The notes under the pieces were generated by a model. That model was not told the origin of the DNA. It made no database searches and saw only the letters and a list, made by a program, of their open reading frames with translations. Below, in pieces: positions 1-31,605 of a DNA stretch of 31,605 bases (position 1 is its first letter; every line of letters begins with the position of its first letter). Source of the DNA: a virus. The stretch is taken from positions 1-31,605 of the IMG/VR virus record IMGVR_UViG_3300009124_001500; one strand, written 5' to 3'. Both the position numbers and the translations under genes were made by a program.

Positions 1-5
1 TATCA

Positions 6-49
6 GTCACGATCGTGACGACGGTTGACCCCGCATAATGCGGCGGTCA
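6..49. repeat. Tandem palindromes at left edge, downstream of last gene
   Basis: Two inverted repeats lie side by side. Positions 6-19 read GTCACGATCGTGAC, a perfect 14-base palindrome. Positions 26-49 form a hairpin with an inner 6-bp stem (CCGCAT / ATGCGG around one A) and an outer 5-bp stem (TGACC / GGTCA), with one bulged C at 44. They sit just after the stop of the exported-protein gene that ends at 69. Neither arm is followed by a T run in either direction, so a classic rho-independent terminator is not shown. A structured 3' end, a protein-binding operator or a recombination site are all possible. Confidence 0.5.
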
Positions 50-68
50 GTCCAACACCCCTTTTGCG

Positions 69-440
69 TCAGGGGCCGAATGTGTAATTCTTACCTAAAC
101 GCATCCAATCCATCCCGTCTGGATTTTTCAAAAATTCCCAGTGACGCTCCAGATTCTCTAGGTACTCGTCGTGCCCAAGCGGCTCAGGCGTCCACGGATC
201 AATTTCTCCGAAATTGTCGGGAGGCCAAGGCTTCTCGACGGCCCAGTCCTCTGGGTCGTATGGAATAAGATCAACCCATGATGGCCCATACGGGTCGTAT
301 GAGATAACAAAATCAGAGATCGGTGGCTCTGGGACATAATCGTACCCACCCTCGAAAAATAGCTCAAGAACTAACCCAGCACTTGCACTGCCTGTTAGTA
401 CCGGCAGCAAAATCAACATCAACACGCTCCACAATTTCAT
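69..440 (-). CDS. Short exported protein, unknown function
   Basis: A 123-residue protein that I do not recognise. The N-terminus is a clear Sec signal peptide: Lys2, a hydrophobic core from about residue 4 to 17, and an Ala-x-Ala type site near residues 19-21 (SASAG). There is no lipobox cysteine and indeed no cysteine at all, so it is probably released rather than lipid-anchored. The mature part is short, acidic and rich in Pro, Trp and Tyr, with several P-x-P and W-x-x-D patterns, and no domain is recognisable. The ATG at 440 has a good AAAGGGG ribosome site seven bases upstream. It is the last gene of the minus-strand series here and is followed by two palindromes. The signal peptide is well supported, the function unknown. 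Confidence 0.7.
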   Translation of the reverse strand: MKLWSVLMLILLPVLTGSASAGLVLELFFEGGYDYVPEPPISDFVISYDPYGPSWVDLIPYDPEDWAVEKPWPPDNFGEIDPWTPEPLGHDEYLENLERHWEFLKNPDGMDWMRLGKNYTFGP

Positions 441-465
441 TTTCTAACCCCTTTCATAGAACTAA

Positions 466-492
466 AACCAAAAATAAGAGTCACAGCAACTC
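466..492 (-). terminator. Weak candidate terminator after the 518-937 gene
   Basis: On the minus strand GAGT ... ACTC (478-492) can form a 4-bp stem, extendable by two G-T pairs, followed by the T-rich run TTATTTTTGG. The stem is short, so this is only a candidate. It lies in the 77-base gap between two genes, where nothing else was seen. Confidence 0.25.
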
Positions 493-517
493 AGACGAAT
501 GACAAACTGATTTTTAT

Positions 518-937
518 TTACTGCGAACCTCTTCCACGACTGTACCTGTGCCATCCGTTATGACCGACAGTGATTGTGTCACCCCTGTTTTTTGCAGCCT
601 CTACTTCGTCCGACGTTGGTCTTTTGGGAAACAGATTGTCCGTTCCGTCATCGAGTACACCATAAGTCTTTTTGAACCACTGTAGCGGCCCGTCTGTCAC
701 CACCTTCTCAAAGAACTCAGCCTCTTTCTCTTTTCCTTTCGAGTCCTTGTACTTGCTGCGTCTTGTCCTATAAACAACGTTTCCGCCAGAAACAAGCTTA
801 CCATCAATAACCGCCGATGGAATGTCTTCATAAATCTCTTGAAATGAAGCAAGTCTTCTAAACGCATCCTTGTCGTTTGACGCCTCAAATTCAGTTGTGA
901 TTCTTCCGTCTGCGGTTGTATAAACAAATTTTTTCAT
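518..937 (-). CDS. Small conserved-looking phage protein, unknown function
   Basis: A 139-residue protein of unknown function. Its ATG (937-935) overlaps the TGA of the preceding Rad52/Erf-like gene in an ATGA junction, so the two are probably translationally coupled and may act together. The N-terminal 50 residues look like a small beta-rich domain (MKKFVYTTADGRITTEFEAS...). The middle is strongly charged (Arg/Lys/Glu around residues 58-75) and the C-terminus is basic (RYSRGRG). No transmembrane segment, signal peptide or cysteine motif is visible. A nucleic-acid-related accessory role is a guess from its partner and charge only. Confidence 0.65.
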   Translation of the reverse strand: MKKFVYTTADGRITTEFEASNDKDAFRRLASFQEIYEDIPSAVIDGKLVSGGNVVYRTRRSKYKDSKGKEKEAEFFEKVVTDGPLQWFKKTYGVLDDGTDNLFPKRPTSDEVEAAKNRGDTITVGHNGWHRYSRGRGSQ

Positions 938-1653
938 TCTTCACCTTTCTTTATTTCTTCCGGAATTGGCTTTACGCCTTGCTTGTATTCATTGATTCTC
1001 TGAGTCATTCTCTTGGCGGTTTCATGTGGTACGGCGTTTATTGTTGGGTATGTATTTTCTCCGCTATTGATAAACTGGACAACATCTATACCCAACCTTT
1101 CGCACTGTGTTGTTATGTATCTTTCTTGATCTTTGTTAATTAACCTATGGTCATTATCTCGCGATCTATTACCTTTACTTTCTTCCTTTTCTGCGTGCTT
1201 TCTGTCTGTTAGTTTAGAACATTCTTCTGCAGCCACTTGTCGTAACTTTAATGCTTTTCTTAATGCCCTAGCTTCTGCCCTAGTAACTGCCATCGCCGCA
1301 CCAAACACTTCAAATGGAGAGTCTGTGTTATGAGCAGATGAGTCGGCGGCGTCTGAGTAGACGACAGGGGGCGATTTATCATTCGTCTGTATGGTAACTT
1401 CGTAAACAGCAAAAGTTTTTCCTATTGGCGTATCATCAGGATGATGAAATAGATTTTTGACTTCGCTTTTGATAATTGGACCAACCAAGAGTTCTGTAAC
1501 TCTCCTCAATCCAGCGACTTTGGGTTTTGCGTCCCTTCCTTCTCCTACGAGTTCATCCGGAGCGAAAAAACTCATTACGTGATCATTCCACTCCGGGTCT
1601 GTCTGCAATATTTCCTTTTTGTTCTCTTCGTCAGATTCTGACTGCTTTTCCAT
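934..1653 (-). CDS. Putative single-strand annealing protein (Rad52/Erf-like)
   Basis: A 239-residue protein. The central part (about residues 100-145) has the pattern AMAVTRAEARALRKALKL followed by AAEE, which resembles the T-R-A-x-x-R-A-L-R core of phage Rad52/Erf/Mgm101-type annealing proteins. A variable Lys/Arg/Asp-rich linker follows (about 150-172), then a C-terminal helical module (QERYITTQCERLGIDVVQF...), similar in style to modules at the end of phage annealing proteins. Such proteins pair complementary single strands during recombination and repair. ATG 1653 has GAGG six bases upstream and overlaps the nuclease gene before it by 23 bases. The next gene overlaps it by ATGA. The assignment rests on a short motif; a profile search (HHpred against Rad52/Erf families) would decide it. 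Confidence 0.45.
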   Translation of the reverse strand: MEKQSESDEENKKEILQTDPEWNDHVMSFFAPDELVGEGRDAKPKVAGLRRVTELLVGPIIKSEVKNLFHHPDDTPIGKTFAVYEVTIQTNDKSPPVVYSDAADSSAHNTDSPFEVFGAAMAVTRAEARALRKALKLRQVAAEECSKLTDRKHAEKEESKGNRSRDNDHRLINKDQERYITTQCERLGIDVVQFINSGENTYPTINAVPHETAKRMTQRINEYKQGVKPIPEEIKKGEE

Positions 1654-2431
1654 CCTTTACCTCGATTTCTATTAGACTGTCCTGTTCCTCCCCGTCTGCA
1701 ATAGCAGACACTTCCTGTATAATACATTGTAGAAGAATTGACATCTTTGTTCTTGAAATACTTTTGTCAATTTGCCTGACTCTAAGTATTTTATATCCAT
1801 GGCTTATCAGAATACCCTGTTTCGCCACATCCGCTTGTTGTTGTTTTTTTAACTTTTCCTGACCCCAGATCGGCTCAAAATGCTGCGGTCCATCAATCTC
1901 GATTGCGGTTCTTATTTCCGGGATGAATATGTCAACTTCAAGATTGCTGCCGGGGGCGAGGCCCGACTTATGAAATTCTACTTCATAGCCGTTATCCCGA
2001 AGCCCCTCCATAATGAAACGCTCTGTTTTTGATCCTTCTTTACTCGCTCTTCTAACTTGCTCTAGTGCCAACGCTCTAATTTCAGCCTGTTTTTCTGGAC
2101 CTAGTTTTTTCCAGTTGTCTTTGCTGATCTGAGCCATTCGTTCCTTTTCGGCGTCAGTCATCCTGTTGTAGGCTTCTGCCCTAGCAGATCCTATACTGTC
2201 CTTATGCTCTTGTGACAGCTTTTTTCCTTCCGTTGGATGCATGGCAGCACCAGACTCTAGGGCGACCTTTTGTGCGTCAGAGTAGCTTCTTCGATCGATA
2301 CCCAAAAAATTTAGTGCCCGCAATACTTTTTGCGGGTAGGTGTTGAGTTTCTTGGCGATTTGGTAGCTGCTCATATTTTGATGAACATACATCTCTGTAA
2401 TAACTAATCTGTTTTTTCTAGCAAATTCCAT
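1631..2431 (-). CDS. Putative free-standing homing endonuclease (HTH + NUMOD3-like + PD-(D/E)XK/Vsr-like)
   Basis: A 266-residue protein. Residues about 8-48 look like a helix-turn-helix (SSYQIAKKLNTYPQKVLRAL, then GIDRRS). About 67-85 read EGKKLSQEHKDSIGSARAEA, which fits the NUMOD3 DNA-binding repeat of phage homing endonucleases. The C-terminal half is a restriction-enzyme-like fold: Glu137, then EVDIFIP (Asp167), then AIEIDGPQHF (Glu178, Asp180, His184), then a KILRVRQ strand. The likely role is cutting a specific DNA target to spread its own gene. I chose the ATG at 2431 because GGAG lies five bases upstream; an in-frame extension to 2482 lacks this and overlaps the upstream gene more. 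It interrupts the sugar-transfer and recombination genes, as a mobile gene would. A resident repair nuclease is the alternative. Confidence 0.65.
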   Translation of the reverse strand: MEFARKNRLVITEMYVHQNMSSYQIAKKLNTYPQKVLRALNFLGIDRRSYSDAQKVALESGAAMHPTEGKKLSQEHKDSIGSARAEAYNRMTDAEKERMAQISKDNWKKLGPEKQAEIRALALEQVRRASKEGSKTERFIMEGLRDNGYEVEFHKSGLAPGSNLEVDIFIPEIRTAIEIDGPQHFEPIWGQEKLKKQQQADVAKQGILISHGYKILRVRQIDKSISRTKMSILLQCIIQEVSAIADGEEQDSLIEIEVKDGKAVRI

Positions 2432-2871
2432 AACTTCTCCAATTCGAATGATTCTAATATTCCGTGAGGCAATCGCCCGCAAAGTCTGTAAAAGGGAGTG
2501 ACATGGTCTTCTGACCTAAGAAAGACCGTGAGCCTTTCGTCGGTTAGTAATGAGTGCATAAACTCATAACTTAACTCAGTAAACATCCAGTCAAGATCAT
2601 AAAGGTATAGCACTTTCCTAGATGATGCAGCAGACCCGACTACTTTAGCCGCATTATTTATTGTTGTGCCTATTAATACACCATCACAAAACGAGTGTAT
2701 CTCTTCAGGGTTAACAATCGCCGTGTTTACATGAATAAATTCATTGGTAATATCTGCCGACGCTACTGAAACTTCCTCCAATGTCGAGGAGGTTATTCTT
2801 TCGATAGATTTGAACAACTCTCGATTTGCTTGAGAGAATCCAGTGTTGTCTAGGAAAATCATCGTTTTCAT
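2404..2871 (-). CDS. Unknown protein of the glycosyltransferase cluster
   Basis: A 155-residue protein that I do not recognise. Alternating hydrophobic strands and helices (KTMIFLDNTG, CDGVLIGTTINNAAKVVGSA, RKVLYLYDLDWMF, LTVFLRSEDH) suggest a Rossmann-like alpha/beta fold, perhaps part of a GT-B transferase, but no catalytic motif is clear. ATG 2871 forms an ATGA overlap with the CgeB-like gene before it and has GGGGAA six bases upstream; a GTG at 2883 is a poorer start. The tight coupling suggests that it works with the CgeB-like protein, possibly as the missing half of a split GT-B enzyme. That is inference. Confidence 0.6.
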   Translation of the reverse strand: MKTMIFLDNTGFSQANRELFKSIERITSSTLEEVSVASADITNEFIHVNTAIVNPEEIHSFCDGVLIGTTINNAAKVVGSAASSRKVLYLYDLDWMFTELSYEFMHSLLTDERLTVFLRSEDHVTPFYRLCGRLPHGILESFELEKLWNLLEKTD

Positions 2872-3617
2872 TTTGTTCCCCACGCACTCTTTTTGTTTTC
2901 GATTACAGTGCTTACCATATTACTCAAACCTACCCGCCTAAGGAATTCGATCATTCTGTCGTGACTTGTGTGAGCATCTTTGATGTCATCCCTAGATATT
3001 CCCGCAAAGAATTTGACACCTTTTATCGCTTTTGCTATATCTTGGTAAAATTGATCTGGGTTTTGAAACACCACGGGGTTTCCACCGGACGCGATGATGT
3101 TAAGCAGCCTGTACTTGTCTGTAGGCATTGTGACGGCAGCTTTTGCCGATCTAATAATTACATCTTGACTCACTGACGCCCCATTAAGTGATCCGCAATA
3201 TCCGGAAACAAACGCCGGTCTCTGCTCGAAGAATTTAAATGCAAATTCAGATTCTGTAAGTATCTTCAACCCTTCTCCAAAAACCATTGGGTTGCCTATA
3301 TACACGACATCGCAAGAATAAAGCGGAGATAATTCTTGTTGTTTTGACTGCGGTAGATAGGCAAACGGTTCTATTTTAGAGACGTCTAGGTATAAAGACC
3401 GAGTGTTGCTTTTGCTTGGTAGCTGTGTCTTTTTGTTAAAAATAACAACATCTGGTCTAGTTGTTTTAAGGATGTCTCTTATTGCTTTTGTGTCACTTGA
3501 TCTTTCTTGATTTGAGAATAACACCTGATGCTGGCCATTTGCTTCTAAGCACGAGGCTAGTCGGTTAAATAAACTATACATAGATTGGTCTTTAAATCCA
3601 TGCACAAGCAATTTCAT
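2868..3617 (-). CDS. Putative CgeB-like glycosyltransferase
   Basis: A 249-residue protein. It starts as a Rossmann strand (MKLLVHGFKDQSMYSLFNRLASCLEANGQHQVLF), with DVVIFNKKT and CDVVYIGNP strands further on. The end has the layout of CgeB/family-1 transferases: TDKYRLLNIIASGGNPVVFQ, then a helix with FYQDIAKAIK, then AHTSHDRMIEFLRRVGL, matching the His-x-x-x-x-R helix after the donor-binding region. Such enzymes transfer a sugar from a nucleotide donor. The acceptor is unknown (virion protein, DNA base or cell-surface glycan). It overlaps both neighbours by ATGA, inside six sugar-transfer-type genes. It is shorter than usual full GT-B enzymes (about 350 residues), so it may need the next gene's product. 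Confidence 0.55.
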   Translation of the reverse strand: MKLLVHGFKDQSMYSLFNRLASCLEANGQHQVLFSNQERSSDTKAIRDILKTTRPDVVIFNKKTQLPSKSNTRSLYLDVSKIEPFAYLPQSKQQELSPLYSCDVVYIGNPMVFGEGLKILTESEFAFKFFEQRPAFVSGYCGSLNGASVSQDVIIRSAKAAVTMPTDKYRLLNIIASGGNPVVFQNPDQFYQDIAKAIKGVKFFAGISRDDIKDAHTSHDRMIEFLRRVGLSNMVSTVIENKKSAWGTK

Positions 3618-4306
3618 TCCAGTCCTCCTATTGGTTTTATGTTTATGCTATCCCTGTTGTCAATGTAAAAATCAAAGACTTCAGACGCTTTGTTTAGTAG
3701 TTCGTAAATGCTTAAAAATCCATACTCTGGCGAGTTGCACAACAGCTTAAACACATCATAGTTCTCTGACGATATGTACGCAATCTCCGACCAAACATCC
3801 TCTAGCCCGTAAGATATGTTTACTACCGATCCGTTATTGTGGCAAATTCCAAGATTTTGATGGGAACGCATCCTGCAGTGACTGTAAAGAAAGGACTTGG
3901 ACGTTTTTATCGGGGATAGCGTGCTTTCGTTAAAAGTTCTATCACCGTGAATGATGTATGTCGGACCTTTTGTAGAAGCATTAATCCCAAGTCTCAAGCT
4001 TTCTAGCGAGCTGGTAGTTTCGTGACATTTGTTTTCGACAAGCCTAATGTCTCTGTGTCTAGATATCGCATAAGCAATTGTGTCGCTAGAGTCAAATCCA
4101 ACGACAAGTATAATTTCGGAGCGTGGGTATTTTTTCCTTATTGTCTCTATCTGTCTATCGATTATGCATTGATTTGGTCCATCGGTGCATAATGCTGGCG
4201 AGCACTGTCTTCCATTCTGTGTCACATGACCGGCAGACAGTATGACAAAACTCAATTCTCTTTTTTCATTTCTTCTAGTACCGCAAATATGCATTGACTT
4301 TTGCAT
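3614..4306 (-). CDS. Nucleotidyltransferase-like (GT-A fold) protein, degenerate motif
   Basis: A 230-residue protein. The pattern FVILSAG ... NQCIIDRQIETIRKKYPRSEIILVVGFDSSD resembles sugar-1-phosphate nucleotidyltransferases, where A-A-G-x-G-x-R is followed by a Lys before a 'lidrqi' helix and a VVGF strand. Here the usual Gly-Thr-Arg loop is changed (SAGHVTQNGRQCSP) and the Lys appears to be Asn. YIIHGDRTF could be the metal-binding Asp region. It may therefore be an altered activating enzyme or a glycosyltransferase of the same fold. ATG 4306 lies one base after the upstream stop, with a weak AGGG nine bases upstream; longer starts would run deep into the preceding gene. Context: the sugar-transfer cluster. 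Confidence 0.5.
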   Translation of the reverse strand: MQKSMHICGTRRNEKRELSFVILSAGHVTQNGRQCSPALCTDGPNQCIIDRQIETIRKKYPRSEIILVVGFDSSDTIAYAISRHRDIRLVENKCHETTSSLESLRLGINASTKGPTYIIHGDRTFNESTLSPIKTSKSFLYSHCRMRSHQNLGICHNNGSVVNISYGLEDVWSEIAYISSENYDVFKLLCNSPEYGFLSIYELLNKASEVFDFYIDNRDSINIKPIGGLE

Positions 4307-4307
4307 A

Positions 4308-4838
4308 CTAAAAAACCCTAGAAAGAACTTTCGGAACGTGTATTGTTCTGACACATGACGAAAAAATAACACCAAGATCTTTTTCGGAAACCTCTTCTTT
4401 TGACAAAATTTCTGACGTTATGAGTCTTTTTGACATAAATAATGCAGGCGTGTTCATATTCACTACTGGCGGAGACCTTCTATACATCCTAATGCCGTCC
4501 TGTGTATGGTCTCCGTACACAATGTCGTTTTCTAGGTTAGAAAACCAGTCCTCTATCGCTGACAATTCCACCAGATGATTAGCTCTTAGAATACAGAATC
4601 CAGATGCTTTGTAATGATTATAATCACCGTTAAAAACACTTTGAAATACAGACTTAATGGCAGAGTCTTTGGTGGTTTCCACGCACCCGACTCCGTTTGG
4701 GATTTCAAGTTTTTCGCCACTCGTATTGAATACATTTATGACCACGCTAACGTCGGCAGCGGCAGGACGAATAAGTCCCAGTATTTTACCCCAGTCGTCC
4801 GCCGATTCAATGATGTAGTCAAGAGCTATAGGATTCAT
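4308..4838 (-). CDS. Putative GT-A-like protein of the glycosyltransferase cluster
   Basis: A 176-residue protein. An early strand (ADVSVVINVFNTSG), then GFCILRANHLVELSAIEDWF and a late DGIRMYRRSPPVVNMNTPALFMSKRLI stretch resemble the acceptor half of family-2 transferases, but the Asp-x-Asp nucleotide-sugar motif is not evident; ENDIVYGDH (about 110-118) is the nearest acidic patch. I chose the ATG at 4838, which has GGGAG seven bases upstream and overlaps the preceding gene by only 20 bases; the in-frame ATG at 4928 would overlap by 110. It lies one base before the next gene. Function is suggested by position and fold style only. Confidence 0.5.
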   Translation of the reverse strand: MNPIALDYIIESADDWGKILGLIRPAAADVSVVINVFNTSGEKLEIPNGVGCVETTKDSAIKSVFQSVFNGDYNHYKASGFCILRANHLVELSAIEDWFSNLENDIVYGDHTQDGIRMYRRSPPVVNMNTPALFMSKRLITSEILSKEEVSEKDLGVIFSSCVRTIHVPKVLSRVF

Positions 4839-5568
4839 TAATTTGCTCCCATGTCCTAATGAATGACTCGCCGTCACCCTGCTCAACATTTCTGAGTTTT
4901 TCAGCGATCGACATTCCGATATCTCCACGAAAGGCCTTATATGCTATCGCTGACGTAACTGCCATGTGATAGCTGTCATCAATCGGCTCTACATGAAGAA
5001 TACGTTCAAGATTTAAATTCACTGCACAATTGACCTTATCGATCATTAATGGATCTATCTCCATCGAAGATCTAACGACGAATATATAGCCGTTTTTACA
5101 ACGCTTGAACGCCTCGTTGATTATCTGCTCTGGTTCAAAAACAAAGCATTTAACGCAAGAATACTCAGCAAACAAAAGTTCTTTTTTACAGATTTCTTGG
5201 ATTCTAGAAGGCTTTATCTGTGAATGTGCAACAACGATCTTGAATTTTGAGATACCTTTTATGGCGGAAAGAGCCTTAGCGGTATTGACTAGACTGTCTT
5301 CGTCTTCTGCGACGATAATGATGCATCCGCGAATATGAACTTCTTCTTTTAGTTTGCTAAGTCTCAAGTCTAAATCATCAGGGTAAGAAGACTTAGTTCT
5401 TCTGTACTGACAGACTCTATGTATGACCGGACCTTCTCCATCTATTGATGTCGTAACCTTGGCACCGGCCTGTATAAACCTTTCTAGTATGCCAATGCTG
5501 CAGCCATTCGTTTTTGAGTCATAAAAATCACAGTTTCTGCAAACTGTAGCTAGTTTCAATTCAGCCAT
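4819..5568 (-). CDS. Cysteine-motif protein with GT-A-like domain, unknown
   Basis: A 249-residue protein. The first 55 residues carry Cys10, Cys13, Cys23 and Cys53 (CRNCDFYDSKTNGC ... RVCQYRR), a likely zinc or iron-sulphur knuckle. Residues about 78-200 look like a GT-A-type alpha/beta domain: VHIRGCIIIVAEDEDSLVNT, KFKIVVAHSQ, GYIFVVRSSMEID (possible metal-binding acidic end), then a helix with DPLMIDKVN. A nucleotide-sugar transferase or a partner of one is plausible, but no family is certain. The ATG at 5568 lies inside the end of the GT-B gene (13-base overlap) with GAGGAG close by. The next gene overlaps its end by 20 bases. The cysteines link it to the GT-B protein before it, which carries its own cysteine knuckle. 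Confidence 0.55.
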   Translation of the reverse strand: MAELKLATVCRNCDFYDSKTNGCSIGILERFIQAGAKVTTSIDGEGPVIHRVCQYRRTKSSYPDDLDLRLSKLKEEVHIRGCIIIVAEDEDSLVNTAKALSAIKGISKFKIVVAHSQIKPSRIQEICKKELLFAEYSCVKCFVFEPEQIINEAFKRCKNGYIFVVRSSMEIDPLMIDKVNCAVNLNLERILHVEPIDDSYHMAVTSAIAYKAFRGDIGMSIAEKLRNVEQGDGESFIRTWEQINESYSS

Positions 5569-7211
5569 TTCTCCTCGCAGTCTATAAGCTTTGATCTATC
5601 GTTTCTTACTGATTCCCAGATGTTGTAATTATCAAGCCTTCTTCTAAAGAAGGTAAGTAGCTTTTCTCTCGTTAGTGGGGTTTTTGTCGAGTCCGAAATT
5701 GGTGAGTTTTCTGTCGAGAAAAATCCGTCAAAAGACCCTCCAGTAACCCCTCTGTTGAGATCCCTATGAAGGGACGCGACAAACTGAGAATTTTTATGCG
5801 ACTCATTATATAGATAATTGTCAGACACGAACTGCATAAACGCGGCGTTTGATAAGTCATTCGCCGGATTGCTTGGCGTCTGAATGATCCGAGTCGGCTG
5901 CTTCCAATCGGCATACTCAGAACGATCTATTATATCAGACCAAACCCCCGCTGATTTGTCCCAGCTGTAGTTTTCTTCAAATTGACGCCTAGTTGATCTC
6001 GCTAGTTCTATCTGCTGATCTTTTGTCTTTTTTGAGAAGAACGACCTAAATGTATTCACAATCGATTCTTTTTCTGGAGTCGCTCTATAACACCCTGTCT
6101 CTAATTCTTTGTATAGGGATTGTACCTTTAGGGGATATGCACCAGCCCTGTAAACAAGGTCATCCATCGCCGAATATTCAACAGATGCTAATGGAATTCC
6201 ACAAGCCGCTGCTTCAACCTGCGGCAGGCCAAATCCTTCAGAGTTGGCACATTGAATATAGAAGTCGAATAAGTTATAGATCTTTGCTAGCTTCTCGTCG
6301 CTAACTCCAGATCCGACACTGGATGGTCTTGAGTCAAACTTTCTACATTTCCCGCACCGCCTTGCCGCATCTCTAAAGTAGCAAACCTCTAAGTTTTTGC
6401 ACGAACTGCAAACATAAGAAAACAAAACGCGAGACGAGATATTATGTTCGTTTAGTAGACCAGCTATATTCCAGCCGTTATCAGGATAGCTTGTATGGCA
6501 GTATAAATAAGTATTGGTCAATCCTGATGAATGAATGTATTCGGAAAAAGCTTCAAACAGTAAAGGATAGAGTTTCCGTCTTTGGTTACGCATGACGGTG
6601 CCAATTATTTTAACATTATTGTCAACGCCGAATTCTTCACGTATAGACGCCTTGTCCATAGGCCTGAAACAATCAGATGCTGACGGAGAGGCCACTCCAC
6701 ATAGGTTCAGAGAGTTTCCAGCTTGTTTTTTCAGGACGTTGCTCGCCCATTCTGAATAGGTCAGTAGGTAATCAACATCACTAAATACACTCAGCCACTC
6801 ATTGTTTTGGGGGGCGGCGTCGACAGTAGGCATCCATACCCACTGAAAGATTCGCCTAAACGGAGAGTGGTATATGAATGAATCCATCCAGTAATCACGA
6901 ATCGAAAGAACAATATCTGGTTCAAAGTCTAGGCATACCCTCTCAAAACGCCAAGACCCAAACTGGTTAACCTTTGACGAGTTGTATACACTGCAATGCT
7001 CTTTGTTGGACTCCTCTGGCATATTTGGGTAGTTACGCCATTTTATTGAACTTCTTCTGTCGTCATCAACACTGCCATAACCAGAAAGTTCCGCCAAGTC
7101 GTATTTGCCAGAGTCGTGCAACCTATTCATGATTTCTCTTGTGTAGGTCGCATAACCAGAGCTAAGATAACTGGCCTCTGTAACAAAGAGTACTCGTTTT
7201 TTTCTAGGCAT
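5556..7211 (-). CDS. GT-B glycosyltransferase with cysteine-rich insert
   Basis: A 551-residue enzyme. It opens with the GT-B donor/acceptor strand and glycine turn VLFVTEASYLSSGYATYTREI. Midway, VKIIGTVMRNQRRKLYPLLFEAF is the typical start of the nucleotide-sugar half, and SEGFGLPQVEAAACGIP holds the E-x7-E pair (Glu325, Glu333) of GT1/GT4 families. Between these is a five-cysteine insert (Cys268, 271, 277, 286, 289), probably a zinc knuckle. After about residue 410 is an extra tail with FVSDNYLYNESHKNSQF, perhaps for acceptor binding. It should transfer a sugar from a nucleotide donor; the acceptor is not known. ATG 7211 overlaps the sigma gene's stop by 8 bases. It is the first and largest member of the sugar cluster. 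Confidence 0.8.
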   Translation of the reverse strand: MPRKKRVLFVTEASYLSSGYATYTREIMNRLHDSGKYDLAELSGYGSVDDDRRSSIKWRNYPNMPEESNKEHCSVYNSSKVNQFGSWRFERVCLDFEPDIVLSIRDYWMDSFIYHSPFRRIFQWVWMPTVDAAPQNNEWLSVFSDVDYLLTYSEWASNVLKKQAGNSLNLCGVASPSASDCFRPMDKASIREEFGVDNNVKIIGTVMRNQRRKLYPLLFEAFSEYIHSSGLTNTYLYCHTSYPDNGWNIAGLLNEHNISSRVLFSYVCSSCKNLEVCYFRDAARRCGKCRKFDSRPSSVGSGVSDEKLAKIYNLFDFYIQCANSEGFGLPQVEAAACGIPLASVEYSAMDDLVYRAGAYPLKVQSLYKELETGCYRATPEKESIVNTFRSFFSKKTKDQQIELARSTRRQFEENYSWDKSAGVWSDIIDRSEYADWKQPTRIIQTPSNPANDLSNAAFMQFVSDNYLYNESHKNSQFVASLHRDLNRGVTGGSFDGFFSTENSPISDSTKTPLTREKLLTFFRRRLDNYNIWESVRNDRSKLIDCEEKWLN

Positions 7212-7659
7212 TTTGCTTGATTCTTATCTTTGCTCTCTTGATTAATTGCGAAACTTTTGTATTGCTTATCCCAAGGTTTGAAGCTACTTCTCTATGCGTG
7301 AGCCCATTGTATTTCATAGTCACCACACGCCTTAGATCCGGTTCGGCGTCTGAGCCAACAAAATCTTCAAGATCGAGATGCTCTTCCGAATAACCACAAT
7401 CGAAGGCGGATTCAATTGATAAAGTTTGCTTGGAAGATTTGCCTGTTCTTGTAATTTCTTTAAGCATCGCATTTCTAGATACATGGTAAACAAATGTTGT
7501 TTCTGCCCCTCTCGATTTGTCGTACTTTTCCACGTTTTCAATTAGAGCCAAAAAGCCAGACTGGGCCAAGTCATCAGCCTGGTTCGAGCCATCACTTAGT
7601 GAGTGTGCAATTTTCCATACGAGGTCACTATTTCTTTCAATCAATTCATGTGATTTCAT
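7204..7659 (-). CDS. Sigma-70-family RNA polymerase sigma factor
   Basis: A 151-residue sigma factor. Residues about 15-60 form region 2 (LVWKIAHSLSDGSNQADDLAQSGFLALIENVEKYD, then AETTFVYHVSRNAML), which binds core polymerase and melts the -10 element. Residues about 112-148 form region 4 with a helix-turn-helix (MKYNGLTHREVASNLGISNTKVSQLIKRAK). Region 1 and most of region 3 are absent, as in small phage and ECF sigma factors. It probably redirects host RNA polymerase to middle or late viral promoters. I chose the ATG at 7659, which has GAGGAG seven bases upstream. It follows ssb and precedes the glycosyltransferase, so it would be made with the replication genes, ahead of late transcription. 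Confidence 0.88.
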   Translation of the reverse strand: MKSHELIERNSDLVWKIAHSLSDGSNQADDLAQSGFLALIENVEKYDKSRGAETTFVYHVSRNAMLKEITRTGKSSKQTLSIESAFDCGYSEEHLDLEDFVGSDAEPDLRRVVTMKYNGLTHREVASNLGISNTKVSQLIKRAKIRIKQNA

Positions 7660-7670
7660 TAAAAATCTCC

Positions 7671-7991
7671 TCAAATAAGTTCAAAATCATTTACCCTGAA
7701 GGTAACTATTCCTTCTTCAACTTTTGCCGTGGCGTCTTTTATCAATATCCTGTCTCCCGGAATCAAATTTTCCTCGATGAAATCTGCTGCTGAACCCCAA
7801 ATCGTGCAATCTATAATAGACTCGTCGGTTCTTCTTGCTTGATTTGCTCGTTTATTGAAAACCCTTACCGAAAACAATAGCCCGTCAGACTGTTTTCCCT
7901 GTGCAAGCTCTTCATCTGATAGCCGTGTTCCATCTCCATGGATGGCTGTTTGACCCCCAATATGTTCGCCAAAAAATGTACATCTGTTCAT
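7671..7991 (-). CDS. ssb: Single-stranded DNA-binding protein
   Basis: A 106-residue OB-fold protein. MNRCTFFGEHIGG is the SSB first strand, LLFSVRVFNKR the second, IIDCTIWGSAADFIEENLIPGDRILI the W-G-x-x-A-x-x-I and G-D-x-x-x-x region, and VTFRVNDFEL the last strand. It coats single strands at the viral fork. Bacterial SSB usually has about 170 residues with an acidic tail for partner binding; this one ends directly after the OB fold, with only Asn-Asp-Phe-Glu-Leu-Ile at the terminus. ATG 7991 has GGAGG five bases upstream. It lies 9 bases after the C-terminal polymerase gene and 11 before the sigma gene. Confidence 0.85.
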   Translation of the reverse strand: MNRCTFFGEHIGGQTAIHGDGTRLSDEELAQGKQSDGLLFSVRVFNKRANQARRTDESIIDCTIWGSAADFIEENLIPGDRILIKDATAKVEEGIVTFRVNDFELI

Positions 7992-8000
7992 GTCAGCCTC

Positions 8001-10367
8001 CTAAATTTCAAAAATGCGATCAACTATGAATGAATTTCTTTCGGCGTCCTTTACCTCGCCAGAGAGTAGCACGGTAGACCTCTCGTATATTATAGCCTTG
8101 TTCTGCTCGTACAAGTCTGGAAATATTACAATATTCTCCAGTTCTCCAGAATTGTCTTCCGCAGAAACAAAAGCCATCAAATCACCCTTGCTTGTTCTGT
8201 GCTCTCGGAGTCTCGTAATCATTGCGGCGATGATGCAATTTCCACGCCTACCTTCGTTCACCTGTAGGCATGTAGCGTTTGCGTGAGATGCATTTGAGCA
8301 CGCCGTTAACTCCGAGTAGTTTATTGCATAACCTAAAAGACGTTCTTCTTCTCGGGCGTAAGTAACTGGACTGTCGCTCAGGTCTCTTCCGGGATTCTGG
8401 AGTCTCAACAGAATCTCTTTAACCTTATTCATTCTGCTAATACGTGAGATAAATCCACCCTCTTTCTTTAGACCTCTTCCTAAGAAACGCTCAATAAGTT
8501 CAGTTACAGACACCTCAAGGACATTGAAGCATTCGCGAATGGAATTAATTTCTCCTTTAGTTAAGCCTTCGCTTATGCACTCAAAATCATGAAGCATTCG
8601 TGTCCTGCTCTGACCAAAACCAGAAAATGCACCAGCGGAGATAAGACTTTTGACAGCCCGTTTATTTACATCTGTAAGGATGTGGATTAAAAGGAGGGTC
8701 CAATTGAATCTTTCTACTGGAATTCCAACGCCTTTAATTTTTTCTCTCAATTTGGCAACGTCTGAAGACCCAACGTTTTTTATATTGCATAAGCCAAAAG
8801 ATATTATATGCTCGTCATTCTCGATCGACATCGTGAAATCTTCTTCGAGAAGTCTAATACTTGGACCTCTAAACAAAATCCCCTCTGACATAGCTGCGAG
8901 GATAAGCTGTCTTTTCTCAAGGTCTGGGTTGATTTTTTCCTTTGCGTCACGCATCCACTCCCTAGTAAATTTAAGAAACCTATAGTACCTTAAATATGCT
9001 GACCAGTAAGAAATTTTTGCATAAGCCACTGCGTGTGATTTATTGAATGAGTATCTAGCTGATTTCTCAATCATGTCAAACACTTTGGTAGAAACATCGT
9101 CCGGTATACCATTTGAGGAGGCACCCTCTAGAAATTTAACCCTGATTTGACTCATTAGGTCAGCTTTCTTTTTACCGATCGCCTTTCTGAGATCATCCGC
9201 CTCCTTTAGATTAAAACCAGCCATTTTCACGGCGATTTCCATCGCTTGCTCCTGATACACAATAACCCCATATGTATTATCTACAACGGAGTCAATTGAC
9301 GGGTGTAGTGATGGAACTTCATCCTTACCGTTCTTTCTGTCGGCGTAATGCTGTGTCATGGATTTTCCGTCAGCAAATGCTTTTAGGCAATTATGAACAA
9401 TAAAATTCCCGGCAATGAAGTTATGGTTTGGGCCCGACATGGAAATATCATAAGTATCTTTAATTCCAACAGATTCATTTCCAGTGTATGTTGCCCATTC
9501 AATGTCATCTGATATAGGTAGATATAAACCATCTCTATTGCTTACTATTTCTTCATTAGAAATTAATCCTTTAGATTGTTTCCTGTGACAATTTGGACAT
9601 AAAAATGCTAAATTTTCATAATGATTATTTGTATGTCTATTCCCGTTTATATGATGAACATCTAAAGTAGTTTCGTCCCATCCGCACATAACACACTCTT
9701 CATGATAATGCTTGTAGCATATCTCATGAAAATAACGTGTTCCTTCAATATTTTTCTGGCGAGGTGCTTTTGGATGATGTCTATTGCAAATTGTATTGGA
9801 TCTAATAGATCTATTATTCTTTTTCTTATAAATTGCAATTCTGTCCCCCGGATCTAAATGTTGCAACTCAACCCATTCCATATCTGATCTTAACAACTTA
9901 TGATCAGCAGTGCATTCAAGGTTGTACCAATCAGGATGGTTATTTTTGCAAGATCCTGACATAGAATATTTCCTTACATTAACACGGAAACACTCTTTCT
10001 TGCCACTGTAAAATACGTCAAGTAAGTTATTTTCTATCGCATTTAATGAACCGCTCGCTTCATCAATGGAATAAATTGTTTCAGGACTTGTCTTGCCGTC
10101 ACACAAGTCTTTGATGCTTTTTCTAACATATCTATGTTTTTTATCTTTGTGTAAATATTTCTGCACTGTTATAAGAGTATCCCCAGAAATACATCCGGGC
10201 CTAATAATACTAATTACATCCGCTAGTTCAAGTATTGACGTCGGCTTGATTGCTTTACACCAGTGCTTACCAAGACTGCCCTCAATTTGAAAACAGCCCT
10301 TTACGCGACCCTCGCCAAACATTCTCCATACGTCTTGATCAGATTCATCTACTTCAGTAATATTCAT
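8001..10367 (-). CDS. dnaE: DNA polymerase III alpha, C-terminal part, with in-frame intein
   Basis: 788 residues, of which 268 are an intein (59-326), leaving about 520 after splicing. Before the intein, FGEGRVKGCFQIEGSLGKHWCKAI matches the 'vFQLEs-gM' region of DnaE, and ADVISIIRPG the polymerase finger motif. After it come DRKNGKDEV, YQEQAMEIAVKMAGF, the Arg-Lys-Ala-Ile-Gly-Lys-Lys helix, FNKSHAVAYAKISYWSAYLRYY, a helix-hairpin-helix (LISAGAFSGFG) and an OB domain (ITRLREHRTSKGDLMAFVSAED). No catalytic aspartate is here: all three lie in the partner gene at 11046-12863. The protein starts exactly where the partner ends in a normal DnaE, so the two should join non-covalently. ATG overlaps the exonuclease stop (ATGA). 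The spliced halves total about 1125 residues, near normal DnaE length (about 1160 in E. coli). Confidence 0.9.
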   Translation of the reverse strand: MNITEVDESDQDVWRMFGEGRVKGCFQIEGSLGKHWCKAIKPTSILELADVISIIRPGCISGDTLITVQKYLHKDKKHRYVRKSIKDLCDGKTSPETIYSIDEASGSLNAIENNLLDVFYSGKKECFRVNVRKYSMSGSCKNNHPDWYNLECTADHKLLRSDMEWVELQHLDPGDRIAIYKKKNNRSIRSNTICNRHHPKAPRQKNIEGTRYFHEICYKHYHEECVMCGWDETTLDVHHINGNRHTNNHYENLAFLCPNCHRKQSKGLISNEEIVSNRDGLYLPISDDIEWATYTGNESVGIKDTYDISMSGPNHNFIAGNFIVHNCLKAFADGKSMTQHYADRKNGKDEVPSLHPSIDSVVDNTYGVIVYQEQAMEIAVKMAGFNLKEADDLRKAIGKKKADLMSQIRVKFLEGASSNGIPDDVSTKVFDMIEKSARYSFNKSHAVAYAKISYWSAYLRYYRFLKFTREWMRDAKEKINPDLEKRQLILAAMSEGILFRGPSIRLLEEDFTMSIENDEHIISFGLCNIKNVGSSDVAKLREKIKGVGIPVERFNWTLLLIHILTDVNKRAVKSLISAGAFSGFGQSRTRMLHDFECISEGLTKGEINSIRECFNVLEVSVTELIERFLGRGLKKEGGFISRISRMNKVKEILLRLQNPGRDLSDSPVTYAREEERLLGYAINYSELTACSNASHANATCLQVNEGRRGNCIIAAMITRLREHRTSKGDLMAFVSAEDNSGELENIVIFPDLYEQNKAIIYERSTVLLSGEVKDAERNSFIVDRIFEI
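9390..10193 (-). mobile_element. Intein with HNH homing endonuclease in the DnaE RPG motif
   Basis: A 268-residue intein between RPG and the next Cys of the polymerase. Splicing block A is CISGDTLITV with Cys1. Block B is LECTADHKLL (Thr95-x-x-His98). Blocks F and G are DTYDISMSGPNHNFIAGNFIVHN, split here as DTYDISMSG then PNHNFIAGNFIVHN, ending in His267-Asn268, followed by Cys+1 of the host protein. All residues needed for standard splicing are present. The middle (about 165-210) is an HNH nuclease: Cys167-x2-Cys170, DVHHINGN (His180, His181), NLAF, Cys199-x2-Cys202. The host sequence reads RPG-CLKAFADGKS when the element is removed. Base composition looks more A+T-rich than the flanks, especially about 9540-9850 (by eye, not counted), which fits recent transfer. 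Confidence 0.92.
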
Positions 10368-11035
10368 CTAAGTCCCTTGAGTGAATTCTTAAAGGTAAGC
10401 CCGGACGCGAATCTTCTCAGATGGTTTTGCGTTCTACAAAAAACCTCCGCGGTCATTATTACGTCAGACATTGCATCGTGTGCAACACCCTTCGCATAAC
10501 CCATATGTCCGCGAATCAGGTTATCGGCAGATAGCGAGTTTACGTCCTTGTTGTTTTCGAACAGGCAAAACATAATTGGCAAAAGGTCGACGCTATAAAA
10601 CCTATTGAAGATATTTGGCCTTCCGTCCTTTTCTGGACCAAACTCTCTACACAACCTAGCCGCAATCACGGAGTCGAACTTATCTATATTGTATCCAACG
10701 GAAATTGGAGTATTCCAGTCGTTTTTCCTATAATTGTGTTCATTCACATAGGCCGCAAAGTTTTGCCAAACAGACTTTGCTGACGGTGCATCCCTGAGCA
10801 TCTCCTCCGTCTTTCCATGTACTCTTATCGACTCTTGTGTGAGTGGATCGACACCCATTTCTGAACATTTCGCATGGTCAAACTCTATCCTGATTAAAGA
10901 CTGGAACTCAGACCCCGGTTTAATTTCAAGTTTTCGCCCATTTATCGCAACTGCTGCAATTTGCACCGCCTGGGTTGTATCTGGGTTCGCCGATGTAGTT
11001 TCAAAGTCGTAAACAATATAGTCTCTGTAATTCAC
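10364..11035 (-). CDS. dnaQ: DnaQ-like 3'-5' exonuclease (DEDDh), between the two polymerase halves
   Basis: A 223-residue exonuclease. Exo I is IVYDFETTS (Asp-x-Glu near residues 10-12), Exo II is SVGYNIDKFDSVIA, and Exo III is VAHDAMSDVIMTAEVF, with the His-x4-Asp spacing of the DEDDh class (DnaQ, proofreading epsilon). It probably removes mispaired bases for the split polymerase, whose own PHP domain looks degraded. The start is GTG (11035-11033) with GAGGAG six bases upstream; no ATG lies before the Exo I motif, so GTG is required. It follows the N-terminal polymerase gene by 10 bases and overlaps the C-terminal gene by ATGA, so all three should be made together. Confidence 0.85.
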   Translation of the reverse strand: MNYRDYIVYDFETTSANPDTTQAVQIAAVAINGRKLEIKPGSEFQSLIRIEFDHAKCSEMGVDPLTQESIRVHGKTEEMLRDAPSAKSVWQNFAAYVNEHNYRKNDWNTPISVGYNIDKFDSVIAARLCREFGPEKDGRPNIFNRFYSVDLLPIMFCLFENNKDVNSLSADNLIRGHMGYAKGVAHDAMSDVIMTAEVFCRTQNHLRRFASGLTFKNSLKGLR

Positions 11036-11045
11036 GAGTCACTCC

Positions 11046-12863
11046 TCATTCTTCTGCTGTTCTTGCTATTTTTCCAAGTATTGATAACCCAAGGATATCA
11101 AATTTAACACAACCAATAGATTCTAAGTCATTCATTTCCATACCGGCAATCTTCTCAGAGCCTCTAGAAGCCTTTACCATTGGACATATGTCATCTAGAT
11201 TATCTGATGCGATCACAACGCCAGCAGCATGTTTTCCCTGTGTCTTAAAGATGCCTTCCATACGCATAGCTTGATTGAACTCTCTTGCATATTGCCCCTC
11301 TAGGACACCCTCGTTATTGATCCAGCAATAGTCGGCCAATGACTCCCTGTCATTTTCTAGCGTCCATCTAATAACTGAAGGGTCTTCCATTTCCTCTAAA
11401 AGGTCTGAAATGGCAGACTCCGACTGAATAGCCTCTGTTATTCTATTCATTTCGTCGAAAGTGCATGACTCATTTGTCCTCAAAACCTCTTTTAATATTG
11501 ATCTTCCAGCAAGCCTTCCAAATGTTAGCATTTGGCAGACCCTTGAGTCTCCGTATTTTCCTCTAAGGTACTTAATTACTTCGTCTCTATATTCTGGAGG
11601 GAAGTCGACATCAATATCAGGGAGTGATACATGATCCTCTGTATTTCTACCCTCATTATAAAACCGCTCAAAAATCAAACCATATTCGATTGGGTCAATT
11701 AACGTAATGCCTGTTAGATAACAGACTAACGATCCACCTCCAGAACCCCTGCCGGGACCAACCAAGCACCCAAGACGTTTAAAGTGGTTCACGTAGTCTT
11801 GTACAATCAGAAAGTACCCAGCAAGCTCCGCCTTCTCGATTACAGAAAGTTCGCTAAGTACCCTGTCCCTATAGATACTAACCTTTTCCTCGGGTATTTT
11901 GTTAAGTAATAACTTTTTCCATCCATCTCTACAGAGTTGCTTCAGGTATTCGTTCTCCGATTCGCCGTTCGGCGTTTCAAAGTGTGGAAGGCGTGGGCGT
12001 GAAAGTATTTCAATATCTTCGCACAGTTCAACAATCTCTTCAAGGTTTGCTCTTGCTGTCTCGTTGTACCACTCGGCAATCTGAGCCATTGATTTGATAT
12101 TGTAAGAACTTCTTCTGATAAATTTCAGCAGGTTTATATCTTGAGTCTCGTCTATTTTTTCAGCCAGTTTTCGTAGAGTTGTCTTCAGCCTTACGCACAC
12201 AAGAACTCTGTGATCAACAGCGTCTAGTCGATCGGGGTAGTAACTTGACGTATCTGGTATGACGCAATCTAAGCCGTGTAACATATTACCAAGAACCGAG
12301 ATCACTGGAAAGCTATCGTCACCAGGGCTTAAATCTATTTCGACGTAATAGTGTGAGAATATAGATCTTGCATTAGAAATATAGGCGTCAAGATCCCATT
12401 CGCTGCTTATACAGCCGCTGACAGAGTCTGCGTCTAGTGCGTTGAAGACGCACTCTAGGCTGCTAAACATGTTGTGAAAAAGCCGACTTCCCACATACCC
12501 ATCGATGCACACGAAATTTGATGGTGTTATTGATGACAGTAGATTATCAAATGGTATTTTTGGGTATCTGTCATAATTTTCTTCTGAGTTAGCAATTGAA
12601 GTGACGTTTAGTAACTCACGCCACGCCTCTTTATTCCTGCATATCAGCGTAATTGAACCACCATCAGACAATACAATTTCTGACCCTATAATTGGCTTGA
12701 TTCCGTTTTTTTTACAGCATTGAATAAACTTTACGCAGCCGCTGATTGTCGCGAAGTCTGTCAGACCTGCATAACAATAACCAAGGTCTTTGGCTTTCCC
12801 AACTATCTGTTCGACCCTTGACGTTGACAACGTCAAAGAATAGTGGCTTTTGTTTCTAAGCAT
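11046..12863 (-). CDS. dnaE: DNA polymerase III alpha, N-terminal part (PHP + catalytic palm)
   Basis: 605 residues. Residues 1-200 are the PHP domain (LGYCYAGLTDFATISGCVKF, GIKPIIGSE), but the first His-x-His metal site of active PHP domains is reduced to one His (KSHYSL), so it is probably inactive. GPGRGSGGGSLVCYL (369-383) is the nucleotide-binding turn. PDIDVDF (415-421) gives Asp416 and Asp418, HAAGVVI follows at 545-551, and VKFDILGL gives Asp589, so the three metal-binding aspartates of the polymerase site are all here. The protein ends 16 residues later, at LSILGKIARTAEE, where an ordinary DnaE simply continues. The missing part (thumb-proximal fingers, helix-hairpin-helix, OB) is encoded at 8001-10367. 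It follows a Cas4-like nuclease gene by 42 bases. Confidence 0.92.
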   Translation of the reverse strand: MLRNKSHYSLTLSTSRVEQIVGKAKDLGYCYAGLTDFATISGCVKFIQCCKKNGIKPIIGSEIVLSDGGSITLICRNKEAWRELLNVTSIANSEENYDRYPKIPFDNLLSSITPSNFVCIDGYVGSRLFHNMFSSLECVFNALDADSVSGCISSEWDLDAYISNARSIFSHYYVEIDLSPGDDSFPVISVLGNMLHGLDCVIPDTSSYYPDRLDAVDHRVLVCVRLKTTLRKLAEKIDETQDINLLKFIRRSSYNIKSMAQIAEWYNETARANLEEIVELCEDIEILSRPRLPHFETPNGESENEYLKQLCRDGWKKLLLNKIPEEKVSIYRDRVLSELSVIEKAELAGYFLIVQDYVNHFKRLGCLVGPGRGSGGGSLVCYLTGITLIDPIEYGLIFERFYNEGRNTEDHVSLPDIDVDFPPEYRDEVIKYLRGKYGDSRVCQMLTFGRLAGRSILKEVLRTNESCTFDEMNRITEAIQSESAISDLLEEMEDPSVIRWTLENDRESLADYCWINNEGVLEGQYAREFNQAMRMEGIFKTQGKHAAGVVIASDNLDDICPMVKASRGSEKIAGMEMNDLESIGCVKFDILGLSILGKIARTAEE

Positions 12864-12905
12864 AGTTTTCTCGAATTCTTGTTGGTTTGTACTTTACCGT
12901 ATGAT

Positions 12906-13916
12906 TCATTTGTCGCTTCCCTCAAGCCTTCCACCGCCAGCACCATACTTGCCAATTTTATCCAGACTGGCGTGATTGGCGACTACATAATCCATCCCTC
13001 TTGATCGTATCATCCCGTGGAAGTGTTGGCAAGTACTAATTCCAGTATTTTCGTATTCTTGGGAAAATTTGCACAATAGTCGGCACTTGAAGTCGGTATG
13101 GCTAGGAGATATTTGCTTCGGAAGATTTGTTCGCTTTATTTCTTCGAACTTCTGTCGTAGCATCTGTTCAGCTTTTTCGTAGTCTTCATCACTAAAAACA
13201 ATATCAAAAACGCCGCCGTGATTAACATAATAAATGGAAACATAAAACGTCCTGTCTGGGAAAATATTTCTTAATGCGTAGTAGTATAGCAGCAACTGCT
13301 TGTCTTCACACAGGTCTTCATATGTTTTTTCTTTTCCTGTTGCCCAGTTCTTTCTTTGCCCGGTCTTGTAATCAAGAACCTGAAAGTACATACCTTCCTC
13401 GCGTATGATTACGTCAACCGTTCCCTTGAGAGACAAGTATCCATCAAAAACAGTGTCGCCAACCTCGTAATGGTACTTGGCCCAATCTTTTCTTATTTCA
13501 AAGTCAAAGAATTGCTCTGTCGCCTCTATGTTTTGATTTCTTGGGTCCATCACGCCATCATTGAACGCCAACGCCTTCTCTACCCATCGAACACATTGAC
13601 GAAAGTCGGCCTCGTCAAGGCCAACGTCTTCCTCGTGGCTTTTGTAGTAATCAAAACAAACTCTTGTTACAAAATCGATATCGTCGCATTCAGAAAAAGT
13701 CATATCCTGAATATCGTCGTTTTTTAGTTTTCTCTTCTTTTTTCTCTGAGCTATGGATTTATCGGCAAGGACTTGCATAACGCGATGAAAAATTGTTCCC
13801 ATCACCGCCTTTTTGTTGGTTTTGTCTTTCATCCCAAGAACGTACTGGAAAAAGTATTTCATCTGACACATTTCGTAGGTGCCTAGAGATGAAGACCTAT
13901 GGTAACAAATTATCAT
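12906..13916 (-). CDS. Cas4/RecB-like PD-(D/E)XK nuclease with probable Fe-S cysteines
   Basis: 336 residues. The N-terminus has S-x-L-x-x-Y-x-x-C (Cys17) and MGTIFHRVM (His44). The nuclease core is GTVDVI (Asp168), VLDYKTG (Asp182, Lys184) and a Gln helix (EDKQLLLYYYAL, Gln207). Near the end are Cys278, Cys282 and Cys296. One early cysteine plus three late ones is the iron-sulphur pattern of Cas4 and AddB-type nucleases. The likely role is a single-strand exonuclease in replication-linked recombination, or degradation of host DNA. No CRISPR array or cas1/cas2 is nearby, so an adaptation role is unlikely. ATG 13916 has AGGA six bases upstream. It lies between dNMP kinase and polymerase genes. 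Confidence 0.78.
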   Translation of the reverse strand: MIICYHRSSSLGTYEMCQMKYFFQYVLGMKDKTNKKAVMGTIFHRVMQVLADKSIAQRKKKRKLKNDDIQDMTFSECDDIDFVTRVCFDYYKSHEEDVGLDEADFRQCVRWVEKALAFNDGVMDPRNQNIEATEQFFDFEIRKDWAKYHYEVGDTVFDGYLSLKGTVDVIIREEGMYFQVLDYKTGQRKNWATGKEKTYEDLCEDKQLLLYYYALRNIFPDRTFYVSIYYVNHGGVFDIVFSDEDYEKAEQMLRQKFEEIKRTNLPKQISPSHTDFKCRLLCKFSQEYENTGISTCQHFHGMIRSRGMDYVVANHASLDKIGKYGAGGGRLEGSDK

Positions 13917-13931
13917 CTATATTCCTAACTG

Positions 13932-14834
13932 TTATCTAAGTTCAAATCGCTTTGGAGAGGTTGTAAATTTTCCATCCGCATTTCTTTTCTGGCTCCCGAA
14001 GTTTTTCATCCTTTGTATACATCCAAGTCTTACAAGTTCTTCCAGTAATGACTCGCATGACTCCTCAATAGTCATTGATTGGTTTTCAATAACACCATCA
14101 AATTCATGGTATCTGTCTAACTGTATCTCGCTCTCGTGAGAGCTTTCGTGAGAGCTTTCGTGTATAGATCTTTTCAGCCTGATGACTTTTCCGCCAGCAT
14201 TTTGGACTGCTTTCGCCTCGTTGACAAATCTGCAGTCAGATATTACAGCGACTGGTGGTGCATCCTCAGCAATCCTAGATATACAGTCATTAACCCACAC
14301 TGGCTCATAAATCTTACGCATAACATCTGTACCAAAATACTGCATAAATTCACGAGCGGTCATTGGGCCACGACTTCTTGGTGCAATCGTGTAGAACGCA
14401 TTGCCTAAAGACTCAGTATAATCTGTGTCAATCTTTACATGACCCGGCATGTTTTCCCATAACAAATGCTCCTGAATCTGATTCTTTTGCTCGTCAGTTC
14501 CGTACAAGCATTCGTAAGGAATTCTAAAAAGCGTCATGCAGATCTCTTTCAGTGAATCTGCAAAGTTATACTCTCTGACAAACGGCCATATATTGTCCTC
14601 GGCATACCTGTAAAACTGGTGATTCCTTTGCGAGAGATCCATAAATCCCTCTGTCGAGGCCTGTTTTCCATTCTCGTCGACGTAATCAAATTCAACGAAA
14701 AGTTCCCCAGTTTCTGGGTGAATCGAAAATCTATTGATCGATTCGCTTCGAAGCATTTCATAACCATGAATGAAATTAGAAAGAGTCCCTTTTCCGGACT
14801 GCTTTTTCCCGCATAGTGCTATTATTACAGTCAT
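13932..14834 (-). CDS. Deoxynucleoside monophosphate kinase
   Basis: 300 residues. A P-loop sits at residues 9-17 (GKKQSGKGT). FADSLKEICMTLFRIPYECLYGTDEQKN, the MTAREFMQYFGTDVMR helix with NDCISRI, and VISDCRFVNEAKAVQNAGGKVIRLKR match T4 gp1-type dNMP kinases, which phosphorylate dNMPs to dNDPs and handle modified as well as normal bases. This fits with ribonucleotide reductase and the MazG-like protein upstream as a dNTP supply path. The conserved H-x-S-E segment is expanded into three HES copies by a 12-base repeat (14134-14162). ATG 14834 shares one base with the primase stop (TGATG), with AAGG nine bases upstream; the TTG one codon earlier is not needed. Confidence 0.85.
   Translation of the reverse strand: MTVIIALCGKKQSGKGTLSNFIHGYEMLRSESINRFSIHPETGELFVEFDYVDENGKQASTEGFMDLSQRNHQFYRYAEDNIWPFVREYNFADSLKEICMTLFRIPYECLYGTDEQKNQIQEHLLWENMPGHVKIDTDYTESLGNAFYTIAPRSRGPMTAREFMQYFGTDVMRKIYEPVWVNDCISRIAEDAPPVAVISDCRFVNEAKAVQNAGGKVIRLKRSIHESSHESSHESEIQLDRYHEFDGVIENQSMTIEESCESLLEELVRLGCIQRMKNFGSQKRNADGKFTTSPKRFELR
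14134..14162 (-). repeat. 12-base tandem repeat inside the dNMP kinase gene
   Basis: The unit TCGTGAGAGCTT (+ strand) occurs twice exactly, followed by TCGTG, giving 2.4 copies. In the reading frame each unit encodes His-Glu-Ser-Ser, so the protein reads HESSHESSHESE where relatives have a single His-x-Ser-Glu. Units of 12 bases keep frame, so copy number can change without breaking the gene. Confidence 0.9.
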
Positions 14835-15880
14835 CAATATTTACCTTCTATCTGGGGCTTTATGTCCGAATTTATCTCTTTTACCGACATATCACCAACA
14901 TCATTGAAACTACCCAACTCAACCCTGCTCACATTAAACAACACCCCGAGCCTATTCTCAATGTCTTGATAGCAGGTATTTCCAGCATCATCATTGTCTG
15001 TTATTACAACGATGTTAGAAACTCCAGTTGACTGTATTAAGAACTCTTGAGAGTCGCTTAGTTTTGACCCAAAAATTCCTACCGCGTTTCTTATTCCAGC
15101 TTCCCACAATCGTATTACATCACCAGCCCCTTCGACAACTATTATAGTCGCAGTCTCTTTGATTCGTTTTATTGCTTTGCCGTGATTGTACAAAAAGTTT
15201 GATTTACTGAACCCCTTCTGATTTATCCACTTGGAGGAGTTCTGTCTTACCGATCTCCCGATACAGCCGACCATATATGTGTCATCAGAATCATAAACTG
15301 GAAACACGATGCGTCCGCACATCTTGCTTTCACGGGCAATACAAAGTCCGACATCAAATTCATTCAGTGCTTCTTCCGTGAAGCCCCTTGACAGATAGTA
15401 CTGTGATGGAAAAGTCAGATGCCTACGCACACGATCTCTGGTTATTTTTCTCCCCTGCGTTATTGATTTCCTTTTGGTTTTTCTTTTTGCGGTAGCGGAC
15501 TGGTTTTCAGTATTCAATTCTACGCCAGAGCAAAACTCTTCGCAGAAATCAATAACCTTGCGAAAGTTTAACTGCTTGTCTCTCTTTTTTTCTAGAAGCA
15601 TCCATGTTAGTGATATAACATCCTTTCCAGGTTTTTCGTCATGGCATGATTTTGTATTACAAAACCAACGACCATACCTACCCTGCTCCGATTCATCAAT
15701 GTTAATGTTGAATGCTGAGGGATTATCCCCCTCATGAACTGGACAACACCCAACCAGTAAATCATCGCACTCAAACAACGAATCAGATAAATCAAAGTAT
15801 TCTAGTAAATCAGAAAAGCGTCTCATCATTTTGATTCGCAGGTCGCGAATCTTCTGATTCCGGGAAGCCTCTTGTTGCAT
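14834..15880 (-). CDS. DnaG-like primase (zinc finger + TOPRIM)
   Basis: 348 residues. A CHC2-like zinc finger is formed by Cys46, His49, Cys74 and Cys79 or His80 (GCCPVHEGDNPSAFNI ... RWFCNTKSCHD). The N-terminal part of the catalytic core contains YYLSRGFTEEALNEFDVG and RIVFPVYD. The TOPRIM part has VVEGAGDVIRLWEAG (Glu250) and VVITDNDDAG (Asp295, Asp297), the metal-binding acidic residues. It should lay RNA primers at the fork. At 348 residues it is shorter than bacterial DnaG (about 580), lacking the helicase-binding C-terminal domain. ATG 15880 has GGGAG about ten bases upstream but overlaps the helicase end by 71 bases; ATG 15829 is an alternative without a clear ribosome site. Confidence 0.87.
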   Translation of the reverse strand: MQQEASRNQKIRDLRIKMMRRFSDLLEYFDLSDSLFECDDLLVGCCPVHEGDNPSAFNINIDESEQGRYGRWFCNTKSCHDEKPGKDVISLTWMLLEKKRDKQLNFRKVIDFCEEFCSGVELNTENQSATAKRKTKRKSITQGRKITRDRVRRHLTFPSQYYLSRGFTEEALNEFDVGLCIARESKMCGRIVFPVYDSDDTYMVGCIGRSVRQNSSKWINQKGFSKSNFLYNHGKAIKRIKETATIIVVEGAGDVIRLWEAGIRNAVGIFGSKLSDSQEFLIQSTGVSNIVVITDNDDAGNTCYQDIENRLGVLFNVSRVELGSFNDVGDMSVKEINSDIKPQIEGKY

Positions 15881-17282
15881 TTCTATTTAACTCCCTAATT
15901 GTACCAAGTTCTTCAATTCTCGCCAAGGAACCATCCATATTGAGACATATGTACCCATCATCACCTATACCGGGTCCATGCCTAGAAACAACAGGAATCA
16001 GCTTTTTGTTTCCATTGCTTATCCCGTCTGACATTATCTCTTCTTCGGTTTTGTTCTTAAATATTGAAAATGACGTACATAACCAAACAAGCCTATCAGA
16101 CCCAGAGACGACGTCTGTTGTTTCTTTTGTTATTCCATCCCTATTTAATTGCACGAATGACAAACATGGACAGTCATTCTCAACACAGAAGTTATGTAGA
16201 GCGGTTATCTGAAACCCAAGCACTTGAAACTCGGCGAGATTGCTGCTAATGCTAGAAGACGTCATTAACTTGAGGTAATCATAAATAATTACACAATCAT
16301 TCAGCCTCCCGTTTTCATCGTACCCAACTTTTTTCAGAAGCCATCTCTTCATTATGGAAAGTGTCTCATCGAATGGTCTGCCAGCAATACTCACATAGTC
16401 ATACGGTATTGAAGACATTTTTTCTACAGCCGAATTGACCGCATCAACACTTGACTGATTCGAAAAGAATGAACCCGAAGCTACGCTATTTATTTCAACG
16501 CCGCTTAGGTTGGCTGTAATTCTATTCCAATGATCCTCCGTGCTCATTTCTGTATCGAGCATTAAAACTGGTATTCCATATTGCGTAGTTATGTTCAGTG
16601 CGACATTATCTGCTAATACAGACTTGCCAGTCTTTGGTCTAGCAGCTATTAGATCTACACACTTTCGCCTCAAACCTCCGCCGATAGATTGATCAAAAGC
16701 GGCATACCCTGTCGGTATTCCAATCGATTTTCCTTTGTTTTGCTTTACGTGTTCTATGTATTCACGTATTCCATCCCCTATCGACCGTGGTGAAAAATCA
16801 TCCTCACGCATAAACGACATGCAAATATCTTGAATTGGAGATTCTACCATAGACAGTATCGATGCTATGGTCTCTTCTCCGGTAACCGAGTTCTCAAGAT
16901 CGGTATAAATCCCACGCAGGCTTTGCTGGAGGGTCCTCGCGAACTGCAATCTTTTCAAAATCTTTGCGTGATGTTCCACCGACTCAAGTCTGATTGGTGT
17001 GTTTATCAGTCCATTGAGGTGACGCAAAACTTCATCCCGTTCCACGATCTGGTCAAGACCTAGCGTCCTAGCCGAAGAAAGGATGTCAGTAAGGGACGTA
17101 GATTCTCTCTGATTTAGAGAATGCCTTACACACTTAAACAGAACCTTGTTTTGTTCAAGGGTGAAGCTCTCTTCATCAACATAAAGATCGACCTCAAGCA
17201 AGCACTCCCTACCGTGCTGTATTATTCCCGAGAGGACAGATCTTTCTGATGGTATGTTTGATTTTGTGAGTTCTTTACCCAT
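15810..17282 (-). CDS. dnaB: DnaB-like replicative helicase
   Basis: 490 residues. The N-terminal helical domain (IPSERSVLSGIIQHGRECLLEV...) is followed by a linker helix and a RecA-fold motor: GIPTGYAAFDQSIGGGLRRKCVDLIAARPKTGKS with Walker A at 214-221, DTEMSTEDHWNRI (Glu245 region), Walker B CVIIYDYLKL (330-339), and QLNRDG near the sensor. It would form a ring and unwind DNA ahead of the split polymerase. It is encoded just before the primase, with a 71-base overlap, and one base after the Lys-rich zinc-ribbon gene. The C-terminus is a polar tail after LARIEELGTI. Confidence 0.9.
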   Translation of the reverse strand: MGKELTKSNIPSERSVLSGIIQHGRECLLEVDLYVDEESFTLEQNKVLFKCVRHSLNQRESTSLTDILSSARTLGLDQIVERDEVLRHLNGLINTPIRLESVEHHAKILKRLQFARTLQQSLRGIYTDLENSVTGEETIASILSMVESPIQDICMSFMREDDFSPRSIGDGIREYIEHVKQNKGKSIGIPTGYAAFDQSIGGGLRRKCVDLIAARPKTGKSVLADNVALNITTQYGIPVLMLDTEMSTEDHWNRITANLSGVEINSVASGSFFSNQSSVDAVNSAVEKMSSIPYDYVSIAGRPFDETLSIMKRWLLKKVGYDENGRLNDCVIIYDYLKLMTSSSISSNLAEFQVLGFQITALHNFCVENDCPCLSFVQLNRDGITKETTDVVSGSDRLVWLCTSFSIFKNKTEEEIMSDGISNGNKKLIPVVSRHGPGIGDDGYICLNMDGSLARIEELGTIRELNRNATRGFPESEDSRPANQNDETLF

Positions 17283-17283
17283 A

Positions 17284-17865
17284 TTATCGACCTGATCTTG
17301 ATTGGCATCGTGTGCATAAATAGGTTGCCTTTGCCAGTATAGGGTTTGTCTCCTCAGATCTACCGCAGCTTGTACACTTTGCCGTGACCGGCTTATAAGC
17401 TGGCCGTGGCTGTCTCACGAAATCTCGATTGCTGTCTTGTATTGCATCGTATCCATGCTGGCTTCTGACCTCTCTATCTAGACCAGTCATAGAATCAAAC
17501 TTATTCTCCCTGACTCTCGTCGGCTGATCTTTTGTTGTGGTTGTCCTTGTGTGTTTAGCTGTCTTTTTTTTGGTTGCTTTCTTGGCTTTCTTTGCTGTCT
17601 TTTTTGGTGTTTCATGATTTTTTTCAGTAATGGAATTAACCCTCATGATTGATGCTTGAAGCTCCTTGATAGCACGCACCACATCAACGTGCTGACCGGG
17701 AGTTGTTAATGATGGTTCTTCCTCCAATTCAATGTTTTCTCCGCTCAGCTGATGATAGATGCACGCTACACTTTCCCAACACCTATTATCTATCGCTTCC
17801 CTTAGGGCTGTCACTGAATTTGTCAAGTCTTCAATTACTTGATTTAAGTTTGATTTTGTGCTCAT
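17284..17865 (-). CDS. Lys/Ala-rich linker and zinc-ribbon protein beside the helicase gene
   Basis: 193 residues with three parts. Residues 1-80 are helical and acidic (possible coiled coil or interaction domain). Residues about 87-112 are a histone-H1-like Lys/Ala/Thr tract (TPKKTAKKAKKATKKKTAK and following Thr run). Residues 164-187 are a zinc ribbon (Cys164-x2-Cys167 ... Cys184-x2-Cys187). Basic tail plus zinc ribbon suggests DNA binding. Its ATG overlaps the previous stop (ATGA) and it ends one base before dnaB, so a role as helicase loader or replication accessory is plausible but inferred from position. I know no named family for it. Confidence 0.7.
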   Translation of the reverse strand: MSTKSNLNQVIEDLTNSVTALREAIDNRCWESVACIYHQLSGENIELEEEPSLTTPGQHVDVVRAIKELQASIMRVNSITEKNHETPKKTAKKAKKATKKKTAKHTRTTTTKDQPTRVRENKFDSMTGLDREVRSQHGYDAIQDSNRDFVRQPRPAYKPVTAKCTSCGRSEETNPILAKATYLCTRCQSRSGR

Positions 17866-18365
17866 TGAAACCTCCTAGCGTTACCAAATTCCTGAAAAAT
17901 ATTAACTCTACGCTTTATGTCTTTACATTCATCTTCCGTCAATTGAATTGCCGCATATATTCTTATTCTTATTTTGTTTAGCGTGGCGGCGTAAATGTTT
18001 TCCGAGATTATAGCCTGCTTCCTAACTTCGGCTGGCATCCATTTGTCGTAATTCATCCATGACTTAGAAAATACATAGTTCAGACCATCTTCGCACCAAG
18101 AATACTGGCTTCTGAGCGTAGCAACTTTTCTTTGTAAATAGCTCGCGTAATTCATTAGCGTTGCGGCATACGCAAAGCATTCGTTTTGATCGAGATGCAT
18201 TATTGTAGAATTGTCGAGTGATAATATCTCCCTGCATCGCTCCTCATCATAAGCGGCGTTAATTCTGTCAGTACAAAATCCTTCAATCCATTGCGTTATA
18301 TTCAACAACCCCGGAAAGGATGAAAGATCAATGTCTTCGCTTATGATTTCAACATCTCTGTCCAT
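17862..18365 (-). CDS. Helical protein of the replication block, unknown
   Basis: 167 residues, not recognised. The middle is strongly helical: HLDQNECFAYAATLMNYASYLQRKV, then ATLRSQYSWCEDGLNYVFS, then KQAIISENIYAATLNKIRIRIYAAIQL. This three-helix pattern occurs in many phage proteins encoded near helicase or recombinase genes whose role is not known to me. The C-terminus is basic (KRRVNIFQEFGNARRF). ATG 18365 lies within the end of the nuclease gene (25-base overlap), and its TGA overlaps the next ATG. A helicase- or recombinase-partner role is inference from context only. Confidence 0.65.
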   Translation of the reverse strand: MDRDVEIISEDIDLSSFPGLLNITQWIEGFCTDRINAAYDEERCREILSLDNSTIMHLDQNECFAYAATLMNYASYLQRKVATLRSQYSWCEDGLNYVFSKSWMNYDKWMPAEVRKQAIISENIYAATLNKIRIRIYAAIQLTEDECKDIKRRVNIFQEFGNARRFQ

Positions 18366-18757
18366 CTTTGTCTTTCATTGTATGGGAGTACTATCAATCT
18401 TATCTCATTAAGATCGCACCAGTCTGCTTTGTTGCGATCACGCATTTTAGCGTTTACAAATTCCATCTGACTTCTGTAAAAGAAGTGGGACATTTTGTAG
18501 TGCTGCTCTCCATGAACCTCAATAACTGTCATCAGGTCTGGAATAAAAAAATCGGCATAAAGAAGAGACTTCATGCCAAATTTTTTAGATCCTGGGAGGG
18601 TTACTTCCTCGTACACGGAGTTATTAGGCCATGTTTGGCTTATTATAAGCCTAGCCTCTCTGTGTAATGAGGATGTTTTGTTTCTGAACTTCCTGTTTCT
18701 ATTTTTCGCGTAGTTGAATTTGTGTTGCCTTCCATCAAATCCAGTAACACTAATCAT
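18341..18757 (-). CDS. Small PD-(D/E)XK-like nuclease next to recA
   Basis: 138 residues. The core is E34 in LHREARLIIS, then LLYADFFIP (Asp69), then TVIEVHGEQHY (Glu80, His82, His86), with RLIVLPYNE as a later strand. This follows the layout of the nuclease at 1631-2431, where the same stretch reads EVDIFIP then AIEIDGPQHF. Here the Glu-x-Lys position is Glu-x-His, as in Vsr-like/EDxHD enzymes. The start has a basic FDGRQHKFNYAKNRNRKFRNK segment likely to contact DNA. It overlaps recA by 8 bases. It may be a recombination or structure-specific nuclease, or a domesticated homing enzyme. Confidence 0.65.
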   Translation of the reverse strand: MISVTGFDGRQHKFNYAKNRNRKFRNKTSSLHREARLIISQTWPNNSVYEEVTLPGSKKFGMKSLLYADFFIPDLMTVIEVHGEQHYKMSHFFYRSQMEFVNAKMRDRNKADWCDLNEIRLIVLPYNERQRWTEMLKS

Positions 18758-19793
18758 TCTGTAAGAAATCCTGCACTCTTTTTCTTACTTCCTTATATAT
18801 GTCTTCACGCTCAGACAAAAAGTCATATATTTTTGACTGCCCTTGAAATTTTGGCGACTGCTCAAACTCTTCCGTCTCTGAAAGAAATGGTATCGAGTAC
18901 CATGCACCAGCTTTGTCAATTACCCCGAAAGACTCGGCAAGTTCTATAACTTCTTTTTCTTTGTCAATACCCTTGCCGTATCTAATGTAACTTATACAGT
19001 CTGTGCCAGAGGCACCTAGTGATGAACACCCAATGTCCCAATGCACCAACTGCCCTATTTTCCTTCCGCCTTCTTCCCACGGTTCAATTCTAGCAATATC
19101 AATACGAGTATCCGCTTGGTATTGTACCATCTTTCCACAGTCTGGAACTTTTGTTTTTCCGTACCCAGAGGTGTTTGTGATGTAGTGTGTAATTATGAGG
19201 ACTATAATTCTGTTGTTTACTACTGATTGTGCATTTTTCTTTATCCAATGAGACAAAAGTTTGGGAAGACTTGCACGTATTGTTGCGGAGGCACTTTCGT
19301 CAAGCTCCGCCCTTGGCACCAAGCTTGAACACGAGTCTATAACTAGGACAGCACCAGCATTTTCTTTTCTTTTGATCAACCCCTCGGCGATATTTAGGAA
19401 GTCCTCCGCAGACAGCTGCTCGCCATCATCTGGGCTATGTACGATGTTAATTTTTTCTATATCGAGCCCATCAATACCGACAAGATTATAGGCTTTTAGC
19501 CTACTCTCTCCGTCGAGGTATATCACATTTCGACCATCCTTCTGTGCATTGCTGCATATCTGGAGGCATGTAGTTGTTTTTCCAGTTTTAGGGTCTCCTG
19601 ATACTATTGTCCAACTACCCTCAAGAATACCACCATTTAGTGCAATATCAAGTCGTGGGCCAACACTTAAAACACCTAAGTTCTTCTTCGCTTCTATCAG
19701 TTCAGATCCGCGAGAGACAACACGCCCAAAAGCCTTTCTTATTTTTTCATCAGTGCTTAGGTCAAGTCTTTTATCTTTTTTGTCTTTTGGCAT
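18750..19793 (-). CDS. recA: RecA-like recombinase
   Basis: 347 residues. LSVGPRLDIALNGGILEGSWTIVSGDPKTGKTTTCLQIC contains Walker A (66-73). VIYLDGESRL gives the catalytic Glu region. GAVLVIDSCSSLVPRAELD is Walker B. IIVLIITHYITNTSGYGKTKVPDCGKMVQYQAD matches the RecA 'Q-x-R-x' and ssDNA-loop L2 neighbourhood. It would form filaments and drive strand exchange in viral recombination and restart. Length matches bacterial RecA (about 350), but the sequence is divergent and shares features with T4 UvsX-type proteins. ATG 19793 shares one base with the previous stop (TAATG). Confidence 0.87.
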   Translation of the reverse strand: MPKDKKDKRLDLSTDEKIRKAFGRVVSRGSELIEAKKNLGVLSVGPRLDIALNGGILEGSWTIVSGDPKTGKTTTCLQICSNAQKDGRNVIYLDGESRLKAYNLVGIDGLDIEKINIVHSPDDGEQLSAEDFLNIAEGLIKRKENAGAVLVIDSCSSLVPRAELDESASATIRASLPKLLSHWIKKNAQSVVNNRIIVLIITHYITNTSGYGKTKVPDCGKMVQYQADTRIDIARIEPWEEGGRKIGQLVHWDIGCSSLGASGTDCISYIRYGKGIDKEKEVIELAESFGVIDKAGAWYSIPFLSETEEFEQSPKFQGQSKIYDFLSEREDIYKEVRKRVQDFLQND

Positions 19794-20257
19794 TATAGGC
19801 CTTTCATCTTGTTTTTACCTTTACTGAATGGCTTAGAAATTTCTTGCCCCTGAGAATCTTGAGTTTGTATCAATACTCTATCGGCGTAAGATCTTTCAAA
19901 CCTCTCGATAATTGGTATCAATTTCTTGTCTTGTAGTTTGAATATAAACCTAGCTTCTGGAGATTGAAGTGCTTGAGACACGCACTGTACTCTATACCTT
20001 TGTAAGAGCCTAGACGCCTGTATTACCTGCCCCTTATACGCTCCGTTCAGCTTGTTTCCCGTTAGCCAAAACTGTTCAGGGTTTCTACCTGAATTAAAGT
20101 GATTGCTACGCTTTTCAAAAATCAATTCAGCCAAATAATTAGGCGGCGTTATGTAGCCGCCCTTGAACTTGGATTTGAATGGATGCGTTTCGCTCTGGGG
20201 GTGCTCCCTAGTTGTCCGCCTTTTTGAGTGGTTCGTGGATGTGACCTCTTTTGCCAT
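19793..20257 (-). CDS. Basic unknown protein coupled to recA
   Basis: 154 residues, rich in Lys and Arg. A conserved-looking core reads FKGGYITPPNYLAELIFEKR ... FWLTGNKLNGAYKGQVIQASRLLQRYRV, then ALQSPEARFIF and KLQDKKLIPIIERFE, suggesting a helical domain that may bind nucleic acid or recombinase. Its stop codon shares a base with the recA start (TAATG), so translation is coupled. A recA-partner or mediator role is possible but not shown. ATG 20257 has AAGGA close upstream and overlaps the preceding gene by 50 bases. Confidence 0.65.
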   Translation of the reverse strand: MAKEVTSTNHSKRRTTREHPQSETHPFKSKFKGGYITPPNYLAELIFEKRSNHFNSGRNPEQFWLTGNKLNGAYKGQVIQASRLLQRYRVQCVSQALQSPEARFIFKLQDKKLIPIIERFERSYADRVLIQTQDSQGQEISKPFSKGKNKMKGL

Positions 20258-20591
20258 AATCCTTTTTAACCCCTTTCGGATTTCCTCGTTCTGCCGCAGC
20301 CCGTGTCATCACAGCGAATCCCCTTTTTGGATCTCTAACCATAAAGTTTGTGTTTTGTTCGGCAGATGCCTTGTTGCTGACAACCATATCTAGGCTCACT
20401 CCTAGTTCTTCAGCCTTCATTTCATCTGTGTCTTGTGAGTTTTGTAGATAAAACAGCTCTGCCCTAGTTAGAGTTCTTTGGCTGTCATCATTTGTGGGTG
20501 TTTTATCTAGATTGGATGCGTCATTAACACTCGCTTGATTTTTTTCTGGCTGTTCTTTGTTCTTCTTGTTGGTCGTTTTCCTTGGTGGCAT
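20208..20591 (-). CDS. Small hydrophilic protein, unknown
   Basis: 127 residues. The first 40 are Lys/Asn/Gln-rich and probably disordered. About 42-70 (LTRAELFYLQNSQDTDEMKAEELGVSLDMV) could form a helix-turn-helix-like segment of the type that recognises DNA in phage small-terminase or regulator proteins, but the match is loose. The rest is basic (RDPKRGFAVMTRAAAERGNPKG). ATG 20591 has GGAAGGA nine bases upstream. It overlaps the gene before by 68 and the one after by 50 bases, in a different frame. Probably real because it fills the gap and has a good ribosome site. Confidence 0.55.
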   Translation of the reverse strand: MPPRKTTNKKNKEQPEKNQASVNDASNLDKTPTNDDSQRTLTRAELFYLQNSQDTDEMKAEELGVSLDMVVSNKASAEQNTNFMVRDPKRGFAVMTRAAAERGNPKGVKKDYGKRGHIHEPLKKADN

Positions 20592-20718
20592 ATTTTATAT
20601 TCCTTCCGTTAGGTATTGATATTTTTACGTCGGCGTATGCATGACGTATTGATTGATTTTTTTCTGCACGACTCTGTGCTGCTTCATTCAGCATAACGAT
20701 TGTTTCTAGACACCACAT
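20524..20718 (-). CDS. 64-residue protein coupled to the FmdB-type gene
   Basis: A small protein, probably real because its ATG (20718-20716) shares a base with the preceding stop (TAATG) and GGGG lies just upstream, as for other coupled genes here. It reads MWCLETIVMLNEAAQSRAEKNQSIRHAYAD..., a short helix followed by a polar tail. The last 22 residues overlap the next gene in another frame and have little constraint. No function can be given. Confidence 0.5.
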   Translation of the reverse strand: MWCLETIVMLNEAAQSRAEKNQSIRHAYADVKISIPNGRNIKYATKENDQQEEQRTARKKSSEC

Positions 20719-21059
20719 TATGCACCCCTTATAAATTTATCCTTTTGGTTTTCATTCATTGAGTTGATTTGGCGATGCATTTCTCTTCTCGCCTGCTTCA
20801 TCGGGTCTTTTTTCTGATCAGCTTCTCTGAGTCTTCGCTCCTCAACCTCGCTAGAACCTAGCCGTTTCGCGTTTCTCTCAGACAGCTGCCCTATTGTTGT
20901 TGGATCGCCCCGAACAAATACCATTGGTGCGGATATCAACCTTTCCATGGATGCAGAACCGCACCTTTCGCAATCTATTATAGGAGGTTCTGTCAGCCCC
21001 TGACTGACGTCTTTTAGTTGGAACTGACAGTTTTCACAAAAATAATCATAACAAGGCAT
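20718..21059 (-). CDS. FmdB-type zinc-ribbon protein
   Basis: 113 residues. The first 45 are an FmdB/CxxC_CxxC zinc ribbon: YFCENC (Cys8, Cys11) and IDCERCGS (Cys30, Cys33), followed by MERLISAP, a typical sequence after this ribbon. The rest is a charged helix (RRLREADQKKDPMKQARREMHRQINSMNE). FmdB ribbons are found as small regulators in bacteria and often near terminase or PhoH genes in phages; a nucleic-acid or protein contact role is likely. It is joined by TAATG junctions to phoH upstream and the 64-residue gene downstream. Confidence 0.75.
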   Translation of the reverse strand: MPCYDYFCENCQFQLKDVSQGLTEPPIIDCERCGSASMERLISAPMVFVRGDPTTIGQLSERNAKRLGSSEVEERRLREADQKKDPMKQARREMHRQINSMNENQKDKFIRGA

Positions 21060-21760
21060 TAGTAAAAATCTCCATACTCCAGTGCTCTCAAGACTCTGCC
21101 AATAATACCATTTCTTTGTATATCCTCGTAGCTCAGCGTGCAGACTCCGACACCCTCCACCGTTCTTAGTTTATTGGTTAAAATAGAGAGCCCATTCTGC
21201 CCACCAATGTCTGACTGCTTAACGTCGCCATTGATAACTATTTTAGAGTCTCTACCCATCCGTGTTATGAACATTTTTAATTGTTCTAGGGTACAGTTTT
21301 GAGCTTCGTCAAGGATCATACATGATCGATTAAAGGTCGCACCACGCATGACCTCTAAAGGCTCATACCGGATTCTTCCATTGTTTAGGTGATTTCCATA
21401 ATTTGCCTGACCAAGAAAAGACCTTATATTCTCTTCTATAGGCTTTAGGTATGGGGCTATCTTCTCATGCATCTCTCCAGGTAGTGAGCCAATATCTTTA
21501 CCAGCACATACCAATGGTCTAGTTGCTATAATTTGATCAACCTCTCCCCGCTGCAACATTTTCGCAAAAATACCAGCACTTATGTAAGATTTTCCAGAGC
21601 CTGCAGGCCCTGTGCATATTGTAATCTCGTTATATAGAACTGAGTCTATGTAGTACTGATGATTCTCCGTTTTAGCTTCGACCGTTCTTACGTCTACCCT
21701 TTCTTCTGTTTTTCTTGATCTAGATCTCTGTGGGGAACGTTTTTTTCGATGTTGGCTCAT
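21059..21760 (-). CDS. phoH: PhoH-like P-loop ATPase
   Basis: 233 residues. Walker A CTGPAGSGKS (49-58), IIATRPLVCAGKDIGSLPGEMHEKIAPYLKPI (the PhoH family's hallmark 'RP-V-aG-d-GfLPG' stretch) and Walker B MILDEAQN (148-155), with KIVINGDVKQSDI after it. PhoH is a common auxiliary gene of marine phages; it is an ATPase linked to RNA helicase-like activity, and its role in infection is unsettled. The first 30 residues are Arg/Ser-rich (RKKRSPQRSRSRK) and may bind nucleic acid. It precedes the FmdB-type gene, sharing a TAATG. Confidence 0.92.
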   Translation of the reverse strand: MSQHRKKRSPQRSRSRKTEERVDVRTVEAKTENHQYYIDSVLYNEITICTGPAGSGKSYISAGIFAKMLQRGEVDQIIATRPLVCAGKDIGSLPGEMHEKIAPYLKPIEENIRSFLGQANYGNHLNNGRIRYEPLEVMRGATFNRSCMILDEAQNCTLEQLKMFITRMGRDSKIVINGDVKQSDIGGQNGLSILTNKLRTVEGVGVCTLSYEDIQRNGIIGRVLRALEYGDFY

Positions 21761-21776
21761 TATCTCTCTTTTGCTT

Positions 21777-22448
21777 TTATGTTAGTTTCGTCACGCTTTT
21801 CTTTGACCAGAATCTGCAACTCCAGTATCTAGCCTTCCATTTTGGCCCTGGGTTGGTGTCGCATTGATGTCTAGCTCTAAAGCTTTTTCTTCTAACTGGG
21901 TCATCCCTCTTAATATCCATATTTGGATCTCCAAAGTTGACCTTAACTACGTTATTTTTGTCGTTCTTAACGTAAACACTGAATTTTTTTGGTCCTTTTG
22001 GGGTCCTGAATGGACTATTAAGCTTAACATTTTTACCCTTCTTTTCTTCGCTCTGTGCCTTCTTCCATGAATCTTTTGATGGCCTGTCTGGATCTCCAGG
22101 TTTTGCTGGTCTATACTTTTTGCCTTCTCTCTCTCTTTTCTTTCTTATGTTGTCCCAAAGTCCGTCTTTTGCTATTGTGACCTCTTCAACCTCTTCCCCG
22201 AAATCTAGATATTCCCCCTCTGCTGGAATATACATATTTTCGTAATCAACATCTTCTTCAGAACCAAACGTTTGAAAGTAAAGACTTTCGTCAATTCTGT
22301 TCAACATACTTTCTGCAGAAGCCTGTCTACTGCACACGGCATAACGCTGACCGGGGTCTGGGTACTCTTTTTTCATATTTTCGTTGGCCATACATGAAGA
22401 TATAAATCTACGCTTGTCTTCGTTTGGGTTTGGTTTTGGTAGTGGCAT
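21777..22448 (-). CDS. Conserved-type basic phage protein, unknown
   Basis: 223 residues. The start MPLPKPNPNEDKRRFISSCMANENMKKEYPDPGQRYAVCSRQ is a pattern I recall from phage head-related and unknown proteins (C-x...MKKEFPD-x-QR-AVC). A flexible charged middle includes GLWDNIRKKREREGKKYRPAKPGDPDRP. The C-terminal domain has KKFSVYVKNDKNNVVKVNFGDPNMDIKRDDPVRRKSFRARHQCDT and a final Trp/Cys motif (PKWKARYWSCRFW). The Cys and Arg/Lys residues suggest metal or nucleic-acid binding. Whether it belongs to the head module or to DNA metabolism is open; its neighbours here (mazG-like, phoH) are not structural genes. Confidence 0.7.
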   Translation of the reverse strand: MPLPKPNPNEDKRRFISSCMANENMKKEYPDPGQRYAVCSRQASAESMLNRIDESLYFQTFGSEEDVDYENMYIPAEGEYLDFGEEVEEVTIAKDGLWDNIRKKREREGKKYRPAKPGDPDRPSKDSWKKAQSEEKKGKNVKLNSPFRTPKGPKKFSVYVKNDKNNVVKVNFGDPNMDIKRDDPVRRKSFRARHQCDTNPGPKWKARYWSCRFWSKKSVTKLT

Positions 22449-22457
22449 TTAGTTCAC

Positions 22458-22820
22458 CTATAAATCTTCTTCTTTAACAAATGTACCGTTTATCATCCTA
22501 CCTTTTCGATCCTTTATATCATTATAAGCTTTCTGTAGACATTCCAGCATTGTAATCTCGTTTCTATTCATGATATTTATCATAACAACCATCATATCAC
22601 CAAGGTCGTCACGAATATCACGCCCCTTCGCTATATTGTCAGAAAGTTCGCCAAATTCCGAACCAAGCTTTAGGCATTGTGTTTTGTCGTCACTTCCATC
22701 AATTAAGTTTCTGTCGTGATGCCATTCACCAATAAGGGATATCAAGCGATGAATCGAATTTCCTGACGTCATATCGGTGCTTTCTTCAGACCACTCTTCT
22801 TTTAGTCTTTGTATATTCAT
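22458..22820 (-). CDS. MazG-like nucleotide pyrophosphohydrolase
   Basis: 120 residues. The metal site is seen as KLGSEFGELSD (Glu55-x2-Glu58) and IRDDLGDMMVVMINI (Asp72-x2-Asp75), arranged as in the EExxE / ExxD pair of MazG and dUTPase-like all-alpha NTP pyrophosphatases. It removes pyrophosphate from NTPs, either cleaning non-standard or surplus dNTPs or, as proposed for phage MazG, altering stress nucleotides. It overlaps nrdB by ATGA and sits in the dNTP-supply group. The second position of the site differs (Asp for Glu), which is tolerated in some relatives. Confidence 0.75.
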   Translation of the reverse strand: MNIQRLKEEWSEESTDMTSGNSIHRLISLIGEWHHDRNLIDGSDDKTQCLKLGSEFGELSDNIAKGRDIRDDLGDMMVVMINIMNRNEITMLECLQKAYNDIKDRKGRMINGTFVKEEDL

Positions 22821-23893
22821 ATATTAAGATCTCCGAATTCCATTGAGTCAACATCACTCACACTAGCTCCTATTTTATAGGAGGTTACTTCATGCTCCTG
22901 TGGAGCAACTTGTACAGACGCACTATTCATCCAAGGCTCGGTCCAACCAGCTATGGGATTTTTATTTCCACGCTCATATGGGAGACCTATTGCCTTTCTT
23001 CTTGAGTGGCACAAGTAATCAATATACTGATGCATAACAGATTCGTTAAGGCCAAGCATTGAGCCGTCTTTAAAAAGATATGACGACCACTCTTTTTCTT
23101 CAGAGGCTGCAAAATCAAACATTCTACATGCCTCTTCTTCGCATTCCTTCGCCGTCTCCAAGAAACCCTCTGACTTTTCCCTCATAAGCAGCTTTAGTAT
23201 CTCTTGCGTGTTGTACAGGTGCAGTGCTTCATCTCTTTTGATCAGCTTGACAATATCTGCATTGCCAACCATCTTCTTGTTCTCAGCGAACGCAAATGCA
23301 CAAACGAAACTAACGTAAAATCTGACAGATTCGAGTATATTAATGCTCATAAGTGTCATGTAAATTTGTCGTCGGATATCGTTCTCGTCGGCACCATCAG
23401 GCATTGAAGAAAGCTTGTCATACTCACTGACGCTAGCCAAGGCTCTTTTTAGTATTTCTGGGTCTGTTAAGCATGAATCAAAAACCTCGGATGGGTTGTT
23501 GTAAACATTCTTGATGATGTAAGTATAGCTGTAGGAATGAATCTGTTCAAAAAACTGCCACGCATTCATACAGGCCTCAAGTTCTGGACTTGAGACGTAC
23601 CTCATAAGAGTTGGGACACCTCTGCATATAACGGAATCCATCACAGTTTGATACTTTAGGTTCGAGGTAAAGATAAACCGCTCGTTCTCAGACATAAGAG
23701 AATTGTTTTTGAAGTCTGCACGGTCTTTCTTTAGCTCTATCTCCTCAGGACGCCAGAAAAACTCTAGCTGTCGTTTGTATAGATCAAAGAACACTGGGTG
23801 TCTAAATCTATCATATCGCTGTAGCGACAAGCCCCGCCCAAGAAATAAAGGCTGGTCCGTGTGGTCAAATTGATTGATGTTCAATATTGTCAT
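22817..23893 (-). CDS. nrdB: Class Ia ribonucleotide reductase beta subunit
   Basis: 358 residues. The diiron site is complete: Asp86 (KYQTVMDS), Glu116 and His119 (EQIHSYSYTYII), Glu188 (INILESVRFYVSF), Glu222 and His225 (RDEALHL). Tyr123 is in the place of the radical tyrosine Tyr122 of E. coli. The protein supplies the tyrosyl radical to NrdA for reduction of ribonucleotides to deoxyribonucleotides. ATG 23893 follows nrdA by 30 bases, with the mazG-like gene starting inside its stop. Length agrees with E. coli NrdB (376). Confidence 0.95.
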   Translation of the reverse strand: MTILNINQFDHTDQPLFLGRGLSLQRYDRFRHPVFFDLYKRQLEFFWRPEEIELKKDRADFKNNSLMSENERFIFTSNLKYQTVMDSVICRGVPTLMRYVSSPELEACMNAWQFFEQIHSYSYTYIIKNVYNNPSEVFDSCLTDPEILKRALASVSEYDKLSSMPDGADENDIRRQIYMTLMSINILESVRFYVSFVCAFAFAENKKMVGNADIVKLIKRDEALHLYNTQEILKLLMREKSEGFLETAKECEEEACRMFDFAASEEKEWSSYLFKDGSMLGLNESVMHQYIDYLCHSRRKAIGLPYERGNKNPIAGWTEPWMNSASVQVAPQEHEVTSYKIGASVSDVDSMEFGDLNI

Positions 23894-23923
23894 ATTTCAC
23901 CCTTTCAAATATAATGACTTAAC

Positions 23924-26146
23924 CTAAATTGAGCAAGCACCGCTCTCACAATCGCTTTTTTCTGTTTTACCGTCTCCGTCAGGACTGTTACAGTAATACA
24001 GATTTTTGATTCCAAGCTTGTAAGAAAGAACTTGGTCTCTAATTATAGCACTGAGTGGAACTCTACCATCTTCATAGTTTTCGTAATTGTAGTAGAGGTT
24101 CAAGCTTATACTCATATCAACAAATTTCTGTAGCACCGCAGCGATATTAATCAGGCCTGCATTACTAGCCATAGAAAATGCGGCTGTGTAATATCTTCTT
24201 CTGTTTGCAAAATTTGGTACTAACTGTTTAAGATTTCCATTCTTCGCTTTTTTCCATGACAGCAGATTTCTTACAGGCTCAATTCCGTTTGTTGAGTTTT
24301 GAATGACCGAACTGCTCTCGCAAGGCATTATAGCTGAAACGGTTGAGTGCCTAAGTCCGAATTCTGCAATTTTTTCCCTCAAGCCCTCCCAATCCATTGA
24401 GTATTCCGGAGCGACAATATCGTCAACTGTACGCTTGTACCAATCTATAGGAAGAAGCCCTTGGGCATATTTTGTTTCATCAAATTTTGGGCATTTACCT
24501 TTTTCTCTAGCTAGCTCACATGACTCATTCAAAAGATTCCATTGAATCCTTTCCATAATTCCGTGAACAAACGCTGGGGCACTAGGGTCCTCGTAGGAGA
24601 GTTTTTGCTTCGCTAAAAGGCCAGCTAGGTTGGTGATGCCAATCCCGAGAGATCTTCTGTTCTTTGTAAAGTTTTCCCCTGCTTTTACTGGGTATTCCTG
24701 ATAATCAATAACCGAGTCAAGCGATCTTACTGCTATTCTGCATGCAGTTTGTATCTCTTCGTCACTGACAGCCTCAAGAAGATTTATTGCAGAGAGCATA
24801 CAAATCCCAATCTCACCATTCTCGTCGTCAATAGATGTAATCGGGGTTGTTGGGTGAATTATTTCTTGGCATAAGTTTGACATATAGACGGGGACTGACC
24901 ACGATCCGTGCTGATTTGCCGTGTCAACATTCATGCTATAAATTCTTGCGGTCTCTAACCTTTCCTTTGCGTAAATACCAGCTAGCTTTCTTGCTGTTAT
25001 TTTCTTCTTCATCTTTATTGTGCTTGATTTTTCATACTTTTCGTATAGACGCTCAAACTCTTCGTTATCATGAAACACCTCGTAAAGACCTTTTGCTTCG
25101 TTTGGGCTGAACAGAGTTATATCGCCTCCGTTTACAAGCCTTGAATAGAACAGCCTATTGAACTGAATTGAGTAGTCTAATTTTCTAACCCTATTGTCGT
25201 CTGTACCAGCATTATTTTTAAGCATGAGAACGTCATCGATTTCATAATGCCAGAATGGAAAATGCACAGTTGCACCGCCGCCACGAATGCCATTCTGAGT
25301 TGTCGACTTCGCTGTGGACTCAAATACTTTGAGGTACGGAATTACCCCAGTATGAATTACTTCACCACCCCTAATGGCAGAGTTTATTGGCCGGATTCGT
25401 CCAAAATTCAACCCGATTCCTGCACGTTTAGAAGTGTATCTGCCAACTGCATGATTTGACGAAAAGATACTGTCGAGGTCATCACCGACATCGACCAAAA
25501 CACAGGACGCGAACTGCCTTGTGGTTGTTCTCACCCCCGCCATTATTGGTGTTGGTAGATTTACCATAAATGTAGAATACGCATCATAGGCGGATTTTAC
25601 AGACTCGACGGTGTCAAACAGGTACATAGCAATCAAGATGTATGCAAATTGTGGTGTTTCGTGTATTTGCCCAGTACGCCTGTTTTTAACCAAATACTTG
25701 TCAACAAGCTGTTGTAGACCAGCGTATGTATACAGATTATCACGACTGTGATCAATCATCGACTCGATTTTTTTTATATCATCTTCGGACCATTTATCCA
25801 ATATTGATCCGTCATATATGCCGTTATCAACCCTTATCTGTAAAAAATGCAGAAAATCAGGAGGGGTGTTAGATCCCCAAACCATTTTTCTCAAGCTCAT
25901 ACTCAGTAATCTGGCAGCTACATATTGATAGTTTGGTGCTGATTCTGATATTAAGTTACTTGCGGATCGAATTAGGTTGTTGTGTATGTCTTCTGTTTTC
26001 AAACCGTCAGATATTGACAGAGAGGCATTCATCTCAATATCCGAAAATGATACGCCGTTTATACCCTCAGTTGCCCACTCAAGCACCCTGTGAATCTTTT
26101 CAACATCGTAAGACTCAAATTCACCACTTCTTTTTTGAACCCGCAT
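23924..26146 (-). CDS. nrdA: Class I ribonucleotide reductase alpha subunit
   Basis: 740 residues. An N-terminal ATP-cone-like part (about 1-90: VQKRSGEFESYDVEKIHRVLEWATEGI) is followed by the catalytic barrel. Cys215 (FASCVLVD), Cys426 within SNLCQEI (with Asn424 and Glu428), and Cys449 (GICMLSAINL) match E. coli Cys225, Cys439 and Cys462. The tail CESGACSI (Cys733, Cys738) is the redox pair re-reduced by thioredoxin or glutaredoxin. I chose the ATG at 26146 with AAAGG eight bases upstream; a GTG three codons earlier is less likely. It begins the metabolic block, 20 bases after a strong terminator, so its promoter must be close to or inside that hairpin, or supply comes from read-through. 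Confidence 0.95.
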   Translation of the reverse strand: MRVQKRSGEFESYDVEKIHRVLEWATEGINGVSFSDIEMNASLSISDGLKTEDIHNNLIRSASNLISESAPNYQYVAARLLSMSLRKMVWGSNTPPDFLHFLQIRVDNGIYDGSILDKWSEDDIKKIESMIDHSRDNLYTYAGLQQLVDKYLVKNRRTGQIHETPQFAYILIAMYLFDTVESVKSAYDAYSTFMVNLPTPIMAGVRTTTRQFASCVLVDVGDDLDSIFSSNHAVGRYTSKRAGIGLNFGRIRPINSAIRGGEVIHTGVIPYLKVFESTAKSTTQNGIRGGGATVHFPFWHYEIDDVLMLKNNAGTDDNRVRKLDYSIQFNRLFYSRLVNGGDITLFSPNEAKGLYEVFHDNEEFERLYEKYEKSSTIKMKKKITARKLAGIYAKERLETARIYSMNVDTANQHGSWSVPVYMSNLCQEIIHPTTPITSIDDENGEIGICMLSAINLLEAVSDEEIQTACRIAVRSLDSVIDYQEYPVKAGENFTKNRRSLGIGITNLAGLLAKQKLSYEDPSAPAFVHGIMERIQWNLLNESCELAREKGKCPKFDETKYAQGLLPIDWYKRTVDDIVAPEYSMDWEGLREKIAEFGLRHSTVSAIMPCESSSVIQNSTNGIEPVRNLLSWKKAKNGNLKQLVPNFANRRRYYTAAFSMASNAGLINIAAVLQKFVDMSISLNLYYNYENYEDGRVPLSAIIRDQVLSYKLGIKNLYYCNSPDGDGKTEKSDCESGACSI

Positions 26147-26165
26147 CGTTAACACCTTTCAAGAT

Positions 26166-26192
26166 AAAAAAAGCCAGCATATACATACTGGC
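26166..26192 (-). terminator. Rho-independent terminator before nrdA
   Basis: On the minus strand GCCAG-TAT-GTAT-ATG-CTGGC forms a stem of 5 bp plus 2 more after one mismatch, immediately followed by seven T residues (complement of 26166-26172). It ends transcription of the right-hand block and isolates nrdA. Confidence 0.85.
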
Positions 26193-26213
26193 ATATATCA
26201 AAACGTTTGTCTA

Positions 26214-26504
26214 TCACAGTTGACTATATGAGAAAGCAATATCTGGGAAATTTTCTATTTCCAAAACACCCCCGGTTTTTGATAAATGAATGCCGCTCAG
26301 CGATAGGGATAATCTAATAAACTTCCTGACAGTCACTTTTGGTTTTGTGCCCTCGAATTTTATTTTAATACCATCGTTCAGGTTTTCTGTTTTAATGCTC
26401 AGTGGGGTAGGGCATTTTATCTCGAACGCCCCAGCTGAAAACCCATTTTTTGAGAATATTTGTTGAGCGATCGCAAAATAATCACTGGGCTGCATTGAAT
26501 TCAT
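26214..26504 (-). CDS. Small unknown protein before the terminator
   Basis: 96 residues, not recognised. Short beta-like segments dominate (AFEIKCPTPLSIKTENLNDGIKIKFEGTKPKVTVRKFIRLSLSLSGIHL, then GGVLEIENFPDIAFSYSQL), suggesting a small beta-sandwich. No signal peptide or membrane segment. ATG 26504 has GAGAG upstream and overlaps the thioredoxin gene's end by 23 bases; ATG 26495 is a second option. It is the last gene of the right-hand transcription unit. No function can be proposed. Confidence 0.65.
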   Translation of the reverse strand: MNSMQPSDYFAIAQQIFSKNGFSAGAFEIKCPTPLSIKTENLNDGIKIKFEGTKPKVTVRKFIRLSLSLSGIHLSKTGGVLEIENFPDIAFSYSQL

Positions 26505-27180
26505 TCAGTAGTCTCTCGTTCATGCCTTGATAGTATCCACTAATCCTGTATTTTTCTATTTTTTGGGAGTCTAGCACAACTAGACATGGAATTCCTTTGC
26601 TGCCTTTTTTGTATGTTTTCCATATATCTCTGTGCTTATCCACATCCACTATTTCAATGTCATCAACAACACCATCATCAACTTCGCCGGAAGTTAGGCC
26701 AGCGTCTATCAGCTTTGGTAGCTCAAGAGACTTAAAAAGTCGACAAGGGTTGCACCAAGAGGCGGTAAAGTAAAGGATGGTTTTCCTTGATTCTGTCTGA
26801 GAGTTTATGTCTTGATCCACTTTTTTTTTAACCTCATCCGTTTCTATAGAATCTTCCGGGTATGTAGATTTATCTGGCTCCCAAGTGTCTTGGGCTGTCA
26901 CGCATTCACATTTGCCGCTAGATGAATTGAGGCACTGACATGGCGTTTTATGTCCGTCGCCATGGACAATTACCTTACTGCCATTGCAATCACACTCGCT
27001 AATGATTTCATCGTCCGTGTCGTCAGTCTGACGATCCTCGTTGGCAATAAAGGCAGAATACCCCTCACTTCTGTTTATGTCGATAGATATCTCGTTTTTC
27101 TCCGAACCGAGGCTTATCTCTGGTATCGGCAGAAAGCTAACAAGAAAAAACAGCAATACTATTATCGTACTCTTATTCAT
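26482..27180 (-). CDS. Exported thioredoxin-fold protein with six-Cys motif
   Basis: 232 residues. A signal peptide covers about 1-25 (hydrophobic IIVLLFFLVSFLPIP, then a likely cut after SLG). Residues 60-95 hold three Cys-x-Cys pairs (63/65, 81/83, 91/93) around VIVHGDGHKTPC, a possible metal or disulphide knuckle. The thioredoxin domain starts at about 132: LYFTASWCNPC (Cys143, Cys146) with cis-Pro at KGIPCLVVLD. Because it is exported it probably acts outside the cytoplasm, on disulphides of envelope or virion proteins, rather than as the reductant of the viral ribonucleotide reductase. It shares a TAATG with the papain-like protease gene before it, so both may act together. Confidence 0.82.
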   Translation of the reverse strand: MNKSTIIVLLFFLVSFLPIPEISLGSEKNEISIDINRSEGYSAFIANEDRQTDDTDDEIISECDCNGSKVIVHGDGHKTPCQCLNSSSGKCECVTAQDTWEPDKSTYPEDSIETDEVKKKVDQDINSQTESRKTILYFTASWCNPCRLFKSLELPKLIDAGLTSGEVDDGVVDDIEIVDVDKHRDIWKTYKKGSKGIPCLVVLDSQKIEKYRISGYYQGMNERLLNEFNAAQ

Positions 27181-28088
27181 TAGATAATCCTCGTGTTAAT
27201 CTTTTGCGGTTTAAAGCCCTCATAACCGCTTATAGCCCAACAGTCGCCAACTCTCAATATGTATCTTTCGAGAATGTCAGCATCTATCCAAAAGCTGCCA
27301 TCGGGTTGGTCATGACGCTTATTCCCAGCATTCCATCGGCCCCAACTATTGGCACAGCAAACACCAGGCCTTCTATAGGCATCATCTATTCCACATAGCC
27401 ACATTTGGTGATGCCAAGTGCCATATCGTCTTGCGAAGCCCTCCTTGTCTCTCTTTGAGGAGAATCCTTGGCTGCTGGCAATTGTTACAGCGTACCCATT
27501 AGCAATCAAGTCCCTAACTTCTTCGTAGGTTTTTACCTGAGATATTATTCCTACCGGATGTGACTTTGCGGAATCAACAAATTCTTGTGGCAGCTTGAAG
27601 CCCTTATTACCCCATTTTCTCGCACGCTCTCCACTATACTTAGATAGGTCTATTGAGCCGTACACGCCACGGGGAAGACAGCCGTACTGACTAATATACT
27701 TAGCCGCCCATACTCCGAGAGATCCATCCCTATTACCAAGCCGCCCCTGACCTATCACATTTCTGCTACCCCAGTAGATATCCTCCGTGGAGGTTTCATT
27801 GACCCATAATTCATTCTCTTTTTTTAGGTAGATGTCTACGCACTTGATTGCATCTACCGCACCTGCGGCACCGAAAGCGACACAATCTCCTATTTGCTGT
27901 TTTCTGTATGGGAAATCTCCAGCTACACGACGGATTATGTCATAAAGAAGAACTATTTTCCCCTTACCGCTCCCCTTTATTTGACTATGGACGTCCGAGA
28001 ATACGGGGTGTGGTAAATCACCCATTGCATGCTCTACTCCACGAGGATCATCAACCCACCCGAAAAGGTCAGAGTGCTTACTTTTCAT
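27180..28088 (-). CDS. Papain-like cysteine protease
   Basis: 302 residues. QQIGDCVAFGAAGAVDA carries the oxyanion Gln (64/65) and nucleophile Cys69. GTWHHQMWLCGIDDAY gives the His (226 or 227). CCANSWGRWNAG gives Asn247 in the N-S-W-G signature of family C1. There is no signal peptide and no propeptide inhibitor domain. In this position, beside two membrane proteins and a holin-like gene, it could be a lytic enzyme that cuts peptide or protein in the envelope, a virion maturation protease or a host-directed effector. No classical lysozyme or amidase was seen nearby. It overlaps the exported gene's end by 11 bases. Confidence 0.82.
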   Translation of the reverse strand: MKSKHSDLFGWVDDPRGVEHAMGDLPHPVFSDVHSQIKGSGKGKIVLLYDIIRRVAGDFPYRKQQIGDCVAFGAAGAVDAIKCVDIYLKKENELWVNETSTEDIYWGSRNVIGQGRLGNRDGSLGVWAAKYISQYGCLPRGVYGSIDLSKYSGERARKWGNKGFKLPQEFVDSAKSHPVGIISQVKTYEEVRDLIANGYAVTIASSQGFSSKRDKEGFARRYGTWHHQMWLCGIDDAYRRPGVCCANSWGRWNAGNKRHDQPDGSFWIDADILERYILRVGDCWAISGYEGFKPQKINTRII

Positions 28089-28548
28089 ATCTTGTAGCCT
28101 CGGCTAAGTTAGAAAAGATTTTATAGAACCGCTCTCTATTCTCTTCGTTGTCCAATTCCATTGGTTCATCGTAGCCGACATCAATAAGGTATTCAGAAAC
28201 TGCATCCGTGAAAGATGGATATCTCTCCCTGTTCCATCCATACGATGACTGCACCTTACTAAGAATTGGATCAAATTGTGTTGTGGATTCAAGTGTTTGG
28301 CAGTTTTTAATATACTCGGCAGAACCAGAAAATAGTACGCATATCAATCGTCGTTCGCTGGGAGAATCAATGTTCATAAACTCTTCTGATATTTTTGAGA
28401 GGAGTTCTGATTGACTAACCGAACTAACGACTGCGTTATTTAACTCTTCCGAGTTTTGGTCTCCGTCTGTTAAATTTTTCAATGTCAGTGGAGAGGGGAC
28501 AACCCAAATAAGTAATCCGCATATTAGAAGAATAAATTTATTTCTCAT
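28078..28548 (-). CDS. Exported or membrane-anchored protein, unknown
   Basis: 156 residues. Residues about 5-19 are hydrophobic (FILLICGLLIWVVPS), giving a signal peptide or N-terminal anchor. The mature part is helical and acidic and includes RLICVLFSGSAEYIKNC, with two cysteines that could form a disulphide. No lipobox. I do not recognise the family. Its ATG overlaps the stop of the preceding membrane-protein gene (ATGA) and its end overlaps the protease gene, so it belongs to the same unit; a spanin-like or envelope-targeting role fits the context but is not shown. Confidence 0.68.
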   Translation of the reverse strand: MRNKFILLICGLLIWVVPSPLTLKNLTDGDQNSEELNNAVVSSVSQSELLSKISEEFMNIDSPSERRLICVLFSGSAEYIKNCQTLESTTQFDPILSKVQSSYGWNRERYPSFTDAVSEYLIDVGYDEPMELDNEENRERFYKIFSNLAEATRYEK

Positions 28549-28949
28549 TGCACCACCTCTTTGGAGAGCGATGGATTCACAGGCAAAGACTTTTCAATCT
28601 CTCTGATTGGTTCATTGAAAAGAATTGTATTAATCTGCGATACTAGCCTTGCACCCTCTAGATTTCCACGTTTAATCATTACACTCCTGAGGTGAAGCAA
28701 GTGCTCATAGTCTATTTTTGAGCATTTTGAATCGTTCGTACTCGTCTGGATATCTACCCCTGCTTCATCCCTCATGTCGGTAAAAAATCTAGATATGGCT
28801 GGAAAAACCAAGACCAACCCGCCGACGCCAGATAACCCCATCTGGATATACCATCGAACCGTGTATTCAAACATATCAACGGAAACTGCTTGAAATCCAT
28901 TCCAAACAAAAAATAGCAGGAGAAACATTCCCGCAGTCGTGTCAAGCAT
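28545..28949 (-). CDS. Two-helix membrane protein with cytoplasmic tail
   Basis: 134 residues. Two hydrophobic segments lie near 7-24 (MFLLLFFVWNGFQAVSV) and 37-57 (MGLSGVGGLVLVFPAISRFF). The remainder is a polar helical tail with DYEHLLHLRSVMIKRGNLEGARLVSQIN. The ATG at 28949 has AAGGA seven bases upstream and is better than a farther in-frame start at 28985, which lies in a hairpin. A holin or holin-regulator role is possible given the neighbouring protease and holin-like genes, but membrane topology is all that is seen. Confidence 0.65.
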   Translation of the reverse strand: MLDTTAGMFLLLFFVWNGFQAVSVDMFEYTVRWYIQMGLSGVGGLVLVFPAISRFFTDMRDEAGVDIQTSTNDSKCSKIDYEHLLHLRSVMIKRGNLEGARLVSQINTILFNEPIREIEKSLPVNPSLSKEVVQ

Positions 28950-28981
28950 GTCGTTGTCCTTAAAAATTACTATAGACAGCA

Positions 28982-29008
28982 TCAAGGCCCGCTTTATGCA
29001 GGCCTTGA
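28982..29008 (-). repeat. Inverted repeat between holin-like and membrane-protein genes
   Basis: TCAAGGCC (28982-28989) pairs with GGCCTTGA (29001-29008); two more G-C pairs lie inside. It follows the holin-like gene and precedes the next ribosome site by some 20 bases. No T run follows directly on the minus strand (TGCTGTC), so it may be an attenuating or RNA-stabilising hairpin instead of a full terminator. Confidence 0.6.
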
Positions 29009-29029
29009 ATTAGTGATTCAACAGTTAAA

Positions 29030-29236
29030 TCACTTCGTGTTGTTTTTTGTCCACTTTAGTGCAGCATCTATTACGAAGCTAACAACAGGAACGACAAGTG
29101 CCGTTGCCGGACCAATATCTAAACCTCCGATATTTTGCCCAGCGTATGTCAGGCCAGCCGCAAGCCCAACAAGTGCAGATGTTTTAGCCAGCTGAACGAG
29201 GTCGGCTACGTCTAGTTTAAATCTACCAGATCCCAT
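29030..29236 (-). CDS. Holin-like small membrane protein
   Basis: 68 residues. Two hydrophobic helices (about 20-36, SALVGLAAGLTYAGQN, and 42-58, IGPATALVVPVVSFVIDAAL) separated by a short Gly/Pro turn, with a charged N-terminus (RFKLD) and a basic C-terminus (KWTKNNTK). This is the size and topology of class II holins, which form holes in the inner membrane. The protease gene lies two genes on. It shares a TAATG with the preceding gene. Small two-helix proteins can do other things, so the call rests on layout. Confidence 0.6.
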   Translation of the reverse strand: MGSGRFKLDVADLVQLAKTSALVGLAAGLTYAGQNIGGLDIGPATALVVPVVSFVIDAALKWTKNNTK

Positions 29237-29760
29237 TATATTACTCCCATTACTGTGATTGAATAAGAAGCGTTGCCAGAAGTAGAGCCAGATGTGGTGG
29301 CAACGTTGTGAATGTGAATTTTACTGTTCGTCGATACATCTATCCCCGAGTATGGATCATTTACCACAAACGATGAATAGGGCTTTATTAGTAGATTTCC
29401 ACTACCTCCATTAAAGATATCTACCGCCGCATTTGTTCCGGTCGCCATGACGCTTATATCAATTCCTTCATCCGTTGAAGTGTTTGATATCAAAACGCTC
29501 TTAACTGAATTGTAAGCTACTGTCCCGCTAAGGCCAATGCTTGAGAAAGGATATAAAGAAAAGTCTATTTCTATATTTGCTCCGCTATTTACAACACCCG
29601 TGTTTCTGACTATGGAATTAACCTGAAAGTTTCCAGTTCCATACGTGTACTCACACTTCCTTTCTGTGCTGTCAGAGTCCGTTATCGATTTACCGCCATC
29701 AGTGTCGGAAAACGAGTACTTGATTGAAGACGCTGATTTTGCAGAGATCGATTTAGCCAT
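29236..29760 (-). CDS. Beta-rich probable virion protein
   Basis: 174 residues, rich in Ser, Thr, Gly and Asn, with beta-strand patterns throughout (NIEIDFSLYPF, LSGTVAYNSVKSVLISN, GNLLIKPYSSFVVNDP, KIHIHNVATTSG, ASYSITVMGVI). No signal peptide and only one Cys. Such composition is usual for phage tail-, fibre- or decoration proteins. The last strand motif (SYSITVMGVI) looks like a terminal strand of a jelly-roll. TAATG junctions join it to both neighbours. The virion role is inferred from composition and position. Confidence 0.5.
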   Translation of the reverse strand: MAKSISAKSASSIKYSFSDTDGGKSITDSDSTERKCEYTYGTGNFQVNSIVRNTGVVNSGANIEIDFSLYPFSSIGLSGTVAYNSVKSVLISNTSTDEGIDISVMATGTNAAVDIFNGGSGNLLIKPYSSFVVNDPYSGIDVSTNSKIHIHNVATTSGSTSGNASYSITVMGVI

Positions 29761-30080
29761 TAGTATTCTTCCTTACTGTTCTTAGCGTATGATACTTCGT
29801 GTATTACATCTCTTAGAGATGTTAAAGCGGTTGATATTTCCCTGTCTCTTCTTATTATTTCGCTACGCCAAGACTCGTCTCTCCTGTTTACATCCCGCTT
29901 CCACTCTTCACGCTCTTCCCTGTGCATGTTATGAAATTCACCCATAGCTCGCTGAAAAGAGTCGACCCTGCTTGATTCCTTTTTGTTTCCTGAATAGATC
30001 ACATAAGCCATAAGTGACATAAGACCAGAAACAACTAGACCGGCCAAACCAAGTTCAGTCGTGAAGAAATTGGATAACAT
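29760..30080 (-). CDS. Single-helix membrane protein with coiled coil
   Basis: 106 residues. One transmembrane helix (about 11-30, LGLAGLVVSGLMSLMAYVIY) is followed by a long Arg/Glu-rich coiled coil (about 40-90, HREEREEWKRDVNRRDESWRS with EIIRRDREISTA). Topology is like an inner-membrane spanin or holin-associated protein, where the coil spans the periplasm. ATG 30080 has GGGGG six bases upstream; a TTG two codons earlier is possible. A terminator hairpin sits immediately upstream in transcription order, so it may be the first gene of its unit. Confidence 0.6.
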   Translation of the reverse strand: MLSNFFTTELGLAGLVVSGLMSLMAYVIYSGNKKESSRVDSFQRAMGEFHNMHREEREEWKRDVNRRDESWRSEIIRRDREISTALTSLRDVIHEVSYAKNSKEEY

Positions 30081-30101
30081 AGTCAACCCCCATTTGAAAA
30101 T

Positions 30102-30126
30102 GGCACGCCGCTATTAACGGCGTGCC
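30102..30126 (-). terminator. Perfect 9-bp hairpin after the virion-type gene
   Basis: GGCACGCCG (30102-30110) pairs fully with CGGCGTGCC (30118-30126) around a 7-base loop. On the minus strand it begins 13 bases after the stop at 30139, followed by ATTTTC, a short T run. Likely a partial terminator separating a strongly expressed gene from those downstream. Confidence 0.7.
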
Positions 30127-30138
30127 TATGTGGATTTA

Positions 30139-30738
30139 TCAAGTATTAGCAGGATAATCTAGTTGCTTAGGATCAATCGCACCATACATAAACGTTAGCT
30201 CACCAGGTATTGTTCTGTATGTCACGAACTGACACTGATCACTAGCTGCTACGGCGTTGTTAGTCGTAGAGACGTAATCGCCATTTCCACTAGAGGGTGG
30301 TGTACTCCAACTTGTTCTCTGCCCAGAGATACCAGTATTTCTGAAATATCCAGCTCTATAAGCAGTTCCAAATAGAGACCCCTTGGACTTATTAGAGATT
30401 GCTGTTTTTGGTCTATTGACGGTCGTTCCGTTGATCAGAATTGCTGTGTTTGCAATATTATTAATCTTCGTAGCAACGCCTCTAACAATAAACTCAGATT
30501 GTTCATAAGCAAATGTACCTGCGGTATCTGCTTTTGTTGTGCTAAATGCGTGTGCTGTACCAGACACTTCTTGTACGGTAGACCTTCTAACTCCATCAAC
30601 TGAATTGTCGGCAAGGTTAAAAGTTTGTGTGATTGGCCCACTTGTGGTGTCAGTGACTGATGTAATACCAATCATTGTACCACCGTCTCGTTTTTCTACG
30701 GGAGATGCATTATTGCCTGTTGTGCCATAAATTGCCAT
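30139..30738 (-). CDS. Probable structural (virion) protein
   Basis: 199 residues. Composition is Thr/Ser/Ala/Gly/Asn-rich with few charges and one Cys, like tail tube, fibre or decoration proteins. Repeated short strands are seen (IGITSVTDTTSGPITQTFNL, FIVRGVATKINNIANTAILINGT, QCQFVTYRTIPGELTFMYGA). No membrane segment or catalytic motif. Stand-alone features suggest high expression: a long leader with a hairpin at its ribosome site and a dedicated hairpin terminator just after the stop. ATG 30738 has GGAG seven bases upstream. The family is not recognised. Confidence 0.6.
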   Translation of the reverse strand: MAIYGTTGNNASPVEKRDGGTMIGITSVTDTTSGPITQTFNLADNSVDGVRRSTVQEVSGTAHAFSTTKADTAGTFAYEQSEFIVRGVATKINNIANTAILINGTTVNRPKTAISNKSKGSLFGTAYRAGYFRNTGISGQRTSWSTPPSSGNGDYVSTTNNAVAASDQCQFVTYRTIPGELTFMYGAIDPKQLDYPANT

Positions 30739-30742
30739 ACTT

Positions 30743-30757
30743 ATGCTCCGAAAGCAT
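30743..30757 (-). promoter_or_regulatory. Hairpin covering the ribosome site of the virion-type gene
   Basis: On the minus strand ATGCT-TTCGG-AGCAT forms a 5-bp stem, and the GGAG ribosome site of the 30738 gene lies in its loop and 3' arm. The hairpin could slow translation or protect the 5' end of the message. Small, so it may also be chance. Confidence 0.4.
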
Positions 30758-30799
30758 TTATTTCCTATTGGTCCATAAAAATTTCAGTCCATTTCCAGT

Positions 30800-30807
30800 C
30801 ATTTATA
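30800..30807 (-). promoter_or_regulatory. Possible late-type promoter, TATAAATG
   Basis: The minus strand reads GTATAAATG about 60 bases before the virion-type gene, one base from the TATAAATA element of T4-like late promoters. No -35 element is seen. It lies in the 74-base gap ahead of a gene expected to be late. Single occurrence; weak. Confidence 0.2.
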
Positions 30808-30812
30808 CGCCA

Positions 30813-31409
30813 TTACGTTGGTTCTGAGGTTATTATGTTTCCACCTTTTGTGTTTTTTAGAACCTGTATGTATTGATCAAATTCATCCTCCGTGTCAAAG
30901 TCTTCAAGGGTTACACGCTCGGTTCTTCCATCGGGATGAATAAACGCAGCCCATTTTCCGGAGATTAATATTTCTTCTGACTCTTCGTAGTTTATTACGT
31001 CCCGGTCTTCAAATTCAGACAGATTCAATATCTCGTTGAGCATACGCCTCACCCCGCTAAACGAGAAGAAAGTTCGCTCTATTCCGATAATGAAAGAATA
31101 CCTTGAAAGGCATTTCACTGCACTTACCCCCTCGCATGCTGATATCTCGGAGAGGATTTGATCCGTGATTTGGAAATTGCAGTTTGCAACCCATAACTCA
31201 AATCTAGAATACGGAGAAAACTCATAGCTTGGTTCATAATATCCAAAAGGAGTTCTTATTTTAAAGTTAACAAATAACTCATTACTAAAACTTCCAGAAT
31301 CCTCATCATGCTCAATATATGAGTCTTGAGTTCTATCTGATGAATCCATCTCGACGTCATCATCTGGATCATTTGGATTGAAAGATTCCCAAGCTATAAG
31401 GCGTGACAT
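30813..31409 (-). CDS. Acidic unknown protein
   Basis: 198 residues, not recognised. The first 45 are very acidic (NPNDPDDDVEMDSSD, then DSYIEHDEDSGS) and probably disordered. A folded part follows: LFVNFKIRTPFGYYEP, FELWVANCNFQITDQILSEISACEGVSAVKCLSRYSFIIGI, with FSGVRRMLNEILNL. The F-x-L-W-x-x-x-x-N-F-x-I-T pattern occurs, as far as I recall, in unnamed phage proteins. The end reads KWAAFIHPDGRTERVTL then a short acidic tail. ATG 31409 has GGGAGG closely upstream. No function proposed. Confidence 0.68.
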   Translation of the reverse strand: MSRLIAWESFNPNDPDDDVEMDSSDRTQDSYIEHDEDSGSFSNELFVNFKIRTPFGYYEPSYEFSPYSRFELWVANCNFQITDQILSEISACEGVSAVKCLSRYSFIIGIERTFFSFSGVRRMLNEILNLSEFEDRDVINYEESEEILISGKWAAFIHPDGRTERVTLEDFDTEDEFDQYIQVLKNTKGGNIITSEPT

Positions 31410-31427
31410 ATTTTTACCTCCCTTATT

Positions 31428-31604
31428 CTATTTTCCATATTCATGCGGCGGAATCACTGGTTCCGATACACTACTATAGTACTCCACAAGCCTAGCTATC
31501 GAATCAGTATACTCGGGGTCCTTCCCTTCTTTAAGCATTGATTGCTGAATTGTAAACAGTAGCTTAAACTTTGGAGTCAAACATATTGTGGCTGCAATAG
31601 ATGA
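31428..31604 (-). CDS. C-terminal end of a gene running in from beyond the window
   Basis: An open frame of 58 codons without a start inside the window, ending in TAG (31430-31428). It reads ...CLTPKFKLLFTIQQSMLKEG, then TDSIARLVEYYSSVSEPVIPPHEYGK. It is helical and lacks a motif I know. The stop lies 18 bases before the next gene's ATG, with a normal ribosome site between, which supports it as coding. Confidence 0.55.
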   Translation of the reverse strand, partial: SSIAATICLTPKFKLLFTIQQSMLKEGKDPEYTDSIARLVEYYSSVSEPVIPPHEYGK

Positions 31605-31605
31605 G

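What the first reader, a model, noticed from the sequence alone, without database searches (positions are those of the whole stretch)
8001..12863. Pol III alpha split in two genes with a DnaQ exonuclease gene between the halves
The 605-residue piece ends 16 residues after VKFDILGL, and the other piece begins at the 'FGEGRVKGCFQIEG' region, exactly where one continuous DnaE would carry on. All three catalytic aspartates (416, 418, 589) are in the first piece; fingers, helix-hairpin-helix and OB domain are in the second. The exonuclease sits between, with a 10-base gap on one side and an ATGA overlap on the other. This suggests a three-part polymerase made from one coupled message. The split site differs from the well-known cyanobacterial split-intein site near the FNKSH motif, and no intein halves lie at the break.
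Basis: partly seen in the sequence, partly recalled or inferred. Interest (0 to 1): 0.82.

Follow-up and report, generated by a model that had tools for sequence, protein, structure and literature searches.

The report
Viral three-gene split DNA polymerase III

Summary
On the minus strand lie a Pol III alpha N-half (11046-12863), a DEDDh DnaQ-like exonuclease (10364-11035) and a C-half (8001-10367), joined by a 10-base gap and an ATGA overlap. AlphaFold models of the halves match E. coli alpha residues 8-571 and 584-1073, so only about 12 loop residues at the palm/fingers boundary are missing. It is not an artefact: the N-exonuclease-C order occurs in every complete relative found (111 distinct N-halves, 71 clusters at 80% identity). 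All form one clade (97 tips, edge support 1.0) separate from one-gene viral and bacterial DnaE. No class A or B polymerase, beta clamp or delta'-type clamp loader was found in 18 large relatives. In the window's branch the PHP site is destroyed while the exonuclease residues stay invariant, so the exonuclease is the likely only proofreader. Split Pol III alpha has been described in jumbo phages (Iyer 2021) and split polymerases in T4-like phages, so I call this a new variant of a known kind. Assembly of the three products is inferred, not shown.

The parts
11046..12863 (-). Pol III alpha N-half (605 aa): PHP domain (catalytically degenerate here), palm with all three catalytic Asp (D416, D418, D589), thumb
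   Evidence: Pfam PHP and DNA_pol3_alpha; AlphaFold model pLDDT 92.9 matches E. coli alpha 8-571, Z 35; Asp invariant in 68 relatives
10364..11035 (-). DnaQ-like DEDDh 3'-5' exonuclease (223 aa, GTG start), lying between the two polymerase halves
   Evidence: Pfam RNase_T E 4e-14, PHROG 192 DNA polymerase exonuclease subunit, PolC exonuclease 2p1j; D10 E12 D121 H186 D191 invariant in 40 relatives
8001..10367 (-). Pol III alpha C-half ORF (788 aa incl. intein): fingers, HhH and OB domains
   Evidence: Pfam DNA_pol3_finger and HHH_6; model of the exteins matches E. coli alpha 584-1073
10197..10367 (-). C-half N-extein (residues 1-57, ends SIIRPG)
   Evidence: alignment with intein-free L002
9393..10196 (-). 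in-frame intein with HNH endonuclease domain (268 aa; Cys1 CISGDTL, TADH, ...FIVHN, +1 Cys)
   Evidence: Pfam Intein_splicing 30.9 bits (below its 35.8 cut-off) and HNH 26.2 bits (above its cut-off); weak match to DnaB intein 1mi8; absent in 98%-identical L002, present in L008 at 64% identity
9573..9698 (-). HNH endonuclease motif within the intein
   Evidence: Pfam HNH at about residues 224-265 of the C-half
8004..9392 (-). C-half C-extein (fingers from CLKAFADG on, HhH, OB)
11036..11045 (-). 10-base N-half/exonuclease junction with ribosome-binding-like GGAG
   Evidence: sequence
10364..10367 (-). ATGA stop/start overlap of exonuclease and C-half
   Evidence: sequence
7671..7991 (-). SSB/OB-fold protein directly downstream of the C-half (same replication module)
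   Evidence: Pfam SSB E 9e-5, below its cut-off
12906..13916 (-). PD-(D/E)XK nuclease directly upstream of the N-half
   Evidence: Pfam PDDEXK_1 E 2e-24
14834..17282 (-). primase (14834-15880) and DnaB-like helicase (15810-17282) of the same replication module
   Evidence: Pfam and PHROGs

Best explanation
This is the viral replicative DNA polymerase: a DnaE-type Pol III alpha that was split once, at the palm/fingers boundary, in the ancestor of a large virus clade, and has been inherited as two genes with a DnaQ-like exonuclease gene between them. The three proteins are made from one operon. The N-half (PHP, palm, thumb) and the C-half (fingers, HhH, OB) would reassociate without a peptide bond through the palm-fingers surface that holds a one-piece alpha together, and the exonuclease would act as the epsilon-like proofreader. 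In this virus the C-half must first splice out its own HNH intein. Shown: the split, its position, its conservation and single origin in the sample, intact catalytic residues, purifying selection, co-inheritance, and lack of a detected alternative polymerase. Inferred: non-covalent assembly, proofreading by the exonuclease, intein splicing, and the origin by gene fission.
For: Fold: the two halves map to adjacent, non-overlapping parts of the same solved chain (E. coli alpha 8-571 and 584-1073; Z 35 and about 21). Conservation: every complete viral relative has the order N-exonuclease-C (164 loci, some overlapping; 27 more loci, some on contigs already counted); 111 distinct N sequences, 71 clusters at 80%. 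Single origin: all 29 (N+C tree) and all 97 (N tree) split tips are separated from every other tip by an edge of support 1.0. One-piece viral DnaE score at most 502 bits against the split-clade profile; the lowest split members of that set score 730. Selection: dN/dS about 0.05 (N), 0.24 (exonuclease), 0.25 (C) against L002, computed from the dN and dS values. Distance matrices of the three proteins correlate (Mantel r 0.93, 0.84, 0.90). Catalytic Asp and DEDDh residues invariant. No family A or B polymerase in 18 relatives of 81-244 kb. PHP nonet lost in the window's branch but intact in most other branches, while the exonuclease is kept everywhere. No intron RNA; no intein sequence at the N/C break in any relative.
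Against: No interface between the halves was computed or measured; complexes could not be modelled here. In 11 of 71 clusters other sequence of gene size is inserted between N and the exonuclease, and in a few between the exonuclease and C (up to 4.5 kb in L231), so tight coupling is not essential. All relatives are uncultured contigs, most of them fragments; the host and its clamp are unknown.
Confidence: 0.82

Rival explanations
1. The halves are joined after translation or at RNA level (trans-splicing intein, intron or recoding), so the working enzyme is one chain.
For: Split inteins do occur elsewhere in this clade: at FNK|SH inside the C-half of L036 and of L200/L201, and the window's C-half has a contiguous intein.
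Against: N-halves end roughly 10-45 residues after the KFDILG motif with no intein-like tail, and C-halves begin within about 60 residues of the FQIE motif. The window junctions are 10 bases and an ATGA overlap, with a whole exonuclease gene between, which leaves no room for an intron; Rfam finds none.
Confidence: 0.04
2. The exonuclease is just a neighbour in a replication operon and does not act with this polymerase.
For: In many branches other small genes also sit at the same junction; the exonuclease is not tightly coupled in most of them.
Against: It is kept between the halves in every complete locus over a wide range of divergence, its active site is invariant, its distances track those of N and C, and it is retained where the PHP site is lost.
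Confidence: 0.15
3. On origin: the split arose by insertion of a homing endonuclease (or a fractured-gene split intein) at the palm/fingers boundary, followed by loss of the mobile element and capture of the exonuclease gene.
For: Endonuclease genes occur at these junctions in relatives (Endonuclease_7 between exonuclease and C in L016, Pfam E 9e-14; an HNH-like ORF between N and exonuclease in L234, identified by eye). Isolate phage Wollypog has alpha split elsewhere with an HNH gene between the parts. Split intein plus endonuclease-like ORF in L036 and L200. Precedents in T4-like phages (PMC2988022).
Against: No endonuclease is shared across the clade at the junction; other genes (glycosylase, ThyX, methyltransferase, by sequence inspection) are also inserted there, so the site may simply be tolerant. 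This concerns origin, not present function, and is compatible with the best explanation.
Confidence: 0.35
4. Assembly, sequencing or decay artefact.
For: None beyond the oddity of the arrangement.
Against: Over 100 distinct sequences with the same break; purifying selection on all three genes.
Confidence: 0.01

Closest known systems
Split minimal DNA polymerase III alpha of group 2.2 jumbo phages (Iyer et al. 2021, PMC7824862)
   Same: Pol III alpha encoded as two separate phage proteins thought to reconstitute the enzyme
   Different: Those are minimal (no PHP or other Pol III domains), encoded by distantly located genes, divided within the catalytic part, and accompany a family B polymerase. 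Here full-size alpha is divided at palm/fingers, the genes are in one operon with an exonuclease between, and no family A or B polymerase was found.
Split T4-type genes: gene 43A/43B of Aeromonas phages 25 and 44RR, nrdA of Aeh1, T4 topoisomerase 60/39 (PMC2988022)
   Same: Essential phage enzymes split into separately translated parts; for Aeh1 nrdA the paper reports a fully functional enzyme
   Different: Family B polymerase or unrelated enzymes; the inserted gene is a homing endonuclease or untranslated sequence, not a DEDDh exonuclease; restricted to a few phages, whereas here the split defines a large clade.
Cyanobacterial split DnaE with split intein
   Same: DnaE encoded in two genes
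   Different: Break at the FNKSH site and joined by trans-splicing; here the break is roughly 170 alpha residues upstream of FNKSH with no intein halves. Notably L036 and L200 carry a split intein at the cyanobacterial-type site in addition.
DnaE plus standalone DnaQ (E. coli alpha-epsilon; Escherichia phage Mansfield gp065/gp064)
   Same: DnaE-type alpha served by a separate DnaQ-type proofreader, genes adjacent in Mansfield
   Different: Alpha is one chain and the exonuclease gene precedes it.
Arthrobacter phage Wollypog gp56/gp59
   Same: DnaE split into two annotated genes with other genes between
   Different: Break before the palm (after profile position about 289); HNH endonuclease and a hypothetical protein between; single isolate in another part of the tree.

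Membership tests
DnaE-type DNA polymerase III alpha (family C) | palm with three catalytic Asp (PDIDxD and KxD) | tested here: met
   D416, D418, D589 invariant in 68 relatives
DnaE-type DNA polymerase III alpha (family C) | PHP-palm-thumb-fingers-HhH-OB domain order | tested here: met
   met across two proteins
DnaE-type DNA polymerase III alpha (family C) | single polypeptide | tested here: not met
   two ORFs with another gene between, conserved in the clade
DnaE-type DNA polymerase III alpha (family C) | polymerase activity, clamp binding | not testable with these tools
   no viral beta clamp (PF02768) or delta' loader (PF13177) in 18 relatives
DnaQ-like DEDDh proofreading exonuclease | D-E ... 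D ... H-D active-site residues | tested here: met
   D10 E12 D121 H186 D191 invariant in 40 relatives
DnaQ-like DEDDh proofreading exonuclease | binding to alpha PHP domain and proofreading | not tested
   no complex modelled
Intein with HNH endonuclease (in C-half) | Cys1, TxxH, C-terminal HN, +1 Cys, in frame, with empty sites in relatives | tested here: met
   CISGDTL, TADH, FIVHN|C; empty site in L002; second example L008. Pfam splicing-domain score is below its cut-off
Intein with HNH endonuclease (in C-half) | actual protein splicing | not testable with these tools
   needs expression
Split-intein DnaE (cyanobacterial type) | intein halves at the N/C break | tested here: not met
   no intein-like sequence at the break in the window or relatives
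Jumbo-phage split minimal Pol III alpha (Iyer 2021) | minimal catalytic module, distantly located genes, with a family B polymerase | tested here: not met
   PHP, thumb, HhH and OB present; adjacent genes; no family B polymerase in 18 relatives
Homing-endonuclease split gene (T4 type) | homing endonuclease inserted at the break | tested here: not met
   window has a DEDDh exonuclease there; an endonuclease is found at these junctions only in occasional relatives

The most novel reading that the evidence does not exclude
A distinct class of viral replicase whose natural state is three subunits (alpha-N, exonuclease, alpha-C). The exonuclease's position between the halves is kept because it helps assembly or regulation, and lineage-specific elements at the break (a conserved Cys-x-Cys extension on the C-half and small proteins encoded beside the exonuclease) form the new joint. 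It would work without a viral sliding clamp or clamp loader.
Probability: 0.3. Interest if true: 0.82.

Novelty: new variant of a known kind. Interest (0 to 1): 0.64.

Why it matters
It shows that the catalytic subunit of a bacterial-type replicase can be stably divided at the palm/fingers boundary and stay so across a large virus clade, apparently as the only replicative polymerase. That gives a natural split site for testing how much of Pol III alpha's covalent continuity is needed, a natural series in which PHP proofreading is lost while DnaQ-type proofreading is kept, and a marker gene arrangement for a large uncultured virus group that annotation pipelines would report as two partial polymerases.

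Tried and rejected
Assembly artefact or decay: rejected by conservation and low dN/dS. Intron: Rfam scan of 7600-13200 gave one sub-threshold sRNA hit only. Split intein at the break: none. Fused viral sister close to the split clade: two extra viral scans gave 115 one-gene viral DnaE, none close; the nearest sister is unresolved (support about 0.5, different in the two trees). iqtree2 did not finish, so trees are FastTree only. Clamp-binding motif: a loose QxxLF-type pattern occurs somewhere in 30 of 71 C-halves, too loose to mean anything. KLEB27-3 looks like an intron or split at FQIE with an HNH gene between; Rfam gave no intron there, left open. The intein is poorly modelled by AlphaFold (pLDDT below 50 for residues 58-326, few homologues), so its fold was not tested. 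The exonuclease has no tblastn match in 50,697 phage records. MT836081, one of the best-scoring fecal 'Bacteriophage sp.' hits, looks like a bacterial chromosome piece (RapZ- and WhiA-like ORFs next to dnaE, by eye) and is not counted as phage evidence. Literature searches found no description of this arrangement, within an open-access library only.

Full report
Observation. N-half and exonuclease are separated by 10 bases with a GGAG-type ribosome site before a GTG start; exonuclease and C-half overlap as ATGA. The window is a virus record of 31605 bases. One count is off: 12, not 16, residues follow VKFDILGL.

The C-half contains a complete-looking intein: residues 58-325, from CISGDTL to FIVHN, followed by Cys, inserted at SIIRPG|CLKA. 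Pfam finds an HNH domain above its cut-off and the intein splicing domain somewhat below its cut-off; the closest solved match is a weak one to the DnaB intein. A relative with a 98%-identical N-half (L002) has no intein and a Thr at the +1 position; L008 has a 64%-identical intein at the same place. So the finger domain is interrupted in this virus, and the C-half must splice to work, which is inferred, not shown.

Position of the split. Profile searches and AlphaFold models (N-half pLDDT 92.9; C-half exteins mostly 80-97, intein under 50) place the halves on E. coli alpha 8-571 and 584-1073. By my knowledge of the E. coli structure, that is the palm-to-fingers junction. All three catalytic Asp are in the N-half. 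The C-half alignment to E. coli stops at 1073, so the C-terminal part of E. coli alpha (residues 1074-1160) has no matched counterpart.

Is it general? Seeded with the N-half and the exonuclease, then with alignments, scans of viral contigs gave 164 loci in which N, exonuclease and C are separate ORFs in that order and none of that group with N and C in one ORF; some loci lie on the same contig, so the safer counts are 111 distinct N sequences and 71 clusters at 80%. Two metagenome-assembled contigs filed under Flavobacteriales and Lokiarchaeota also carry it (L115, L116), which says little about hosts. Two further scans aimed at one-gene phage DnaE gave 115 fused loci and 27 more split loci, with a clean gap in profile score (502 versus 730 bits). 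In trees of N+C (29 split, 24 others) and N alone (97 split, 143 others) an edge of support 1.0 separates all split members. The sister group is unresolved. The simplest reading is one ancient fission, with no reversal in the sample.

Is it functional? dN/dS against L002 is about 0.05, 0.24 and 0.25 for N, exonuclease and C. Distances of the three proteins across 62 representatives correlate strongly, so they have been inherited together. Catalytic residues of polymerase and exonuclease are invariant. In 18 large relatives (81-244 kb, possibly incomplete) there is no Pfam family A or B polymerase, no beta clamp and no delta'-type clamp loader. The PHP metal-site motif is HHDHEHHDH in most split branches but degenerate in the window's branch (RKLFE-YSY in the window), where the exonuclease would be the only proofreader. 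The criterion for an active PHP and DnaQ follows PMC12926913.

How tight is the operon? In the window's branch N and exonuclease usually overlap by 11-14 bases or nearly touch. In most other branches an ORF of about 60-95 codons lies between them, of three different kinds by branch. In 11 of 71 clusters longer inserts occur between N and exonuclease, and in a few between exonuclease and C. Order is conserved; strict coupling is not. Many C-halves outside the window's branch begin with a 35-45-residue extension holding a C-x-C motif (47 of 71), a candidate for a joint or metal site at the break.

Relation to known things. A split Pol III alpha was reported in group 2.2 jumbo phages (PMC7824862) but is minimal, encoded far apart and accompanies a family B polymerase. 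Split polymerase, reductase and topoisomerase genes in T4-like phages (PMC2988022) show that split phage enzymes can work. The present case is a new variant: full-size alpha, split at another site, in one operon, with a proofreader gene in the gap, inherited by a whole clade. Split genes with endonucleases and split inteins are also present nearby: L036 and L200/L201 have a split intein at FNK|SH with an endonuclease-like ORF between, resembling the fractured genes named by Dassa et al. 2009 (title seen in a reference list; paper not held). A homing-endonuclease origin for the main split is therefore plausible but unproven.

Verdict. Observation confirmed; interpretation partly supported; artefact excluded. 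The three-subunit working model is likely but rests on homology and co-inheritance, not on a demonstrated complex.

Noticed in passing
   Followed up: yes
L036:9488-12343; L200:8774-11769 (and L276): C-half itself broken at FNK|SH by a split intein (N part about 95 aa, C part about 40 aa) with an endonuclease-like ORF between: a fractured-gene arrangement within an already split polymerase
   Followed up: partly
L364, L366-L370, L373, L375, L384, L349: A second, separate way of splitting viral Pol III alpha, at profile position about 412/415 just before the catalytic PDID motif; L349 appears to have three pieces
   Followed up: partly
L037-L062, L063-L108, L099/L197/L203-L205, between N-half and exonuclease: Three different branch-specific small conserved ORFs (about 75, 58 and 90 aa) between N-half and exonuclease; the one tested (L066) has no Pfam match
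   Followed up: partly
start of the C-half in 47 of 71 clusters (e.g. L066, L108, L203): Conserved N-terminal extension with a C-x-C motif and often a further Cys before TW, absent from the window's branch
   Followed up: partly
L276 and L277 (206-kb contig IMGVR_UViG_3300024358_000009): Two complete N-exonuclease-C sets in one contig, only one with the split intein; could be a real second polymerase or a joined assembly
   Followed up: no
L016:6668-7087 and L234:8005-8652: Endonuclease VII-family gene between exonuclease and C-half, and an HNH-like ORF (by eye, no Pfam hit) between N-half and exonuclease
   Followed up: partly
L109 (Arthrobacter phage Wollypog) and L270 (Bacillus phage vB_BauM_KLEB27-3): Isolate phages with DnaE in two annotated genes and an HNH endonuclease gene between, at other sites
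   Followed up: partly
L113 (MT836081.1): Record labelled Bacteriophage sp. from faeces looks like a bacterial chromosome piece (RapZ- and WhiA-like ORFs next to dnaE)
   Followed up: partly
window 22817-26155, 21059-21760, 18750-19793, 5556-7211: Ribonucleotide reductase large and small subunits, PhoH-like, RecA/UvsX-like and glycosyltransferase genes in the same virus
   Followed up: no
L008:4041-6008; L026:6678-8254; L234:10653-12539: L008 N-half has an internal duplication of about 40 residues; L026 C-half is broken into two overlapping ORFs; L234 C-half has an in-frame insertion of about 65-70 aa near the window's intein site
   Followed up: no
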